Assembly: GCF_018623035.1 (NCBI RefSeq)
Contig: NZ_CP076023.1
Span: forward strand, 806,001 to 870,000
Length of the DNA: 64,000 nt
Direction of reading: 5' to 3'
Source: Cellulomonas dongxiuzhuiae
Lineage (GTDB): Bacteria > Actinomycetota > Actinomycetes > Actinomycetales > Cellulomonadaceae
This document shows positions 1 through 64,000 of this stretch, one piece after another (positions within the stretch are counted from its first letter, which is position 1; each line of letters starts with the position of its first letter). The translations under genes were made by a program, and so were the position numbers. The notes under the pieces were generated by a model. That model was given only the letters and a program-made list of their open reading frames with translations, was not told the DNA's origin and made no database searches.

Positions 1-2
1 CG

Positions 3-1898
3 CAGGACGGTCTGGTACCGCCGCTGCGCGCGACGACGGTGCGCGACCTGACGGACGGCCCGGCGGCCGCGGCGCTGGGTGCGGTGGTCTCGGGCCTGGT
101 GCGGGTGCCGCCGTCGGGTGCGGCGGCGGTGCGCGCGCTGGGCGTCGAGGAGCGCACGCTCGCGGAGGTCGTCGACGAGCTCCCGACGGGTGGCGACGTC
201 GACTGGCCGGCCCTGTACGACGCGCTGGACGTCGCGGCGCAGGACGCGACCGCGCGCGAGGGCCTGGCGTCCCTGCCGGTGCCGCTCGTGGACGGCCGGG
301 TGGTGCGCGGGCCGCGCGGCGTCGTGCTGCTGGACGACGACGTGACGGCCCTGGCGCCGCGGACGCTCGAGGCGCTGCGCGAGTGGGGCCTGCGGGTCGT
401 GGACCCGGCGGCGGTGCGTCCGCTGCTGACGCGGCTCGGCGCGCAGCGGGTGGACGCCGCGGGCCTGCTGGCGCACCCGGGCCTGCGGGCCGCGGTGCTG
501 GGCCAGGCGGACGACGACGACCTCGAGCACGCCGACGACGTGACCGCGGCGGTGCTGGACGTGGTGCGCGCGGCGGGCACGGTGCCACCGGACGCGGCGG
601 GCTTGCTCGGCCTGCTGACGCTCGACGCGGCGGACGGCGAGCCGGCCCCCGCGCACGGGCTGGTGCTGCCCGGCGGCCCGGCGGCGCGCCTGCTGGACGA
701 CCGGGTCCTCGCACCCGTCGCCGTGGACGTCGTCGAGCGCTGGGGGCGCGACGTCCTGGCGGCCGTGGGGGTGCGGGACGACCTGGTGGTGACGACCGTG
801 CCGGACGTCGTGGCGGGCGTGGTCCCGGACGACGACGGCGACGACGGCGCGTCGCTCGCGGCCGCGTCGCTGGACGGCTGGGCGCAGTACGTGGACGACC
901 TCGCGGACGTCCTGGACGTGGGCGCGTACTGCGGCGACGTCCCCGCGGTCGCGGACCTGGACGCGGTCGACGACGGGCGCTGGCCCGAGCTGCTGGTGCA
1001 CCTGGCGGGCACCCCGGCGCTGCGGGCGGCGCTCGTGACGCGGGTGCGCGGCGAGGGCGCGACGGCCACCGGCCCGTCGTACACGGCGTGGTGGCTGCGC
1101 ACGCGCGCGGGCCTGCCACTGCCCGACGTGTTCGCGCTGCCCGGGGCGGCGGGCCTGCCGGCGGCGCTCGTGCCGCCGTTGCCGGACGTGCTGGTGGGCC
1201 TGGACGCCGAGGTGCTGCGGGCGCTCGGCGGGGTCGGGTCGCTCGCGGACCTGCCGGCGACGCGGTGGCCGGCCGTGCTGGAGCGCCTGGGGCCGGTCGG
1301 GACGTCGGTGCCGCTCGACGTGGCCGGGCAGGTGTGGCGCGCGTGGGCGGCCGGTGCCGGGCCGGACGAGCCGCCCGCGGTGGTGGTGGCGCTGACGGCC
1401 CCGGGCGTGGCGCACGTCGTCGAGGACGCGGTCGTGGCCGACGACCCGCGGTGGTGGCAGCGCGCGGGTGCGGACGACGTGCCGGTCGTGCCCGTCCCCG
1501 CGGCGTCCGACGGCGACGCCCCGGGCCGGGTCGCCGACCTCCTGGACCTGCCGCTCGCGTCGTCGCAGGCGGACGAGGACGTCGCGGGCGACGGCGAGCC
1601 GGAGGACGTGCCCGACGCGCTGGTGGCGCTGCTGCCGGACGCCCCGACGGTGTGGTGGCGGCACGACGAGCTGCGCGTGGGCGGTGCGCCGGTCGGCTGG
1701 TGGGTGCTCGGTGCGGGCGCCGACGCGCAGGTCCACGCCGTGCACGTCGCCGGGCTGGCCGCGGGGCTCGCGTGGGCGACGGGCCGGTGGGGTGCGCGCG
1801 GCGCGGTCGAGGCGCTGCTGACGGACCCGGACGACGGCGACGCGGCGCTCGACCTCGTAATGGGAGGAATCGCCCAGCCGGGTACGAACTACCGATAA
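3..1898 (+). CDS. sacsin/Hsp90-like ATP-binding protein, C-terminal part (5' partial)
   Basis: The reading frame is open from the first complete codon at position 3, so the gene begins upstream of the window and only about 630 C-terminal residues are seen. The first internal GTG, at 39, is not a convincing start. The visible part is acidic, Ala/Leu/Val/Asp-rich and without membrane segments. Its style resembles the C-terminal portion of the roughly 1000-residue actinobacterial proteins annotated as sacsin N-terminal ATP-binding-like (GHKL/Hsp90-fold) proteins. The diagnostic ATPase domain would lie upstream and cannot be checked here, so the assignment rests on composition, length and the neighbouring CAP and DUF2530 genes. 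It ends 26 bases before the CAP-protein gene on the same strand. Confidence 0.5.
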   Translation, partial: QDGLVPPLRATTVRDLTDGPAAAALGAVVSGLVRVPPSGAAAVRALGVEERTLAEVVDELPTGGDVDWPALYDALDVAAQDATAREGLASLPVPLVDGRVVRGPRGVVLLDDDVTALAPRTLEALREWGLRVVDPAAVRPLLTRLGAQRVDAAGLLAHPGLRAAVLGQADDDDLEHADDVTAAVLDVVRAAGTVPPDAAGLLGLLTLDAADGEPAPAHGLVLPGGPAARLLDDRVLAPVAVDVVERWGRDVLAAVGVRDDLVVTTVPDVVAGVVPDDDGDDGASLAAASLDGWAQYVDDLADVLDVGAYCGDVPAVADLDAVDDGRWPELLVHLAGTPALRAALVTRVRGEGATATGPSYTAWWLRTRAGLPLPDVFALPGAAGLPAALVPPLPDVLVGLDAEVLRALGGVGSLADLPATRWPAVLERLGPVGTSVPLDVAGQVWRAWAAGAGPDEPPAVVVALTAPGVAHVVEDAVVADDPRWWQRAGADDVPVVPVPAASDGDAPGRVADLLDLPLASSQADEDVAGDGEPEDVPDALVALLPDAPTVWWRHDELRVGGAPVGWWVLGAGADAQVHAVHVAGLAAGLAWATGRWGARGAVEALLTDPDDGDAALDLVMGGIAQPGTNYR

Positions 1899-1924
1899 AG
1901 GTCACGTTCGGGTAACGTCCGCGT

Positions 1925-2704
1925 GTGCCCGTCGCCCGTCGCCGCGAGATCCGCCGCTGGCGGCAGCGTCGAGCCCACCGACGTCTCCGGGTGCGGCTGA
2001 TCGGGTCAGCGGGAGTCCTCGTCGTCGCGCTGGCGCTGATCCTGGTCGCTGCACCCGGCGCGTACGCCCCGGCCGAGCAGGTCACGGCCGCGTCGGCGGG
2101 GTCCGGCGACCTCGGCGACCGCCGGCAGGACGCGGCCTCGCGCGGGGCGGAGCGCAGCCCGGAGCCGGAGCCGACGACGCCGCTGCCGGCCACGAGCTCG
2201 GCGGTGCCCGAGACGACGCCCGAGCCGGTCCCGCCCACCACGCCCGCCGGCACCGCGGACGCCGCCCCGGACCCCGCGCCCGCCGCCCCGGCGCCGCAGC
2301 CGCAGGCGGCACCGGCCCAGCAGGCCGCGGCACCGTCGGACAAGGGTGCCGCCATGTCCGCCGAGATCGTCGCGCTCACCAACGCCGAGCGCGCGGCCGC
2401 CGGGCTCCCCACGTTCGCGGACTCGGCGTGCGCGACGCAGCAGGCCGCGGCGAGGGCGGCGCTGCTGGTGGCCGAGGGTCGCTTCGAGCACGACCCGCTG
2501 GGCCCGGTCCTCGAGGCGTGCTCGGCGCGCACCGTGGGGGAGAACCTGTCGCTCGGCTACGCGTCGGCGCAGGCCGCGGTCACGGGGTGGATGAAGTCGC
2601 CGGGGCACCGCGAGAACATCCTGCGGACGTCGTTCTCGCAGATCGGCGTCGCGTGCGCGCAGGGCAGCCGCGGGTGGCTGTGCGCGCAGGTGTTCCTGGG
2701 CTGA
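1925..2704 (+). CDS. membrane-anchored CAP (SCP/PR-1) domain protein
   Basis: A 259-residue protein starting at a GTG. Residues 1-24 are very rich in Arg, and a single membrane segment or uncleaved signal spans about 25-48. A Pro/Ala/Thr-rich wall-spanning linker runs from about 75 to 140. The CAP domain fills the C-terminus from about 145, opening with an EIVALTNAERAAAG helix. The conserved CAP residues are present: His189 in FEHD, Glu206 in GENLS, and His228 and Glu230 in SPGHRENIL. Bacterial CAP proteins are exported and their biochemical role is mostly unknown. This is the first of three CAP-type genes in the window. Confidence 0.88.
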   Translation: MPVARRREIRRWRQRRAHRRLRVRLIGSAGVLVVALALILVAAPGAYAPAEQVTAASAGSGDLGDRRQDAASRGAERSPEPEPTTPLPATSSAVPETTPEPVPPTTPAGTADAAPDPAPAAPAPQPQAAPAQQAAAPSDKGAAMSAEIVALTNAERAAAGLPTFADSACATQQAAARAALLVAEGRFEHDPLGPVLEACSARTVGENLSLGYASAQAAVTGWMKSPGHRENILRTSFSQIGVACAQGSRGWLCAQVFLG

Positions 2705-2744
2705 CGCGTCTTCCTGGGCAGCCGCGGCCTGGGCTGCCGCGGCG

Positions 2745-3035
2745 TCAGCCGCTGACGTCCTGGCGGCCCGGGCGGATCATCGCGCCCGTGCCGTCGGCGG
2801 ACAGGTGCCCGTTCCTGCGCGCCCACAGCACGCCGATGAGCCCGAGCACCGCACCTGCGGCGCACATGCACGGCCACCTGCCGGGGATCGCGCCCGTCAG
2901 CCACAGCACGCCCGTGACCAGCAGCGCGGCCGTCCACACTGCCGTACCGACGCCCATGACGCGCGCGAGGTCCACGTCGATCGGCGGGGGCGGCGTGCGC
3001 TGCGGGTGCATCAGGGTGGACAGGACGGTGGGCAC
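2745..3035 (-). CDS. DUF2530 small membrane protein
   Basis: A 96-residue protein with two hydrophobic segments, at about residues 27-48 and 55-71, and a short charged C-terminus. The pattern of an N-terminal PPPPIDVD stretch, two membrane helices and a WARRNG loop matches the small actinobacterial DUF2530 family, which has no known function. It is convergent with the CAP gene. In Mycobacterium tuberculosis the DUF2530 gene lies next to a MarR regulator and close to serC. Here those neighbours are found only after about 25 kb of polysaccharide genes. Confidence 0.75.
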   Translation of the reverse strand: MPTVLSTLMHPQRTPPPPIDVDLARVMGVGTAVWTAALLVTGVLWLTGAIPGRWPCMCAAGAVLGLIGVLWARRNGHLSADGTGAMIRPGRQDVSG

Positions 3036-3118
3036 GGTCCCGATGGTAGTGGCGGCGGCCGACGCCCTCGGCGCCGCGACGTCCTCGGTGCGGCAGCGGC
3101 GTCGGTGCAGCCGCGGCC

Positions 3119-3697
3119 TCAGTGCAGCAGCGCGGCCGCCAGCGTGTCGACGGCGGGCGCGAGCTCGTCGTACGACGCCCGGTAGACGGCGTCGGAGCCG
3201 CCGATGGGGTCGGCGACGTCGGTCGGGCCGGATCCGGCGACGTGCCGCACCCCCGCGGCCAGTGCCGGCAGCGCGCGGACCCGGGCGCCGGGCGTGCCAC
3301 CCGCGTCGTGAAGGGCCTGCGGGTCGACGTGCGCGACGAGCCGCGCGAGCTCGAGCAGCGTGAACGTGCGCCGCACCGCACCCGGCACCAGCTCGACGAT
3401 CTCGGAGCGGTGCGTGCGCGTCAGCGCGATGACGAGGTCCGCCTCGCGGATCAGGTCCGCGGTGAGCTGCCGGGCGGCGAACCCGTCGGTCTCGGCCCCC
3501 GCTGCGGCGACCAGCGGGATCATCGGCGCCGACACCGCGTGCCCCACGACCGCCCGCGTCCCGGCGGAGGACACCTGCACGTCAGTCCCCGCGAGGCGGG
3601 CTGCGAGCAGCCGCTCGACGGCGGGGGAGCGGCAGATGTTGCCGGTGCAGACGGCCAGGATCTGGGCAGGTGCGGGGGGCTCGGACACGGTCGTCAT
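3119..3697 (-). CDS. low-molecular-weight protein-tyrosine phosphatase (Wzb-like)
   Basis: A 192-residue protein of the arsenate-reductase-like LMW-PTP fold. The phosphate-binding loop CTGNICRS spans residues 17-24, giving nucleophile Cys17 and Arg23. A DP pair at 163-164 in VADPIGG supplies the probable general acid Asp163. In polysaccharide loci such phosphatases dephosphorylate the C-terminal tyrosine cluster of the Wzc-type kinase, and the intact kinase here lies 3 kb away at 6954. The gene points away from the polysaccharide operon and is preceded by a decayed kinase fragment on its own strand. That suggests it once followed a kinase gene. Confidence 0.9.
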   Translation of the reverse strand: MTTVSEPPAPAQILAVCTGNICRSPAVERLLAARLAGTDVQVSSAGTRAVVGHAVSAPMIPLVAAAGAETDGFAARQLTADLIREADLVIALTRTHRSEIVELVPGAVRRTFTLLELARLVAHVDPQALHDAGGTPGARVRALPALAAGVRHVAGSGPTDVADPIGGSDAVYRASYDELAPAVDTLAAALLH

Positions 3698-3826
3698 CCT
3701 GCCCGACCGTCACGCGGTGGCAGCGCGGCCGCGCCCGCACGTCACCCGACTGACCTGCCGACCACGTGCGCCGCGCCCTGTTTGTCGCCGATGCGTAGAC
3801 GCGCGGCGCCGGCGCGGGACGGACCC

Positions 3827-4010
3827 GTCGGCCAGCGTGCCGGCGGTGGAGTTGGCGACGGCGCTCGCGATGCGGGGGTCGGGGCTGGTGGCCCAGATGT
3901 TGATGAGCGAGCGCTGCTGCCGGGACTCCGCCGTCAGCGACCACGCGAGCTCGTCGGGCGTGGTCGGCAGGTCGAGGTGCGCGATGACGGGTTCGAGCAC
4001 GCGGGCTGTG
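3827..4010 (-). pseudogene. remnant of a Wzz/Wzc-type chain-length determinant N-terminal domain
   Basis: On the minus strand about 60 codons read VLEPVIAHLDL ... LTAESRQQRSLINIWATS ... AVANSTAGTLAD. This aligns residue for residue with 80-136 of the intact kinase at 6954 (VLAPVIDELAL ... VTAESPLNSSLINIGVKS ... ATANAIADQF). The frame has a stop about seven codons upstream of the homology. Downstream it runs into arginine-rich nonsense, so the rest of the Wzz domain and the whole kinase domain are gone. It lies immediately before the phosphatase gene and in the same orientation. It is therefore the debris of an older kinase gene paired with that phosphatase. Confidence 0.82.
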
Positions 4011-4239
4011 CGCAGTCATGCTCACACCCGATCTGTGGTCGCGCGAAGGGGTTCGTCGGGGATGTTCGGAGTGCCGCGGGCGAGGCACATCGGGGCGGGG
4101 TCGGGGGTGCGCGCGTCAGGGTGGTGTTCGTGCGTCATGCGGGGGGCGTCGTACCGGGCGGCTCGCCGATGGATAGGATCGCCGCCGGATGCGCCGGGCC
4201 CTATCGCCTGGTGACCGTGCCTCGAAGGGGGCTGCGAGC

Positions 4240-6189
4240 GTGGCTCATCCCGGTTGGGGACCGGAGTGGACGACGCAGCAGATCCCGGTGGTGCCCGAAT
4301 CGTCCGTAAAGCCACGTTCCTCGGGCGGGCGCCCCGCGAAGCGGCGGCGCGGGCGGCCCGCCCGCACGCCGTCACGACGACGACGGGGGCGTAGGCAGTT
4401 GTCGACGGTCGAGATGATGCGCGAGGCGCACCCGCGCCGCCGGGCGGTGTGGCTGACGGTGATCGGGCTGGCGTTCGTGCTCGGTGGGTCCGTGGCGTGG
4501 CTCGGGTGGTCCGCGATGGAGGCCCGCGACGCGCTGCTGGCGGCGCGCACCGAGGTCGGACAGCTGCAGGCCCAGGCCCGTGCCGGTGAGATCGACGACG
4601 CTCGGGCGACCCTGACGGACGTGCAGCGGCACGCGTCGCTGGCGCGGGAGCGGACGTCGGGTCCGCTGTGGGCCGTCGCGGGGGCGCTGCCGTGGGCAGG
4701 GCCCCACGTGGACGCCGTCCGCGCGGTGGCCGAGGCCGTCGACGAGCTCGCGACGCATGCGCTCCCGCCGCTGGTCGAGGCGACGGCTCTCGTCGACCCG
4801 GCGGCGCTGCGGCCGGTGAACGGTCGCGTGGACGTCCAGCCGCTCGCCGAGGTGGCGCCGCAGATCTCCGGCGCCGACACCGCCGTCCGCGCGTCGCTGC
4901 AGCGCATCGAGGACGTCGACACCGCTGGCCTGATCGACGCGGTGGCCGGGCCGGTCGCAGACCTGCGCGGGCAGCTCGCCGAGGTCGCCGCTGACACGGC
5001 GACGGCCTCACGGGCCGCCGCGCTCCTGCCGGCGATGCTCGGGATCGACGGTCCGCGGACCTACCTGGTGCTCGTGCAGAACAACGCAGAGCCTCGTGCG
5101 ACCGGCGGGATCGCAGGGGCCGTGCTGCTGCTGCGGGCCGTGGACGGGCGGCTCGAGGTGCTGGAGCAGCGTCGCGGCGGCGACCTGTCGGGTCTGGCGG
5201 AGCCCGTGGTCACCCTGAGCGACGCCGAGAAGGACCTCTTCGGCCCCTTGCTGGGCACGGACATGCGCGACGTGAACTTCACGCCGGACTTCCCGCGCTC
5301 GGCGCGGATCGCCCAGGCGGTCTGGGAGGCGCAGGTCGGTGGCTCCGTCGACGGGGTTCTCTCGGTCGACCCCGGGGCGTTGGCGCTGGTGCTGGGCGCG
5401 ACCGGCCCGATCATGCTGCCGGACGGCACCGAGCTCAACGCTGACAACGTGGTCCCGAGACTCCTCAACGAGGTGTATCTGGAGCTCGCGGACCCCGTCC
5501 TGCAGGACGAGTTCTTCGCTGCGACGGCAGCGGCGGTGTTCGGTGCCGTCTCGGGCGGGCAGGGCGACCCGGTCAGGGTCGTCGATGCCCTTGCTGAGGC
5601 GGCGCGGCGCGGGCGCCTCATGGTGTGGTCCGCCGACGAGGACGAGCAGGGGCGGCTGAGCGGGACGGTGCTGTCGGGCGAACTCCGGGGGCGCAGCGGG
5701 GACGACGCCGTGATCGGTCTGTACCTGAACGACGGGACCCAGGCAAAGCTCGGCTATTACCTTAACGTGGATGCTGAAGTCAAGGTTCTGGAGTGCCTGG
5801 CGGGTGGTGCACAACGTGTGCGGGTCAGCTCGACCTTCATGTACGCCCCGCCGGATGACGTCGTAGATCTTCCGCGCTACCTGCTGGGCCTGGACGGCAT
5901 CGTTCCCCTGGGCGACTTTCGAACAAACGTGCTGCTGTACGTCCCGGCCAAGGGCTCCTTGGAAGCGGTGCGGGTGAATAACGAGCCGGCGTCTCTGCAC
6001 GCCCAGATCCATGAGGGACTTGCCGTCGGCGCTCTGACCTGGACATTTACCCCTGGACAGGTGTATAAGATGGAAGCGGACATTACGACCGGCCCCGGGC
6101 AAAACGGCACAGTACAACTGCGTACATCGCCCTTGGCTACAGGTTTCGATCATGTTTCCGCGGTTTCAAAATGTGTCGAGGCGCGCTAG
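4240..6189 (+). CDS. DUF4012 domain membrane-anchored protein (copy 1)
   Basis: A protein of about 649 residues. The GTG at 4240 is preferred because GAAGGGGG sits eight bases upstream; an in-frame ATG at 4189 would add 17 residues. The N-terminus is strongly basic (Arg/Lys-rich), followed by one membrane helix, a helical stretch with the motif GALPWAGPHVDAVR, and the large extracellular DUF4012 domain. Hallmarks are GPRTYLVLVQNNAEPRATGG, FPRSARIAQAVW and GGSVDGVLSVDP. The function of DUF4012 is unknown, but it recurs in actinobacterial polysaccharide loci. A paralogue at 29951 shares every one of these motifs. From about 5740 onward codon usage shifts to A/T-ending codons, unlike the first three quarters of the gene. 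A surface protein with an LSATG tail follows 71 bases downstream. Confidence 0.88.
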   Translation: MAHPGWGPEWTTQQIPVVPESSVKPRSSGGRPAKRRRGRPARTPSRRRRGRRQLSTVEMMREAHPRRRAVWLTVIGLAFVLGGSVAWLGWSAMEARDALLAARTEVGQLQAQARAGEIDDARATLTDVQRHASLARERTSGPLWAVAGALPWAGPHVDAVRAVAEAVDELATHALPPLVEATALVDPAALRPVNGRVDVQPLAEVAPQISGADTAVRASLQRIEDVDTAGLIDAVAGPVADLRGQLAEVAADTATASRAAALLPAMLGIDGPRTYLVLVQNNAEPRATGGIAGAVLLLRAVDGRLEVLEQRRGGDLSGLAEPVVTLSDAEKDLFGPLLGTDMRDVNFTPDFPRSARIAQAVWEAQVGGSVDGVLSVDPGALALVLGATGPIMLPDGTELNADNVVPRLLNEVYLELADPVLQDEFFAATAAAVFGAVSGGQGDPVRVVDALAEAARRGRLMVWSADEDEQGRLSGTVLSGELRGRSGDDAVIGLYLNDGTQAKLGYYLNVDAEVKVLECLAGGAQRVRVSSTFMYAPPDDVVDLPRYLLGLDGIVPLGDFRTNVLLYVPAKGSLEAVRVNNEPASLHAQIHEGLAVGALTWTFTPGQVYKMEADITTGPGQNGTVQLRTSPLATGFDHVSAVSKCVEAR

Positions 6190-6260
6190 CCTCGCATTGC
6201 CGGCAGGAGACCACGCGTCACACTGCCGCACACCATGCAGACTTTTGGGGAGCTCAACGT

Positions 6261-6797
6261 ATGAAGATCAGTCGCACGGTCGCCACGGCCGTCATCGCAG
6301 GAGCGCTCGCGCTCGCGCCGACCGCCGCTTTCGCCTACGGCGCCGCGGACTACACGAACACCGGAACGGTGTCGGACACGACTCCGGCTGTGGGTGAGAG
6401 CTTCTCGATCACGGTCGTGGGACCGGGCAACACGCCGGTTGCCCTGACCATCACGAGCAATCCGGCTTCAATCCCGGACTCTGCGATCCAGATCGCTGGC
6501 ACGCGCTCGCTGACCAAGACCACCAACGCGGCTGGAACGGCGGTCTTCACCGTGACGCTCGCACAGGCTGCCACCTACACGGCTGTCGTGACCGACAGCG
6601 TCTCGGGTGAGGTTCTGAGCACTCAGACGTTCAGTGCGTCCGCTACTGCCGGGGGGGCCGCGGCTGCTTCCGGGGGGCAGTTGAGCGCCACGGGCTCGAA
6701 CGCGTTGCCGCTCGCGATGGGTGCCGGTGCGCTGCTGCTCGCGGGTGTAGGTGGCGTGGTCTACGCGAACAGGCGCCGCCAAGGCGCTGGCGTCTGA
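6261..6797 (+). CDS. secreted surface protein with LSATG sortase-like tail (copy 1)
   Basis: A 178-residue protein; the ATG at 6261 is preceded by GGGGAG at seven bases. An Ala-rich signal peptide ends near AAFAYG. The mature part is a beta-rich, Ig-like domain of about 100 residues with Thr/Val/Ser alternation (for example VGESFSITVVGPGNTPVALT). The C-terminus has a short Gly/Ala linker, then LSATGSN, a hydrophobic helix and the tail ANRRRQ. This is a classic wall-sorting arrangement with Ser in place of the Pro of LPXTG, close to the LAXTG signal used by actinobacterial class E sortases. No sortase gene is in the window. It pairs with the DUF4012 gene upstream, as the gene at 31898 does with its own. 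Confidence 0.8.
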   Translation: MKISRTVATAVIAGALALAPTAAFAYGAADYTNTGTVSDTTPAVGESFSITVVGPGNTPVALTITSNPASIPDSAIQIAGTRSLTKTTNAAGTAVFTVTLAQAATYTAVVTDSVSGEVLSTQTFSASATAGGAAAASGGQLSATGSNALPLAMGAGALLLAGVGGVVYANRRRQGAGV

Positions 6798-6830
6798 CGA
6801 GTCAGAGGGTGCGCAGACGCTCGCCCGTGA

Positions 6831-6866
6831 CGGAGGGCCCTCGCGCAACTGCGGGGGCCCTCTTCC
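6831..6866 (+). terminator. hairpin terminator after the surface-protein gene
   Basis: Arms GAGGGCCC and GGGCCCTC enclose a loop of about 14 bases and are followed by TTCC. It lies 34 bases after the stop codon at 6797 and separates the DUF4012/surface-protein pair from the kinase gene. Confidence 0.6.
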
Positions 6867-6953
6867 GTGGAACAGCCGCAACGGCTTCTAATGCTCCCTC
6901 ACCTGGTGACTCTACGTGGTGCAGTTCCGCTTGGCTGATCGATTGGAAGACTT

Positions 6954-8531
6954 GTGGATCTTAGGGACTATCTGGAAGTGGTCCGAAAGCACTGGCTCTC
7001 CACCGTCGCTATAGCAGCGTTTGGAGCGTCAGCGGCACTTGTGGGGAGCATTCTGACTACGCCCGTCTACGTATCGACGACACAACTCTACGTGTCCGTT
7101 CAGAGCGGTAGCACGACAAGTGACATGTTGCAGGGTGCCAATTTCACCCGCCAGCAGGTCTCGTCCTATGCCCGCCTCGTCACAAGCCCGTTGGTGCTCG
7201 CCCCCGTCATCGACGAACTGGCTCTTGATACGCGCGTAGACACGCTGGCGGCGCGGGTGACAGCCGAGTCCCCTCTTAACTCGTCCCTGATCAATATCGG
7301 CGTCAAGTCAGAATCCAGCGCGATGTCGGCGGCGACCGCAAACGCAATCGCGGACCAATTTCGCGCGGTGGTCAGCGAACTCGAGCGCCCGAATGACGGA
7401 GGGCCTTCCACTGTCAAGTTGACGGTAGTGCGGACTGCAGTCGCGCCTGAAGCTCCGACAGAGCCGAAGACAACAATTAATGTCCTCCTGGGCGGTCTGG
7501 TGGGTGCCGCCCTCGGGGCGTTGATTGCCCTACTTCGCAATCTGCTCGACACCCGAGTTCACGATAGTTCCGTTGCCTCTCAAATCGTCGACGCATCGGT
7601 CGTGGGAGTGATCGGCTTCGACAGTGACGCGGCGGATAGTCCGCTCATTGTACAGTCAGACCCGCACAGCCCCAGAGCCGAAGCATTTCGAAGACTTCGC
7701 ACAAATGTGCAGTTCCTGGGGGCTGGAGGGCGGCGAAAGTCGATCGTTGTTGCCTCGTCCTTGCCGGGCGAGGGTAAATCGACAACCTCAATCAATCTGG
7801 CCATCGCCCTGGCGGACGCCGGCGTCAGGGTCGCGTTAGTAGACGCCGACCTGAGGCGCCCCTCAGTCGCACGCTACCTAGGTATCGAAGGTTCTGCCGG
7901 CCTGACAACGGTACTGATAGGACGCGCAAAAGTGGGGGACGTCATCCAGCCATGGGGCAATGGCCTACTGGACGTGCTCCCCTCGGGCCAGATCCCTCCG
8001 AACCCGAGCGAGCTGCTCGGCTCGAAGCAGATGGCCCAAGTTGTGGCATGCCTCGAGGAGACGCACGACCTCGTCTTGATCGACACCCCGCCTCTGCTTC
8101 CCGTGACTGACGCAGCCGTGCTTGCCAAACTCGCAGGTGGAGCCCTCGTCGTTGTCGGCGCCGGCCGGGTGCGTCGCCAGCAGCTCAGTGAAGCCATAGC
8201 CGCATTGAACAGCGTCGACGCGCACGTGCTGGGCCTGGTCGTCAATCACGAACCGCGTCGTACTGGATCGGGCTATGACTACTATCGCTATGCTGAAATG
8301 TCCGGTCCGCAGAAGTCCGATGCGAGGCGGCATACGGGAAAGCGCAACCAGCGGGGCTGGGGCCGCCGAAACAGCGCGCCGGACACGAACCGTGTAGCTG
8401 GCATTGTCCCGCCGGGTGACGTAGGAACAGGTCACGCAGGGACAGCTTGGCCTCCGACGCAGCCGCTGGGCGGTGTCGACGCCGCCGGATCGAGTCCATC
8501 GCCAGCGCAGCACGCGCAAACCACTCACTGA
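6954..8531 (+). CDS. polysaccharide co-polymerase / tyrosine autokinase (Wzc-like BY-kinase)
   Basis: A 525-residue fusion. The Wzz chain-length domain runs from 1 to about 200, with membrane helices near 15-35 and 176-194. A BY-kinase ATPase domain spans about 235-435. Walker A is SSLPGEGKST (268-277), Walker A' is VALVDADLRRP (293-303) and Walker B is LVLIDTPP (373-380). A tyrosine cluster, YDYYRY at 441-446, is the likely autophosphorylation site and is followed by a disordered tail. In Wzx/Wzy systems this protein controls polymer length and export and cycles with an LMW-PTP, here the gene at 3119. It opens the polysaccharide operon. Its codon usage is markedly less GC-biased than the flanking genes, suggesting acquisition by transfer. 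Confidence 0.93.
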   Translation: MDLRDYLEVVRKHWLSTVAIAAFGASAALVGSILTTPVYVSTTQLYVSVQSGSTTSDMLQGANFTRQQVSSYARLVTSPLVLAPVIDELALDTRVDTLAARVTAESPLNSSLINIGVKSESSAMSAATANAIADQFRAVVSELERPNDGGPSTVKLTVVRTAVAPEAPTEPKTTINVLLGGLVGAALGALIALLRNLLDTRVHDSSVASQIVDASVVGVIGFDSDAADSPLIVQSDPHSPRAEAFRRLRTNVQFLGAGGRRKSIVVASSLPGEGKSTTSINLAIALADAGVRVALVDADLRRPSVARYLGIEGSAGLTTVLIGRAKVGDVIQPWGNGLLDVLPSGQIPPNPSELLGSKQMAQVVACLEETHDLVLIDTPPLLPVTDAAVLAKLAGGALVVVGAGRVRRQQLSEAIAALNSVDAHVLGLVVNHEPRRTGSGYDYYRYAEMSGPQKSDARRHTGKRNQRGWGRRNSAPDTNRVAGIVPPGDVGTGHAGTAWPPTQPLGGVDAAGSSPSPAQHAQTTH

Positions 8532-8586
8532 CGCGGATGGATGCGTTCAGGAGATGTGGAGCTCACTCTCACCAGGCGGCGCTGAT

Positions 8587-9744
8587 ATGAGCAGCGCGGC
8601 GGGCCCAAAGACCGTCCTCGTACACGAGTGGCTTTCCGAGTTTGGCGGTTCAGAGCGGGTCTTCGATGCTCTCGTTGCGGCAATAGGTGATGCTGACGTC
8701 CTTGCGTTGTGGGACGACGCGTCAGGCGGGCGCTATCCGGGCAGACGCCTGCGCGAGACATGGCTGGCGAGCACACCGCTGCGACGCAATAAGGCCCTGG
8801 CGATGCCGCTGATGCCACTGACCTGGCGGCTGCGGCGAGGCGACTACGACCGCGCCGTCATCAGTTCGCATGCGTTTGCCCACCATGTGCGCTTCATGGG
8901 CGCCAGGCGCCACCTACGAAAATTCGCCTACGTCCACACGCCCGCCCGCTATGTGTGGACTCCTGATCTGGACCGGCGGCACAGCGTTCCGTTTCAATCA
9001 CTACTCGCCCGGCCGTTTCGCGCGCTCGACAAGAGCCGGGCGCAGGAAATCTACTCGATCGCTGCCAACAGCGAGTACATTCGTAGCCGCATACAGCAGT
9101 GCTGGGGTCGCGCATCCCATGTCATCTATCCTCCGGTCGACACGGAACTCATCGGATCGCAGACAGACTGGGCATCACTGCTTGCGCCTCAGGAAGCGGA
9201 GATTCTGAACGGCCTACCGGACCAATTCCTTCTAGGTGCGTCGCGTCTGGTGCCATACAAGCGGCTGGATATGGTCATCCAGACGGGCGAACAATTGAGT
9301 ATGCCGACCGTTATCGCGGGGGGCGGCCCTGAAGCAACCAAACTCGCACTTGCGGGGGAGTCAGCGCGGCAGGAAGTGTTCATGGTGCCGGATCCCTCTG
9401 ACGCGCTGCTGTACTCGCTGTACCAGAGGGCCTCTGTCCTGATGTTCCCGCCGATCGAGGACTTCGGGATTATGCCCGTCGAGGCGCTCGCTGCAGGCAC
9501 GCCCATCGTGGTGAATCCGCGCGGGGGGGCCGCGGAGATTCCCGAGCACGGCGTCTCCGGCGTCGTGAGCGCCGGCGATGATGTCGGGAGCTTCGCAGTC
9601 GCAGTAAAGCTGGCGCTGACGCTCGACCGACAGGCCTGCAGGGATCGGGCGTCGCGCTTCTCCACGTCACGGTTCATCTCAGAGATAGACCAGTGGCTGG
9701 ATATGCCGGCTCCGGACAATGAGTACCGGGCTCGTCGGGCATGA
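8587..9744 (+). CDS. glycosyltransferase family 4
   Basis: A 385-residue retaining GT-B glycosyltransferase. The ATG at 8587 is chosen because it is preceded by an AGGCGG-type site and lies after the kinase stop; longer in-frame starts would overlap the kinase gene. The N-terminal domain opens with VLVHEWLSEFGGSERVFDAL. The C-terminal GT1-fold nucleotide-binding domain includes LLGASRLVPYKRLDMVI and the EX7E-type stretch EDFGIMPVEALAAGTPIV. It should add one sugar from a nucleotide-sugar donor to the lipid-linked repeat unit on the cytoplasmic face. The specificity cannot be read from sequence. Its last four bases overlap the next gene (ATGA). Confidence 0.88.
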   Translation: MSSAAGPKTVLVHEWLSEFGGSERVFDALVAAIGDADVLALWDDASGGRYPGRRLRETWLASTPLRRNKALAMPLMPLTWRLRRGDYDRAVISSHAFAHHVRFMGARRHLRKFAYVHTPARYVWTPDLDRRHSVPFQSLLARPFRALDKSRAQEIYSIAANSEYIRSRIQQCWGRASHVIYPPVDTELIGSQTDWASLLAPQEAEILNGLPDQFLLGASRLVPYKRLDMVIQTGEQLSMPTVIAGGGPEATKLALAGESARQEVFMVPDPSDALLYSLYQRASVLMFPPIEDFGIMPVEALAAGTPIVVNPRGGAAEIPEHGVSGVVSAGDDVGSFAVAVKLALTLDRQACRDRASRFSTSRFISEIDQWLDMPAPDNEYRARRA

Positions 9745-10718
9745 GTGATTCAAGGAGCATCAGCGGGTGTTCCGTCGTGCTCGTCGTGAACTACCGATCA
9801 TCTCACGAGATAGCCCACCTCGTAGATTCAATTGTTGAATGTACGCCACTCGGTCAGCTGGAGAAGCTGTCGCTCTCTGTAGCAGATAACAGTGAGGACC
9901 CCACGGAGTTTCGCCAGCTGGAGAAGATAGCCCTGAGGGCCAAGCTCGGTGGCCTGGCGATGCACCTCACGGATAGCCGGGGCAACCTCGGATACGGAGC
10001 AGGCAACAATCTGGCTTGGAGTGTGATCAAACATCTCACACCCGATGTTGTCATTGTGGTCAACCCCGACGTGCGTGTGCTGAGGTGGGACCTTAGCCGC
10101 GTTCACGACACGCTGCAGCGCGCGCCGGGAAGAATGCTGGGGGCTCCGACGCTGCAGGGCGACCGCTACAGCGGACTGTCAATGCTTGAAATCCGAACCG
10201 CGAAGTCGGTCCCAGTCAAATGCGACCACCTGGCAGGTGTGGCAAATGCGAGCGGGCTGCTGTACCCGGGCGGACACTTCCTGGCGATGAGTTCACGGCT
10301 CTGGGACGCGATGGGCGGTTTCGATGAGAAGTACTTTCTGTACTGTGAGGAAATTGATCTAGTAATGCGAGCGAGCCGCCACAAATTGTTCTCTCGGGTT
10401 GCCTCGAGCGAGGACGTGGCCGTAGCTCACAACGGCGGCGTCACGACCGGCGAGGTTGTGCACGGTAAGCGCGTCCCATCACGGCTCGCAGCGATGGAGG
10501 CATTCCGGAGCCGAGTTCTGCTCTATCGGGCGCATCGGCCGTTGCGTCCATGGTTGCCAGCGCTGGTTCTCACCCGGTCCGCCTACATACTGCTCGACCT
10601 TCCCAATACGGGCGCGGACGTTGCGTGGGCGAGGGTTCGCGGGTTGGTCGCGGGACTCTTGGGGCGGTCACGCCGGAGCCCAGGGATCGTACGGGAACTT
10701 CCGGAGCCATCGTGGTGA
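9741..10718 (+). CDS. glycosyltransferase family 2 (rhamnosyltransferase-like)
   Basis: A 325-residue inverting GT-A enzyme. It starts with VVLVVNYRSSHEIAHLVDSI and carries the nucleotide-binding motif VNPDVRV. Downstream, GGFDEKYFLYCEEIDLVMRA is the acceptor/catalytic-base segment typical of WbbL-like rhamnosyltransferases. The C-terminal 60 residues are amphipathic and hydrophobic, probably a membrane-association segment. It is translationally coupled to the preceding GT4 by an ATGA overlap and to the following polymerase by a GTGA overlap. Rhamnose specificity is a family-level guess; no dTDP-rhamnose genes are in the window. Confidence 0.87.
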   Translation: MSDSRSISGCSVVLVVNYRSSHEIAHLVDSIVECTPLGQLEKLSLSVADNSEDPTEFRQLEKIALRAKLGGLAMHLTDSRGNLGYGAGNNLAWSVIKHLTPDVVIVVNPDVRVLRWDLSRVHDTLQRAPGRMLGAPTLQGDRYSGLSMLEIRTAKSVPVKCDHLAGVANASGLLYPGGHFLAMSSRLWDAMGGFDEKYFLYCEEIDLVMRASRHKLFSRVASSEDVAVAHNGGVTTGEVVHGKRVPSRLAAMEAFRSRVLLYRAHRPLRPWLPALVLTRSAYILLDLPNTGADVAWARVRGLVAGLLGRSRRSPGIVRELPEPSW

Positions 10719-12019
10719 CGACCGCGCTGGCACTCACGGCCGTGGCGATCATGCTCGTATGCGTCGCAGCCTTCGGCCGCCTGAACTTATTCTCATTAGT
10801 TCTGGTCGGGTCGCTTCCCGCTGCGGTGGGCGTTTATCAGATGTCTTCTGAGCGTGGCACCGGAGTGGCTGGGGCGAGTGCCTACATTGGCTGCCTAGTC
10901 GCATTCGCAGCGGGCTGGGCGGTCATGCGGACAATAGCGTGGCGTGCATCTCCGCGGGTTACGGAGCAGCCTGCGTCGGATCGCCCGGGGCTCAACGACA
11001 ACGCAGTTCTAATTACCGTGCTCGTGACAGCCGCGCTTGCTCTGTACCATCTAGCACGGGCCGGTATTCCGCTGTTCGCATCAGACATCGAGGTCTCGCG
11101 CTTCGACTTTACGTCATCTGGCTTGTTCGGCATACCCGGGCGCATGTTCCTTTTTGGCACCTCCGTAGCGTGGGCGTTTGCCACCGCCAGCGCACAGCAT
11201 CGCGGCGCCGTATGGATCCGAGACAGGACGTGGTGGGTGGCGACGCTGTCCCTCGCCCTGACGTCGCTCCTGGGGGGGTACAAGAGCGGCGCAGTTGCGT
11301 TCGTGACTACCTTGATAGTGATGGGCAGCATCGTCGCTGGTCGGGAAATCCGCATATCGACAGCAATACGGAAGTTCTGGTGGATGGCGGGCGCAACCCT
11401 CCTCTACGCGTTCGCTGTCGCACAGAGGTACGTCACCTACCAGGTGCAGGCCGGCGGCTTCCTATCTCAGCTAGCGAGCCGACTTTCTGTTGTCGGTGCA
11501 GAGCCCAAGTGGTACGCCGTAGAGCGTCAGTTCGAAGTTCCAGCGAACGGCTTCTGGAATGATCTGACCTACTATCTGATTCGGTACACCGGAGGCGACA
11601 CGTCCGGCAGGTACTCGATCGAGAGAGCGGTGTCGGCCGCGATGATTGGTGCCGACCCGGCGAGCGACGCTTGGACGACCCCGGTGACCGTCGGCGCCTT
11701 CCCCGAGTTGATTCTGGTGCTCGGCGTTCCCCTGGCGGTGGTAAGCGCGGCATTGGTTGGCGTCGGCGCGGCAAGTCTCTATGTGCGTGCCCCGCAGGGT
11801 CCGGCCCGGAATGTTGTGATGGCGGTCGTCGGCCTCGGTCTATCGACGTGGGTCTCCCGCGGCGGCCTGGTCTACTATATTGCTAATTACGCTGCTGTAA
11901 CGGTCATACTCTTTGGAGTTTATATTGCGGCTGCGGCGTTGGGCAGCCGAATAGATGTGCGATCCCCAGAACGGCCAGGTCGGGCGTTCCGGACGGAACC
12001 AATGACGGGGTTGAAATGA
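10715..12019 (+). CDS. O-antigen/exopolysaccharide repeat-unit polymerase (Wzy-like)
   Basis: A 434-residue integral membrane protein. The GTG at 10715 overlaps the previous stop as GTGA, with a CGGAG site upstream; longer in-frame starts lie inside the preceding gene. About ten or more hydrophobic helices are visible. A long extracytoplasmic loop in the second half contains the YLIRYTGGDTSGRYSIERA stretch. The motif AGIPLFASDIEVSRFDF after the third or fourth helix matches oligosaccharide-repeat-unit polymerases. Wzy proteins are poorly conserved, so the call rests on topology and on sitting between glycosyltransferases and a flippase. It should join undecaprenyl-linked repeat units at the outer membrane face. 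Confidence 0.8.
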   Translation: MTTALALTAVAIMLVCVAAFGRLNLFSLVLVGSLPAAVGVYQMSSERGTGVAGASAYIGCLVAFAAGWAVMRTIAWRASPRVTEQPASDRPGLNDNAVLITVLVTAALALYHLARAGIPLFASDIEVSRFDFTSSGLFGIPGRMFLFGTSVAWAFATASAQHRGAVWIRDRTWWVATLSLALTSLLGGYKSGAVAFVTTLIVMGSIVAGREIRISTAIRKFWWMAGATLLYAFAVAQRYVTYQVQAGGFLSQLASRLSVVGAEPKWYAVERQFEVPANGFWNDLTYYLIRYTGGDTSGRYSIERAVSAAMIGADPASDAWTTPVTVGAFPELILVLGVPLAVVSAALVGVGAASLYVRAPQGPARNVVMAVVGLGLSTWVSRGGLVYYIANYAAVTVILFGVYIAAAALGSRIDVRSPERPGRAFRTEPMTGLK

Positions 12020-13092
12020 CGCAGATCACGGCGCTCTCGAGCGCCGAGGACCCTTGGGGTGCGGAGCAGAGTCTGGCGCTGATTCTCGGTGAGTTGGCGG
12101 CCGGAGGCATGCACTGCACCATTATCGTCTCCAGTGATGCCGCCGAAGAATTCTTCGGCCGAACCGCGGGTGTGTCAGTTGTGAGGGTGAGCTACCGCGA
12201 CAATGCGCGGGTCGCGCGTTGGGTGGCTTTCCTCCGAGCAATGCGTCGCACGGGCCGCGCAGATGCGATCATCGTTGCAAGCGTCGACCTCTACATCCTT
12301 GGCTGGGTGTGCCGGCTTACCAGCGGTGGCTCCGCCAACGTGATCGCGGACCTGCACGACACGTTTGATCGTGGCATCGACCGTTGGAAGGTCCGCGCCC
12401 TACTCTTGGGGTTCAGTAGGGTTATCGCGATCAGCCGGTATGTGGCTACGGAGTTACGGCTGTTGGATCACTGCAGGATTGTCGGAAGACCGACAGACAA
12501 AACAGCATGGTCAGGCAGTGAGCCCGGAGTTGGTGGACAAGCGCTGCGCGTGGGCGTTGTGGGGCGGCTTGTGCCTGAGAAGCGCCTTGAGGTGGTCATC
12601 GAGGCATTTGATCGCCTGCCACAGGCCGAGTTGCACGTCTACGGTGCGGCGTTTGGGCGTGACGAGGGATACGCGGCGCGTATCGTGCAAGAGATACAGG
12701 GCGCCGGGAAGGGTCATTTCTACCATGGCCGGCAGGAGGCAGCCGTCATCTACTCGTCGATCGACGTCCTCGTTGTAGCGAACGAAACGGAGGCAAGCGG
12801 CCGGACGGTGGTCGAGGCGATGTCGCGAGGCGTGCCAGTAGTTGTCCCAGATGTGGGCGGTGCTTCCGAGTACATCGTGGCGTGCCCGGGCGGCGGTATT
12901 ACATGGAGTACTCGGCGAGGTCCTGCTGCGTTACGCGAGTGTATAGAGATCTTGGCCGGCGACCCCGACCGCCTCCGCAGCATGGGCGTGGCGGCTCGGG
13001 CTTGGGCCAATGCGGAGCGTTCACCCACTGTGGTGGCGCGGATGTACGCGGCCGCGATCGGTGTGGGCGGAGACTTGGGAGAGGCCGGTTGA
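12016..13092 (+). CDS. glycosyltransferase family 4
   Basis: A 358-residue GT-B enzyme, ATGA-coupled to the polymerase gene. The N-terminal domain begins ITALSSAEDPWGAEQSLALI, a donor/acceptor glycine loop with a short acidic insertion. The C-terminal domain has VGVVGRLVPEKRLEVVIEAF and the retaining-transferase signature ETEASGRTVVEAMSRGVPVV, with the EX7E spacing (Glu to Glu eight residues later). It probably adds an internal sugar of the repeat unit. Codon usage is as in the neighbouring low-GC genes. The stop overlaps the flippase start by one base. Confidence 0.87.
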   Translation: MTQITALSSAEDPWGAEQSLALILGELAAGGMHCTIIVSSDAAEEFFGRTAGVSVVRVSYRDNARVARWVAFLRAMRRTGRADAIIVASVDLYILGWVCRLTSGGSANVIADLHDTFDRGIDRWKVRALLLGFSRVIAISRYVATELRLLDHCRIVGRPTDKTAWSGSEPGVGGQALRVGVVGRLVPEKRLEVVIEAFDRLPQAELHVYGAAFGRDEGYAARIVQEIQGAGKGHFYHGRQEAAVIYSSIDVLVVANETEASGRTVVEAMSRGVPVVVPDVGGASEYIVACPGGGITWSTRRGPAALRECIEILAGDPDRLRSMGVAARAWANAERSPTVVARMYAAAIGVGGDLGEAG

Positions 13093-14357
13093 TGCAGGGG
13101 AGAGCGCCTCACGGGCAAGGGGTTGCGCGGGTGTTACGAGTCGGCTGGCTCACCAGCGGGTACGGTGCCTCGGCCCTCGTCACTGCAGTAGGGAGCCTCG
13201 CGGTCGTTCCGCTTCTTACGCAAGCAATCGGCCCTGCTTCGTGGGCGGAGCTGGTCGTCGGGCAGGCTGTCGGCGCGATGTGCGCCGTGGTCAGCACCTG
13301 GGGATGGGGAATGGTTGGACCCGCTGCCGTAGCTGGCGCACCGCATGGTGAGAGGCGCGCAGTCTTCCGGACGTCTATGCTCGCGCGGGCGTTCCTTCTG
13401 CCCGCGGCGGTGGGCGTGGGCGTTCTTGCCGTGGCGTTGATGCCCTTCAGTGACCCTGTCGCCGTGGGCATTGTTTGCCTGGCAGTTGCGCTCCAAGGCC
13501 TCACGTCTCCCTGGTATTTTGTCGGAGCGGTCGCACCAGGTCGCCTGCTGGTGCTTGACACGATCCCTCGCACAGGCTTTGCGTTCGCGGGCGCGGTCGT
13601 CTCAGCGCTGACAGGCAACGCGGTTCCCTACGCGCTTTCTGTGCTGGCCGGGGTCGGTTTGACAATCGTCCTCACATGTCTATATGTGTGGCGTACGACG
13701 CAACGCCTTCCTATGCGATCGCTGAGCGATGAAGCGTCAGCCGCCCTCAGTTCCATCGTGGGTCAGCGGCATGCCGTAGCAACGGCGGCTGTCGCCGCGT
13801 TGTACCTCATAATGCCGCTGGCACTGATGCCGTGGATCGCACCTGCGGTGGTTACTCAGTTTGCATTGGGTGATCGACTGTTGAAGTGGTCGATTACTGC
13901 AGCGGCACCGTTCACGCAGTTCCTCCTGGGGTGGGTGCCGCGTAGGTCCGCAGCTCCGTCGCGACGCGGGATCGTGGGCATTGCAGGTGCGGGCGCCCTG
14001 GGCTTCACTGGGGCGATAGGTTTGGTTCTGCTCGGCCCATCGATCGCACGCACCTTGACCCATGGGACCGTTGATCTGTCGCGAGAAGCATGCTTCGCTG
14101 TGGGTGTCTGCGTCCTGATGACGTCCATCACGCGGGTGAGCGGCCCGGCGGTTCTGATTCCTGGAGGACGCGTCAAGTTGGTCTTCACAAGCGCAGTCTT
14201 GGGGGCCGTCACCTGCGCAGTAGCCATTGTGCCCCTGACGCTCGCCCACGGATATACCGGTGGCCTCTGGGCAATAGCTCTCGCCGAGACGGCGGTCTGC
14301 GTTCTCCAACTGGGCGGCCTCTCGCATGGCAGGCGCGGCGGGATCGCGGGAGCATGA
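13092..14357 (+). CDS. polysaccharide repeat-unit flippase (Wzx-like, MOP superfamily)
   Basis: A 421-residue membrane protein with about 12 predicted helices and short loops. It begins VLRVGWLTSGYGASALVTAVGSLAVVPLLTQAIGPASWAE, the usual N-terminal two-helix pattern of MOP-type flippases. The ATG at 13092 overlaps the previous stop codon (TGATG); an upstream in-frame extension lies in the preceding glycosyltransferase and is not used. It should translocate undecaprenyl-pyrophosphate-linked repeat units to the outer face for the polymerase at 10715. Confidence 0.87.
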   Translation: MQGRAPHGQGVARVLRVGWLTSGYGASALVTAVGSLAVVPLLTQAIGPASWAELVVGQAVGAMCAVVSTWGWGMVGPAAVAGAPHGERRAVFRTSMLARAFLLPAAVGVGVLAVALMPFSDPVAVGIVCLAVALQGLTSPWYFVGAVAPGRLLVLDTIPRTGFAFAGAVVSALTGNAVPYALSVLAGVGLTIVLTCLYVWRTTQRLPMRSLSDEASAALSSIVGQRHAVATAAVAALYLIMPLALMPWIAPAVVTQFALGDRLLKWSITAAAPFTQFLLGWVPRRSAAPSRRGIVGIAGAGALGFTGAIGLVLLGPSIARTLTHGTVDLSREACFAVGVCVLMTSITRVSGPAVLIPGGRVKLVFTSAVLGAVTCAVAIVPLTLAHGYTGGLWAIALAETAVCVLQLGGLSHGRRGGIAGA

Positions 14358-15430
14358 TGACCCAGAAGCGCCCATTCGTCGCCGCCGTGGTGACGTACGG
14401 CGCGCGTACGGAGATGGCACTTCGCCTCCTGGAGCGGTTGTGTGCTGAAGATGTCGGCGGCCTGATTCTCGTCCTGAACGGGAGTGCACTTGCGGCGGAC
14501 GACGCGCGACGCGTCGTGGATCAGCGACTAGCAGTGCACACCGAAGTGGTCGATCTTGGGGCCAACGGAGGATCTGCGCGCGGCTTCGCAGGAGCAATCG
14601 CGACAGCGCGGGCGAAGTTTGCCGGAGTAGACCTGCTGCTGCTCGACGACGATGCTGTGATCGAGAACGGGATGATGGGCGAGTACCGTCGGCACGCACA
14701 CGACTTGGGCGTCATGACCGGCGGCCTCTTCGCGTTTGCTCCCTTTAATCCCTCAAACGAGCCCCAGGCGAAGGTCGTCTCCGATGGAGTACCCGCGCCG
14801 AGAGCGTTCGCGGTGGTACGTCCGGGCTGGTTCGAGGGATTTGACATTCGCGACCGCATCAAATGGGCACAGCGGGAATCGTCAAGGACCAACATGGCCG
14901 CCGGTCTCGACGGGAGGGGGCTCGAAGCGCGTTGGCTTTCGATACCCGTGGCGCCTTACGGCGGTCTCTATCTCTCTGCGCACGCCGTGGCAACCGGAGT
15001 CTCGCCAAACCCCGACCTCGTCCTATACTTCGATGACTATGACTTCACCTTACGTCTTCGCGAGGCCGGCGTCGGCCTCTACCTGCAGGCAGCTCTGAGG
15101 ATGACGACCCTCGAGGACGGGCGGAAGGCGGCAGGGCCCTCGTCTTTCACTGGTCGCGCGGTCTCGACACCCCGGCGTGAAGAGTGGCGGGTATTGTATA
15201 GGGTTAGGAACACGGCCTATGTCCAGCGACGGATAGCAGGTTCGGCGGGTGTCCGTGCTCGATTCGCAGTGAACCTCCTGATTCGCTCGGCCGCCTACCT
15301 GGCATATGGTTTTGCTTTGGGCCGGCCCGCTGCCGGGATCCGCGCTGTGGCCGCTATCTCGGCGGGCCTGCGCGGCCGTTTGGGGCCCTCGTACTCGCTC
15401 CCGGGCCTGGCGTACGACTTGGAGGATTGA
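14354..15430 (+). CDS. glycosyltransferase family 2 (GlfT-like)
   Basis: A 358-residue GT-A enzyme, ATGA-coupled to the flippase. The N-terminal nucleotide-binding region reads AAVVTYGARTEMALRLLERL, followed by DLGANGGSARGFAGAI and the metal-binding acidic cluster LLLLDDDAVIENG. The later YFDDYDFTLRLREAG carries the probable catalytic base. This pattern resembles galactofuranosyl- and rhamnosyltransferases of actinobacteria, but the sugar cannot be assigned. The C-terminal region has two hydrophobic stretches. Confidence 0.86.
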   Translation: MMTQKRPFVAAVVTYGARTEMALRLLERLCAEDVGGLILVLNGSALAADDARRVVDQRLAVHTEVVDLGANGGSARGFAGAIATARAKFAGVDLLLLDDDAVIENGMMGEYRRHAHDLGVMTGGLFAFAPFNPSNEPQAKVVSDGVPAPRAFAVVRPGWFEGFDIRDRIKWAQRESSRTNMAAGLDGRGLEARWLSIPVAPYGGLYLSAHAVATGVSPNPDLVLYFDDYDFTLRLREAGVGLYLQAALRMTTLEDGRKAAGPSSFTGRAVSTPRREEWRVLYRVRNTAYVQRRIAGSAGVRARFAVNLLIRSAAYLAYGFALGRPAAGIRAVAAISAGLRGRLGPSYSLPGLAYDLED

Positions 15431-15434
15431 GTCG

Positions 15435-16676
15435 ATGTCGAGCGAGCGGGAATCTTCGAAGCGGATGCGAGTAGTGTCCGTCACCCAATTTGCCGGGTAC
15501 GCGGGCGTGCCACACGCTGGCGGTGAGTTCGTATATCGGCACTATCGTGTTATGCAGGAGTTCGCAGACATCCGTGCGTTTGCATCGGCGGGAGAGGTTG
15601 CACTGGCGTCGGCTGGCACGGGCGAGATGAGCAGGGTTTATCAATCGCTCTGGCGGCGGCCCCAGCGACGATTCGGTCGGGTACTGGACTCGACATGGAA
15701 GGCCCTGAGAGGCGTCAGCCTCGGCCTGTTTGCGGAACTCGCGGCGAACCGTTCACGCGTTTTTGCTCTCGCATGCTCAGACGCGGACATTGTAGAACTC
15801 CAATGGACAGAGGCCGGTGCCCTCTGCAGGTCTCGCCGCTGGCGTGGCACGGGGAAGCCGACAGTTATCTTTGTGCACGACGTCCTGTTCCAAAGGTGGT
15901 CCCGTAGGGCGAGCGCGGCCGGTTCCCTTCTTGGCATGGCCTACTATAGGGTGCGGGAATTACAGGCGCGGCGGGCCGAGCGGGACATCTATGCCGATGC
16001 GCGCGCCATTATAGTATTCTCTGCAAAAGACCAGGCGCTGATCGAGGGGATTGCGCCGTCGGCGACTGTGCATGTTCTTCCTCCGCCCCTGGGTGCCGTC
16101 GGGGGGCGACATTCCCACACTCTCAGAGTCAACGCCTCGGGGCGCAAGACGGTGCTCTTCACAGGTGCTATGAGTCGTCCCGAGAACGACCAAGGAGTGC
16201 GCTGGTTCTTGGCGAACGTTTGGCCCGGTGTCAAGCAGCGTGTCCCCCTTGTCGAGTTTTGCATTGTTGGCGCAAATCCATCCGAGAAGCTTCTTGCGTC
16301 CGCAGCGGGGGATCCGTCGATCCGAGTCGTCGGGTTTGTCGAGTCGCTCGAGGAATCCTACGCCAGCGCGGACGTATTCGTGGTTCCCCTTCTGTCCGGC
16401 GCGGGTGTCAAGTTCAAGACAGTCGATGCGATGTTGCGCGGCATCCCGCTTGTGGCCACAACGATTGGCGCCGAAGGAGTCGGTGACAATGATTTGTACG
16501 TGGGCGTCACGGACTCTGCTGAGAGTTTTGAGGATGCTGTTGTAGAGGCGCTTTTGTCGTCGGCGTCTCGTGATGTCGCGGCACGGGCGAAGGAGTGGGC
16601 CCGGCGTGAGTACGATCCATCGAGGTACGCACAGCGGCTGCGCGAGATCTACACCACTCTCCTGTCTTCTCGATAA
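15435..16676 (+). CDS. glycosyltransferase family 4
   Basis: A 413-residue GT-B enzyme; the ATG at 15435 lies four bases after the previous stop. The N-terminal domain begins MRVVSVTQFAGYAGVPHAGGEFVYRHY and contains DIVELQWTEAG and VIFVHDVLFQRWSRR. The C-terminal domain has VLFTGAMSRPENDQGVRWFL and ASADVFVVPLLSGAGVKFKT. In this last motif Gly replaces the usual Glu-rich stretch, as in GT4 enzymes with the GTGIRLKI-type donor loop. It is the last gene of the forward polysaccharide operon and faces the convergent acyltransferase. Confidence 0.86.
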   Translation: MSSERESSKRMRVVSVTQFAGYAGVPHAGGEFVYRHYRVMQEFADIRAFASAGEVALASAGTGEMSRVYQSLWRRPQRRFGRVLDSTWKALRGVSLGLFAELAANRSRVFALACSDADIVELQWTEAGALCRSRRWRGTGKPTVIFVHDVLFQRWSRRASAAGSLLGMAYYRVRELQARRAERDIYADARAIIVFSAKDQALIEGIAPSATVHVLPPPLGAVGGRHSHTLRVNASGRKTVLFTGAMSRPENDQGVRWFLANVWPGVKQRVPLVEFCIVGANPSEKLLASAAGDPSIRVVGFVESLEESYASADVFVVPLLSGAGVKFKTVDAMLRGIPLVATTIGAEGVGDNDLYVGVTDSAESFEDAVVEALLSSASRDVAARAKEWARREYDPSRYAQRLREIYTTLLSSR

Positions 16677-16806
16677 CTGTGCCGCGCGTGCAGCCCAGGC
16701 GATTCAGCGTGTTCCTGACGGAGGTAATAACGGTTGGCATCGTTATGGCGGAGCTGATGCGCGACCGGCGCGTCACCCGCTGCTCGAGTTTTACCCTAGG
16801 CCGGCA

Positions 16807-17904
16807 CTACCGGCGTGCGTTGACACGACGGGAGCCGCGTAGCCGGCGTTCCATCGGCCGCTCCACCACCAGGTGTAGGACGGCCGCGACGCCGATACTC
16901 ACTAGAGCGGCGCCAAAGATGGGCGCGACGAGCGAGAGACCTGACCACGTCTCTCGGTCGCGGCTCAGCCGTTCAACGACGCTCACGACGACGCCGATCA
17001 CCGTCAAGTGGGTCAGGTAGAAGGCGTAGGACCACTCGCCGAGCGTCACGAGCCGCGGGTGCGCGAGTGCGCTGGCGGTGCCGCACATGTCGCGTTGAGC
17101 CGCGGCACACACGATGATGAGGAAGGGAACAAAAGTGACGGCGGCGGACATGAATGCGACAGGAGCAAACGCTGCCGCAACTATGCTGAGTGCACCGAGA
17201 AACACGGCGGGGCCGAGCGGGATTCGCGGCAGGCGGTCGTGCTGAACGATGCGCGCGAGCGCCATGCCCGCGATGAATTCGACCAGTCGGGTCAGCGGCA
17301 GGACTGAAGAAGCCCAGTTTCCCGTCGAGCCGCGCTCAACAGGGTGCGCGAGCGCGGCGACGGTCGCCACAGCTATTGCCGTCCCGGCAAGGCATATCCA
17401 CAGCGATGATCTTGGCATCCGCCGGATCACGCGGATCAACAGTGGAAAGAGTGCATAGAAGAATGCTTCTACGCTGAGGGTCCAGAAGACTGCACTTGTG
17501 GCAAAATATGCCGATTCGTCGGGCACCCACGACTGAAGTAGTGTCAGTGCGAAGAGGTCGCGAACAGATGCGCCGTCGCCACTGATGAGGTTAATGGTCA
17601 TGACGCCCACCCATGCCGCGGCGTATGCGGGGTAGACGCGCGCGAAGCGGCGTCGCCAGAACAGGGGAGCAGTGTCGTCGTCGCGAGCTGTCCACGTGAG
17701 GATAAAGCCGCTGAGGATGAAAAAGAACGACACGCCAGCTGCGCCGGGCCGTAGGAAATTGAGCGACTCGTTGGTCATGACGCCAAGCGCCGAGACATGG
17801 TGGCCGAAAACAAGCAGTGCGGCGATAAATCTAAGCCCGGTCAGGGAGTCGAGGCGGGGTGCTGCGGTGAGCGGCGTCGGATGCACATGACAAGTGTGCC
17901 TCAT
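16807..17904 (-). CDS. acyltransferase family 3 (OafA/YrhL-like) membrane O-acyltransferase
   Basis: About 365 residues with ten or so membrane helices. The family-typical opening is RLDSLTGLRFIAALLVFGHHVSALG, with a conserved His in the first helix, followed by RPGAAGVSFFFILSGFILTW and a WRRRFARVYPAYAAAW loop. It probably O-acetylates a sugar of the exopolysaccharide. The start is uncertain: ATG at 17904 is used, an in-frame start at 17979 is possible, and GTG at 17889 is another. The gene is convergent with the glycosyltransferase operon. Confidence 0.85.
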   Translation of the reverse strand: MRHTCHVHPTPLTAAPRLDSLTGLRFIAALLVFGHHVSALGVMTNESLNFLRPGAAGVSFFFILSGFILTWTARDDDTAPLFWRRRFARVYPAYAAAWVGVMTINLISGDGASVRDLFALTLLQSWVPDESAYFATSAVFWTLSVEAFFYALFPLLIRVIRRMPRSSLWICLAGTAIAVATVAALAHPVERGSTGNWASSVLPLTRLVEFIAGMALARIVQHDRLPRIPLGPAVFLGALSIVAAAFAPVAFMSAAVTFVPFLIIVCAAAQRDMCGTASALAHPRLVTLGEWSYAFYLTHLTVIGVVVSVVERLSRDRETWSGLSLVAPIFGAALVSIGVAAVLHLVVERPMERRLRGSRRVNARR

Positions 17905-18069
17905 CAGGCGGTCACGATTCCGCGTCGTTGCTCCCGGTCGGCGGGTGCCGCACGTTGTGCGATTGGTGCGAGGCGGCACGCATTCTCAGCCTCGCGGTGC
18001 CGGCCTCTGATGCGTCTCATGCTCGCTGAGGCGAGGGCCAGGTTGTGTCGCGGGCGTGGTGCACCGCCA

Positions 18070-19575
18070 TTACCTTGCGCCTTCGGCTGCCATCATGGCC
18101 CGCGCAGTGCGTATGATGATGAGAATATCACCGAACAGGGTCCAATTCTCCACGTAGGCCACGTCAAGTCGCATGGCCGTGCGTGGGTCGAGGTTGGAGC
18201 GCCCCGATACTTGCCAAAGTCCGGTGAGGCCAGGTTTGACGAGGAGCCTGCGGTGGGCGGCGCGATCGTATGTTGCGACCTCCGCAGCGATCTGGGGCCG
18301 GGGGCCAACCAAGCTCATGTCACCGCTCAGAACGTTGAAGAGCTGCGGCAGTTCGTCGAGGGAGTAGCGCCGCAGTACGCGGCCGATCCTGGTGACTCGC
18401 GGGTCATTCCTGGGCTTGTAGAACGCGCCGACGCTCCCGACGCCCTCAGCCGCAAGCACTTCAGCCAGGCGGTCGTGGGCACCCACCTGCATGGAGCGGA
18501 ACTTGAGCATTCGGAACGTCTTGCCGTCCTTGCCGATCCGCTCCTGCGCGTACAGGACGGGCCCGCGGCTCGTCGTGCTGACGAGGATGGCAAGCATTAG
18601 GAGGAGCGGAGCGACGAGCACGGTGATGACGGCGGCTCCGGTCCAGTCGAAGAGGGACTTCACTACGTACTTGGACCCTCGGAACTGCGGAGCGTCGACG
18701 TACATGAGCGGAAGGCCGTTGACGGGCTGCATGAGGACGCGGGGGCCTGCGACGTCGGTCAGCGAGAGAGTGAGCGCCAGGTCGATGCCTGTGCCCTCGA
18801 GGTCCCAGCCGAGACGTCGGACCACATCGCCCGTCATGGCATCGGAGCCGGCCACCGCCACGGCCGTGACGCCGTGGCGCTTCGCGAGGTCCGCGGCCTC
18901 GGCGTGCGTCCCGAGCACGGGCACGCCGCCGATCTCCTTCACGGCCGGCTGCGCGCCCTCCGGCAGGCAGACGCCCACGACCATGTAGCCGGCTCGCGGG
19001 TTGCGGTGGAACTCGCCGATGAGCGACGCGGCCTTATGCCACGGGCCGATGACCAGCACGGGATGCCGGTCCATACCCGCGTCGCGGCGGCGGTGCAGCC
19101 GCTTCCGCCAGGCCGCGCGGCTCAGCAGCAGGAGCACGAGCCCGAGGGGTGCCGCGATGCCGAGGTACCCGCGACCGATCTCCATCCGGAAGAGGAATGC
19201 CACGACGGCAACACCTGCGAACAAGTGCCACGTCACCTCGAAGACTCGTGAGAACTCCGCCGGGCCGGCACCCATGAGGCGCCGGTCCCGGGTGCGGCCG
19301 ACCGTGAGAACCGTGAACCACGCGAGGAGCAGGGTGACGGAGACGGCGAGGTAGCTGGGGGAGAACTCCCCGGACACCAGGACGGGGCCTTCGTCGAGCG
19401 GGAACCGCACGGCATACGCCACTCCGACGGCAACCGCGACGGCCGCCACGTCGGTGATCGCCACCCGGTTCGCGTGTGCCGCGACCCATGAGGTGTCGCG
19501 CGGAATGTCGCGCAGCGCGCCGGGCGGCTGTTGGTGACCGGTCGTGACCGCGCCGTCGCGCGTCGTCGACGTCAT
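18070..19575 (-). CDS. initiating sugar-phosphate transferase (polyprenyl glycosylphosphotransferase, WcaJ/WbaP type)
   Basis: About 501 residues; the ATG at 19575 follows GAGGGGG at nine bases. The N-terminal part has four membrane helices and a Rossmann-like CoA-binding-type domain ([19 protein letters not shown]). A fifth membrane segment near [20 protein letters not shown] leads into the bacterial sugar transferase domain. Its catalytic features are [40 protein letters not shown] and [16 protein letters not shown]. It transfers a hexose-1-phosphate to undecaprenyl phosphate, the first step of repeat-unit assembly. Codon usage is closer to the host chromosome than that of the glycosyltransferase block. 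Confidence 0.92.
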
Positions 19576-19975
19576 TTGATAGGCCCCCTCGGGGTTTATC
19601 GCCACCAGCTCTGCCGGCGAGGGGACGCTAGCATTCTGCGCCTTCTCTACGCGACGATGGATTCACCATTCGGAACCGGTGCAAATGGTCCGAAAACGGC
19701 GTTGTCGCAGGTCAGGCGGCCCGGGCGGGGGACGATTCGCAGCAGATTTAACCTCCCGGACACGCGTCCAGCGGTTCCTGGAGAACGGCACCCGGTGGCT
19801 CGCGTGCGCGTGCACCGGGATGGCGAACCGCCAAAAACCGGGCAAATACGATTCCATCCCGGGTGGAGGTGGTCAGGAGTCTCCGGGCGCTCCTCCACGC
19901 GTCCCGCACGCCGCCGTGTCATCGCCCCCGCGAGGAAGTCCCGCACGAGCTCCGCGCTCTGCAAGACTTCCTCCC
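19576..19975 (+). other. divergent intergenic region between sugar transferase and purine permease
   Basis: About 400 bases with no convincing gene. Short overlapping frames here lack ribosome-binding sites and coherent composition. The interval should hold the divergent promoters of the sugar transferase (minus) and the permease (plus). I cannot identify a specific promoter, operator or riboswitch with confidence. Confidence 0.4.
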
Positions 19976-21460
19976 ATGTCGACAACTCCGCCCCCCCAGG
20001 AGACGCGCGACGACGCACCCGCGGCCCCCCGCAGCGCCGTCGACCGGTTCTTCAAGATCACGGAGCGTGGCTCCACCGTCGGGTCCGAGATCCGCGGTGG
20101 TCTCGTCACCTTCTTCACGATGAGCTACATCATCGTGCTCAACCCGCTCATCATCGGCACCCTCCCGGACAGCACCGGGGAGTTTCTCGGCGGCGGCGAC
20201 GCCCCGAACCTCGCGATGATCGCCGCGGCGACCGCGCTGGTCGCGGGCGTCCTGTCGATCCTCATGGGCGTGGTCGCGAACTTCCCGATGGCGCTGGCCG
20301 CAGGCCTGGGCCTCAACGCCGTGGTCGCCTACACGGTCGCGCAGCTGCCGGGCATGACGTGGGCGGATGCGATGGGCATCGTGGTGCTCGAGGGTCTGGT
20401 CATCCTCGTGCTGGTGCTCACGGGCTTCCGTGGCGCGGTCTTCCGCGCCGTCCCGCGTGAGCTGAAGATCGCGATCGGCGTCGGCATCGGCCTGTTCATC
20501 GCGCTCATCGGGTTCGTCAACGCCGGCTTCGTCCGTCAGGGCCAGGGCACGCCGCTCGAGCTCGGGTCCGGCGGTTCGCTCGCGGGCTGGCCCGTCGCCG
20601 TGTTCGTCATCGGCCTCATCGCCGCGATCGTCCTCATGGTGCGCAAGGTGCGCGGCGGCCTGCTGATCGCCGTGATCGGCACCACGGTGCTCGCACTGAT
20701 CGTCGAGGCGATCGCCAAGGTCGGCGCGGCGGGCGAGGACAACGTCGGCGGCTGGCACCAGAACGTCCCGGCGGTCCCGGACTCCCTGGTCGACCTGCCC
20801 GACCTGTCGCTCATCGGCCAGTTCTCGCTGTTCGGCGCGGTCGGCAAGATCGGCGTCCTCGCGGTCGTCGTCCTGGTGTTCTCGATCCTGCTCGCGGACT
20901 TCTTCGACACGATGGGCACGATGGTCGCCGTCGGCCAGGAGGCCAAGCTCCTGGACGAGGACGGCAACCCGCCGCGCAGCCAGCAGATCCTGGTCGTCGA
21001 CTCGCTCGGCGCCGTCGCCGGCGGCATGGGCTCCGTCTCGTCGAACACCGCGTACGTGGAGTCCACGTCCGGTGTCGCGGACGGCGCCCGCACGGGTCTC
21101 GCGTCCGTCGTCACCGGCATCGCGTTCCTGCTCGCGACGTTCCTGTCGCCCCTGGTCGCGATGGTCCCGTCCGAGGCGGCCGCGCCGGTCCTCGTCGTCG
21201 TCGGGTTCCTCATGGTGGCGCAGGTCGCCGACCTGGACTGGAAGTCGCCCGAGGTTGCCATCCCGGCGTTCCTCACCCTCGCGCTCATGCCGTTCACGTA
21301 CTCGATCAGCGTCGGCATCGGCGCGGGCTTCATCGCGTTCGTCGTCGTGAAGCTCGCGCTCGGCAAGGTCCGCGCGATCCACCCGCTCATGTGGGTCGCC
21401 GCCCTCGCGTTCATCGTGTACTTCGCGCTCGGGCCGATCAGGGACCTGCTCGGGGTGTGA
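19976..21460 (+). CDS. NCS2-family purine permease (AzgA/PbuG-like)
   Basis: A 494-residue transporter with about 12-14 membrane helices. It has the AzgA-type N-terminus DRFFKITERGSTVGSEIRGGLVTFFTMSYIIVLNP and the motifs FPMALAAGLGLNAVVAY and SLGAVAGGMGSVSSNTAYVESTSG. It should import guanine, hypoxanthine or adenine by proton symport. The ATG at 19976 is favoured by the conserved N-terminus; the upstream in-frame extension is not conserved-looking. Function and composition do not match the surrounding polysaccharide genes. It looks like a chromosomal gene sitting between polysaccharide segments. Confidence 0.9.
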   Translation: MSTTPPPQETRDDAPAAPRSAVDRFFKITERGSTVGSEIRGGLVTFFTMSYIIVLNPLIIGTLPDSTGEFLGGGDAPNLAMIAAATALVAGVLSILMGVVANFPMALAAGLGLNAVVAYTVAQLPGMTWADAMGIVVLEGLVILVLVLTGFRGAVFRAVPRELKIAIGVGIGLFIALIGFVNAGFVRQGQGTPLELGSGGSLAGWPVAVFVIGLIAAIVLMVRKVRGGLLIAVIGTTVLALIVEAIAKVGAAGEDNVGGWHQNVPAVPDSLVDLPDLSLIGQFSLFGAVGKIGVLAVVVLVFSILLADFFDTMGTMVAVGQEAKLLDEDGNPPRSQQILVVDSLGAVAGGMGSVSSNTAYVESTSGVADGARTGLASVVTGIAFLLATFLSPLVAMVPSEAAAPVLVVVGFLMVAQVADLDWKSPEVAIPAFLTLALMPFTYSISVGIGAGFIAFVVVKLALGKVRAIHPLMWVAALAFIVYFALGPIRDLLGV

Positions 21461-21463
21461 CGG

Positions 21464-21510
21464 CGGAATGGGCCGGGACCCGCGCACTGCGCGGGCCCCG
21501 CCCCATTCCG
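21464..21510 (+). terminator. long hairpin terminator after the purine permease
   Basis: Outer arms CGGAATGGG and CCCATTCCG close a GC-rich stem with inner pairing around CGCGCACTGCGCG. It begins four bases after the permease stop. There is no T-run, as is common for high-GC actinobacterial terminators. Confidence 0.65.
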
Positions 21511-21653
21511 TTCCGAGTTGCACTTCGATGCCTGTCGGCGACGCTTCCCGTTGCCGCGAGGCGCCGCTCGTGGGGCATCCCTTTGGTGTTCCCCCAGGGC
21601 CATCGATCGGACGCTCGGGCGGGCGCCGTCTTCGACGAGGGGCGGGCAGAGAA

Positions 21654-22802
21654 TCACCGAGGGCCCAGGCGACGGCCCACCCTGTTGGCCAACTGGTGGC
21701 TGGGTCGCTCCACAAATCTCGCAAAGAGCCAAGCGATTGCGATCGAAGCCGGCACGGAAATCGCCACTCCCACCCAGGGCGTGAGTGGGAATGTCGCGTG
21801 TCTGGCGGCCAGGACAAGTGGCTCGTGCACGAGGTAGAGCGAGAAAGAGATCGAGCCGAGCCAGGCCGCAGGACGTGTCTCCAGCAGTCGACGTGTGGGT
21901 GCGTGACAACCAGCGGCCAGAACAAATAGTGTTACGCCCACGACTGGCATCCAAGATGTGAATCGATTCGCTTCGCTCCATTCAATGTCTGCGGCCGCCG
22001 CTACGATCCAGGCCGAACAAGAAAGCACCAGGGAAGCCAGGAGCAGGCTCGGCCACGCCCACGGTTTGCCGTTGAGACGTCGAGCACCGAGTTGGATCGC
22101 ATCCCAACCGACCGCCAATAGCGACCCGATCGCGAACATCGACATGTAGAAGATGTACGGTGATTGAATCGCTGACCCTGTTGCGACGAGGGCGACTGCG
22201 GCGAGGACCCCCCCGAGCCAGCGCTTCCTGAGTTTCAGGGCGCCGACAACGAACAGTGGCAGTAGTACTGAGAACAGAACCTCCCACCGAAGAGACCAAA
22301 GTGTGCTGATGACGCCTGATGGCCCGGTCACAAGCACCAGATCCTTAACCAGTCCATGCAGCGTGTACGAGTCTGCCCTGTTGTTGACCCAAGCGCCCAA
22401 TCCTTGAGATCCTGAGCGAGGAAAGAGTGCGACCAGGGCCGCGCCCAAGGCTACCGCTGCGAAAACTGGAAGGTACAGTCGCACAAATCGTTTTGAGTAG
22501 TAGGAGCCCCAGGAATATTCTAATCCCGACCGCACGGCAGGAAGTGTCAGGACGAGTCCGCTCAGAACAAAAAAGAGGTAAACGGCTTCTGTGCCGGCCC
22601 AGACGATGTGTAGTGGCGTGTATGTCATGGCCCACGCAAGCATGCCGGTCGCTTTTGATCCGTAGTAGGGCGCGGCGAGTGATGGGAACGTCAGCAGGCA
22701 ATGATGGATGAGGACGATTACGGCCGCCGCGCCGCGCAGGCCATCGAGTGACCGCAGGCGCTCCTGGGTAGGGCGGATCGTATCGGTCGTGGGTGAGGTC
22801 AA
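21654..22802 (-). CDS. acyltransferase family 3 membrane O-acyltransferase (second copy)
   Basis: About 382 residues with roughly ten membrane helices. It opens RLRSLDGLRGAAAVIVLIHHCLL, with the double His typical of the family in the first helix, and contains VYLFFVLSGLVLTL and YYSKRFVRLYLPVFAAVAL. The TTG at 22802 is preferred because AGGAG sits seven bases upstream; an ATG at 22829 is the alternative. It likely O-acylates the polysaccharide or another envelope glycan. Its codon usage is lower in GC than the permease next to it. It is thus compositionally part of the polysaccharide island although separated from it. Confidence 0.83.
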   Translation of the reverse strand: MTSPTTDTIRPTQERLRSLDGLRGAAAVIVLIHHCLLTFPSLAAPYYGSKATGMLAWAMTYTPLHIVWAGTEAVYLFFVLSGLVLTLPAVRSGLEYSWGSYYSKRFVRLYLPVFAAVALGAALVALFPRSGSQGLGAWVNNRADSYTLHGLVKDLVLVTGPSGVISTLWSLRWEVLFSVLLPLFVVGALKLRKRWLGGVLAAVALVATGSAIQSPYIFYMSMFAIGSLLAVGWDAIQLGARRLNGKPWAWPSLLLASLVLSCSAWIVAAAADIEWSEANRFTSWMPVVGVTLFVLAAGCHAPTRRLLETRPAAWLGSISFSLYLVHEPLVLAARHATFPLTPWVGVAISVPASIAIAWLFARFVERPSHQLANRVGRRLGPR

Positions 22803-22829
22803 AGCGGGTCTCCTGCGCTGATTGCCCAT

Positions 22830-23184
22830 CGAAGGCGGGCGCTTCGAGGCTCGGCGGTGCTCTGGGGTGGTGGATCGGCGATTAACAGGCTAAGGGCACA
22901 TCGAGGCGATTCTGGCCCGCTTGGTCCCAGCGAGTCCCGGGCCCGGGTCGCACCTGTGATATCGGGAGGGAGCGCCGGCGACTTGACGCTGCCCGTCGTA
23001 ATTGCTGGCTCGCGCTGTCTCGGCAACGGCACGGGCCCCGTAGGTGCCGGGACAGCCTTTGTCCGTGCCGACCGGAGACGCGTGCGGGGCGTGCCACTTC
23101 GCGCAATCGCGGCGGCGATTGACACCGTGGTCCTCAAGGGGCTGGTCAAGCTCGTCCTAGTGCTCGCCGGGCAGCCGGTGCTCT
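22830..23184 (+). other. gene-free interval before the gmd/fcl remnant
   Basis: About 355 bases between the acyltransferase and the first recognisable codons of the gmd remnant. Frames are open on both strands, but none has a ribosome-binding site, a recognisable domain or coherent composition. It may be further eroded sequence from the same decayed locus; I see no specific feature. Confidence 0.35.
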
Positions 23185-24143
23185 GTTCGCCCGTCTCACT
23201 GGGAGGCACTCGCTGCTGCTGGTGAAGGGCTACGAGGTGCACGGCCTGATCCGACGGGCCTCGACGTTCAACACGTCACGCATCGACCACCTCTACGTCG
23301 ACGCGCACGACCCTGACGCCCGGCTGTTCCTGCACTACGGCGACCTGAGCGGCGGCTCGCGGCTCGTCACGCTCATCTCGGACATCCGCCCCGACGAGGT
23401 CTACCACCTGGCGGCGCAGTCCCACGTGCGGGTGTCGTTCGACGAGCCCGAGCACACGGCGGACACGGCCGGAACCGGGACACATCCGGCTGCTGGGGGC
23501 GGTCCGGCCCTCAGGTATCACCACCCGCTACTAACAGGCGTCGACCTCGGAGCTGTGCGGCGCGACGCCCCCGCTGCAGAACGAGGCGACCCCGTTCTAC
23601 CCGCGCTCGCCCTACGGTGCCGCCAAGCTCTACAGCATGCAGATCCAGGCGGTCCGGCGGCAGTACGGGCTGCCGTGGATCTCCGCGATGCCCACGAACC
23701 TCTACGGCCCCGGCGACAACTTCTCGCCGACCGGGTCGCACTTGCTGCCGGCGCTGATCCGCCGGTACGACGAGGCGCGGATCGCCGGGACGCCGAGCGT
23801 CACGAACTGGGGGACGGGCACGCCCCGACGCGAGCTGCTCCACGTCGATGACATGGCAGCCGCGTGCCTCCACCTGCTCGAGCACTACGACGGCCCGTCG
23901 CAGGTGAATGTCGGCACCGGCACGGACGTGACGATCCGCGAGCTCGCCGAGACAGTCGCGCGCGTCGTCGGCTACGAGGGCGAGACGCAGTGGGACACGT
24001 CGAAGCCCGACGGCACCCCGCAGAAGCTCCTCGACGTCAGCAGGCTCGCGGACGCGGGCTGGCGCGCGTCGATCGGTCTCGAGGAGGGCCTGCGCTCGAC
24101 CGTCGAGTGGTACCGAGCCCACGGAGACGACATTCGGCGGTAG
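23185..24143 (+). pseudogene. chimeric remnant of GDP-mannose 4,6-dehydratase (gmd) and GDP-L-fucose synthase (fcl)
   Basis: The first part is Gmd-like: [31 protein letters not shown] and [20 protein letters not shown]. The N-terminal GITGQDG nucleotide-binding loop is missing. An extra base near 23480-23484 shifts the frame. After it the Gmd sequence continues as SGITTRY, then a TAA at 23532-23534 where Gmd has a second Tyr, then QASTSELCG and [19 protein letters not shown]. At that YxxxK active-site motif (near 23625-23645) the homology switches to Fcl: [20 protein letters not shown] through [20 protein letters not shown] to the C-terminus. The remnant therefore carries a 5' truncation, a frameshift, a nonsense codon and a fusion by deletion between adjacent gmd and fcl genes. 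It cannot make GDP-fucose. Confidence 0.88.
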
Positions 24144-24151
24144 CCGCCGCC

Positions 24152-24625
24152 TCAGCCGGCGGGCCGGGAGCGCCGAAGCCGAGTGGCTCCCTCGGCTTCG
24201 GCGGCAGCTCGCCCGGCACGGAGGCGGACGGCGAGCGTCAGCACCAGCACCCCCACCGCCGCCCCCAGCGTGTTCATCACGACGTCCTGCAGCGTCGGGA
24301 AGCGCGTCGGCAGCCACCGCTGCACCGTCTCGATGAGACCCGACGTCGCCGCGCCCAGCAGCACCACCACCCACGACGGCCGGCGCAGCAGCAGCCCCAC
24401 GAGCACGCCGAACGGCACGAACATCACGACGTTCGCGGCCGCCTCGATCCCCGGGAACGACACCGGCAGCCCGGTCGCCTCCAGCCACGCGATCACCTGG
24501 CGTGCCAGGCCCAGGGTCGCGTCGTCCGGGGGCGCCGGGCGCAGCGTCACGACGCCCACCGCCGCCAGGTAGACCACGAGCGCCACCCGCAGCCACCGCC
24601 GCGCACGTCCTGTGACCGGGGTCAC
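24152..24625 (-). CDS. VanZ-family membrane protein
   Basis: A 157-residue protein with about four membrane helices. It has the VanZ-like pattern TLRPAPP after the first helix, ANVVMFVPFGVLVGLLLRR in the second, and SGLIETVQRWLPTRFPTLQDVVMNTLGAAVGV in the last pair. VanZ proteins are named for low-level teicoplanin resistance, but most relatives have unknown envelope roles and are common beside polysaccharide genes. The start at GTG 24625 is uncertain because the frame stays open far upstream. The gene is convergent with the gmd/fcl remnant and divergent from ugd. Confidence 0.82.
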   Translation of the reverse strand: MTPVTGRARRWLRVALVVYLAAVGVVTLRPAPPDDATLGLARQVIAWLEATGLPVSFPGIEAAANVVMFVPFGVLVGLLLRRPSWVVVLLGAATSGLIETVQRWLPTRFPTLQDVVMNTLGAAVGVLVLTLAVRLRAGRAAAEAEGATRLRRSRPAG

Positions 24626-24688
24626 TCTGCCGGGCGGGGGCCCGCCGGTACGCTTCCCCGAAAGTGGTCCTGCAGCGGGGGAGTCGAC

Positions 24689-26014
24689 GTGCGCATCTCG
24701 GTCATCGGTTGCGGGTACCTCGGGGCGGTGCATGCAGCCAGCATGGCGTCCCTCGGGCACGACGTGGTGGGGATCGACGTCGACGCCGACAAGGTCGCCC
24801 GTCTCGCGGCGAGCACGGCGCCCTTCTACGAGCCCGGCCTTCCCGAGCTGCTGGCCGAGGTGTCCGGCACCGGCCGCCTCACGTTCACCACCGACATGGC
24901 GCAGGCCGCCGGTGCGCAGGTGCACTTCCTGTGCGTCGGGACGCCGCAGAAGCACGGCGAGTTCCGCGCCGACCTCAGCTACGTCGAGTCGGCGTTCGAG
25001 GCGCTGCGCCCGCACCTCGCGCCGGGCGACGTCGTCGCCGGCAAGTCCACCGTGCCCGTCGGGACCGCCGAGGACCTGGCCGCGCGGCTCGTCGGCTCCG
25101 GTGCCGTGCTCGTCTGGAACCCCGAGTTCCTGCGCGAGGGCTTCGCGGTGCAGGACACGCTGCACCCCGACCGCCTGGTCTACGGCCTGCCGACGGACGA
25201 CGAGGGCGTCCCGACGCCCGACGGTGAGGCGGCCCGCGCGCTCCTCGACGAGGTCTACGCGACGCCGCTGGGGGAGGGCACGCCGCTCGTCGTCACCGAC
25301 TACGCGACGTCCCAGCTGGTCAAGGTCGCCGCCAACTCGTTCCTCGCCACCAAGATCTCCTTCATCAACGCCATGGCCGAGCTGTGCGAGGCCACGGGCG
25401 CCGACGTCACGAGGCTCGCCGACGCGATCGGCTACGACGCGCGCATCGGCCGCAGGTTCCTCAACGCGGGCCTCGGCTTCGGCGGCGGGTGCCTGCCCAA
25501 GGACATCCGCGCGTTCATGGCCCGCGCGGGGGAGCTGGGCGTCGACCAGGCGCTGTCGTTCCTGCGGGAGGTCGACGCGATCAACATGCGTCGCCGCGTC
25601 CGGATGGTCGACCTCGCGCGCGAGGTCAGCGCCGGCTCGATCGTCGGCAAGCGCGTCGCCGTCCTCGGTGCGGCCTTCAAGCCGAACAGCGACGACATCC
25701 GGGACTCCCCGGCGCTGTCGGTGGCCGCGCAGATGCAGCTGCAGGGCGCGCACGTCACCGTGACCGACCCGCAGGCCGTCGAGAACGCGCGGGTCAAGTG
25801 GCCGGACCTCAAGTACGCGGCCAGCGCGCTCGAGGCAGCGCAGGACGCCGATGTCGTCGTGCTCGCCACGGAGTGGGACGAGTACCGCAACCTCGGCCCC
25901 GACGAGCTCGGGGAGGTCGTCGCCCACCGCGCGATCGTCGACGGTCGCAACGTCCTGGACCCGAAGGCGTGGCGCGGGGCCGGGTGGACGTACCGGGCGC
26001 TCGGGCGTCCCTGA
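24689..26014 (+). CDS. ugd: UDP-glucose 6-dehydrogenase
   Basis: A 441-residue NAD-dependent enzyme that oxidises UDP-glucose to UDP-glucuronate. The GTG at 24689 follows GGGGGAG at six bases, and translation opens VRISVIGCGYLGAVHAASMA, the GxGYxG dinucleotide loop. The catalytic cysteine is Cys268 in FGGGCLPKD. The C-terminal substrate domain has KRVAVLGAAFKPNSDDIRDSPAL. The protein is full length and in host-like codons, so it is probably functional. It is the only nucleotide-sugar enzyme in the locus still intact, suggesting the polymer contains glucuronate or a derivative. Confidence 0.95.
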   Translation: MRISVIGCGYLGAVHAASMASLGHDVVGIDVDADKVARLAASTAPFYEPGLPELLAEVSGTGRLTFTTDMAQAAGAQVHFLCVGTPQKHGEFRADLSYVESAFEALRPHLAPGDVVAGKSTVPVGTAEDLAARLVGSGAVLVWNPEFLREGFAVQDTLHPDRLVYGLPTDDEGVPTPDGEAARALLDEVYATPLGEGTPLVVTDYATSQLVKVAANSFLATKISFINAMAELCEATGADVTRLADAIGYDARIGRRFLNAGLGFGGGCLPKDIRAFMARAGELGVDQALSFLREVDAINMRRRVRMVDLAREVSAGSIVGKRVAVLGAAFKPNSDDIRDSPALSVAAQMQLQGAHVTVTDPQAVENARVKWPDLKYAASALEAAQDADVVVLATEWDEYRNLGPDELGEVVAHRAIVDGRNVLDPKAWRGAGWTYRALGRP

Positions 26015-26023
26015 CCTCCGCGG

Positions 26024-26581
26024 CTACGGGCCGACGAGCAGCAGCGAGCACAGCGCCTGGTCGCCGTCCCACGTGCACGCGGCGGCGGCCTGCGTGAACG
26101 TGGGGTCCTCGAGGTTCGCCCGGTGCCCCGGCGACCCCATCCAGGCCTCGACCACGTCGGCAGCGGGTGCGGCCGCGCGCGAGAGGTTCTCGCCGGCGGT
26201 CGACAGGGGTGCGCAGGCGGCCAGCACCGGGTCGAGGGCCGCGTGCTCGAGGTCGGCGTCGACGAGCCCCAGCGCGCGCTCGGCGGCCCACGGCTGCGCG
26301 CAGTCGGCGGCCTCCCACGCAGGGAGCCCCGCGGCGACGTGCGCGGCGTTCGACTCGGCGAGCAGGTCGGCCGCGTAGCTCTCGAGCTCGACCTCGTCCG
26401 CCACCCACGTGCTCGTCGCCGTCGCGTCCGTCGGCCCGCTGGTCCGCACGCCCACGACCACGGCTGCGACCGCGAGCGCCGCACCGGCCAGGAGCAGGGC
26501 GGTCGCGGCGTTGTTGCGCCGTCGCCCCGGGCGCCCGGCGGGCGCGTCCGGCGTCTGCTCGTCCACGTCGTGCTGGGTCAC
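26024..26581 (-). CDS. membrane-anchored CAP (SCP/PR-1) domain protein
   Basis: A 185-residue protein. The GTG at 26581 overlaps the stop of the upstream GGDEF-EAL-like gene as GTGA, so the two are translationally coupled. A basic N-terminus leads to one membrane helix near residues 27-45 (LLLAGAALAVAAVVVGV). The CAP domain follows, with the diagnostic LEHAALDPVLAAC, STAGENLSRA and WMGSPGHRANLEDPTF. The CAP His/Glu/His residues are retained. It resembles the CAP domain at 1925 more than the one at 37829. The coupling to a c-di-GMP-type domain protein is unusual and may point to envelope regulation. Confidence 0.87.
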   Translation of the reverse strand: MTQHDVDEQTPDAPAGRPGRRRNNAATALLLAGAALAVAAVVVGVRTSGPTDATATSTWVADEVELESYAADLLAESNAAHVAAGLPAWEAADCAQPWAAERALGLVDADLEHAALDPVLAACAPLSTAGENLSRAAAPAADVVEAWMGSPGHRANLEDPTFTQAAAACTWDGDQALCSLLLVGP

Positions 26582-27873
26582 CGGGACGTCAGCGCCCAGT
26601 GCGTCGCGACGTCGTACCGGTCCCACCGTGCCGCCGTCGGGCCCTGCCCCTGGACCGCGTTGACGAGGACCGCGGTCTGCCGCAGCGTGAGGCCGACCAT
26701 GCGCGCCCGCTCGAGCAGCTGGCCACCCGGTGCGGCGGTGCGCGGGAGCACGGGGGCCGGGCTGCGGTGCAGGTCGGCTGTGGTGCTCGACGTGGACAGG
26801 ACGGCGACGTCGTTCCGGGCGGCGTGCTCGACGGTCGCCAGGAGGACGGCGCTGTCCTCGGCGGTGATCCGCGCACCGGCCTCGAGGTGCGGGTCGAGCA
26901 GGATGGCGTCGATCGGCAGCTCGTCGAACGCGGCGAGCGGCTCGCGGCCCGAGCCGTAGCGGGTGATCACGATCCGGTGCCCGCGGGTGCGCAGGACGCG
27001 CAGCGCCTGCTGCACCTCGTCGAGCGCGGCGAGCCACGCCGCGACGCCGATCCACACCCCCGGAGGGCTGCGGTCGGCCAGGATCTCCGCGAGCACCTCC
27101 CGTGCGGGCCCGGTCCCAGACAGCACGGCGGAGACGTCCCACAGGAGCGGGGAGTCGTCGGGGTGGGCGGCGAGGATCTGCGGCAGGGCCTCGTGGGCCG
27201 CGACAACCGCGTCCACGCACCGCGGCGAGCGCGTGACGGCCAGGAGGGCCTCGGCCCGCTCCGCCTCGGCGTCGTCGAGGCTCTCGGCCTGCAGCCGTAC
27301 CTGCGTGCCGAACCGCCGGCCGGTCGTGGCGTCCCACAGCGGGCGCATCCGGGCGGTCCCGGCCGCCCAGTGGTCCTGGTGCGGCAGCACGCCCCCGGGC
27401 ATGACGAGGCGCTCGACGGCGCGGGTCATCACGTCGGACGAGTTGCGCGAGGGGCCCTGGGCGGCGGACGCGCACGGCACGGCGCCGGCGCCGCGGGCCA
27501 CCTGCGCGCGCAGCTCGGGCAGGTGGCCGCGGATGGCCTGCGCGTCCTCCGCCGTGCTCATGACGAGGTAGGCGACGGCGGCCTCGCCGATCGCGACGAC
27601 GGCGCCCGGCGGGTCGGCCCACCGCTCGAGGTCGCGGCAGAGCGCCCGCTCGGCGACGTCGAGCCCGCGTGCGCGCCCGCGGAGGGCGTGGGTCGTGGCG
27701 GTGTCGTACGCGAGCGTGACGACCGTCAGGACGGCGTCCTCCGCGCGCATCCGCGCGCACTCCGCGTGCAGGGAGACGGCGGTCGCACGGCTCGTCACGG
27801 GATCGGTGGTCGATGCCAAGAGGCCCTCGACCACGAGGGCGTCGTTGGCGATGCCCCAGCTCGGTCCGTGCAT
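26578..27873 (-). CDS. soluble protein with degenerate tandem GGDEF-EAL domains
   Basis: A 431-residue protein with no membrane segment. Residues 24-130 follow the GGDEF-domain layout: DPVTSRA stands for the DxLTxLxNR start, VLTVVTLAYD for the first core strand, and GEAAV (96-100) for the GGDEF loop. Residues about 175-375 follow an EAL domain. ALRVLRTRGHRIVITRYGSG stands where EAL proteins read AL..LR..G..IALDDFGTG, LPIDAILLDPHL replaces LPVDxxKIDRSF, and VAVLSTSS replaces VVAEGVET. All metal-binding and catalytic residues of both domains are therefore altered. It should have neither cyclase nor phosphodiesterase activity and may sense c-di-GMP or bind a partner. The domain call is from pattern only. 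Confidence 0.68.
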   Translation of the reverse strand: MHGPSWGIANDALVVEGLLASTTDPVTSRATAVSLHAECARMRAEDAVLTVVTLAYDTATTHALRGRARGLDVAERALCRDLERWADPPGAVVAIGEAAVAYLVMSTAEDAQAIRGHLPELRAQVARGAGAVPCASAAQGPSRNSSDVMTRAVERLVMPGGVLPHQDHWAAGTARMRPLWDATTGRRFGTQVRLQAESLDDAEAERAEALLAVTRSPRCVDAVVAAHEALPQILAAHPDDSPLLWDVSAVLSGTGPAREVLAEILADRSPPGVWIGVAAWLAALDEVQQALRVLRTRGHRIVITRYGSGREPLAAFDELPIDAILLDPHLEAGARITAEDSAVLLATVEHAARNDVAVLSTSSTTADLHRSPAPVLPRTAAPGGQLLERARMVGLTLRQTAVLVNAVQGQGPTAARWDRYDVATHWALTSR

Positions 27874-28002
27874 GTGCGCTCCCCCCCGGGGCCATGACTC
27901 TGACGTATGACACTGTCACGCGCAAGGCGCGACGGGCGATATTCACCTGCGTGGTCCGGATCACAGGTCATGACTCCGGGTAATGACGTAGAGTAAGTAC
28001 TT

Positions 28003-28476
28003 GTGTCCATGATCTCGCAGCCTGCCGCCGACGCCCCCGTGATCGGGGGCCCCGGGTCGCCCGACCTGACCCTTGCGGCCGAGTTGCGCGTGACGCTGGG
28101 CCGGGCCACGCGTCGCATCAAGGCCGAGCGCGGCGAGGCCGGGTTGTCGGACCCCCAGTTCAACGTCCTGGCGATCCTGCTGCGCGAGGGGCCGACGAGC
28201 CCCGGCCGGCTCGCGGAGCACGAGCGCATCGCCGCCCCGGCGATGACCCGCACGGTCGGCTGCCTCGCGGACCGCGGGCTCGTCCGCAAGACCGAGCACC
28301 CCACGGACGGGCGCCAGGTCGTCGTCAGCCTCACCGAGGAGGGTCACGCCGAGGTCGTCGAGACCCGTCGGCGCCGCGACGCCTGGCTGTCGGCCCGCCT
28401 CGCGGGCCTCGGCGCCGCCGACCGTGCCGTCCTCGTCCAGGCCGCCGAGATCCTCCGGAGGATCACCTCGTCGTGA
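28003..28476 (+). CDS. MarR-family transcriptional regulator
   Basis: A 157-residue winged-helix regulator. After a disordered N-terminus come RVTLGRATRRIKAERGEAGLSDPQFNVL, the recognition region TSPGRLAEHERIAAPAMTRTVGCLADRGLV and the wing DGRQVVVSLTEEG. The start is GTG 28003 or ATG 28009. It is coupled by a GTGA overlap to the MFS exporter gene, the usual arrangement for a ligand-responsive repressor of an efflux pump. AAGTACTT, an 8-bp perfect palindrome about ten bases before the start, could be part of its own operator. Confidence 0.92.
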   Translation: MSMISQPAADAPVIGGPGSPDLTLAAELRVTLGRATRRIKAERGEAGLSDPQFNVLAILLREGPTSPGRLAEHERIAAPAMTRTVGCLADRGLVRKTEHPTDGRQVVVSLTEEGHAEVVETRRRRDAWLSARLAGLGAADRAVLVQAAEILRRITSS

Positions 28477-29855
28477 GTGCCACCTTCTCCTCCCTCTCCT
28501 TCCGCAACTACCGGTTGTGGTTCGTCGGCGCGCTCGTCGCCAACGTCGGCACGTGGATGCAGCGCGTCGCGCAGGACTGGCTCGTCCTCACCGAGCTCTC
28601 GGACGAGTCCGGCGTGGCCGTCGGCATCACCACGGCCCTGCAGTTCGCGCCCACCCTGTTCCTCTCCGCGTGGGCGGGGCTGCTCGCCGACCGCTTCGAC
28701 CGCCGCAAGCTGCTCATCGCGACGCAGGTGGGGCAGGGTGTGCTCGCCGCGGGCCTCGGTCTGCTGGTCCTGTCGGGTCACGCCCAGCTCTGGCACGTGT
28801 ACGGGTTCGCCGGCCTGCTCGGCGTCGTGACCGCCATCGACGGGCCGGTCCGCCAGACCTTCGTCGCCGAGCTCGTCCCCGCCGCACGGCTGTCCAACGC
28901 CGTCGGGCTCAACAGCGCCTCGTTCAACGCCGCACGGCTCATCGGCCCCGGCGTGGCCGGACTGCTCATCGCCGCCGTCGGCAGCGGCTGGGTGTTCCTC
29001 ATCAACGCCGCGACGTTCGCCGCGACCATCGTGTCGCTCGTCGTCATGCGCCGCAGCGACCTCTACCCGATGCCGCACGCGTCGCGCGCCAAGGGTCAGA
29101 TCCGCGAGGGCATCGCCTACGTGCGCAACCGCTCCGACATCGTCGTCATCATGGTCGTCGTCGGCGTGGTGTCGACGTTCGGCCTGAACTTCCAGCTCAC
29201 GAGCGCGCTCATGGCCCGCACCGAGTTCGGTCGTGGCGCGCAGGAGTACGGCATCCTCGGCTCGATCCTGGCCATCGGCTCGCTCGCGGGTGCCCTGCTC
29301 GCGGCCCGCCGGGAGCGGCCGCGCGTGCGCCTCGTCATCGGGTCCGCCTTCGCCTTCGGCATCACGACGGGCGTCATGGCGCTCATGCCGACGTACGCGA
29401 CGTTCGCCGTCGCCTGCATCCCCGTCGGGTTCGCGTCGCTGACGATGATGACCGCCGCCAACACCAGCATCCAGATGACCACCGACCCGAAGATGCGCGG
29501 ACGGGTCATGTCCCTCTACATGATGGTGTTCCTCGGCGCGACGCCCGTGGGCTCGCCCATCGTGGGGTGGATCGGCGAGACGTTCGGCGCCCGCTGGTCC
29601 ATCGGCGTGGGCTCGATCAGCGCGCTGCTCGTCTCGGTCGGTGCCGCCTGGTGGGTGCGCCGGCACTGGGACGTGCGCGTCCGCTACAGCGTCACGTCGC
29701 GCCCCCACGTCGAGGTCACGTACCCCGGGGACCGGACGCCGCCGCCGGACGGGGACCCCGCGCCCGCGCCCACGGCGGCGGGGGAGCGGCGCGCGACCGA
29801 CGCCCCGGCGCGCGTCCGGGCGCAGGACGCCGCGGACGCGCAGCACGCCGCCTGA
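28473..29855 (+). CDS. MFS exporter (DHA3/EntS-like)
   Basis: A 460-residue major facilitator transporter with about 12 helices. The N-terminus is FRNYRLWFVGALVANVGTWMQRVAQDWLVL, and the inter-helix motif A is LLADRFDRRKLL. Other family features are PAARLSNAVGLNSASFNAARLIGPG and a C-terminal cytoplasmic tail of about 50 Pro/Ala/Asp residues. This pattern fits the DHA3 family of drug or siderophore exporters. It is co-transcribed with the MarR gene, which probably represses it. The substrate cannot be predicted. Confidence 0.9.
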   Translation: MSATFSSLSFRNYRLWFVGALVANVGTWMQRVAQDWLVLTELSDESGVAVGITTALQFAPTLFLSAWAGLLADRFDRRKLLIATQVGQGVLAAGLGLLVLSGHAQLWHVYGFAGLLGVVTAIDGPVRQTFVAELVPAARLSNAVGLNSASFNAARLIGPGVAGLLIAAVGSGWVFLINAATFAATIVSLVVMRRSDLYPMPHASRAKGQIREGIAYVRNRSDIVVIMVVVGVVSTFGLNFQLTSALMARTEFGRGAQEYGILGSILAIGSLAGALLAARRERPRVRLVIGSAFAFGITTGVMALMPTYATFAVACIPVGFASLTMMTAANTSIQMTTDPKMRGRVMSLYMMVFLGATPVGSPIVGWIGETFGARWSIGVGSISALLVSVGAAWWVRRHWDVRVRYSVTSRPHVEVTYPGDRTPPPDGDPAPAPTAAGERRATDAPARVRAQDAADAQHAA

Positions 29856-29892
29856 CCGCTTGTCACCCCCGGGGCCGCCGGGCCCGGCACAC

Positions 29893-29940
29893 GGGTGAAA
29901 GGCGGGCGTGACTAGATGTCCGGTACGTCCGGTGTGTCAC
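29893..29940 (+). promoter_or_regulatory. repeat-containing upstream region of the second DUF4012 gene
   Basis: GGGTGAAAG lies at 29893-29901 and GTCCGG occurs twice nine bases apart, at 29918-29923 and 29927-29932, just before the GTG at 29951. The same elements (GGGTGAAAG, then GTCCG twice nine bases apart) recur at 31787-31811 before the partner gene. This is probably a shared regulator site; the regulator is unknown. Confidence 0.35.
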
Positions 29941-29950
29941 GATCGGCCGC

Positions 29951-31792
29951 GTGGGCGTGACAGGGACGACGAGCGGCGGGGACGGCGGGGCGCAGGCGGC
30001 ACCCGCCGCCGCCGACCCTGGCCCGCCGGCACCCGACCCGTCGGCACCCGGCGGTCGCCGGCTGGTCGCCCGGGCCGCCGTGCTCGTGCTCGTCCTCGTC
30101 CTGCTCGCGGCCGGCTGGGTGGCCTTCCGCGCCTGGCAGGCGGCCGCCGCGCTGCAGGACGCACGCGCGCTGCTGGGGGAGGTCACGTTCGACGCGTCCT
30201 CCGTCGGCTCCGTCACCGAGGGCCTTCCCCGGCTGAGGGCCGCCACCGGGCGTGCCGCAGCGGCGTCGTCCGACCCCGTGTGGCACGCGGCCGAGGCGCT
30301 GCCGTGGGCGGGCGACCAGCTCGAGGCCGTCCGCGTCGTGTCGACGTCGCTCCACGACGTCGTCACCGACGCGATGCCCGCCGCCACCGACCTGCGTGCC
30401 CTCGTCGACGGCGGCCTGCGCCTGCCAGACGGCCGGTTCGACGTCGACGCGCTGCGCGACGCCGCCGCGCAAGTCGAGGCCGCCGCCACCACCGCGTCGC
30501 GGGCGAGCACCGACGTGGCCGCGCTCGACCCGGACGTGCTCGTCCGCCCCCTGGCCGGCCCCGTGCGCCAGGTGCAGGACGCGCTCGCGCGCATCGACGC
30601 CAGCCTCGGCCCCGCCGGGGACGTGGCCGGCGTCCTGCCCGGCATGCTCGGCGCCGACGGTCCGCGCACCTACCTCGTGCTCGCGCTCAACACCGCCGAG
30701 CTGCGCGCCGCCGGCGGGATCGTCGGCACCGTCGTGGTCGTGCGCGCCGACGACGGCGCCGTGTCCGTCGTCGACCGCCGCTCCACCATGGACCTGCGCG
30801 GGCTGCGCGAGCCCCTGCCGCTCACGTCCGAGGAGCTCGCCACCTGGGACGTGCGCATGGGCAGGTGGATCCAGAACTCCACGCTCACGCCCGAGTTCCC
30901 GCGCACGGCCGAGCTGGTCGCGGCGCGGTGGTCGCAGTCCGTCGGCGGCACGGTCGACGGGGTGGTCGCGACCGACCCCGTCGCGGTGGCCGGCCTCGTC
31001 GGCGCGACGGGCGCGGTGGCCGACCCGGCGGGTGGTGTCCTCGACGCCGACGGGCTCGTCGACGCGCTCCTGCGCGACTCCTACCAGCGGTACACCGACC
31101 CCGCGGTCGCCGACGCGTACTTCGGCGAGGTCGCCGAGCGCCTCGTCGCCGCGGTCGGCGCCGGGGCGGGGGACTCGCAGGAGCTGCTGCTCGCGGGGCG
31201 GCGTGCCGTCGACGAGCGCCGCGTCCGCGTGTGGTCGGCGCACCCCGAGGAGCAGCAGCGGCTCGGCGCGACCGTCGTCGGCGGCGCCTTCACCTCGACC
31301 GACCTCTACGCCGACCAGCCGGGCCTGTTCCTCGACGACACCACCGAGGCCAAGCTCGGCGCCTACCTCGCGACGTCCGTCACCTTCCGGGACGCGACCT
31401 GCACCGGCCCCGCGCCGAGCGTCGACGTGGTGCTGGGCCTCGACTTCCGCCCGCCCCTCGACGTCGAGACGTTCGGGGCCTACGTCACCGGCGACCCGAG
31501 GCCGGACGTGCCGCTCGGCACGCTGCTCACCACCGTCTCCATGTGGTCCGCCCGCGGCGCGCCGCCGCTGGTCGCGACGCGCGACGGGAAGCCGGCCACG
31601 GGCCTGGTGACGAGCGTGTCAGGACGTACGGTCCAGCAGATCGGCTCCCGCCTCGCCCCGGGGCAGACGCAGGAGCTCGTGGTCACGGTGCCCCTGCACG
31701 ACGGCGCTGTGACGCTGTGGAGCACCCCCACGCTCACGTCCCCCGGCGCGGCCACCTTCACCTGCGACGGAGTGCTCCACCCGCCAGGGTGA
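29951..31792 (+). CDS. DUF4012 domain membrane-anchored protein (copy 2)
   Basis: A 613-residue paralogue of the protein at 4240. After a disordered Gly/Ala/Pro N-terminus there is one membrane helix (about 40-57), then the shared helical motif EALPWAGDQLEAVR. The DUF4012 domain follows, with GPRTYLVLALNTAELRAAGG, FPRTAELVAARW and GGTVDGVVATDP. Unlike copy 1 the whole gene has uniform host-like, very GC-rich codons and lacks the basic N-terminal block. A surface protein with an LSATG tail follows, repeating the two-gene arrangement at 4240-6797. The function is unknown; the gene pairing suggests the two proteins act together at the cell surface. Confidence 0.87.
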   Translation: MGVTGTTSGGDGGAQAAPAAADPGPPAPDPSAPGGRRLVARAAVLVLVLVLLAAGWVAFRAWQAAAALQDARALLGEVTFDASSVGSVTEGLPRLRAATGRAAAASSDPVWHAAEALPWAGDQLEAVRVVSTSLHDVVTDAMPAATDLRALVDGGLRLPDGRFDVDALRDAAAQVEAAATTASRASTDVAALDPDVLVRPLAGPVRQVQDALARIDASLGPAGDVAGVLPGMLGADGPRTYLVLALNTAELRAAGGIVGTVVVVRADDGAVSVVDRRSTMDLRGLREPLPLTSEELATWDVRMGRWIQNSTLTPEFPRTAELVAARWSQSVGGTVDGVVATDPVAVAGLVGATGAVADPAGGVLDADGLVDALLRDSYQRYTDPAVADAYFGEVAERLVAAVGAGAGDSQELLLAGRRAVDERRVRVWSAHPEEQQRLGATVVGGAFTSTDLYADQPGLFLDDTTEAKLGAYLATSVTFRDATCTGPAPSVDVVLGLDFRPPLDVETFGAYVTGDPRPDVPLGTLLTTVSMWSARGAPPLVATRDGKPATGLVTSVSGRTVQQIGSRLAPGQTQELVVTVPLHDGAVTLWSTPTLTSPGAATFTCDGVLHPPG

Positions 31793-31834
31793 AAGTGTCC
31801 GAAGTGTCCGGATTCACCCGATCGCCGGTAGGAT
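31787..31834 (+). promoter_or_regulatory. candidate promoter/operator of the second LSATG-protein gene
   Basis: An inverted repeat GGGTGAA/TTCACCC (31787-31793 and 31813-31819) encloses two tandem nonamers, AGTGTCCGA and AGTGTCCGG (31794-31811). TAGGAT at 31829-31834 resembles a -10 element; the same hexamer precedes DUF4012 copy 1 at 4174-4179. The left arm overlaps the stop of the preceding gene. Confidence 0.42.
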
Positions 31835-31897
31835 CCGGGGGGCTGCCGGGGCGAAGATGATGAGGACGAAATGTCCGATTCGACCGTGGGAGCCACC

Positions 31898-32602
31898 ATG
31901 CGCGCGTTCACCAAGGTCTGCGCCGCCGCAGGCCTCGCCCTGGCGGCCACGGGCCTCGCCCCGGTCGCCACCGCGGCGACCGTACAGGCCCCGTCTCCCG
32001 CGGCCGACGGCTGCGTGCCGGGCTCCGACGGGTACGGCGGCGAGCTCCCCTGCGAGGTCGACGTCACCGTCGTGACGCCCGTGTGCGACAACGACGTCCC
32101 GCGGCTGCGGTACGCGGTCACCCCGGTCGGCACCGACCGGACCACCGTCACGATCGCGTTCGTCAACCCCGGCGGCGCCGACGTCGTGTACGCCGACCAG
32201 CCGCTGTCCGGCACCGTGCTGTGGCCCGGGGCCGTCGTCGACGCCGCCGGCACGGGCGTCGACTGGCCCGGTTGGCGGCTCGAGGACGGCACGTGGGTGG
32301 CCGGCGACGAGTTCGACTGGGTCCGCCCGTCGGTCGAGGTGTCCTTCCAGGTCAACCCGTCCGCGTCGGCCGTCGTCGCCTACCCGCCGTCGAGCCCCGT
32401 GTGCCTCACCGCGCCGCCGCGCTCCGACGTGCTCGCCGCCGGGCCCGACGCGCCCGCCGCCGCACCTGCGGCCGTCGCCGGCGAGCGGGCCGAGGTGCTC
32501 TCGGCGACCGGCTCGTCGGCCGGTCCCCTCGCGCTCGTCGCGAGCGGGCTGGTGCTCGCCGGGGCGGGCGGGGTCCTGGCCGCGCGCCGGCGCCGGGCCT
32601 GA
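31898..32602 (+). CDS. secreted surface protein with LSATG sortase-like tail (copy 2)
   Basis: A protein of about 234 residues. The ATG at 31898 is preferred because it follows GGGAG and begins directly with a signal peptide (RAFTKVCAAAGLALAATG ... ATAAT); an in-frame start at 31871 would put nine residues before it. The mature region has four or more Cys residues and beta-rich sequence (VDVTVVTPVCDNDVPRLRYA, VSFQVNPSASAVVAY). The tail has LSATGSS, a hydrophobic helix and ARRRRA, matching the wall-sorting tail at 6261. The body domain is unrelated to copy 1, so only the tail and the DUF4012 partnership are shared. Confidence 0.8.
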   Translation: MRAFTKVCAAAGLALAATGLAPVATAATVQAPSPAADGCVPGSDGYGGELPCEVDVTVVTPVCDNDVPRLRYAVTPVGTDRTTVTIAFVNPGGADVVYADQPLSGTVLWPGAVVDAAGTGVDWPGWRLEDGTWVAGDEFDWVRPSVEVSFQVNPSASAVVAYPPSSPVCLTAPPRSDVLAAGPDAPAAAPAAVAGERAEVLSATGSSAGPLALVASGLVLAGAGGVLAARRRRA

Positions 32603-32605
32603 CGC

Positions 32606-33808
<1,203 letters not shown>

Positions 33809-33874
33809 CTACCCTGGGCGCAGCACGCGGCGCGGGTGTACCCGGCCGTTCGACGCGACGTGGGAGGCCGAGCG

Positions 33875-34564
33875 GTGAGCGACCTGATCGACACGACCGA
33901 GATGTATCTCAAGACGATCTACGAGCTCACCGAGGAAGGCATCACCCCCCTGCGCGCCCGCATCGCGGAGCGCCTCGGCCACTCCGGCCCGACCGTCTCG
34001 CAGACGGTCGCGCGCATGGAGCGCGACGGCCTCGTCGTCGTCACGGGGGACCGCCACCTCGAGCTGACGGCGGACGGGCTCGGCAAGGCCGTGCGCGTGA
34101 TGCGCAAGCACCGGCTCGCGGAGCGCCTGCTCACCGACGTCATCGGCCTGGACTGGCCGCACGTCCACGAGGAGGCGTGCCGCTGGGAGCACGTCATGAG
34201 CGAGCGCGTCGAGAAGCGCCTGGCCGCGCTCCTCGACCACCCGCACTTCGACCCCTACGGCAACCCGATCCCCGGGCTGGACGAGATCGGGGAGGAGCGC
34301 ACGCCCGTGCGGTTCCTCGACGGCGTCGTCCCGCTCACGTCGCCCGGCGCCGCGGCCGACGGCACGGCCGTGATCGCGCGGATCGGCGAGCCCCTGCAGG
34401 TCGACGTCGAGCTGCTCACGAGGCTCGCGGAGGTGGGCGTGACGCCCGGTGCGCACGTGACCGTCGAGCGGACCGTGGGCGTCGTGACGGTGGGCGTCGC
34501 GGGCGCCGGCACGGTGCTGGACCTGCCCTACGACGTGGCGCGGCACATCTTCATCGGGGCGTGA
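33875..34564 (+). CDS. iron-dependent repressor, DtxR/IdeR family
   Basis: A 229-residue metalloregulator; the GTG at 33875 follows GGGAGG at seven bases. Domains are the N-terminal winged helix (DTTEMYLKTIYELTEEGITP, LGHSGPTVSQTVARMERDG), the metal-binding/dimerisation domain and an SH3-like C-terminal domain. HEEACRWEHVMSE carries the Cys/Glu/His primary metal ligands in the same spacing as M. tuberculosis IdeR. It should repress iron-uptake and siderophore genes when Fe(II) is bound. No obvious iron-box was identified in this window. Confidence 0.93.
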   Translation: MSDLIDTTEMYLKTIYELTEEGITPLRARIAERLGHSGPTVSQTVARMERDGLVVVTGDRHLELTADGLGKAVRVMRKHRLAERLLTDVIGLDWPHVHEEACRWEHVMSERVEKRLAALLDHPHFDPYGNPIPGLDEIGEERTPVRFLDGVVPLTSPGAAADGTAVIARIGEPLQVDVELLTRLAEVGVTPGAHVTVERTVGVVTVGVAGAGTVLDLPYDVARHIFIGA

Positions 34565-34767
34565 GACCCGCCGCCGCGGCGGGGGTCGTTTCGCCGTGTG
34601 TGCACCCTCTGGTGCGGGTTCGCCTCGGCGTGTCGTCGGCGTGTCGGTTCTCGCGTCGGACGACTGTCCAAGATCCGTCCGAGATCTTCGTGACCATCGC
34701 GTGACAATCGCGCAGAGGGTCATGTACGTTCGTCCTGCTTCTCGGAACCCTCCTCCAGGAAGCCCTC

Positions 34768-34985
34768 GAGCGGAACGCCGAACCCTGCCGCCGCTCGCAG
34801 GTCCGTACGACTCGCCGGCAGGGGCGGGGGAACCACATTGTGGGCACCGGAAGATCGGTGTCCTTGGGGTGAAGCCGGGAACACGGCGCGACAGCAGTGC
34901 ACGCAGGTGCGCAGCAGGTCGCGACGGACGACCGGCCGGGTGTTCTCCCACCCGAACCCGACAGCTCACCTCGTAGGCGACAGGA
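34768..34985 (+). promoter_or_regulatory. c-di-AMP (ydaO-yuaA) riboswitch
   Basis: The leader carries the class's conserved blocks in order: CGCCGAACCCTGCCGC near 34777, GGGGCGGGGGAACCAC near 34820, CCTTGGGGTGAAGCCGGGA near 34862, and CCGAACCCGACAGCTCACC with TCGTAGGCG at 34952-34979. It ends about 12 bases before the TTG start of the NlpC/P60 gene. ydaO elements bind c-di-AMP and usually switch genes off; in actinobacteria they precede cell-wall hydrolase and osmolyte-transport genes. Boundaries are approximate. Confidence 0.93.
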
Positions 34986-34996
34986 GAGGCAACTCC

Positions 34997-35791
34997 TTGT
35001 CCGAAAGCACCAACCGGGCGCGCCACCGCGCCGCGCGACGTCCTTCGACGCCGTTGACCGAGCTCGCGTCCGCAGCCTCCGAGCAGATGGGTACCGTCGG
35101 TCGACGGTCCGCCGTCGTCGCGGCCTCGTCCGGCCTCATGGTCTCCATGATCGCCGTCCCGTCCTACGCGGCCGACCGTGACAGCGCCCCGGCGCTCGCC
35201 GCCGTCGACACCTCCGCCCTCGCAGCCTCGGCTCGCGCGGTCCTCAACACCTCTCCCGTCGTGGCCTCGCCCGCCGAGGCCGTGTTCACGGTCGACGCGC
35301 CGGTGATCACCGCCGAGAAGCCGACGCCTCCGCCGGAGCCCGTGCGCACCACGCGTGCCGCGGCCCGCACGGCCGAGCGGGCAGCGACGACCTCGTCGTC
35401 GTCGTCCTCGTCGTCCTCCTCCGCTGCCGTCGCCAGCAACCCGGTCCCGCAGTCGGTCGCCGGCAACGCGGTGCTCGAGGTCGCGGCCCGCTACGTGGGC
35501 GTCCCGTACGTCTCCGGCGGCGCCAGCCCCGCGGGCATGGACTGCTCCGGCTTCACGTCGTACGTCTACGCGCAGCTCGGCATCACGCTGCCGCGCACGT
35601 CGTCCGCGCAGCGCAACGCCGGCACGGTCGTCTCCCGCGCCGACGCGCAGCCCGGTGACCTCATCTGGAGCCCTGGCCACGTCGGCATCTACGCCGGTGG
35701 CAACCAGATGATCGACGCCCCCCGCCCGGGCAAGACGATCCAGTTCCGGGCCATCTGGCAGAGCAACCCGACCTTCATCCGGATCGGCTGA
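34997..35791 (+). CDS. secreted NlpC/P60 peptidoglycan endopeptidase under c-di-AMP riboswitch control
   Basis: A 264-residue protein. The TTG at 34997 is chosen because GGAGAGG lies just upstream and because it follows the riboswitch directly; longer frames would run through the aptamer. A signal peptide ends near VPSYAAD. A Pro/Ala region and a run of about ten Ser residues form a linker, and the C-terminal domain is NlpC/P60 (C40). Catalytic residues are Cys183 in GMDCSGFTSYVY and His228 in SPGHVGIYAGG. It should cleave D-Glu-meso-Dap or equivalent stem-peptide bonds during wall remodelling. Tying it to c-di-AMP links wall hydrolysis to turgor control. Confidence 0.92.
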   Translation: MSESTNRARHRAARRPSTPLTELASAASEQMGTVGRRSAVVAASSGLMVSMIAVPSYAADRDSAPALAAVDTSALAASARAVLNTSPVVASPAEAVFTVDAPVITAEKPTPPPEPVRTTRAAARTAERAATTSSSSSSSSSSAAVASNPVPQSVAGNAVLEVAARYVGVPYVSGGASPAGMDCSGFTSYVYAQLGITLPRTSSAQRNAGTVVSRADAQPGDLIWSPGHVGIYAGGNQMIDAPRPGKTIQFRAIWQSNPTFIRIG

Positions 35792-35806
35792 CCCCGACCC
35801 GTGCCA

Positions 35807-35842
35807 CGAGGCCCCGACGACGTCCGCGTCGTCGGGGCCTCG
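35807..35842 (+). terminator. strong hairpin terminator after the NlpC/P60 gene
   Basis: A perfect 15-bp stem, CGAGGCCCCGACGAC pairing with GTCGTCGGGGCCTCG, with a six-base loop. It starts 15 bases after the stop codon and is followed by TCGTCTCC. Confidence 0.85.
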
Positions 35843-35987
35843 TCGTCTCCCCAGGCCCCTCGATCGGACCACCGCGTACGCCTCGGCTGACAAAGCACGT
35901 GCGCGTACCCTGGTCCCGCATCCACGCTGTTCCTTCTCGTGCGGACCGGCAGCCAGCCGGTCCGACCCCCGAGGTCAGGAGTGCACC

Positions 35988-36536
35988 GTGCTGACGACCG
36001 CCGCCGACCAGGCCCCCCATCACGACGTCGAGCGTGCCCCGGTGCCGTCACGCACGCTCCTGCTCAACGCGAGCGGCGACCCCTTGTGCATCGTGACGCT
36101 GCACCGCGCCGTCGTGCTCGTCATGACCGGCAAGGCCACCGTGCTGGAGTCCGACGGCCGCGTGCTGCACTCCTCGCACCTGCAGATGCCCCTGCCCGTG
36201 GTGCTCGTCCTCACGCGCTACGTCCACGTCCCGCACCGCCGGCCGGTGCCGCCGACGCGGCGGACGGTGCTGCAGCGCGACGACCACCGGTGCGCGTACT
36301 GCGGGGGCGGCGCCGACACGGTCGACCACGTGCAGCCGCGCTCGCGCGGCGGCCGGCACGAGTGGACCAACGTCGTCGCCGCGTGCGTGCGGTGCAACCA
36401 CCGCAAGGCCGACCGCACCCTGCACGAGCTCGGGTGGGAGCTGCCCTTTCGTCCACGCGCGCCACGGTGGTCCGTGACGGTCGGCGGCGCTGCCGGGCGC
36501 GCCGAGCCCGCGTGGTCGCCGTACCTCGTCGCCTGA
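35988..36536 (+). CDS. HNH endonuclease domain protein
   Basis: A 182-residue protein; the GTG at 35988 follows AGGAG at six bases. The N-terminal half (SRTLLLNASGDPLCIVTLHRAVVLVMTGKA) is typical of the widespread actinobacterial HNH family. The nuclease core is CAYCGGGADTVDHVQPRSRG ... NVVAACVRCNHRKAD, with two Cys pairs for zinc and the DH-N-H catalytic set. Its role is unknown; members of this family are chromosomal and not obviously tied to phage. It stands alone between two unrelated genes. Confidence 0.9.
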   Translation: MLTTAADQAPHHDVERAPVPSRTLLLNASGDPLCIVTLHRAVVLVMTGKATVLESDGRVLHSSHLQMPLPVVLVLTRYVHVPHRRPVPPTRRTVLQRDDHRCAYCGGGADTVDHVQPRSRGGRHEWTNVVAACVRCNHRKADRTLHELGWELPFRPRAPRWSVTVGGAAGRAEPAWSPYLVA

Positions 36537-36697
36537 TCGCGCGGTCGTCCCGCGGCTCCCGGGGCCCGCACGTCACCCGTCCCGGGGTGACCGCGGCGCG
36601 GGTCCGGGCACGCTGACGTGCTCCGTTGTGCCACGATGGCCGGGAACCGGACACCGGCACGGCGCACCGAGGCGCCGGTCGCGACATGGAGGTCGGC

Positions 36698-37630
36698 ATG
36701 ACGCGCGAGAGCGAGATCCTCGTGGGGGTCGACGGGTCGACCGCCGGGCTGCACGCCCTGGACTGGGCGCTCACGGAGGCCCGTACCCGGGGCGTCGGCC
36801 TGCGGCTGGTCGTGGCCTACTCGCTGCCGTCCTTCACGGCCGCGTCGCTCGACGGCGGGTACGCCGCGCTCGACGACGAGACGATCCGTGCCGGTGCGCA
36901 GGCGGTGCTGGACGAGGCGCTCGCGCACCTGCGGGACCCCGGGGTGCCGGTGCACGGGCGTGTGGTCACGGGCGACGCGGCAGGCGTGCTCGTCGAGGAG
37001 TCCCGGCACGTCGAGCTGGCGGTCGTCGGCACGCGTGGTCGCGGCGGTTTCGCGGACCGGCTGCTCGGCACCGTCTCGTCGGCGCTGCCCGCGCACGGGT
37101 GGTGCCCCACGGTCGTCGTGCCGCTGCGCGGCGCGGACGGTCAGCCGCTCGCCGCCGGCGAGACGGCGCACGTGCGGCCGGTGCGCCGCATCGTCGTCGG
37201 CGTCGACGGGTCGCCACCGGCCGAGCGCGCGCTGCGTGCCGCGATCCGCGAGTCGCAGGCGTGGGGGGCCGAGCTGTTCGCCGTGACGGGCGTGCCCATC
37301 GCGTCGATGACGGGCGCGCTCGCGTGGCTGCCGTCGGCGGTGGACCACGAGCAGGTGCTCACCGACATGGCCGAGGGGCTGGACGTCGTCGTGGACCGTG
37401 CGCTGGCCGACTACCCGGGCGCCGTGGTGCAGCGCCGCGTGCTCGACGGCACGGGCGCCGAGCTGCTCACGGAGTTCTCCGCTGCGACCGACCTCGTCGT
37501 CGTCGGGTCGCGGGGGCGCGGTGGGTTCGCCGGGCTCCTGCTGGGCTCGACCAGCCAGGCCGTGCTGCACCACGCGCGGTGCCCGGTGATGGTCGTGACG
37601 ACGCGCGGCGACGACGTGACGGCGGACTGA
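36698..37630 (+). CDS. tandem universal stress protein (two UspA domains)
   Basis: A 310-residue protein made of two UspA domains. Domain 1 is about 5-148, starting EILVGVDGSTAGLHALDWAL and ending in the ATP-binding GTRGRGGFADRLLGTVS. Domain 2 is about 162-305, starting RIVVGVDGSPPAERALRAAI and ending GSRGRGGFAGLLLGSTS. Both retain the G-2x-G-9x-G(S/T) nucleotide loop, so both should bind ATP. Tandem Usp proteins are part of hypoxia and dormancy responses in actinobacteria. The ATG at 36698 is preferred; a slightly longer frame from 36626 is open. Confidence 0.93.
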   Translation: MTRESEILVGVDGSTAGLHALDWALTEARTRGVGLRLVVAYSLPSFTAASLDGGYAALDDETIRAGAQAVLDEALAHLRDPGVPVHGRVVTGDAAGVLVEESRHVELAVVGTRGRGGFADRLLGTVSSALPAHGWCPTVVVPLRGADGQPLAAGETAHVRPVRRIVVGVDGSPPAERALRAAIRESQAWGAELFAVTGVPIASMTGALAWLPSAVDHEQVLTDMAEGLDVVVDRALADYPGAVVQRRVLDGTGAELLTEFSAATDLVVVGSRGRGGFAGLLLGSTSQAVLHHARCPVMVVTTRGDDVTAD

Positions 37631-37637
37631 CGGCAGA

Positions 37638-37659
37638 GCGCCGGCCGGGGTGCCGGCGC
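37638..37659 (+). terminator. short hairpin after the universal stress protein gene
   Basis: Perfect arms GCGCCGGC/GCCGGCGC around a six-base loop, eight bases after the stop at 37630. There is no T-run. It is a likely Rho-independent-like terminator of the high-GC type. Confidence 0.55.
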
Positions 37660-37828
37660 AGCTCCGCGCCCGTCGAGCGGGTGGCGGTGGGTGCATGTCC
37701 CGTCCACCCGATCTGCACGAATGTGCAAGACATGTGACCATATGTGCCCCGGATTGCGGCACAGACCCTCAGGTCGGACGCTGCGAGTGCCGATGACGTC
37801 GTGAGAAGCGACGACGCAGGGGGGACCG

Positions 37829-39211
37829 ATGAGCGGACGGCAGGACACAGGCGCGCGCCGTACGGGCGGGCGGACCGCGGGTTCCGCACCCGCGAGCGCA
37901 CCATCCGCCCCCGACACGCCGCCGGATGGCTCCGCGGCGTCCGGCACCGCCGCGCCCGGCACCGCCGCACCCCGCCCGGGCCCGGCAGCGCGTGTCGCCG
38001 CACCCCTCATCCCGACGCAGGCCGGTCACGCCGTGTCGGCGCCCGTGCCCGTCGTGACCGCACCGGCAGCAGCGGCGCCGCCCACCGCGCCCGTGGTGCC
38101 CGCCCCGTTCCGGACCGGCGCCTCGGCCCCCGCGGCCGGTCCCGGACCCGCGACGCAGACCGACCTCGAGACGTCCCCGCAGCCGACACCCCTGCCCGCC
38201 CCCGCCCGCCCGCGGTCACGGCAGGTCGTCGCGCTGCTCACCGCCGGTGCGGTGCTCGTGGCCGCAGGCGGCGTGTGGAGCGTCCAGCAGGAGCGCGCCG
38301 AGCGTGCCGACGCCCGCCGGGCCGCGCAGACGCGTGTCGACGGTGCCTACCTGGCGGCGGTACCCGAGCTCGCCGCGGGCCGCGTGGACGGGCTCGTCGT
38401 CGGCACCGCCGTCGTGTCGGCCCTGCGCGCGGACGTGACCGCCGCCGGCCGTGCCGCGGTGGACCACGCCGGTGCGACGCTCGCCGCGTCCGCGCAGGCC
38501 GGCGACGGCCCGCGCGGGGCGCTGCAGAGCGCGATCGACGGCGCCCGGGGCAGCCTCGACGCCCCGGCCGTCTCCCTGACGTCGTTGCGCACGACGACGG
38601 CCGCGCTCGCCGCTCCCGAGAAGGGTGTCGTGGACGCGCAGGCGGCCTGGCAGGCGGCCGAGGACGCACGCATCGCAGCCGAGGCCGCTGCCGCCGCGCA
38701 GGCGGCCGCCGCCGCGCAGGCGGCCCCCCGCACCGCACCGCGCAGCTCCTCAAAGGGCACCACCACGCGTCGTTCGACGAGCACGGGCACCGGCACCGGC
38801 ACCGGCACGGGGGGGTCGTCGGGCTCGGCCCCCGCACCGGACTCGGCACCCGCCGGGCTCGCCACCGCAGGCTCCGAGGCGTCGTCCGGCGACGTGGGCG
38901 CGGCCCTGAACGCCCACCGCGCGGCCAACGGGCTCGGCGCGCTGTCGATCGTCCGGTCCGGCGCACGCGTCGAGCACGCGATGCAGATGGCCGCGTCGAA
39001 CAGCATCTGGCACTCCGGGACGCGTGCCGGGTCACCCAAGGCGCGTCCGGAGATCGTCGGCCGCGTGAGCCCCGGCAGCGCGACCCGCATGATCGCCGCG
39101 TACGCGGGCTCCAGCGGGCACAACCAGCAGATGCTGGGCAGCTACTCGACCGCCTACATCGGCGCCGTCTCCTACGACGGCTGGCTCTACACCTCCATCA
39201 CCTTCGGGTGA
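37829..39211 (+). CDS. membrane-anchored protein with divergent CAP-like C-terminal domain
   Basis: A 460-residue protein; the ATG at 37829 follows GGGGGG. The first 125 residues are disordered Pro/Ala/Thr. One membrane helix lies near 131-150 (VVALLTAGAVLVAAGGVW). A helical extracellular region follows, including an Ala/Gln-rich helix (AAAAAQAAAAAQAAP), then a Thr/Gly repeat linker (GTGTGTGTG). The C-terminal CAP-like domain from about 355 has LNAHRAANGLGALSIVRSGA, IWHSGT, PEIVGRVSPG and SSGHNQQMLG. The GEN motif is replaced by GRV, so one conserved Glu is absent. Its role is unknown. It runs tail-to-tail into rocD with a 14-base overlap. Confidence 0.8.
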   Translation: MSGRQDTGARRTGGRTAGSAPASAPSAPDTPPDGSAASGTAAPGTAAPRPGPAARVAAPLIPTQAGHAVSAPVPVVTAPAAAAPPTAPVVPAPFRTGASAPAAGPGPATQTDLETSPQPTPLPAPARPRSRQVVALLTAGAVLVAAGGVWSVQQERAERADARRAAQTRVDGAYLAAVPELAAGRVDGLVVGTAVVSALRADVTAAGRAAVDHAGATLAASAQAGDGPRGALQSAIDGARGSLDAPAVSLTSLRTTTAALAAPEKGVVDAQAAWQAAEDARIAAEAAAAAQAAAAAQAAPRTAPRSSSKGTTTRRSTSTGTGTGTGTGGSSGSAPAPDSAPAGLATAGSEASSGDVGAALNAHRAANGLGALSIVRSGARVEHAMQMAASNSIWHSGTRAGSPKARPEIVGRVSPGSATRMIAAYAGSSGHNQQMLGSYSTAYIGAVSYDGWLYTSITFG

Positions 39212-40421
39212 GGGCGGAGGTGAGGTGGGTGAGGGCCTCGTCGAGGTCGGCCGGGTCGATCGTCAGGGGCGGGGCCAGGCGGATCGTGCCGCCGTGGGTG
39301 TCCTTGGCCAGGACGCCCCGGGCGAGCAGGCGCTCGCACAGCTCGCGCCCTGACGCGGGACCACCCGGCACGGACGGCGCCACGTCGAGCCCGGCCCACA
39401 GGCCGATCGTGCGCATGCCGGACAGCAGCTGCTGGTCCATGAGGCCGGCGAGGTGGTCGGCGACGACCTCACCGAGCGTGCGGGCGCGTGCCTGCAGCGT
39501 GCCCGGCGTGAGCAGGTCGACCACGGCGAGGCCGACGGCGCACGCGAGCGGGTTGCCACCGAACGTCGAGCCGTGCGTCCCGGCCGTGAGGACCTCCAGC
39601 ACGTCGGCGCGGCCCACGACCGCGGACACGGGCAGCAGACCGCCGCCGAGCGCCTTGCCGAGCGTCACGAGGTCGGGCCGCACGTCGAACCGCTCGCACG
39701 CGAGCGTCGAGCCGGTACGCCCGAGGCCCGACTGGATCTCGTCGGCGATGAGCAGCACGCCCGCGGCGTCGCACGCCGCGCGCACGGCCGGCAGGTACTC
39801 CGTCGACGGCACGACGACACCCTGCTCGCCCTGCACCGGCTCCAGCAGCACCGCGACGGTCGTCTCGTCGATCGCCGCGGCCAGCGCGGCCGCGTCGTCG
39901 TAGGGGACGGTGACGAAGCCGGGCGTGAACGGACCGAAGCCCCGGCGCGCGTCGGGGTCGGACGAGAACGACACGATCGTCGTCGTCCGGCCGTGGAAGT
40001 TGCCGTCGGCGACGACGATCGTCGCGCGGTCCGCGGGCACGCCACGCACCTCGTAGCCCCACTTGCGCGCGGCCTTGATCGCCGTCTCGACGGCCTCGGC
40101 GCCGGTGTTCATCGGCAGGACGAGGTGCGACGTGCCCGCGAGCAGCGGCCCGACGAGGCCGACGAGCGCCTGCGCGAACGGCTCGAGGAGCTCGTGGTCG
40201 AACGCGCGGGACGTGAGCGTCAGGCGGTCGAGCTGCGCGTGCGCGGCCGCGACCAGCGCCGGGTGGCGGTGCCCGAAGTTCAGGGCCGAGTACCCGGCGA
40301 GGAGGTCGAGGTACCGCCGGCCGTCGGTGTCGGTCACCCACGAGCCCTCACCGGTCGCGAGCGTGACCGGCAGCGGGTGGTAGTTCGGTGCGAGCGCGGA
40401 CGTCGCGACGGCGGGACGCAT
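39198..40421 (-). CDS. rocD: ornithine aminotransferase
   Basis: A 407-residue class III PLP aminotransferase converting ornithine and 2-oxoglutarate to glutamate semialdehyde and glutamate. Signatures are LNFGHRHPALVAAAHAQLDR, MNTGAEAVETAIKAARKWGYE, LIADEIQSGLGRTG and the PLP-lysine motif LVTLGKALGGGLLPVSA. The ATG at 40421 lies two bases after the stop of the upstream ddaH-like gene, so the two form an operon. Together they would process arginine-derived compounds: one yields citrulline, the other disposes of ornithine. Confidence 0.94.
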   Translation of the reverse strand: MRPAVATSALAPNYHPLPVTLATGEGSWVTDTDGRRYLDLLAGYSALNFGHRHPALVAAAHAQLDRLTLTSRAFDHELLEPFAQALVGLVGPLLAGTSHLVLPMNTGAEAVETAIKAARKWGYEVRGVPADRATIVVADGNFHGRTTTIVSFSSDPDARRGFGPFTPGFVTVPYDDAAALAAAIDETTVAVLLEPVQGEQGVVVPSTEYLPAVRAACDAAGVLLIADEIQSGLGRTGSTLACERFDVRPDLVTLGKALGGGLLPVSAVVGRADVLEVLTAGTHGSTFGGNPLACAVGLAVVDLLTPGTLQARARTLGEVVADHLAGLMDQQLLSGMRTIGLWAGLDVAPSVPGGPASGRELCERLLARGVLAKDTHGGTIRLAPPLTIDPADLDEALTHLTSALTRR

Positions 40422-40423
40422 GG

Positions 40424-41251
40424 TCACTCCCGGATCTCGAGGGTGCAGCACTTGGCCCCGCCGCCGCCCTTGAGCAGCTCCGAGGTGTCGACGGGGATCG
40501 GCTCGTAGCCGCGCTCGCGCAGCGCGTCGGCCAGGTGCGTGGCGCGCGGCGCGACGACGACGTGCCGCCCGTCGGAGACCGCGTTCAGGCCGAGCGCCGC
40601 GGCGTCGTCGTCCGTCGCGAGGAGCGCGTCGGGGAAGAGCTGGGCCAGCACCGCGCGCGACCCGGGCGAGAACGCCGGCGGGTAGTACGCGATCTGCGGG
40701 TCGCGCGGGTCGGACGAGAGCACCGCCAGCGCCGTGTCGAGGTGGTAGTAGCGCGGGTCGACGAGCTCGAGGGAGACGACCGGCCGGCCGAACAGCTCCT
40801 GCGCCTCGGCGTGCGCGCTGCGTTCGGTGCGGAACCCGGTGCCGGCCAGCAGGAGCCTGCCGACGACGAGCATGTCGCCCTCGCCCTCGTTGGTCGCGGC
40901 CGCCGTGTGCGTGACGTACCCGCGGTCCGCGAACCACTTCTGGTACGCCGGCCCCTCGGCCTGCCGCTCGGGGTACCGGAAGCGCGCGGAGTACACGACG
41001 CCGTCCACGACGGTCGCGCCGTTGGCCGCGTAGACCATGTCGGGCAGGCCCGGGACGGGGTCGATGGTCTCGACCGTGTGACCCAGGCTCAGGTAGGTGT
41101 CGCGCAGCGTGCGCCACTGCTGCACCGCGAGGGCGGTGTCGGTGGCGCGGGTGGGGTCCATCCACGGGTTGATCTCGTAGGAGACCGTGTAGTGGGTGGG
41201 CTCGCACATGAGGTAGTGACGGGTGGTGGCGCCGGGGGCGTGCGCGGTCAT
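40424..41251 (-). CDS. ddaH: dimethylarginine dimethylaminohydrolase / amidinotransferase-fold hydrolase
   Basis: A 275-residue enzyme of the pentein fold. It opens HYLMCEPTHYTVSYEINPWM and contains AANGATVVDGVVYSARF, with substrate-binding Asn, EGEGDMLVVG, the catalytic His in DPRYYHLDTAL and the nucleophilic Cys near the C-terminus in GGGGAKCCTLEIR. It should hydrolyse methylated arginine, or arginine itself, to citrulline plus an amine. The rocD-coupled arrangement is common in actinobacteria. Substrate preference cannot be read from sequence. Confidence 0.88.
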   Translation of the reverse strand: MTAHAPGATTRHYLMCEPTHYTVSYEINPWMDPTRATDTALAVQQWRTLRDTYLSLGHTVETIDPVPGLPDMVYAANGATVVDGVVYSARFRYPERQAEGPAYQKWFADRGYVTHTAAATNEGEGDMLVVGRLLLAGTGFRTERSAHAEAQELFGRPVVSLELVDPRYYHLDTALAVLSSDPRDPQIAYYPPAFSPGSRAVLAQLFPDALLATDDDAAALGLNAVSDGRHVVVAPRATHLADALRERGYEPIPVDTSELLKGGGGAKCCTLEIRE

Positions 41252-41320
41252 GGGGCTCCTCGGGGACGGGCCGCGGGGGTGGTGCGGCTCGTCCCCGAGC
41301 GTACGGTCCTGGCGAGCGTG

Positions 41321-41821
41321 TCAGCGGGCGGTGAGGTCGCCGGCCGCCCGTCGCAGGACGACCCGCAGCATCGCCCCCAGCACCGGTGCGGTCAGCCGCG
41401 CGGTGAGCGCGCCCGGCAGTGGCCCGGCCAGCGGCACGTGCTCCGACCACGTCACGCGGCACGTCGTCGGGGACGTCGCCAGCACGGTCACCGTCGAGGA
41501 CCCCAGCAGCAGGGGCCCCCGCTTGGTGAACACCGCGACCCCGGGCGCGTCCCCGGGCGGCACGTACCGGGTGACGACCATCCGGTCCACGAGGCCGGGC
41601 CACCCGCGGCGCGCACCCGGTCCCGACACGGCGACCACGCGCGTGCCGAGCCGTGGGGGCCCGTCCGTGCGGACCCGGGTCATCGGCACCCAGGCCGTGT
41701 GCCGTCGCGCGTCTGTCAGGGCGCGCCAGGCGACGTCCGCGGGGACCGGCAGCGCGCGCGTCACCGAGGCGGTGCCGGGGCCGGTGACGGGATCCGCGCC
41801 GGCGGGGCGAGCAGGGGTCAT
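41321..41821 (-). CDS. SRPBCC-family (START/Bet v1-like) protein
   Basis: A 166-residue protein; the ATG at 41821 follows GGGAGGA. Typical features are SVTRALPVPADVAWRALTDARRHTAWVP at the N-terminus and the strand-helix pattern VTVLATSPTTCRVTWSEHVPL, ending in the long C-terminal helix APVLGAMLRVVLRR. Such polyketide-cyclase/lipid-transport-like proteins bind hydrophobic ligands; the ligand is unknown. It is divergent from the aldo/keto reductase gene with only 33 bases between them. Confidence 0.85.
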   Translation of the reverse strand: MTPARPAGADPVTGPGTASVTRALPVPADVAWRALTDARRHTAWVPMTRVRTDGPPRLGTRVVAVSGPGARRGWPGLVDRMVVTRYVPPGDAPGVAVFTKRGPLLLGSSTVTVLATSPTTCRVTWSEHVPLAGPLPGALTARLTAPVLGAMLRVVLRRAAGDLTAR

Positions 41822-41854
41822 CGCACGATCCTCCCGCGGGGTAGCGTCGGGCGC

Positions 41855-42847
41855 ATGCAGACGCGAGTGCTGGGACGGACGGGTCGTGAGGTCGGGGTCG
41901 TGGGGCTGGGCTGCTGGCAGCTCGGCGGGGACTGGGGTGTCGTCGCGGACGACACCGCGCTGACGGTGCTGGGTGCGGCCGTGGACTCGGGCGTGACGTT
42001 CCTCGACACGGCCGACGTGTACGGGGACGGCCGCTCCGAGCGGACCATCGGTGCGTTCCTCGCGTCGCGTCCGGACGTCGCCGAGCGCGTGACGGTCGCG
42101 ACGAAGATGGGCCGCCGTGCCGACCCGCACGAGCCCGCCGCGTACACGTACGACGCGTTCTGCCGGTGGACGGACCGCAGCCGCGAGAACCTGCGCACCG
42201 ACACGCTCGACCTCGTCCAGCTGCACTGCCCGCCGACGCCGGTGCTCAGCAGCGACGAGGTCTTCGACGCCCTCGACCGGCTCGTCGAGGACGGCCGCAC
42301 GGCCGCGTACGGCGTCTCGGTGGAGACGGTCGACGAGGCGCTCGCGGCCATCGCCCGCCCGAATGTCGCGAGCGTGCAGATCATCCTCAACGTGTTCCGC
42401 CGCAAGCCGCTGGAGCGCGTGCTCCCCGCGGCGCTCGAGGCGGGCGTCGGCATCATCGCGCGCGTGCCGCTGGCCTCGGGCCTGCTGTCCGGCAAGTACG
42501 GCGCGAGCACGCAGTTCGCGCCCGACGACCACCGCGCCTACAACCGCAACGGTGAGGCGTTCGACGTGGGCGAGACGTTCTCGGGCGTCCCGTACGACGT
42601 TGGCGTGGCGGCGGCGCAGGAGGTCGCGGCGCTGACCCCGTCGGGCATGACGACGGCGCAGCTCGCGCTCAAGTGGGTCGTGCAGCAGCCGGGCGTCTCG
42701 GTCGTCATCCCCGGTGCGCGCACGCCCGAGCAGGCGCAGGCCAACGCGGCGACCGACCGCTTCCCCGACCTGGACGACGCGACGCTGGCATCGTTGGAGC
42801 GCGTCTACGACGACAGCATCCGGGAGCACGTCCACACCCGCTGGTGA
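41855..42847 (+). CDS. aldo/keto reductase
   Basis: A 330-residue NAD(P)H-dependent oxidoreductase of the (beta/alpha)8 fold. It starts VLGRTGREVGVVGLGCWQLGG. The catalytic tetrad is visible: Asp and Tyr in FLDTADVYGDG, Lys in VATKMG and His in LVQLHCPP. VVIPGARTPEQAQANA forms the cofactor-binding loop near the C-terminus. The ATG at 41855 is chosen; the frame stays open far upstream on the opposite strand of other genes. The substrate is unknown. Confidence 0.93.
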   Translation: MQTRVLGRTGREVGVVGLGCWQLGGDWGVVADDTALTVLGAAVDSGVTFLDTADVYGDGRSERTIGAFLASRPDVAERVTVATKMGRRADPHEPAAYTYDAFCRWTDRSRENLRTDTLDLVQLHCPPTPVLSSDEVFDALDRLVEDGRTAAYGVSVETVDEALAAIARPNVASVQIILNVFRRKPLERVLPAALEAGVGIIARVPLASGLLSGKYGASTQFAPDDHRAYNRNGEAFDVGETFSGVPYDVGVAAAQEVAALTPSGMTTAQLALKWVVQQPGVSVVIPGARTPEQAQANAATDRFPDLDDATLASLERVYDDSIREHVHTRW

Positions 42848-42881
42848 CCACGCGCCCGCGCCGAGCGCGGGGGAGACGCGC

Positions 42882-42911
42882 CGAGCGCGGGGGACACGAC
42901 CCCCGCGCTCG
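42882..42911 (+). terminator. hairpin between convergent genes, made from a repeated element
   Basis: CGAGCGCGGGGG pairs with CCCCGCGCTCG around a short loop, 35 bases after the aldo/keto reductase stop. The left arm (CCGAGCGCGGGGGA) is a duplicate of the sequence at about 42861-42874. A third, inverted copy (CCCGCGCTCGGCGGG) follows at 42922. It probably terminates both convergent genes. Confidence 0.6.
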
Positions 42912-42949
42912 AGCGCTTTGTCCCGCGCTCGGCGGGGACACGCGTCAGG

Positions 42950-43699
42950 TCAGCGGCGGCGGCCCAGGAGTCGGCGGTGGCGCCCGGCCTCGCCGGTGGG
43001 CGGGGTCGCGTTCACCTGGCCTGCCGGGACCACGTTGCCCGCGTCGACCTCGACGAGCCGGGGGAACGTCGCCGGCGGCGGCCCGAACGCGAGGCGCGCC
43101 CCCTTGATCACCGACTGGCCCAGCGCGCGGCCACCGGCCACGCCGATCGCGGCGCCGATGCCGTAGGGCGCCAGCCGGCCCAGGGCCAGGCCGCCGATCT
43201 TCGCGGCCTGCTTGCGCACGAGCCGGCGCGTCAGCTGGTTGTTGACCTTCTTCACCGTCCCCATGGGCATGCGCGTCAGCAGCAGCCTGCCCACGCGGAC
43301 GGTCGCGAGGTCCGTCGTGTCGCCGATGACCTTGGTGCTGGACTCGCCGAGCAGGCTCGTCAGCAGCAGGGCCTTGCGGCGCTCGGTGTCGGCGACCTCG
43401 ATGCCGTGCACCGACGCCACCGCCAGCGAGAACGCCGCGGAGGCGCCGAAGAACGTCGCGACGTCGCTCACGGTCAGCAGCGTTGCCAGTCCGGTGCCGA
43501 CGATCGGGGCGGCCGCCGCGGCACCCACCGCGCCACCCGCACCCGCGACGACGAGAAGGAACTCCTTCTCCAGCAGGTGGACGATCTGCTCGGGCGTCGC
43601 ACCGGGGTTCCTGCGCTTGACGCTCTCCACGTGCGCGTGGATGGTCGCCGAGGGGATCGTCACCGCCTTGTCGAGGGCGGCCTGCACGAGGCGCGGCAT
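42950..43699 (-). CDS. uncharacterised membrane-associated protein (possibly EcsC-like)
   Basis: A 249-residue protein of no firmly recognised family. A charged N-terminal helix region (HAHVESVKRRNPGATPEQIVHLLEKEF) precedes Gly/Ala-rich hydrophobic stretches (VVAGAGGAVGAAAAAPIVG; LAPYGIGAAIGVAGGRALG). A basic middle (KKVNNQLTRRLVRKQAAKIGG) separates them. The layout recalls EcsC-family proteins but I would not assert it. It begins one base after the stop of the OsmC gene (TGAGATG), so the two are co-transcribed. Confidence 0.6.
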   Translation of the reverse strand: MPRLVQAALDKAVTIPSATIHAHVESVKRRNPGATPEQIVHLLEKEFLLVVAGAGGAVGAAAAAPIVGTGLATLLTVSDVATFFGASAAFSLAVASVHGIEVADTERRKALLLTSLLGESSTKVIGDTTDLATVRVGRLLLTRMPMGTVKKVNNQLTRRLVRKQAAKIGGLALGRLAPYGIGAAIGVAGGRALGQSVIKGARLAFGPPPATFPRLVEVDAGNVVPAGQVNATPPTGEAGRHRRLLGRRR

Positions 43700-43700
43700 C

Positions 43701-44183
43701 TCAGCGCTCCCCGGTGACGGTCAGCGTCGTGGTCGCACCGTGCTCGAGCGTGCGCCCTACTGTGCAGTGCTCCGCGACGGCGCGGTGCACGACCGTCAGG
43801 AGGCGGTCGCGGGCGGCGTCGTCGAGCGCGGACAGGTCGACCTCGAGGACCTCGGCGAGGGCCGGGTAGCGGTCCTCGGTGGGGTGGCTCAGCCCGCCGA
43901 CGCGGATCGTCACCGGCACGTCGTCGCCGAGGCGCCGTGCGAGCGCCGCGTCGGACGACAGGCCCGTGCACCCGCCGAGCGCGATCTTCAGCAGCTCGCC
44001 GGGCGTGAACGAGTCCGGGTCGCCCAGCGACCCGATGCGCACCTCGCCGCCGCGCGAGCTGCGTCCCACGTACTGCCGCTTGCCCGTGCGCTCGAGCCAC
44101 AGCTGCGTGTCGTCCGCGTTGGCCAGCGGGTCCTGCTCGTCGCTCACCGCGGCGACGTCGCGTGCGTCCTGGTCGGTCGTCAT
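43701..44183 (-). CDS. OsmC-family thiol peroxidase-like protein
   Basis: A 160-residue OsmC/Ohr-fold protein. The two conserved cysteines are present, in LKIALGGCTGLSSDAAL and VAEHCTVGRTLEHG, as expected for thiol-dependent reduction of organic hydroperoxides. RVGGLSHPTEDRYPALAEVLEVDLS is the interface strand-helix region. The ATG at 44183 is preferred over 44204. It is followed one base later by the uncharacterised gene at 43699, probably as one transcript. Confidence 0.9.
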   Translation of the reverse strand: MTTDQDARDVAAVSDEQDPLANADDTQLWLERTGKRQYVGRSSRGGEVRIGSLGDPDSFTPGELLKIALGGCTGLSSDAALARRLGDDVPVTIRVGGLSHPTEDRYPALAEVLEVDLSALDDAARDRLLTVVHRAVAEHCTVGRTLEHGATTTLTVTGER

Positions 44184-44232
44184 GCGCCCGATCCTCGCAC
44201 GCACGCACGGGCCCCGCCCGGGCGGACAGGCC

Positions 44233-45615
44233 TCAGGCGACGGTGAAGATGAGGAACGCGATCGCGAAGCCCATGGTGCCGATGATCGTCTCCATCACGG
44301 TCCACGTGCGCAGCGTCGTGCGCACGTCCATGCCGAAGAACCGCCCGACCAGCCAGAAGCCCGAGTCGTTGACGTGCGACGCCATGACCGACCCCGCGGC
44401 GACCGCGAGCACGATGGCGGCGAGCTGCACCGGGCTGAAGTCGCCGCTCGCCACGGCCGGCTGGATGAGGCCCGCCGTCGTGATGAGCGCGACCGTCGCG
44501 GAGCCCTGCGCGACGCGCAGCACCGTCGAGATGAGGAACCCCGCGACGATGACCGGCAGACCGAGGTCGCCCAGCGCGTCCTCGAGCGCCCCGCCGATGC
44601 CCGACGCCCGCAGCACCGCGCCGAACATGCCACCGGCGCCGGTGATGAGGATGACCGAGCAGACCGGGCCGAGCGCCGACTCCAGCAGCCGCTCGACCGT
44701 CGTCTTGTCCCGTCCGCGACGCGTGCCCATGACCCACGCGGCCACGAGGACCGCGATGAGCAGCGCCACGGGCGTCGACCCGACGGCCCGCACCACCTGC
44801 ACCCACACGGCGTCGCCGTCGACGACGCCCGCGCTGCGCAGCGTGTCGAGGCCGGTGTTGAGGAAGATGAGGACGAGCGGCAGCAGCAGCACGCCCAGGA
44901 CGGTGCCGAGCGACGGCGGGTTGTCGGGCGCCTCCTCGTCGGCCGTGCCCAGCAGCTCCGGCACCGGCAGCACCCAGCGACGTCCCGCCCACTGCCCGTA
45001 CAGGTAGGAGCTGACGTACCAGGTCGGCAGCGCCACGACGAGGCCCAGCAGGATCACCAGACCGGGGTCGGCGCCCAGCAGCTCCGAGGCCGCGACCGGC
45101 CCCGGGTGCGGGGGCACGAAGACGTGCATCACCGAGAACGCGCCCGCGGCCGCCAGCCCGAACGTCAGCACCGAGCCGCCCAGGCGCCGCGCGACCGCGA
45201 ACACGATCGGCAGCATGACGACCAGGCCCGCGTCGAAGAAGATCGGGAACCCGAAGATGAGGGACGCCACACCCAGCGCGAACGGCGCCCGTTGCTCGCC
45301 GAACCGTCGCACGAGCGTCTCGGCCATGACCGCGGCGCCGCCCGACGTCTCGACCATCCGGCCCAGCATCGCGCCCAGCCCGACCAGCAGCGCGACCGAC
45401 CCCAGCGTCGTGCCGAAGCCCGACGTGATGACGTCGACGACCGAACCCGCCGGGACGCCGGTCGCGAACGCGGTGAGGAGCGAGACGAGGATGAGCGCGA
45501 GGAACGCGTGCAGGCGCAGCCGGATGATGAGGAAGAGCAGCAGGGCGATCGCGGCGGCGGCGATGCCGAGCAGGGGTCCGGCTCCGAGCGTCTGCTCCCA
45601 GTCCTCCGGTGGCAC
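44233..45615 (-). CDS. gntP: gluconate:H+ symporter, GntP family
   Basis: A 460-residue transporter with about 12-14 helices. Family signatures include LALILVSLLTAFATGVPAG, GLGAMLGRMVETSGGA, FFDAGLVVMLPI, FVPPHPGPVAAS and HVNDSGFWLVGRFFGM near the C-terminus. It should import gluconate for the kinase encoded 45 bases upstream. In transcriptional order the pair is kinase then permease, a typical catabolic operon. Confidence 0.94.
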   Translation of the reverse strand: MPPEDWEQTLGAGPLLGIAAAAIALLLFLIIRLRLHAFLALILVSLLTAFATGVPAGSVVDVITSGFGTTLGSVALLVGLGAMLGRMVETSGGAAVMAETLVRRFGEQRAPFALGVASLIFGFPIFFDAGLVVMLPIVFAVARRLGGSVLTFGLAAAGAFSVMHVFVPPHPGPVAASELLGADPGLVILLGLVVALPTWYVSSYLYGQWAGRRWVLPVPELLGTADEEAPDNPPSLGTVLGVLLLPLVLIFLNTGLDTLRSAGVVDGDAVWVQVVRAVGSTPVALLIAVLVAAWVMGTRRGRDKTTVERLLESALGPVCSVILITGAGGMFGAVLRASGIGGALEDALGDLGLPVIVAGFLISTVLRVAQGSATVALITTAGLIQPAVASGDFSPVQLAAIVLAVAAGSVMASHVNDSGFWLVGRFFGMDVRTTLRTWTVMETIIGTMGFAIAFLIFTVA

Positions 45616-45660
45616 GGCGTCCCCCTTGCGTCGGCCCGCGGACGCGGGTGGTGGGTCGGG

Positions 45661-46194
45661 TCAGGTCTGCAGCGCCGCCAGGGTGCGGTCGGCGACGGCC
45701 TGCGGCGGGACGTCGACGACGACGGTCACGCCGTCCTCGTCCGCGCCGAGCGGCTCCAGGGTGCTCAGCTGCGACGGCAGCAGCGTCGTGGGCATGAAGT
45801 GGCCCTCGCGGTGCGCCATGCGCTCCTCGAGCAGGTCGGTGGGCGCGCTCAGGTGGACGAAGCGCACGCGCCCCTCGGCAGAGCGCAGCACGTCCCGGTA
45901 GGAGCGCTTGAGCGCCGAGCACGTGACGACCGACGGGCGGCCCGCGCGGGTCTGCTCCGTGAGCCAGTCGCGGATCGCCTCGAGCCACGGCCACCGGTCG
46001 TCGTCGTCCAGGGGCGTGCCGGCCGACATCTTGGCGATGTTGGCGGGTGGGTGGAAGTCGTCGGCCTCGGCGTACGGGCGTCCCAGGCGTTCCTCGAGGA
46101 TGCCGGCCAGGGTCGTCTTGCCGGACCCGGCCACCCCCATGAGCACGAGGTGCTCCACCGCTGCGGCCTCGTCGTGCGTCGTCGCGTCGCCCAC
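45661..46194 (-). CDS. gntK: gluconokinase
   Basis: A protein of about 177 residues phosphorylating gluconate to 6-phosphogluconate. It has the P-loop GVAGSGKTT, then AEADDFHPPANIAKMSAGTPL and VTCSALKRSYRDVLR, the compact GntK-type signature, and HREGHFMPTTLLPSQL. The start is uncertain: GTG at 46194 is used, and GTG at 46158 has a better-placed GAGG. It forms an operon with the gluconate permease. No GntR-type regulator is in the window. Confidence 0.92.
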   Translation of the reverse strand: MGDATTHDEAAAVEHLVLMGVAGSGKTTLAGILEERLGRPYAEADDFHPPANIAKMSAGTPLDDDDRWPWLEAIRDWLTEQTRAGRPSVVTCSALKRSYRDVLRSAEGRVRFVHLSAPTDLLEERMAHREGHFMPTTLLPSQLSTLEPLGADEDGVTVVVDVPPQAVADRTLAALQT

Positions 46195-46320
46195 GGGGCC
46201 ACTGTGGCGGACACGTGCCGGCTCGGCCACCCGGGGCTGCGCGAACACCGCGCGGGGTTCCTGTGAAGGTGGCGTGAGAAGGGTTCCGCCGGGAACACCG
46301 CGACCCGTCGGATCGTTCCG

Positions 46321-46740
46321 GTGGACAGGATGAAGAGACGATACGAAGAACTCGAGACCGAGGACGGCAAGGTCGTCCGTTACCAGCGACACGCGAACGG
46401 CGGCGGCCTCGTCGCCAAGAGTGCTCAGGTCCACGAGACGGCGTACGTGGCCGACTCCGCATGGGTCGACCCCGGCGCCGTCGTCGAGGCCGGCGCGTCC
46501 GTGGGCAAGTTCTGCTGGGTCGAGCCGGGGGCCGTCGTGCACACCCGCGTGCGGCTCGGCTCGCACGTGCACGTGGGCCGCGACGCGGTCATCGGCCGGG
46601 GCTCGCGCCTGGGCTCGCGTGCCGACGTGGGTGCGGGCGCGCGGCTCGACCCGGGCATCGTCGTGGAGCCCGAGGCGAAGATCGCCGAGGGTGCGCACGT
46701 CGAGCGCCACGGCTTCCCGCCGCACGTGCTCGCAGCCTGA
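46321..46740 (+). CDS. left-handed beta-helix (hexapeptide repeat) protein
   Basis: A 139-residue protein. After a charged N-terminus (KRRYEELETEDGKVVRYQRH) nearly the whole chain is hexapeptide repeats of the [LIV]-G-x4 type, for example AGASVGKFCWVEPGAVVHTR and VGRDAVIGRGSRLGSRADVG. It is much shorter than acyltransferases of the fold, and I see no acceptor or CoA-binding features. It is more likely a structural or gamma-carbonic-anhydrase-like trimer without a visible His set. The start is GTG 46321 or ATG 46330. It is divergent from gluconokinase. Confidence 0.78.
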   Translation: MDRMKRRYEELETEDGKVVRYQRHANGGGLVAKSAQVHETAYVADSAWVDPGAVVEAGASVGKFCWVEPGAVVHTRVRLGSHVHVGRDAVIGRGSRLGSRADVGAGARLDPGIVVEPEAKIAEGAHVERHGFPPHVLAA

Positions 46741-46827
46741 GACCCGCCCGGCGCGTCGGCGCCGGTCACCTGCCACGTCACCCGGGAAGCCGCCACGCGG
46801 CACCGGGCGACGCGGCAGGATGTGCCC

Positions 46828-47499
46828 ATGCGCAGCGACATCTTCGACCAGAAGAACCTCGAGGTGGAGACCGGTCAGCGGTTCGTCCTCCAGAACCCCA
46901 AGATGCTGAAGGTGACGCTCGGGGAGCCGGTCGTCGTCGCCAAGGGCGCGATGGTCGCCTACCAGGGCAGCGTGCAGTTCCACCACAAGGGCGCCGACTC
47001 GCTGACGACATTCGTCAAGCGCGCCGTCTCGTCGGACGACCAGGCGCTCATGACGGTCTCCGGCCAGGGCGACGTGTTCTTCGCGCGCATGGCCGAGAAC
47101 GTCTTCCTCATGCAGCTCGAGGGTGACGCGATCAGCGTCGGCGGGTCCTCGCTCCTCGCGTTCGACGCGACCCTGCAGTGGGACCTGCACCGCACGCGGG
47201 GCGCCGGGATGGGGACCGGAGGGCTGTTCAACACCCTCATCCAGGGGCACGGGTCCGTCGCGCTGACGTCCGACGGCCAGCCCGTCATCCTCGACTGCTC
47301 GCAGCAGCCGACGTTCGTCGACCCCAACGCCGCCGTGTGCTGGTCCGCGAACCTCGTGCCCGACGTCGTGTCGAGCATGAACATGACCTCGCTGCTGCGG
47401 GGCGGGACGGGCGAGGCGTTCCAGTACAAGTTCCACGGGCCGGGGTTCGTCGTGGTGCAGCCGTCGGAGGGGTTCTCGGGCGCCGTGCAGACGAGCTGA
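46828..47499 (+). CDS. AIM24-family protein
   Basis: A 223-residue beta-rich protein of the AIM24/TRAP-like family. It contains VVVAKGAMVAYQGSVQFHHKG, SGQGDVFFARMAENVFLMQLE, SLLAFDATLQWDL and GEAFQYKFHGPGFVVVQPSEG, in the order typical of the family. AIM24 homologues are named after a yeast mitochondrial protein, and no biochemical activity is established in bacteria. The ATG at 46828 follows GCAGGA at eight bases; GTG at 46822 is an alternative. Confidence 0.88.
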   Translation: MRSDIFDQKNLEVETGQRFVLQNPKMLKVTLGEPVVVAKGAMVAYQGSVQFHHKGADSLTTFVKRAVSSDDQALMTVSGQGDVFFARMAENVFLMQLEGDAISVGGSSLLAFDATLQWDLHRTRGAGMGTGGLFNTLIQGHGSVALTSDGQPVILDCSQQPTFVDPNAAVCWSANLVPDVVSSMNMTSLLRGGTGEAFQYKFHGPGFVVVQPSEGFSGAVQTS

Positions 47500-47575
47500 C
47501 ACCGCACCCGCCCGCCGCGGGTGCGCGCGTGACGCCCGCGTGGCTGGACGACGCGCGAGCGGGTGACCGCCGAGG

Positions 47576-47968
47576 TCAGCGGCCCAGCAGGCGCTGGAGC
47601 CAGCCCCGCGGGGGCTCGATGAGCCCGGGTGTCGTGGCCGGGGCCGGCGGCGGGGGTGCGTCGAAGGTCGCCGGTGTGGCGGGCGGGGCGTCGGAGACGG
47701 CGGACCCGTGCCGCAGCGACTCGCGGACCCGATCGAGGAGCGCGTCGACCTGCTCCTGGTCGTACCCCTCACGGAACCGCGTGGAGGAGAAGCGCACCGC
47801 CTCCACGTCCGCCGCGGTCACCGGGGCCGCGGCGGGGACACCGGTCTGCGCCGCCCGCAGCGTCGCGACCACCCGGTCGAGGAAGTCGTCGACGGCGTCC
47901 TGGTCGTAGCCGTCGCGGAACTTGGTCGGCGCGAACTGCACGTTCAGGACGTCCTCGGGTGTCAGCAT
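47576..47968 (-). CDS. DivIVA-domain protein with two short repeats
   Basis: A 130-residue protein containing two copies of the roughly 30-residue DivIVA N-terminal module. These are MLTPEDVLNVQFAPTKFRDG ... DDFLDRVVATL (1-37) and VTAADVEAVRFSSTRFREG ... DALLDRVRESL (50-86). A Pro-rich tail and a short basic C-terminus (GWLQRLLGR) follow. The module normally binds curved membrane as a coiled-coil dimer, but the long coiled coil of full DivIVA/Wag31 is absent. It may be an accessory growth-pole protein. Confidence 0.85.
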   Translation of the reverse strand: MLTPEDVLNVQFAPTKFRDGYDQDAVDDFLDRVVATLRAAQTGVPAAAPVTAADVEAVRFSSTRFREGYDQEQVDALLDRVRESLRHGSAVSDAPPATPATFDAPPPPAPATTPGLIEPPRGWLQRLLGR

Positions 47969-48095
47969 GCGGCGATCGTCCCATTGCGAAGGGCGGACAC
48001 GGCGCTGCGCGCAGGATCACCCGTGCTACCGGGGTGCAATCCGCGCCGCGTCGTCCATGCTGGGTCCCCATCCCCCAAGGACGTGGAAGGACGAC

Positions 48096-48329
48096 ATGAG
48101 CGACGACGTCGGCCGCGAGGAGCTCCCTCTGCCGGACTACCACCAGCTGCCCCTGGGCCGCCTCGGTCAGCGCATCCGCACGCTGGACGCCGACGACGTC
48201 ACCATGCTGCGCCGCTACGAGGAGGCGCAGGGCCACCGGCTGCCCGTGCTGCACGTCCTGGACAACTGGCTGCACGAGCTCGCCGACGGCGCCGAGCCGT
48301 CCGGCACCGCCCCGGACGCACCCGCCTGA
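48096..48329 (+). CDS. small conserved actinobacterial protein (DUF8129-like)
   Basis: A 77-residue protein starting at ATG 48096 after GGAAGG. The core DYHQLPLGRLGQRIRTLDAD and VTMLRRYEEAQGHRLPVLHV resemble the roughly 55-residue module, PDYDxLPLxxLxxRIRxL, seen at the end of several small actinobacterial proteins. The function is unknown. The Pro/Ala/Gly tail is probably disordered. A perfect palindrome follows the gene at 48347. Confidence 0.65.
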   Translation: MSDDVGREELPLPDYHQLPLGRLGQRIRTLDADDVTMLRRYEEAQGHRLPVLHVLDNWLHELADGAEPSGTAPDAPA

Positions 48330-48346
48330 CGGTCGCCGCCCGGGAC

Positions 48347-48366
48347 GTGGTCACGTGCGTGACCAC
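48347..48366. repeat. perfect inverted repeat GTGGTCACG-TG-CGTGACCAC
   Basis: Nine-base perfect arms with a two-base centre, 17 bases after the small gene's stop. It is followed by two near-identical 18-mers, CGGGTGCAGCCGCCGGAG near 48371 and CGGGTGCAGCCCCCGGAG near 48410. It could be a terminator for the small gene or an operator; the tiny loop favours a protein-binding site. Confidence 0.55.
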
Positions 48367-48449
48367 TCACCGGGTGCAGCCGCCGGAGTGACCGCGTCCC
48401 GACTGCGGTCGGGTGCAGCCCCCGGAGGCCGGGTGGGGGTGCGCCCGTG

Positions 48450-51191
48450 TCAGTGGTCGTCGAGGGCGGCTGCCAGCTTGCGGCGTGAGTCGACGCCCAG
48501 CTTCCGGTAGACCTTGCGGAGGTGGTAGTCGACGGTGCTTGCGCTCAGGAACAGGCCGGCGGCGATCTCCCGGTTGGTGGCCGGGCCGGCGGCGAGGCGG
48601 GCGATCGCCTGCTCCTGAGGCGTGAGCGGCTCGCTGACCGCCCCCGACGTGCGCCGCCGGACCGTCGCGCCGGTCGCGGTCAGCTCGCGCGCCGCGCGGG
48701 CGGCGAAGTGGCGCGCGCCCATCTCGGTGAAGGCGTCGTGGGCCGTGGCGAGCTGCACCCGGGCGTCCTTGCGTCGGCCCTGCCGCCGCAACCACTCGCC
48801 GTAGAGCAGGTGGGTCCGGGCGACGTCGGTCCGCACGGGCAGCGGCGCGAGCACGGACAGCGCGTGCTGGAAGTGCTGCTCGGCGTCGTCGCCCGCCACG
48901 ACTCCTCGGCTGCGGGCGTGCAGACCGGCCGCCCAGGCCGTGCCGCAGGCCTGCGACCGTGCGCCGAGCCGTGCCAGGGCCGCTGCGGCGAGGTCGTCGC
49001 TGCCGCTGCGGTGGGCCGCCTCGACGATCTCGACGAGGATCCGCCCACCCGGGATCAGGTCGCGCTCGAACACCGGCCGGACGGCGGCGAGCGCCGCCGC
49101 GTAGTTGCCCAGGCTGTTCTCGAGGATCGCCAGAGCGTGCCGCGAGCTGTCGTCCCAGTAGCCGGCGCGCACCTCGGAGAGCGCGAGGGAGTGGACGGTC
49201 TCGAAGTTGGCGCGGGAGGTCGCCTCGTCGTCGCGCCAGACCCGGAACTCGTGGTTGAGGACCAGGCTCCACACGATGCTGCTGTCCCCGATCGAGCGCG
49301 AGATCTCGCCCGCCTCGGCGAACAGGGCGGCGGCCGCGTCGAACCGGCCGTCCCAGAACTCGTACTGGGCCTGGCCCGTCAGGGTGAAGCGCAGGGGCTC
49401 GGGTGCGCCCCGGGCCCGTTGCTCGGCGACGAGCCGGCTCGTGAACCGGCGGTACGTCTCGAGATCGAGCAGCTCGACCGCCAGCATGCCGCCGACGCCG
49501 ATCCACAGCGTGAACGCGCTCGGCAGGTTCGGCTGCATCAGCGACGCCAGGGCGGTGCGCATGGCGGGGACCGCGCGGGCGAAGCCGCCGAGCAGGCGCT
49601 CGGCCAGCGCGCGGATCACGTCGGCGAAGATCGAGGACTCACCGGGGTCCAGTGACGCGAGCGCCGCGGTGGCGAGACGCTCGACGAGCCCCGGCGGGGC
49701 GAGGTGCGAGGCGGTCGTCGCCATGAAGAGCGCCTCCGCGTACGTCATGCGCGAGAGCTCGGGATCCAGGGCCTCCAGGGACTGCGCCGTCTCCACGAGG
49801 GTCGCCAACGCGTCCGCGGGGCGGGTGATGTACGTGAGTGCGGCGTGCAGCCGCTGCGCGTGCGCCCGGACCAGCGGCTCCGCGTCCTCGACCCGCACCT
49901 GCTCGAGGAGCGCCGCCGCCTCGCCGGGCGCGCCGGCGACGAGGAAGGCGTCGGCCGCTGCCTGCGTGCGCCGCGCATGGTCACGCGGGTCGGACGTGAG
50001 CTCGGCTGCGCGCGACATCAACGCGGCGCGGGCGGCGTAGCGACCCCGTCGCTCGGCCTCCAGGCCCCTGGCCTCCAGGGCCGAGGCCACCTCGGCGTCG
50101 GTGCCGGTGACCGCGCGGGCGCGGTGCCACACCCACGCGTCGGGCTCGGCGTCCGGGTCGGTGACCTGCGCCAGGAGCGCGTGGGCGCGCCGACGTCCCG
50201 CGGGCGCTGCGCCCCGGTACACGGCCGAGCGCACGAGGGGGTGGCGGAACGTGACGGTGGCGGTGACGTCGACCAGCCCGTCGTCCTGAGCGCGGTCCAA
50301 CGCGTCCCCGCCGAGCCCGGTGAGCGCCCCCGCGGCCACCACGGTGGCCAGGTGCGCCGCCCCGGTCGCGGCGGCGGCGATGAGGAGCATCTGCTGCGTG
50401 GGCGCGGGGAGCGCCCGGACCCGTTCGAGGTACAGCTCCTCGAGCCGCCCGCCGATCGGCAGCGGGTCCGGCAGGGGGATCACGCCGGCGAGCTGGCCGG
50501 GTGACAGGTCCCGCGCGAGCTCCACGACGGCGAGCGGGCACCCCTGCGTGCCGGCCGCGACGCGGCACCCGACCTCGGGGTCGACCACCGCACCGGTGGT
50601 GACCGCGAGGAGCTCGGTCGTCGCCGCCACCGAGAACGGGCCGAGGTCGACGGACGCGATCCCGTCGAACGAGGACGCGGCGGCGCCCTCGGGACGTGCG
50701 GCGAAGACGATCGCCAGCGACTCCGCCTGGATGCGCCGGGCGACGAAGACGAGGGTGTCGAGGGACTCGCGGTCCAGCCAGTGGGCGTCGTCGATGACGA
50801 TCAGCTTGGGCCGGTCGGGTTCCGTCTCGGCCAGCAGCGTGAGCGTGGCCAGGCCGATGAGGAACCGGTCCGGCGTCCCGGCGTTCGTGAGGCCGATCGC
50901 CGCACCGAGCGCCTGGCGCTGCGGCCCCGGCAGCTCGCCGTAGCCGTCCATGAACGGGATGAGCAGCCGCTGCAGCGCGGCGAACCCGAAGTCGGCCTCG
51001 CCGGCGACCCCCCGCAGCTCGCGGGTGCGGACCCCCTCGGCGCGGGCGTGCGCGGTCACCTCGGCGAGGAGCACCGTCTTGCCCATCCCGGCGTCGCTGC
51101 GCACCAGCAGGGCCCCGCTCCGACCGGAGCAGACGACCTCGAGGAGGTCCGTCATCCGGGCGAGCTCGGCCTCGCGGCTGCACAGCCTCAC
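48450..51191 (-). CDS. large ATP-binding LuxR-family regulator (LAL/MalT-like)
   Basis: A 913-residue STAND-type regulator. The N-terminal AAA/NTPase region has the P-loop RSDAGMGKTVLL (32-43) and the Walker B-type LIVIDDAHWLDRESL. The middle is TPR-like helical repeats. The C-terminus carries a LuxR/GerE helix-turn-helix: LTPQEQAIARLAAGPATNRE and STVDYHLRKVYRKLGVDSRR. Such LAL proteins are pathway-level activators that bind an inducer and ATP. It is divergent from the RidA-hydrolase pair, and a 17-bp inverted repeat lies between them. Those two genes are its most likely targets. Confidence 0.92.
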   Translation of the reverse strand: MRLCSREAELARMTDLLEVVCSGRSGALLVRSDAGMGKTVLLAEVTAHARAEGVRTRELRGVAGEADFGFAALQRLLIPFMDGYGELPGPQRQALGAAIGLTNAGTPDRFLIGLATLTLLAETEPDRPKLIVIDDAHWLDRESLDTLVFVARRIQAESLAIVFAARPEGAAASSFDGIASVDLGPFSVAATTELLAVTTGAVVDPEVGCRVAAGTQGCPLAVVELARDLSPGQLAGVIPLPDPLPIGGRLEELYLERVRALPAPTQQMLLIAAAATGAAHLATVVAAGALTGLGGDALDRAQDDGLVDVTATVTFRHPLVRSAVYRGAAPAGRRRAHALLAQVTDPDAEPDAWVWHRARAVTGTDAEVASALEARGLEAERRGRYAARAALMSRAAELTSDPRDHARRTQAAADAFLVAGAPGEAAALLEQVRVEDAEPLVRAHAQRLHAALTYITRPADALATLVETAQSLEALDPELSRMTYAEALFMATTASHLAPPGLVERLATAALASLDPGESSIFADVIRALAERLLGGFARAVPAMRTALASLMQPNLPSAFTLWIGVGGMLAVELLDLETYRRFTSRLVAEQRARGAPEPLRFTLTGQAQYEFWDGRFDAAAALFAEAGEISRSIGDSSIVWSLVLNHEFRVWRDDEATSRANFETVHSLALSEVRAGYWDDSSRHALAILENSLGNYAAALAAVRPVFERDLIPGGRILVEIVEAAHRSGSDDLAAAALARLGARSQACGTAWAAGLHARSRGVVAGDDAEQHFQHALSVLAPLPVRTDVARTHLLYGEWLRRQGRRKDARVQLATAHDAFTEMGARHFAARAARELTATGATVRRRTSGAVSEPLTPQEQAIARLAAGPATNREIAAGLFLSASTVDYHLRKVYRKLGVDSRRKLAAALDDH

Positions 51192-51290
51192 GGCGCGCTA
51201 CTTCACGGCGTCCGGGGCGGGGGGTGCGGCACTCGTCACGGATCGGGAGTGTACGCAGGCCGTGTTTCCGGTGGCTACGCCCGTGAGGTC

Positions 51291-51331
51291 GCGTAGTCGT
51301 GCGACCGAGTGCGGCGGTCGCACGACTACGC
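51291..51331. promoter_or_regulatory. 17-bp perfect inverted repeat between LuxR regulator and RidA-hydrolase genes
   Basis: Arms GCGTAGTCGTGCGACCG (51291-51307) and CGGTCGCACGACTACGC (51315-51331) are perfectly complementary, with a 7-base centre. It lies about 100 bases upstream of the LAL regulator start and 138 bases before the RidA start. The position suggests a binding site controlling both divergent units. A terminator is unlikely, since no gene reads into it. Confidence 0.65.
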
Positions 51332-51468
51332 AGGTGCGGGACTCGGGGCGGACCTCCCGCGGCAGACGATCGGTGCACATCCACGGGAGGGGGCGATGAC
51401 GATGACGACGACCGCGATCGTCACGGCGACCACGTCGCCCTGGGCCTCGGGACGTCCGAGGAGAGCCC

Positions 51469-52035
51469 ATGACCGACCGCCCGCTCGGCCCGGACGGCGC
51501 CGACCTTCGTCCCCTCGCCCGGTTGGCCGCGCTGGGCCTGCGCCTGCCGCACACGCCCGCCCCGGTGACCCCCGACGTCCCCGCGCTGCGGGTCGGCACG
51601 CGGGTCGTCACGTCGGGCCACCTGCCGTTGATCGACGGCAGCCTGCCGGCGACGGGCCGGGTGGGGGACGGCATCACGGTGCCCGAGGCCGCGACCCTGG
51701 CCCGGGTGGCGGCGGTCAACGCGCTCGCGGCCGTGCACGGCCAGGTCCCGCTCGACGACGTCGTCCGGGTCGTCCGGGTGGTCGGCTACGTCGCCTCCGC
51801 CGACGGGTTCACGCAGCAGCCCGCGGTCGTCGACGGCGCGTCCCACCTGCTGCTCCACGTCTTCGGTGAGCGCGGGCGGCACGTCCGCTCCGCCGTCGGC
51901 GTCGCCTGGCTGCCTCTCGGCTCGCCCGTCGCGGTCGAGCTCGAGGTCGAGGTCGGCCCTGACACCCCTGCTCTTGCCCACCCACCAGCTGGGGGCGCAT
52001 CCGGCGCCTCCTCGACCGAAGGAGAAGCACCATGA
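51469..52035 (+). CDS. RidA/YjgF-family protein
   Basis: A 188-residue protein. After an N-terminal segment of about 45 residues, ALRVGTRVVTSGHLPLIDGS begins the RidA fold. It continues with EAATLARVAAVNALAAVHGQ, LDDVVRVVRVVGYVASADGF and RSAVGVAWLPLGSPVAVELEVEV. Canonical RidA hydrolyses reactive enamines/imines, but this longer relative belongs to a divergent subgroup whose substrate is unknown. The catalytic Arg of classic RidA is not clearly preserved. It is ATGA-coupled to the alpha/beta hydrolase. Confidence 0.85.
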   Translation: MTDRPLGPDGADLRPLARLAALGLRLPHTPAPVTPDVPALRVGTRVVTSGHLPLIDGSLPATGRVGDGITVPEAATLARVAAVNALAAVHGQVPLDDVVRVVRVVGYVASADGFTQQPAVVDGASHLLLHVFGERGRHVRSAVGVAWLPLGSPVAVELEVEVGPDTPALAHPPAGGASGASSTEGEAP

Positions 52036-52757
52036 GTCACACGTCGAAGCAGACCATCGTCCTCGTCCACGGCGCCTACGCGGACTCGTCGAGCTGGAAC
52101 GGCTCCATCAAGGCGCTGGTGGAGGCCGGCCACCACGTCATCGCCGTCGCGAACCCGCTGCGGAGCATCGAGGGCGACGCCGCGTACCTGCGCAGCATCC
52201 TCGACAGCATCGCGGGTCCCATCGTCATCGCGGGCCACTCCTACGGCGGCGTGGTGATGAGCCACGCGGCCGACGGCCACCCGGACGTCACCGCGCTCGT
52301 CTACGTCGCGAGCTTCCTCGCCGAGCCGGGGGAGACCCTGGTCGACCTCGTCACCAAGTTCCCGGGCGCACGGCTCGGCGACGCCGCGCTGCCGGTCCTG
52401 TACCCGACCCCGGACGGCGGCACGGCCCCCGAGCTGTACATCGACCAGGCCCGGTTCCACGAGCTGTTCGCGGGCGACGTCGACGCCGAGGTGGCGCGAC
52501 AGATGGCGGTCACCCAGCGCCCGCTCGCGCTGGCCGCGTTCGAGGCGCCGTCGACGCGCGCCGCCTGGAAGTCCATCGAGTCCTGGGTGGTCGCCGCGCA
52601 GCAGGACCTCGCCGTGCCGGCCGAGCTGTCGCGCTTCATGGCCGACCGTGCGGACGCCCACCTGGTCGAGGTCGACGCGTCCCACGCCGTGACGGTCTCG
52701 CAGCCGGGCGTCGTCACGGACGTCATCCTGCAGGCGGCGGAGAAGAGCGCGCGCTGA
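52032..52757 (+). CDS. alpha/beta hydrolase (salicylate-esterase/hydroxynitrile-lyase-like)
   Basis: A 241-residue enzyme starting KQTIVLVHGAYADSSSWNGSI. The nucleophile elbow GHSYGGVV carries the catalytic Ser, and the His of the triad is in VEVDASHAVTVSQPG. A cap region follows LVYVASFLAEPGETLVDLV. The pattern matches the plant-esterase-like hydrolases common in actinobacteria. It is coupled to the RidA gene by ATGA and probably under the LAL regulator; the substrate is unknown. Confidence 0.88.
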   Translation: MSHTSKQTIVLVHGAYADSSSWNGSIKALVEAGHHVIAVANPLRSIEGDAAYLRSILDSIAGPIVIAGHSYGGVVMSHAADGHPDVTALVYVASFLAEPGETLVDLVTKFPGARLGDAALPVLYPTPDGGTAPELYIDQARFHELFAGDVDAEVARQMAVTQRPLALAAFEAPSTRAAWKSIESWVVAAQQDLAVPAELSRFMADRADAHLVEVDASHAVTVSQPGVVTDVILQAAEKSAR

Positions 52758-52867
52758 GGGGCGTGGGGGTCGCAGGGGGACGGGCGGTCGGGACCGGGGT
52801 GCACCGGTCCCGACCGTGCAGCCGGACTCCGGGCGGCCGTGCGGTCCGGCCTCGCGTCGCATAACGT

Positions 52868-52888
52868 TTACAGGTAATGTTACAGGTA
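52868..52888 (+). promoter_or_regulatory. tandem direct repeats upstream of the AbiEi-like gene
   Basis: TTACAGGTA occurs twice, at 52868-52876 and 52880-52888, 12 bases apart (about one helical turn), 30-50 bases before the ATG. AbiEi-type antitoxins autorepress by binding repeats in their own promoter, so this is a plausible operator. Confidence 0.6.
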
Positions 52889-52917
52889 GACGCTTGACGA
52901 CACGTCAGGAGGTGGGG

Positions 52918-53502
52918 ATGAGCCGCACCGCGGCGCTTCCCCCCCACGCCTTCACCCTCGAGGAGGCGGCTGCAGCGGGGGTCAACGCACGCGCGGTCCA
53001 ACGTCTCGCGGCCGACGGACGGCTCGAACGACTTGGCCGCGGGCTGTACCAGCGCCCAGAGACCGCCGGTCACGATACCGACCTCTACGCTGCCGCGACC
53101 CGCGCGCCTGACGCCACCCTGTGCCTGATGTCCGCACTCGCGCACCACGCGCTCGTTGACGCCATCCCCGGCCGCATCGACCTGGCGCTCCCGCGCGGAA
53201 CTCGGCGCCCCGCCGTCGTCGGCACCGTCCGATGGCACATGTTCGACGCCGCCACCTTCACGCTCGGCCGCACCACGACCCCGGTCGCGGGCACGGCCGC
53301 GACCGTCGGTCTGTACAGCGCAGAGCGGTCCATCGTCGACGCGTTCCGGCTGCGTGGCGAGATCGGGTACGAGACGGGGATCGAAGCGCTCCGGACGTGG
53401 CTCCGCCGACGCGGCAGCTCATCGGCCGCGCTGCTGAGCATTGCCCGCACCCTGCCAAGAGCCCAGGGGCCGCTCCGTGAGGCGTTGAGCTACCTCACAT
53501 GA
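52918..53502 (+). CDS. orphan AbiEi-like (type IV antitoxin family) winged-helix protein
   Basis: A 194-residue protein; the ATG at 52918 follows AGGAGGTGGGG. The N-terminal winged helix is FTLEEAAAAGVNARAVQRLAADGRLERLGRGLYQ, and the body matches the AbiEi antitoxin fold: PDATLCLMSALAHHALVD, IDLALPRGTRRP and RSIVDAFRLRGEIGYETGIE. AbiEi normally represses its own operon and neutralises the AbiEii nucleotidyltransferase. Here no AbiEii follows; a 61-codon frame overlapping the stop (53499-53684) shows no nucleotidyltransferase motif and runs into a tRNA. It is therefore an orphan regulator or the remains of a TA pair. Confidence 0.82.
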   Translation: MSRTAALPPHAFTLEEAAAAGVNARAVQRLAADGRLERLGRGLYQRPETAGHDTDLYAAATRAPDATLCLMSALAHHALVDAIPGRIDLALPRGTRRPAVVGTVRWHMFDAATFTLGRTTTPVAGTAATVGLYSAERSIVDAFRLRGEIGYETGIEALRTWLRRRGSSSAALLSIARTLPRAQGPLREALSYLT

Positions 53503-53674
53503 GACCCGCGATGGGCTCCTGGCGCTACCTCCGTGCCCGTCCCGCTACCCTGGGACCCGCGTCGGTGCGGGTCCTCGCGGTCCCACGGACGCCGCATGGG
53601 ACCGGAAGTGCCGTGGTCAAAGTCCTGGACGACGTGACGTCCGAGCCTTCGACCGCAGCTCGGCTCGGGCCCAC

Positions 53675-53747
53675 GCGCCTGTAGCTCAGGGGATAGAGCA
53701 CCGCTCTCCTAAAGCGGGTGTCGGCAGTTCGAATCTGCCCAGGCGCA
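53675..53747 (+). tRNA. tRNA-Arg (CCT anticodon)
   Basis: The cloverleaf is readable: acceptor GCGCCTG pairs with CAGGCGC, the D-arm is TAGCTCAGGGGATAGAGCA, the anticodon stem CCGCT/AGCGG encloses loop CTCCTAA with anticodon CCT at 53708-53710, and the T-arm contains GTTCGAATC. CCA is not encoded. Its 3' end is a classic attachment site for integrative elements, and a broken integrase lies 2 kb downstream. Confidence 0.97.
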
Positions 53748-53909
53748 CAGAGTGTTTGTGCAGGTCAGGGGTGAGAGGGACGCGGCGGCAGCGGCACGTT
53801 TGGTGTCCGCTCGCGGGTGGTGGTCAGCGCGTGGTCAGCGGCTCGTCTCAGGACCCGGACGGAGGTGAGCGGACCCCCACGGCTCCGCTGACCTGGGGAT
53901 ATTTCCGTC

Positions 53910-54522
53910 GTGGAGATTGACTGGAGCGACCTCATTGCCGTTGTCACCGGTGGCCTGATCGCTGCTGGCGCAGGGTCGGTACAAGCCCGCGCATCACGGC
54001 GAGCGCAGCGAGAGCAAGCGATAATCGACCGTGCAGATCGCGTGGCGCAGTTCGAGGCCGAACAGAAAAGCACGCCGGGATGAGGAAGTCCGGGTCCGTG
54101 CAGACGTAAAGGCGGACGAGGTCATCGCCGCACTCGACGAAGTGCGACGCATCCTCACTCGAACGATTCAGTTTGATGGCACTTTGATGCCTAGGGACCC
54201 TGAGCGGCACAAGGCCGTTAGGTGGATGGTTGCTGAGGTTCGGGCGCGAGCACCTATCTACAGCAGCCGCTTCGTGGCCATCTTGAGGCCGTCCTCCGCC
54301 TTTTGCCTGAACCGGATGAGTTGTGGCAGAGAGGCTTCTCCTCGCGTACGCCGCGATTCCACTGCTCGTTGCCTTCGTGGCGAGCCCGCCGCGAATGTGC
54401 CCGACGACATTGCTCAGGCTGAACGCGATCTTGAAGCGCTCAACGATCACATAGAGGCTCAGATTGAGCGCCAGATTGCGGAAGACGCGGCCAAGCACGA
54501 CCAGAGCACGGTCGACCTTTGA
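53910..54522 (+). pseudogene. frameshifted small hypothetical gene of a decayed element
   Basis: From a GTG at 53910 the frame reads VEIDWSDLIAVVTGGLIAAG ... DRADRVAQFEAEQKST and stops at 54081. Shifted by one base, the text continues coherently as RRDEEVRVRADVKADEVIAA ... RDPERHKAVRWMVAEVRARA. A further shift in the middle precedes a convincing tail, VPDDIAQAERDLEALNDHIE ... AKHDQSTVDL, to 54522. It therefore looks like one gene with two or more frameshifts: a short hydrophobic N-terminus followed by charged helices, possibly a small membrane-anchored coiled-coil protein. I do not recognise the family. Confidence 0.5.
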
Positions 54523-54829
54523 CGTGGGAGGTGCCTGAGTCGGTGGTCGGATTGGTCATTCGTCAGTGCTGCGCGGTCGCGTCGTGGTTCTCTTCGAGGA
54601 ACCCACGCGACGACGTGTAGGTTCCTGCCGAGCTGGCGGTGTGCCCGATTCAGTCGCGTCTTGCGCGTCGAGCACGGCGGGCGCGGATCGCGGCCTCCGA
54701 GGTGGCCGTTGGGGGCGCCAAGGCGGATGCGACGGCTACAGAGGGGCCCAAAGTGCTCGCCGCACGACCCCGTGCGTCGATATGATCCGACACGCCGCAT
54801 CTGCCACGCGGTCGGAGGATTGGGGTGAG

Positions 54830-55534
54830 ATGGACACCGAACACCGCTGGCGATCCCATCTTGGAACGAAGATCGCGGCCTTGGTGGTTAGCACATTGGT
54901 GCTGAATTGGCTGTCCGATACGTTCAGGCCAACCGCCCCCATTCTGCTCGTCGCTGGGGCTCTGGCGCTTGGACTTCTCGTGGTAACGGAGTCCAGGCCT
55001 GCCAATGGGACTGGCGACGCGACAGGGCGAGTTCAGTTCCCTGTGGCACGATTCGCGTTGGCTGCAGTGCTTCTAGGAGCAGCAGTGGCGTTCGTCTGGT
55101 TGCTGCCAGTTGGGCGGTCTCACAGTTTCGATCCGCCTTCGATCATCCGTCAGATTTCGTACAGCTTTGGCACCGGCTCGGGTGTTTTCTACAACTACGA
55201 GCTCGGGGCAGGGGCGACAATTGCGGCCCTTGGTTCAATAGCGATGCTCCGAAAAGCCAGGTTCTCGCAGGTGATCTGGTTCGTGGTCAGTTGTTCGCTC
55301 GGTGTGGCTCTGATGATCGTATCCCTCCGCCCGGAAAACTCCCTTCTGACCACATTTGCCGCATGGTCGATAGCCTCTCTATTGGCTGTTGTGGTCGTTG
55401 GTGCTCTACCCGGCTCGGTCTCCGTGCTCTGGCGTTTCTTCTCGGCTGGCCCGCCGGCTGAAGGCGACACCGAGAGTCTGGGCTCAGGTGGGACCGGCGA
55501 ACTGGGCGCGGGCGAGTCTGGGGGCGCGGACTGA
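54830..55534 (+). CDS. uncharacterised multi-pass membrane protein
   Basis: A 234-residue protein; the ATG at 54830 follows GGAGGATTGGGGTGAG. About six membrane helices are visible, beginning KIAALVVSTLVLNWLSD and ending SIASLLAVVVVGALPG. Between them is a polar extracytoplasmic loop (RSHSFDPPSIIRQISYSFGT). The tail is Glu/Gly/Ser-rich and probably disordered. I do not recognise a family. Codon usage is less GC-biased than the chromosome, matching the element between the tRNA and the integrase. About 300 bases upstream (54523-54829) hold no gene I can support. Confidence 0.6.
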   Translation: MDTEHRWRSHLGTKIAALVVSTLVLNWLSDTFRPTAPILLVAGALALGLLVVTESRPANGTGDATGRVQFPVARFALAAVLLGAAVAFVWLLPVGRSHSFDPPSIIRQISYSFGTGSGVFYNYELGAGATIAALGSIAMLRKARFSQVIWFVVSCSLGVALMIVSLRPENSLLTTFAAWSIASLLAVVVVGALPGSVSVLWRFFSAGPPAEGDTESLGSGGTGELGAGESGGAD

Positions 55535-55724
55535 CCGCTTGTTCGTCTGCGCAGCGCGAAGGGCGCGCGGTCACATCGACGTTCCTCAGGCGTGGAAACA
55601 CCGGCGTTGCGGCCGGCGAGCACTCAGGTGACGAGGCGTACCAGAAGGTGGCGTGAAGTCGAGTACCCGACGCGTTGCACCGACGGAGGCACTGAAGCGA
55701 GGTTGCTCGCCCAGGCGTCTCGGC

Positions 55725-56778
55725 TCAGGACGTCTCAGTGCCAGCATCAAGTCGACGCGTGGCTCGAGGCCGGCCGATCGCCGGCGGCACCTGCACCAGC
55801 GGTATCGCCGGCAGTCGCTCTATCGCCTGCCTCGTGGCCCCGCTGAACAGGTGCCCGTACAGGTCCATCGTCATCGCCGCGGTCGAGTGCCCCAGGATCA
55901 CCTGCACCGCCTTTACGTCGGCCCCGGCGGCGATGAGCAGCGACGCCGCGGTGTGTCGCAGGTCGTGGATCGTCGTGCCCTCCAAACCCGGACGCCGCGT
56001 CGCGTCCATCCACCCCGACCGCGCGCGGAAATTCGTGTTGGTCCAGACGCCGCCGGTCGGGCTCGGGAACAGGTACCCGCCCGGCGCCGTCCCCGCGACC
56101 CGCGTCCACACGTACTCGTCCAGCACCGAGGGCACCGGCACGGTCCGGGTCTGGTGCGTCTTCGTCGGCCCGAACATCGCCCCGCTGGACCGCTTCGACT
56201 GCGTCGCTGCCCGGTGCACCCGCATGCCGAGGCCGTGCGGGGTCTGCACGACGTCGTCGACCCGCAGCGCTGCCATCTCCGAGAACCGGCACCCTGTCAT
56301 CCCGAGAAACAGCACGACCGGCTGGCGCAGCGGCGGCGCCGCCATGACCAGCCGACCGAGCTGCTCGGGCCGCAGCCAGCGCGGCTCGCGCTTGGTACCG
56401 CCACGCGGCAGCCGACACCATCCGCGCGACGTTTACGCTCAGCCGCCGGTCACGGATCGCGTAGTCGAACACCAGCCGGATCATCGACAGCGCCCGCCGC
56501 CGCGTCGCCGTCACCAGCCCACGCGCCGTCAGCGCAGACATCACCCGCTCGACGTCGGCCGCCGAGATCCTGGAGATCGGGTACGACCCGATCTCCAGGA
56601 TCACGTACTTGTCCGGCAGGAACCGCGCGGTCTCCTGGCTGCGCACCGCCAGGTGACCGCGCGAGGCCTGCCACTCCTCGGCCAGCGCCGCGAACGTCAT
56701 CCGCCCGCGCGCCTCGTGTGGCCGTACCGCCAGGCGTTTCGGGGGGGACTCGCAGCCTTCACTACAGATGTCGCTCAC
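55725..56778 (-). pseudogene. truncated, frameshifted tyrosine recombinase (phage-type integrase)
   Basis: The 3' part (56414-55725) encodes an intact catalytic domain: GCRFSEMAALRVDDVV with the first Arg, TTIHDLRHTAASLLIA with the His-x-x-Arg, VILGHSTAAMTMDLYGH with the second His and the Tyr nucleophile. The 5' part (56778-56416) gives the core-binding domain (MTFAALAEEWQASRGHL ... FDYAIRDRRLSVNVARMV). An extra T at about 56415 breaks the join: after it the text reads RLPRGGTKREPRWLRPEQLG in the other frame. The usual N-terminal arm-binding domain is missing. A sequencing error could explain the frameshift but not the missing N-terminus. Confidence 0.85.
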
Positions 56779-56828
56779 TGAAGGCTCAGCGGCTATGCTT
56801 CAATAGTGACCGCGGTTGTTGAGGCCTG

Positions 56829-58052
56829 ATGAGCGACCGGCAGACGGGTGTCGAACCCAGCGCGGGTGACGACGCAGCGTGGCCTGCGCTCACGACCGAG
56901 CCCCGCGACTGGACATCGAACCTCGATGACGGGCGACTCAGTGTCTGGGAACGCCAGCGGATCTCGCGCCCCTACAAGGCGTCAGTCCTGCCACCGATCG
57001 CGCGCCGTACGCCGCGCATCAGCAGCAACGTGCACGTCCTCGTCGTCGACGCGACCTCCGATGTCGCGCGGTTCGACAGCGAGGTCGCAACGATGCCTGT
57101 CCCCATGCCCGCGGTCCTGCTCCGCACCGAGTCGGCGTCCAGCTCCCAGATCGAGCATCTCACCACCAACGCCCGCAACCTCGCCATGGCAAGTCTCGGA
57201 GTGGGATCCAAGCAGAACGCCGAGCTCGTGGCCGCGAACGTGCGCGCCATGAATGAAGCCCTCACCATTGGTGACGACATCACCCCCGACACGATCCTTG
57301 CCGTTCACCACGCCTTGCTCGCCGTGTCCGCCCCGGACGTCGCCGGCCGATGGCGCGCCGAACAGGTGTGGGTGGGCGCCTCCGCGATCAGCCCGCACGG
57401 CGCCGACTTCATCCCCCCGCACCATGAACGCGTGCAGGCCGCGATCGATGACATGGTCAAGTTCGCTGAGCGCGACGACATCCCCGCACTCACGCACGCA
57501 GCGCTCGTCCATGCCCAGTTCGAGACCATCCACCCGTTCGTCGACGGCAACGGGCGCACCGGGCGTGTGCTGCTGCAACAGGTTTTGCGCCGCCGGGGCC
57601 TGACCCGGCACACGACCGTGCCCGTGTCCGCCGGCCTCTTGCGCGATCCCGACCGCTACTTCCGCGCGCTCACCAGCTACAGGGAAGGGGACCCCGACCC
57701 CATCGTCGAACAGGTCGCCTATGCGGCACTGGCCGCCACCATCAACGGCCGCCACCTCGCCGACGACGTCATGGCCCTTCGCGCTGCATGGCAGGACCAG
57801 ATCAGGGCCAGATCCGACTCGGCAGCGTGGCGCCTCGTCGACGCGCTCTTCGCCCAGCCCGTCGTGAACGCGGGCTACGTCGCAGCGACGCTCGCCATCT
57901 CCGACCGTGGTGCTCGCAACGCGATCGAGGTCCTCGAGAAGGCCGGTGTCCTTCAACCGTCGACCTCGGCGCTACGGCACAAGGTCTGGCAGGCGCCGCA
58001 GATCCTGACCGCGATGGACGCGTTCGCCGCCCGTGCTGGGCGCCGCGCCTGA
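56829..58052 (+). CDS. Fic-domain protein (AMP-transferase-like) with C-terminal winged helix
   Basis: A 407-residue protein. The Fic active-site motif HPFVDGNGRTGR lies at 235-246 with catalytic His235. Upstream, SSQIEH at 105-110 occupies the place of the inhibitory-helix motif (S/T)xxxE(G/N), so Glu109 is kept but the next residue is His instead of Gly/Asn. The C-terminal 75 residues resemble a winged helix (VVNAGYVAATLAISDRGARNAIEVLEKAGV). Fic enzymes usually transfer AMP to a protein Ser/Thr/Tyr. The target is unknown. The gene is divergent from the broken integrase by 50 bases and probably belongs to the same element. Confidence 0.9.
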   Translation: MSDRQTGVEPSAGDDAAWPALTTEPRDWTSNLDDGRLSVWERQRISRPYKASVLPPIARRTPRISSNVHVLVVDATSDVARFDSEVATMPVPMPAVLLRTESASSSQIEHLTTNARNLAMASLGVGSKQNAELVAANVRAMNEALTIGDDITPDTILAVHHALLAVSAPDVAGRWRAEQVWVGASAISPHGADFIPPHHERVQAAIDDMVKFAERDDIPALTHAALVHAQFETIHPFVDGNGRTGRVLLQQVLRRRGLTRHTTVPVSAGLLRDPDRYFRALTSYREGDPDPIVEQVAYAALAATINGRHLADDVMALRAAWQDQIRARSDSAAWRLVDALFAQPVVNAGYVAATLAISDRGARNAIEVLEKAGVLQPSTSALRHKVWQAPQILTAMDAFAARAGRRA

Positions 58053-58152
58053 CGCGACACGATGGCCCGCCGACCGCCGCGGAGGTGGCGATCTCGATGC
58101 GGTGACGCGTGCCGGCAGTGACGAGGCGGGGGAGACGGTCGAGCTCTTGGCG

Positions 58153-58572
58153 CTACGCCAGGTCCTCGAACGTCTCCTCGCCCGGACGCCAGCACATCCA
58201 CCGCCCGTCCGCGAAGCCGCTCAGGTAGGCGATCTCGGGTCCGGTGTAGTCGTCGAACCGCGGGTGCAGGGCGACGGTCCCTGACGTGAGCCCGATCCGC
58301 AGGTCGCCACCGGTCGTCTCGGTGGTCGCGACGACGTCACCCGGGACCAGTGCGACGAGGGCGTCTGCGTACCCGGGCTCGCCCGCGCGGACGAGGCCGG
58401 CCGGCGTCTCGACGGCGGGCATGACGTCGCAGCTGAGACACGGCATGTCCTGCGTCGGGCCGTCGAAGCGCAGCTGGACGTGGTCCATGACGAACTGGAC
58501 CGAGTACAGGCGGAAGCCGACGAGGCGGGAGAGCAGCTCGTTCGGCACGTACCTGGAGGGCTCGGTCGTCAT
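58153..58572 (-). CDS. uncharacterised conserved actinobacterial protein
   Basis: A 139-residue soluble protein with no recognised domain. It opens SRYVPNELLSRLVGFRLYSV and QFVMDHVQLRFDGP and has a Cys pair (MPCLSCDVM) that could bind metal or form a disulfide. The end, FADGRWMCWRPGEETFEDLA, is Trp-rich. The opening resembles a family of actinobacterial hypothetical proteins I cannot name. It starts one base after the stop of the gene at 58574, so the two are one operon. Confidence 0.65.
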   Translation of the reverse strand: MTTEPSRYVPNELLSRLVGFRLYSVQFVMDHVQLRFDGPTQDMPCLSCDVMPAVETPAGLVRAGEPGYADALVALVPGDVVATTETTGGDLRIGLTSGTVALHPRFDDYTGPEIAYLSGFADGRWMCWRPGEETFEDLA

Positions 58573-58573
58573 G

Positions 58574-59191
58574 TCACGTCCACGCACCCCGCCGTCGACG
58601 CACGGCGATGCGGGTGCCGACGGCGATGTTGACCGCCCCCACGACGAGCGGGAGCATCCCGTCGGCGCCCCCGGGAGTCGCGGCGAGCGCGGCGCCGCCG
58701 GCGAAGGCGACGGCCCCGCACACGAGGTACGTCCACATGCGCCTGCGCGACGGCGGGAACGCCATCGCCTCGCGCAGGTCGACGTGCGTCGGCACGGGCG
58801 GCTCACCCCGCGGGCCGGGCGGTGCGCTCGGCCACGGCGAGGCGAGGACGTCGGCGGGGTCGGTCTCGAACCCGGGGTCGACCGGCGTGCTCGGCAGGCG
58901 GTCGAACCAGTAGCGGTCGACGAGGTCACCGATCTGCTCGGCGGTCACGCCGCGGCTCGTCACGACGAGCACCTCGCGGTGCTCCTGGACCACGTCGTCG
59001 ACGCCCGGGACCTGCTGGAGCATCGCGACGGTCCCCGCGACGAGGCGCTCGTAGGGGTGCGCGGCGACGTCCGAGAACCCGAGCCTGGTCCGCAGCCGCC
59101 CGTCACCCAGGGTCGTGACGTGCTCGATCCAGTACACGGGCTCGCCGGCGAGCAGGCCGGGCAGTCTGTCCACGCACGGGCATCGGCACAC
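58574..59191 (-). CDS. uncharacterised protein with two C-terminal membrane helices
   Basis: A protein of up to 205 residues; the start is uncertain. The soluble N-terminal part reads YWIEHVTTLGDGRLRTRLGF and VDDVVQEHREVLVVTSRGVT. A Pro-rich linker leads to two membrane helices, MWTYLVCGAVAFAGGAALA and MLPLVVGAVNIAVGT, and a basic tail (RRRRGAW). No family is recognised. It is the first gene of a two-gene unit with the protein at 58572. Confidence 0.6.
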   Translation of the reverse strand: MCRCPCVDRLPGLLAGEPVYWIEHVTTLGDGRLRTRLGFSDVAAHPYERLVAGTVAMLQQVPGVDDVVQEHREVLVVTSRGVTAEQIGDLVDRYWFDRLPSTPVDPGFETDPADVLASPWPSAPPGPRGEPPVPTHVDLREAMAFPPSRRRMWTYLVCGAVAFAGGAALAATPGGADGMLPLVVGAVNIAVGTRIAVRRRRGAWT

Positions 59192-59479
59192 CGCACCGGG
59201 TGCCTGAGTCTCGCCCCTCGGGCTGCGGCACGCGGTGAGTGCGCGGTTCCTTGACGTCTCCCGTCACCCTCCTTACGGTGTCACCCACTCGGCCTAGTGA
59301 ACGTTCCCCGTCGACGATGACGTCGCCACCCGCCGGAGGACCGCAGGACCTTCCCCCCGGCGGCTGCTGATCGATCGTTCGCGACAGGTGGACCCCTCGG
59401 GCGGGTGGTGGACATGCCGGGCGGCGGGCGGCTCGCCTCCTGCCGCGCCGGCTCCGGTGCAGGGCTCGAAGGGGGATCG

Positions 59480-61375
59480 ATGATGATCAGTCGGCGCACC
59501 ACACAACGAACCGACGGGACACGAGGGGCGCAGGCCGCGCGGCGGTGGGCGGCACGCGTGACCGGAGCAGGTCTGGCGGTCGCGCTCGCGGCCGTGGGCC
59601 TCGGCGTCCCGGCGCAGGCCGCGGCGGCCGAGACGTTCGACGTCGAGATCAGCGTGACGGGCAAGGGCACGGTGACCGGAGCCGGCAGCTACGAGGCCGG
59701 CGAGACGGTCGAGCTGACGGCGGCACCGGCGAAGGACCAGGTGTGGGGCGGCTGGACGTCGCCCGAGCTCGGCTGGATCGGCGCGCGCGTCGGCTCGTTC
59801 ACGATGCCGGCGCAGGACGTCGAGCTGACGACCGAGTTCCGCAAGCAGATCGCGTCGCTGAAGAACGTCTACAAGGACTACTTCGACGTGGGCAACATCT
59901 ACTCGCACCCGGGCACGTACGAGGCGGGGTCGCCCAACTCGGCGACGATCGACCGGCACTACAGCGTCATGACGGCCGAGAACAACATGAAGCCGGACCA
60001 GCTGCTGCCGAACGACAACATCGACCCCGAGACCGGTGAGTTCACGTTCAGCTTCGAGCAGGCCGACGCGTTCGTCGACCAGACGCTGGCGCGCGGCATG
60101 AAGGTGCACGGGCACGTGCTGGTGTGGCACGGGCAGTCGCCGCCGCGCATCAACAGCGGCACCACGGGCGGCACGCGTGCGCAGGCCAAGGCCAACATGG
60201 AGCGGTACATCCAGGAGGTGCTGACGCACTTCCAGGGCCGCACCGTCTCGTGGGACGTCGTCAACGAGGCGTTCGTCGACGGGCTCGCGGAATTCGACCC
60301 CGCGACGCAGGACTGGCGCGACTTCCTGCGCGGCGGCCCCAACGGCGGCTTCTCCAACTGGTACAGCGCGTACGCCAACGGTGCCGACGCCGCCGCAGGC
60401 GAGAGCCCGGCGGACTTCCTGTACGACGCGTTCGTCTTCGCGCGCACGTACGGGCCCGAGACGCGGCTGGAGTACAACGACTTCAACGTCTTCCAGTCCG
60501 AGGGCAAGGCGCAGGCGATCATCGCGATGGCCACGGACCTCAACGAGCGGTACCTGGCCGAGCACCCGGAGGACCCCCGGCAGCTCGTCGAGGCGATCGG
60601 GATGCAGTCGCACAACTACATCAACCAGACGCCGGCGTTCGCCTGCTCGGACCGCACGCGGCTGCGCCAGCTGGTGAAGGACTCGGCGGAGGAGTGGCAG
60701 CCGGGGGCGTGCAGCAACGAGGCGTCGGTCGAGCGGTCGATCCAGCTGATCGTCGAGGCGGGCTTCTCGGTGAGCATCAGCGAGCTCGACCTGCAGGTCT
60801 GGGAGGCGTGGAACGGTCAGCCCGAGGGCGACGACCGCACCGCGTACCGCGACCTGAACGACCCATCCGTCAGCGACCGGATCTCCCGGGAGGGCTTCAC
60901 GTACTGGGAGGGCAAGATCACCAACCGGGCCGAGCTGGAGAGGATCCAGGCCCAGCGGTTCGCGGAGTACTTCGCGGTCTACAAGAAGTACTCGACGGAC
61001 ATCAACCGCGTGACGTTCTGGGGCCTGACGGACCAGCTCAGCTGGCGGTCCACGCACAACCCGCTGATCTTCAACAGCGACTTCTCGGAGAAGCTGGGCG
61101 CGGTCGCGGTGGCGGACCCCGAGCGGTGGCTCGGCCTGCGCAAGCCGATCGTCGACACCTCGAAGCTCGAGGAGGCGCTCGCGCAGGCCAAGGCGCTGGA
61201 CCTTCGGGGCCGGGACTACAGCGGCGTCAGCATCGCCAAGGTGAAGGCGGCCCTCGCCCGCGTCGTGGCGGTCCTGTCCTCGGGCGGGCCGCAGGCGAAG
61301 GTGAACGCGGCGACCGCCGCGCTCCTCGACGCCGTCGCCGCGCTGGAGAAGAAGCCGAGCCCGCCCCGGTCGTGA
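59480..61375 (+). CDS. secreted GH10 endo-1,4-beta-xylanase
   Basis: A 631-residue secreted enzyme; the ATG at 59480 follows GAAGGGGG. A twin-Arg-rich N-terminus and signal peptide end near AQAAAAE. A short beta-strand module follows (TGKGTVTGAGSYEAGETVEL), like divergent InlB/bacterial repeats. The GH10 barrel covers about 90-545, with acid/base Glu263 in WDVVNEAF and nucleophile Glu435 in ISELDLQVW. The C-terminal 60 residues form a helical FIVAR-like module. It hydrolyses internal xylan bonds outside the cell. No carbohydrate-binding module of a known kind and no regulator gene is adjacent. The 288 bases upstream (59192-59479) hold its promoter, but I could not identify an operator. Confidence 0.95.
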   Translation: MMISRRTTQRTDGTRGAQAARRWAARVTGAGLAVALAAVGLGVPAQAAAAETFDVEISVTGKGTVTGAGSYEAGETVELTAAPAKDQVWGGWTSPELGWIGARVGSFTMPAQDVELTTEFRKQIASLKNVYKDYFDVGNIYSHPGTYEAGSPNSATIDRHYSVMTAENNMKPDQLLPNDNIDPETGEFTFSFEQADAFVDQTLARGMKVHGHVLVWHGQSPPRINSGTTGGTRAQAKANMERYIQEVLTHFQGRTVSWDVVNEAFVDGLAEFDPATQDWRDFLRGGPNGGFSNWYSAYANGADAAAGESPADFLYDAFVFARTYGPETRLEYNDFNVFQSEGKAQAIIAMATDLNERYLAEHPEDPRQLVEAIGMQSHNYINQTPAFACSDRTRLRQLVKDSAEEWQPGACSNEASVERSIQLIVEAGFSVSISELDLQVWEAWNGQPEGDDRTAYRDLNDPSVSDRISREGFTYWEGKITNRAELERIQAQRFAEYFAVYKKYSTDINRVTFWGLTDQLSWRSTHNPLIFNSDFSEKLGAVAVADPERWLGLRKPIVDTSKLEEALAQAKALDLRGRDYSGVSIAKVKAALARVVAVLSSGGPQAKVNAATAALLDAVAALEKKPSPPRS

Positions 61376-61392
61376 CGACCGGTCGGCACGAC

Positions 61393-61439
61393 GAGGCCTC
61401 GCGGGTCCGAGGGCGTCCGCCCTGGACCCGCGAGGCCTC
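61393..61439 (+). terminator. strong hairpin terminator after the xylanase gene
   Basis: A perfect 16-bp stem, GAGGCCTCGCGGGTCC pairing with GGACCCGCGAGGCCTC, around a 15-base loop. It starts 17 bases after the stop. It separates the xylanase from the olefin genes. Confidence 0.82.
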
Positions 61440-61531
61440 ACCCGTGCTGCGCGGCGTCGCGGAGCCATCGGGTGCAGGCACCGGCTCCTCGGGGGAGTAT
61501 GGGCACTTCCGTGACCTGGAGGGGCGTGCGA

Positions 61532-62554
61532 GTGGGCGGCAACGCGACATCGATGTACCGCAACGCGGCTCTGCTGTCCCTCGCGACAGTCACACCCGAC
61601 CGCGTGACGACGTCCGCGGAGCTCGACGGGCGGCTGCGACCCGTCCTGGAACGGCTGCGCCTGCCGACGGGGCTGCTCCAGCGCATCGCGGGCGTCCACG
61701 AGCGCCGCAACTGGGCGCAGGGGCAGAGCTTCGACGCCGCGACCATCGAGGCGGGGGAGAAGGCGCTCGCCGAGGCGGGCGTCGACCGCGGGCGCATCGG
61801 CCTGATCATCAACACGTCGGTCACGCGCCCGCACCTCGAGCCGTCCGTCGCGGTGCGCATGCACCACGGGCTCGGGCTGCCGTCGTCGGCCGTGAACTTC
61901 GACATCGCGAACGCGTGCCTCGGCTTCGTCAACGGCATGAGCCTGGCGGCCCAGCTCATCGACGCCGGGCAGATCGAGTACGCGCTGGTCGTCGACGGTG
62001 AGGACGCCGACGAGATCCAGCACCGCACCGTCGAGCGGCTGTGCCGGCCGGAGACGACCCGCGCCGACTTCATGCGCGAGTTCCCGAGCCTGACCCTCGG
62101 CTCCGGCGCGGTCGCCGCCCTCCTGGGACGTGCCGACGCGCACCCCTCGGGGCACCGGCTGGTCATGGGCGTCACGCGCGCCGCGACGCAGTTCAACGAC
62201 CTGTGCGTCGGCGGCGTCAACGGCATGTACACGGACGCGAAGGCGCTGCTGCGGGGCGGCATGCAGCTCGTCATGGCCGCGTGGCAGGAGGCGCGTCAGC
62301 ACGTCGACTGGTCCGACATGGACCGGTACGTCATGCACCAGGTCTCCGACGTGCACACCGCCGCCATCATCAAGGCCGCCAAGCTCGACCGTGACCGCGT
62401 GCCGCTGACCTACCCGCGCTTCGGCAACGTCGGCCCGGCGTCCATCCCCATCACGCTCGCGCACGAGGCGCCGAGCCTGTCCCCGGGGGACCGCGTCCTG
62501 CTCATGGGCGTGGGCTCCGGCATCAACACGGCCATGATGGAGCTCGCCTGGTGA
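61532..62554 (+). CDS. oleA: OleA-type thiolase (3-oxoacyl synthase III family)
   Basis: A protein of about 340 residues; the GTG at 61532 follows GGAGGGG at eight bases, while an ATG at 61499 is possible. Key residues are catalytic Cys129 in FDIANACLGFVNG, His269 in RYVMHQVSDVHT and Asn299 in FGNVGPASIP. The context with OleB/OleC separates it from FabH: OleA condenses two fatty acyl-CoAs head-to-head to a beta-keto acid, the first step of long-chain olefin synthesis. Its stop overlaps the next gene's start (GTGA). Confidence 0.88.
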   Translation: MGGNATSMYRNAALLSLATVTPDRVTTSAELDGRLRPVLERLRLPTGLLQRIAGVHERRNWAQGQSFDAATIEAGEKALAEAGVDRGRIGLIINTSVTRPHLEPSVAVRMHHGLGLPSSAVNFDIANACLGFVNGMSLAAQLIDAGQIEYALVVDGEDADEIQHRTVERLCRPETTRADFMREFPSLTLGSGAVAALLGRADAHPSGHRLVMGVTRAATQFNDLCVGGVNGMYTDAKALLRGGMQLVMAAWQEARQHVDWSDMDRYVMHQVSDVHTAAIIKAAKLDRDRVPLTYPRFGNVGPASIPITLAHEAPSLSPGDRVLLMGVGSGINTAMMELAW

Positions 62555-64000
62555 CAGGAGCCACGACGGGGCACGCCGACCGGCTGCCCCCGCCCACGAC
62601 CGCGCCCGCCGTGCTCCCCCCGGTCGGCCTGCCCGGCCTGGACGTCGGCTGGTCGCGCCTCGTCACGGTCGCCGAGACGCCGCTGCTCGGCGCGCACGGG
62701 CGGGCCGACGAGCCGCACGGCACCGAGCGCACGTGGCACGTCCTCGACACGGGACCGTCCCTCGCCGCACGCGGCGTCACCCCTGTCGGGACCCTGCTGT
62801 GCGTGCACGGCAACCCGACGTGGTCGTACCTGTGGCGGGACCTGCTCGCCGCGACGCTCGCCGCCGCGGACGCCCACCCCGCGGGGGCCTGGCGCGTCGT
62901 GGCCGTCGACCAGCTCGACATGGGCTTCTCCGAGCGCACCGGCACGCACCGGACCCTGCGCCGCCGCGTGCGGGACCTCGCCGACCTCACCGACGCCCTC
63001 GGGCTCGACGGGCCGGTCGTCACGGTCGGGCACGACTGGGGCGGCGTCGTCTCGCTCGGCTGGGCCGTCGACCACCCCGACGCGCTCGCGGGCGTCGTGC
63101 TGCTCAACACCGCGGTGCACCAGCCCGCCGACCGGCCGATCCCGCTGCCGCTGCGCCTCGCGCTGGGCGCGCTCGGCCCCTCGACCGTCGTGACGCCCGC
63201 GTTCCTCGGCACGACGCTCGCGCTCGCACACCCCTCGCTGCCCGACGACGTCAAGGACGCCTACCGAGCGCCGTACCGCACCGCGGAGCGCCGCTCGGGC
63301 ATCGGGGCGTTTGTCGCCGACATCCCCGCCGGGCCCGACCACCGGAGCGCGGGCGAGCTCGACCGCATCGCCGACGGCGTCCGCGGCCTCGCCGTCCCCG
63401 CGCTCGTGCTCTGGGGCCCGCGGGACCCGGTCTTCGGCGACCCGCACCTCGCGGACCTGCTGGCGCGCCTCCCGCAGGCGCAGGTGCACCGCTTCGAGGG
63501 TGCCGGGCACCTGGTCGCCGAGGACGTCGACACCGCGGGCGCCGTCCTGACGTGGCTCGCCGACCGCCGGCCCGCCGACGCGCGGAGCATGCGGGGCGCG
63601 GAAACGGGCACGGATACGGGCACGGGCACGTGCGCCGGTGCGGTGTCGGCGTCGCGTCGTCCGCCGCTGTGGCGTCGCCTCGACGAGCTCGCCGACGACG
63701 GCTCGAGGGCCCTCGTCGAGATGGCACCCTCGACGGGCGGCGGCGTGCGGACCGTCACGTGGCGGCTCCTCGCGCGGCGCGTGCGCGAGCTCGCCGCCGG
63801 GCTGCACGCGGCCGGCGTCCGGCGCGGTGACCGGGTCTCGCTGCTCGTCCCGCCCGGCGCCGACCTCACGGCGACGCTCTACGCGTGCCTGTGCATCGGT
63901 GCGGTCGTGGTCGTCGCGGACGCCGGGCTCGGGGCACGCGGGCTCACGCGTGCGGTGCGGGGCGCGCAGCCCGCGGTGGTCGTGGGGGAGCGTCGCGGGC
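62551..64000 (+). CDS. OleBC fusion: beta-lactone decarboxylase plus AMP-binding beta-lactone synthetase (3' partial)
   Basis: The frame is open from GTG 62551 (GTGA overlap with oleA) to the window end, at least 483 residues. Residues about 30-345 are an alpha/beta hydrolase of the haloalkane-dehalogenase type: LLCVHGNPTWSYLWRDLL, then GHDWGG with Asp162 as nucleophile instead of Ser, and LVLWGPRDPVFG and GAGHLVAED with the acid and His. A Gly/Thr repeat linker (TGTDTGTGTC) follows. From about 370 an acyl-CoA-synthetase-like AMP-binding domain begins (PPLWRRLDELADDGSRALVE, RRVRELAAGLHAAGVRRGDR). OleB-OleC fusions are known in actinobacteria. OleC makes the beta-lactone and OleB decarboxylates it to the alkene. 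The ATP-binding motifs of OleC lie beyond the window. Confidence 0.9.
   Translation, partial: MTGATTGHADRLPPPTTAPAVLPPVGLPGLDVGWSRLVTVAETPLLGAHGRADEPHGTERTWHVLDTGPSLAARGVTPVGTLLCVHGNPTWSYLWRDLLAATLAAADAHPAGAWRVVAVDQLDMGFSERTGTHRTLRRRVRDLADLTDALGLDGPVVTVGHDWGGVVSLGWAVDHPDALAGVVLLNTAVHQPADRPIPLPLRLALGALGPSTVVTPAFLGTTLALAHPSLPDDVKDAYRAPYRTAERRSGIGAFVADIPAGPDHRSAGELDRIADGVRGLAVPALVLWGPRDPVFGDPHLADLLARLPQAQVHRFEGAGHLVAEDVDTAGAVLTWLADRRPADARSMRGAETGTDTGTGTCAGAVSASRRPPLWRRLDELADDGSRALVEMAPSTGGGVRTVTWRLLARRVRELAAGLHAAGVRRGDRVSLLVPPGADLTATLYACLCIGAVVVVADAGLGARGLTRAVRGAQPAVVVGERRG

Follow-up and report, generated by a model that had tools for sequence, protein, structure and literature searches.

Two genes for proteins of the family DUF4012, for which the Pfam entry (PF13196) gives no function, are each followed by the gene of a small secreted protein with an LSATG sorting signal in the genome of Cellulomonas dongxiuzhuiae, and DUF4012 genes sampled from related bacteria are linked to such neighbours far above chance. 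The core of DUF4012 is predicted to adopt the alpha-beta-alpha fold of LytR-CpsA-Psr (LCP) proteins; this predicted likeness is new here and makes polymer anchoring, as proposed in an earlier note on this DNA, the leading function, with the transfer step itself being the conjectural part. The reading preferred here (probability roughly 0.4) is that DUF4012 may move lipid-linked polysaccharide onto its partner protein, which a sortase would then tie to the cell wall.

Two gene pairs and their polysaccharide genes

Both pairs are located in the stretch of 64,000 nucleotides that was analysed (the window), which is part of a genome of 3.98 Mb assembled in a single contig. The two DUF4012 proteins pass the gathering score of PF13196 (cut-off 28) and are paralogues with 37 % identity over 499 aligned positions (E 5e-71); a third copy was not found at E <= 0.001 in a search of the whole genome. 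Each DUF4012 gene is followed on the same strand, after a gap of ~70–105 nt, by its partner gene (Table 1). Judged from sequence, both partners have the architecture of sortase substrates, i.e., signal peptide, LxxTG-type motif (LSATG), hydrophobic helix and positively charged, R-rich tail. The significant alignment between partners A and B is confined to the 33-residue tail (67 % identity). Common order and strand, paralogous DUF4012 proteins and differing partner bodies had all been claimed in the earlier note and are borne out. The start of DUF4012-A is uncertain (candidates 4189, 4240 and 4414), and partner B possibly starts at 31898 instead of 31871.

Table 1. Features of the window, with positions counted from its first nucleotide
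Feature	Position	Strand	Basis
Low-molecular-weight protein tyrosine phosphatase, beside module A	3119..3697	-	PF01451 E 2.7e-22
DUF4012-A	4240..6189	+	PF13196 167.4 bits, E 3.7e-49
Predicted LCP-like core of DUF4012-A (model residues 175-381)	5044..5664	+	AlphaFold2 model
N-x-A-E-x-R-x-x-G-G motif (model residues 187-196)	5080..5109	+	Alignment
Invariant Tyr (model residue 319)	5476..5478	+	176/176
Invariant Lys (model residue 409)	5746..5748	+	176/176
Partner A: signal peptide, predicted Ig-like domain, LSATG sorting signal	6261..6797	+	Sequence, AlphaFold2 model
Invariant Tyr26 of partner A, after the signal peptide and ahead of the domain	6336..6338	+	42/42 aligned partners
LSATG of partner A	6681..6695	+	Sequence; NF058582 LAVTG sorting domain 21.7 bits, below cut-off 27
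Wzz chain-length determinant fused to P-loop (BY-kinase-like) domain, adjoins partner A	6954..8531	+	PF02706 E 8.5e-11, PF13614 E 1.3e-11
Glycosyltransferase genes of polysaccharide locus	8587..16676	+	Pfam
Two genes without Pfam match in polysaccharide locus	10715-12019, 13092-14357	+	Putative
Priming glycosylphosphotransferase (Bac_transf)	18070..19575	-	PF02397 E 1.5e-63
UDP-glucose/GDP-mannose dehydrogenase, commonly found upstream of module B in the genus	24689..26014	+	PF03721 E 3.9e-53, synteny
DUF4012-B	29951..31792	+	PF13196 146.4 bits, E 1.1e-42
Partner B: secreted domain containing conserved Cys and Trp residues, LSATG tail	31871..32602	+	TIGR01167, sequence
LSATG of partner B	32498..32512	+	Sequence
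serC-like aminotransferase (-) and DtxR-like gene (+), downstream of module B	32606..34564	.	PF00266 for serC-like

The polysaccharide locus adjoins module A (DUF4012-A and partner A), and the surroundings of this copy also hold an acyltransferase gene. The two genes of the locus without Pfam match might fill the Wzy and Wzx roles; gene calling still misses genes in this region. The genes downstream of module B (DUF4012-B and partner B) are presumably SerC and DtxR.

Of 296 genomes sampled from the class, 138 contain DUF4012. Homologues of the phosphatase, the Wzz/kinase or the priming transferase were detected in 39 of 60 DUF4012 stretches of the class sample and in 34 of 50 stretches outside the order, compared to none in 20 control stretches taken from elsewhere in 20 of the same genomes. 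The queries were taken from the window alone, so that distant polysaccharide genes may escape these counts.

Linkage and co-inheritance of DUF4012 and partner genes

Two samples were surveyed for sorting-signal neighbours of DUF4012, a survey that the earlier note had suggested and that speaks for the linkage. The genus/order sample comprised 60 stretches, including four weak matches (L070–L073, of which L071–L073 are LCP genes), and the class sample another 60, mostly one per genus and hand-picked among the matches listed, 10 of them from the order of the window. An ORF on the same strand that encodes a signal peptide and a sorting tail was located within 1500 nt downstream of 63 of 112 DUF4012 genes versus 9 of 1106 other genes, counting genes with at least 1500 nt of downstream sequence. 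One class positive of this first count is spurious (L151, a short ORF), and two of the nine control positives (L034, L049) are additional genes with sorting tails in the vicinity of DUF4012-A. Under a strict definition (partner start within 500 nt, 80–480 amino acids), 46 of 56 genus/order genes and 15 of 56 class genes have a partner, versus 4 of 1296 control genes. Regrouped by kinship, these are 53 of 66 within the order (with 7 of 10 among the order members of the class set) and 8 of 46 in the other orders of the class. A relaxed test accepting a signal peptide with any transmembrane tail yielded 21 of 56 in the class set versus 25 of 1296 controls; three of the relaxed class positives (L147, L149 and L154) look spurious on reading.

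For 38 of the 46 sampled DUF4012 genes outside the order no adjacent strict sorting-signal gene was found; pairing is therefore not obligatory, and the partner cannot be the sole acceptor everywhere. Reading of misses by eye revealed further candidates with degenerate tails or in convergent orientation (e.g., L127, L136, L144, L158), and at other loci no candidate partner of any such kind. Among the best 80 of 489 loci by similarity to the DUF4012 query (79 distinct), 66 of 79 have a strict partner, which is no independent count because these loci overlap with genus genomes already counted. Partner-bearing loci of this set include members of Actinotalea, Sanguibacter, Georgenia, Cellulosimicrobium, Oerskovia, Isoptericola, Arthrobacter, Frigoribacterium and Promicromonospora. 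Downstream room is lacking at L214 and L256, the tail at L202 and L226 is degenerate, and in 9 of the 77 with downstream room no credible partner was found (L207, L217, L223, L232, L237, L240, L250, L251 and L254, from Georgenia, Serinibacter, a Nanopelagicales MAG, Marmoricola, Aeromicrobium, C. bogoriensis and Nocardioides). Outside the class, 20 loci were chosen and 10 were readable; three of these 10 (L319, L320 and L322) carry LPRTG, LPVTG or LAATG at the end of a short ORF up to ~550 nt past DUF4012, found by eye and not by the strict script. A mere lineage habit without common function, in which a capsule operon has kept an adhesin gene, would fit the concentration of the pairing in one order, but is very unlikely in view of the sorting-tail partners beside DUF4012 in other orders and outside the class, and of the low control rate.

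The earlier note had pictured a conserved enzyme-like or scaffold protein with a variable surface partner. In the genus, however, the pairs are of two fixed kinds, and each DUF4012 clade goes with a partner family of its own. The partners of 46 genus/order pairs belong to family B (29), family A (13) or others (4), and in the tree of DUF4012 the 29 enzymes paired with family B group together without exception (support 0.75), as do 12 of the 13 paired with family A in a clade of their own (support 1.0). Type B loci have a DtxR-like homologue 2–5 kb downstream (29 of 29) and, as a rule, genes for a UDP-sugar dehydrogenase and an MFS protein upstream, and type A loci a phosphatase at most ~5 kb away (12 of 13). 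Partner B is present in 38 of 40 genus genomes (three with extra weak matches inside very long ORFs) and partner A in 16 of 40 (two of these by weak matches in ORFs of ~711 amino acids). In genomes searched both ways, 29 of 34 strong partner-B matches lie beside DUF4012; the exceptions are in G004, G025 and G032, and in G001 and G016 DUF4012 stands at a contig end. For partner A, 12 of 19 matches lie just downstream and four just upstream of DUF4012, and two further matches are weak and located elsewhere. The idea that an enzyme-like protein and a wall-anchored partner form a two-component module is backed by the survey, whereas neither a freely variable partner nor obligatory pairing is.

Two same-strand DUF4012 copies 15.7–25.6 kb apart occur in 9 of 36 genus genomes, the window included. 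The neighbourhood of copy B (UDP-sugar dehydrogenase, MFS, serC, DtxR) is conserved, also in genomes where copy A was not found; module A belongs to a variable polysaccharide locus and module B to a conserved chromosomal neighbourhood. Accordingly, what had been described as two pairs flanking a polysaccharide locus, an arrangement present in the window, is the polysaccharide locus of module A situated beside a conserved module B.

Predicted fold and conserved residues of DUF4012

DUF4012-A has an N-terminal transmembrane segment, followed in its AlphaFold2 model (4522–6186; pLDDT 91.2) by a helical stalk, the LCP-like core and C-terminal beta domains. The 22 best VIA-align rows all cover this core and 21 of them are LCPs by sequence profile; LcpA of Actinomyces oris (structure 5v8c) ranks among the closest structural matches. 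Foldseek returned a single match at E <= 0.001, with TM-scores of 0.23 by model and 0.43 by target and an rmsd of 6.9. Sequence comparison of narrower DUF4012 alignments with LCPs by hhalign gave weak values (E 0.015 and 0.043, probability 1–3 %; in global mode 13 % at best). A PDB sequence search with the DUF4012 profile retrieved no LCP, its best match (E 0.0099) being a coiled-coil construct, and the LCP family PF03816 was absent from hmmscan results of both DUF4012 proteins at E <= 1. DUF4012 is, going by the model, LCP-like by fold and not a member of the LCP family by sequence or catalytic motif. The PF03816 search of the window's genome identified two genes only, both at 2.66 Mb and far from this locus; in another genome (G008), an LCP gene is located ~25 kb from DUF4012.

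In 176 non-redundant DUF4012 sequences, E190, G196, G209, Y319 and K409 occur without exception, and R192 occurs in 172. The motif N-x-A-E-x-R-x-x-G-G occurs in 197 of 207 DUF4012 proteins versus none of 31 LCPs. Conversely, S-x-PRD is found in 24 of 31 LCPs versus 0 of 207 DUF4012 proteins, an RSDT-like motif in 21 of 31 versus 1 of 207, and an RxR-like motif, searched with slightly different patterns, in 29 of 31 versus 9 of 207. In an alignment of 11 LCPs, the PRD arginine and both RxR arginines are invariant. No conserved arginine was found in DUF4012 near the expected PRD place (maximum 0.32) or the RxR helix (maximum 0.34), these places being set by the order of strands and not by residue-level superposition. 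Since the LCP arginines have no conserved counterpart, the activity of DUF4012 may differ or be absent and, if DUF4012 is an enzyme, it uses a different set of residues.

These features bear on two other readings of the protein. The main rival to transfer onto the partner, itself rather unlikely, takes DUF4012 for an LCP-like ligase that joins polysaccharide directly to peptidoglycan, the sorting-tail protein being a docking or spacing accessory. The modelled LCP core and the remote position of both LCP genes of the genome agree with it, as do the many loci outside the order that lack a strict partner and yet frequently hold a phosphatase, Wzz/kinase or priming-transferase homologue; the strength and specificity of the pairing within the order, where partner families are inherited together with DUF4012 clades, and the non-conservation of the LCP catalytic arginine argue against it. 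Less probable still, DUF4012 might be a non-catalytic LCP-fold binder of lipid-linked polymer that aids export or chain-length control, the partner being a surface exit scaffold. Loss of the PRD and RxR arginines, the long helical stalk with extra beta domains and the frequent proximity of a Wzz/kinase gene would suit a binder, but the invariant E190, Y319 and K409 and the nearly invariant R192 resemble an active site or a tightly constrained binding site.

Partner proteins and possible wall anchoring

The model of partner A (mean pLDDT 79.7, pTM 0.58) comprises a predicted beta-sandwich at about residues 33–128 (pLDDT mostly ~90–96), a flexible linker and a C-terminal helix (148–175). Its fold search with Foldseek yielded mainly general beta-sandwich matches and no functional lead. 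Among the 42 homologues aligned (of 62 candidates), only four columns are invariant, namely Met1, Tyr26, Gly116 and the glycine within the sorting motif. A Tyr within 8 residues of the predicted cleavage site is found in 58 of 68 named partners versus 97 of 531 other secreted-like proteins, in a crude comparison that left out 23 controls without predicted cleavage site; most of the ten misses look like mispredicted cleavage sites, L233 being a clear exception. In 29 sequences of partner B, Tyr46 between two conserved Cys near the N-terminus and Tyr72 are invariant. That a conserved Tyr serves as glycan acceptor is speculation from these alignments, and a common acceptor mechanism is not evident because the domain of partner B is unlike that of partner A. 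Quite improbably, the wall-anchored partner could hold polysaccharide non-covalently, with DUF4012 handling the same polymer separately; the predicted Ig-like domain of partner A would provide for such holding, but no carbohydrate-binding Pfam family was found in this protein, and the invariant Tyr outside the folded domain would be left unexplained.

The LPXTG_anchor model TIGR01167 scores above its cut-off of 15.9 for partner B only (18.2 bits), and PF00746 remains below its cut-off of 20 in both partners (16.6 and 13.5 bits). The genome encodes a class E sortase (NF033747, 242 bits), a class F sortase and a class F-like one that is under the cut-off on partial sequence. According to the available passages of PMC5148588, class E sortase anchors LAXTG-type tails, e.g., of Streptomyces ChpC; the partners in the window differ from ChpC in carrying LSATG and in being tied to DUF4012 and polysaccharide genes.

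Transfer onto the partner is proposed because of the analogy with Actinomyces oris, where LcpA glycosylates the neighbouring sortase-anchored protein GspA (PMC6381275, PMC7831098); as with DUF4012 and its partner, the genes of the LCP-type enzyme and the anchored protein lie side by side. In the passages seen of these papers, LcpA depends on the LCP arginines R149 and R266 (PMC6381275) and the glycan of GspA is described as not yet defined (PMC7831098). Compared with what these passages report, DUF4012 lacks conserved equivalents of the arginines and has an extra stalk and beta domains, and a polysaccharide locus lies beside module A. With the LytR-CpsA-Psr ligases TagT/U/V and Cps2A, DUF4012 shares the alpha/beta core by model, the extracytoplasmic placement by topology and the linkage to polymer genes; its acceptor, in contrast, is perhaps a protein where a partner exists.

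By this analogy, DUF4012 would be an extracellular enzyme that is tethered to the membrane and whose LCP core has an altered active site. It would accept completed polysaccharide from the polyprenyl-pyrophosphate carrier and load it onto the small surface protein of the adjacent gene, before sortase anchoring and perhaps at the invariant Tyr near the mature N-terminus; catalysis, glycan donor, acceptor and sortase processing are steps that we infer. The class E sortase would join the partner to peptidoglycan via its LSATG/LAxTG tail, so that the polysaccharide would be wall-anchored through a protein. Module A may serve the polysaccharide of the variable locus and module B a more constant one. 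A wider formulation, which we regard as doubtful, is that, among glycopolymer transferases of LCP fold, DUF4012 constitutes a second class, which has an E/R/Y/K site in place of the LCP arginines and in many actinobacteria ligates Wzx/Wzy-type capsules to a dedicated sortase-anchored carrier, possibly on the conserved Tyr by the mature N-terminus.

The module had been thought undescribed, which holds in part. The DUF4012 gene BL105A_0406 of Bifidobacterium longum 105-A is in print as part of a capsule/EPS cluster, where it lies between priming transferase and Wzz (PMC5412050, Table 1) and is called an 'auxiliary protein', the passages seen giving it no enzyme role, fold or anchored partner; the analogous LcpA-GspA system is known as well (PMC6381275). 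Elsewhere, the passages found mention DUF4012 as a biofilm co-expression hub and remark on its spread. A full-text search covering few subscription papers retrieved, in the passages returned, neither an LCP relation nor an anchored partner of DUF4012, nor the accession PF13196.

The occurrence of DUF4012 by capsule genes, often with a small wall-anchored protein, in many soil actinobacteria suggests a testable route of capsule-to-wall fixation. The predicted LCP core together with the linked anchored protein opens the question of how many actinobacterial capsules and exopolysaccharides are held on the cell to a simple genetic and biochemical test. The finding may extend to bifidobacteria, where DUF4012 is part of a capsule cluster studied for host interaction, as far as the passages seen of PMC5412050 tell. 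If DUF4012 does represent a second class of LCP-fold transferases, capsules would be held to the wall via a protein and not directly on peptidoglycan.

Gene neighbourhood of the two modules

Directly upstream of DUF4012-A, a second Ig-like gene related to partner A was found in four genomes of the genus, and in three exceptions within the genus partner B occurs without an adjoining DUF4012 gene. Modules A and B have three putative CAP/SCP-type secreted proteins in their vicinity. Counts of DUF4012 genes paired with a partner miss arrangements such as that in L136, a stretch from the class-level search, where two proteins at 10546-11955, each bearing a signal peptide and ending in a helix followed by a basic tail, adjoin the DUF4012 gene in convergent orientation.

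Locations of partner-related and secreted-protein genes (genome:contig:position or window coordinates)
Feature	Location	Strand
Second partner-A-related Ig-like gene, upstream of DUF4012-A	G007:C1:785059	
Same	G017:C1:468525	
Same	G021:C5:275810	
Same	G023:C5:530846	
Partner B without neighbouring DUF4012	G004:C5:1054300	
Same	G025:C25:7528	
Same	G032:C1:1308299	
CAP/SCP-like secreted protein (by-eye likeness)	window 1925-2704	+
Same	window 26024-26581	-
Same	window 38033-39211	+

Polysaccharide locus between the modules

The window copy of a GDP-mannose dehydratase/epimerase-like gene (23123-24143, +) may be broken or misread, since its PF16363 match is divided over two reading frames: the first ORF covers positions 16-107 of the family and the following ORF covers 126-273. 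The glycosyltransferase stretch (window 7000-17900) scores low when its codon usage is judged by a model built from high-GC genes, which would fit a cassette exchanged between conserved ends.
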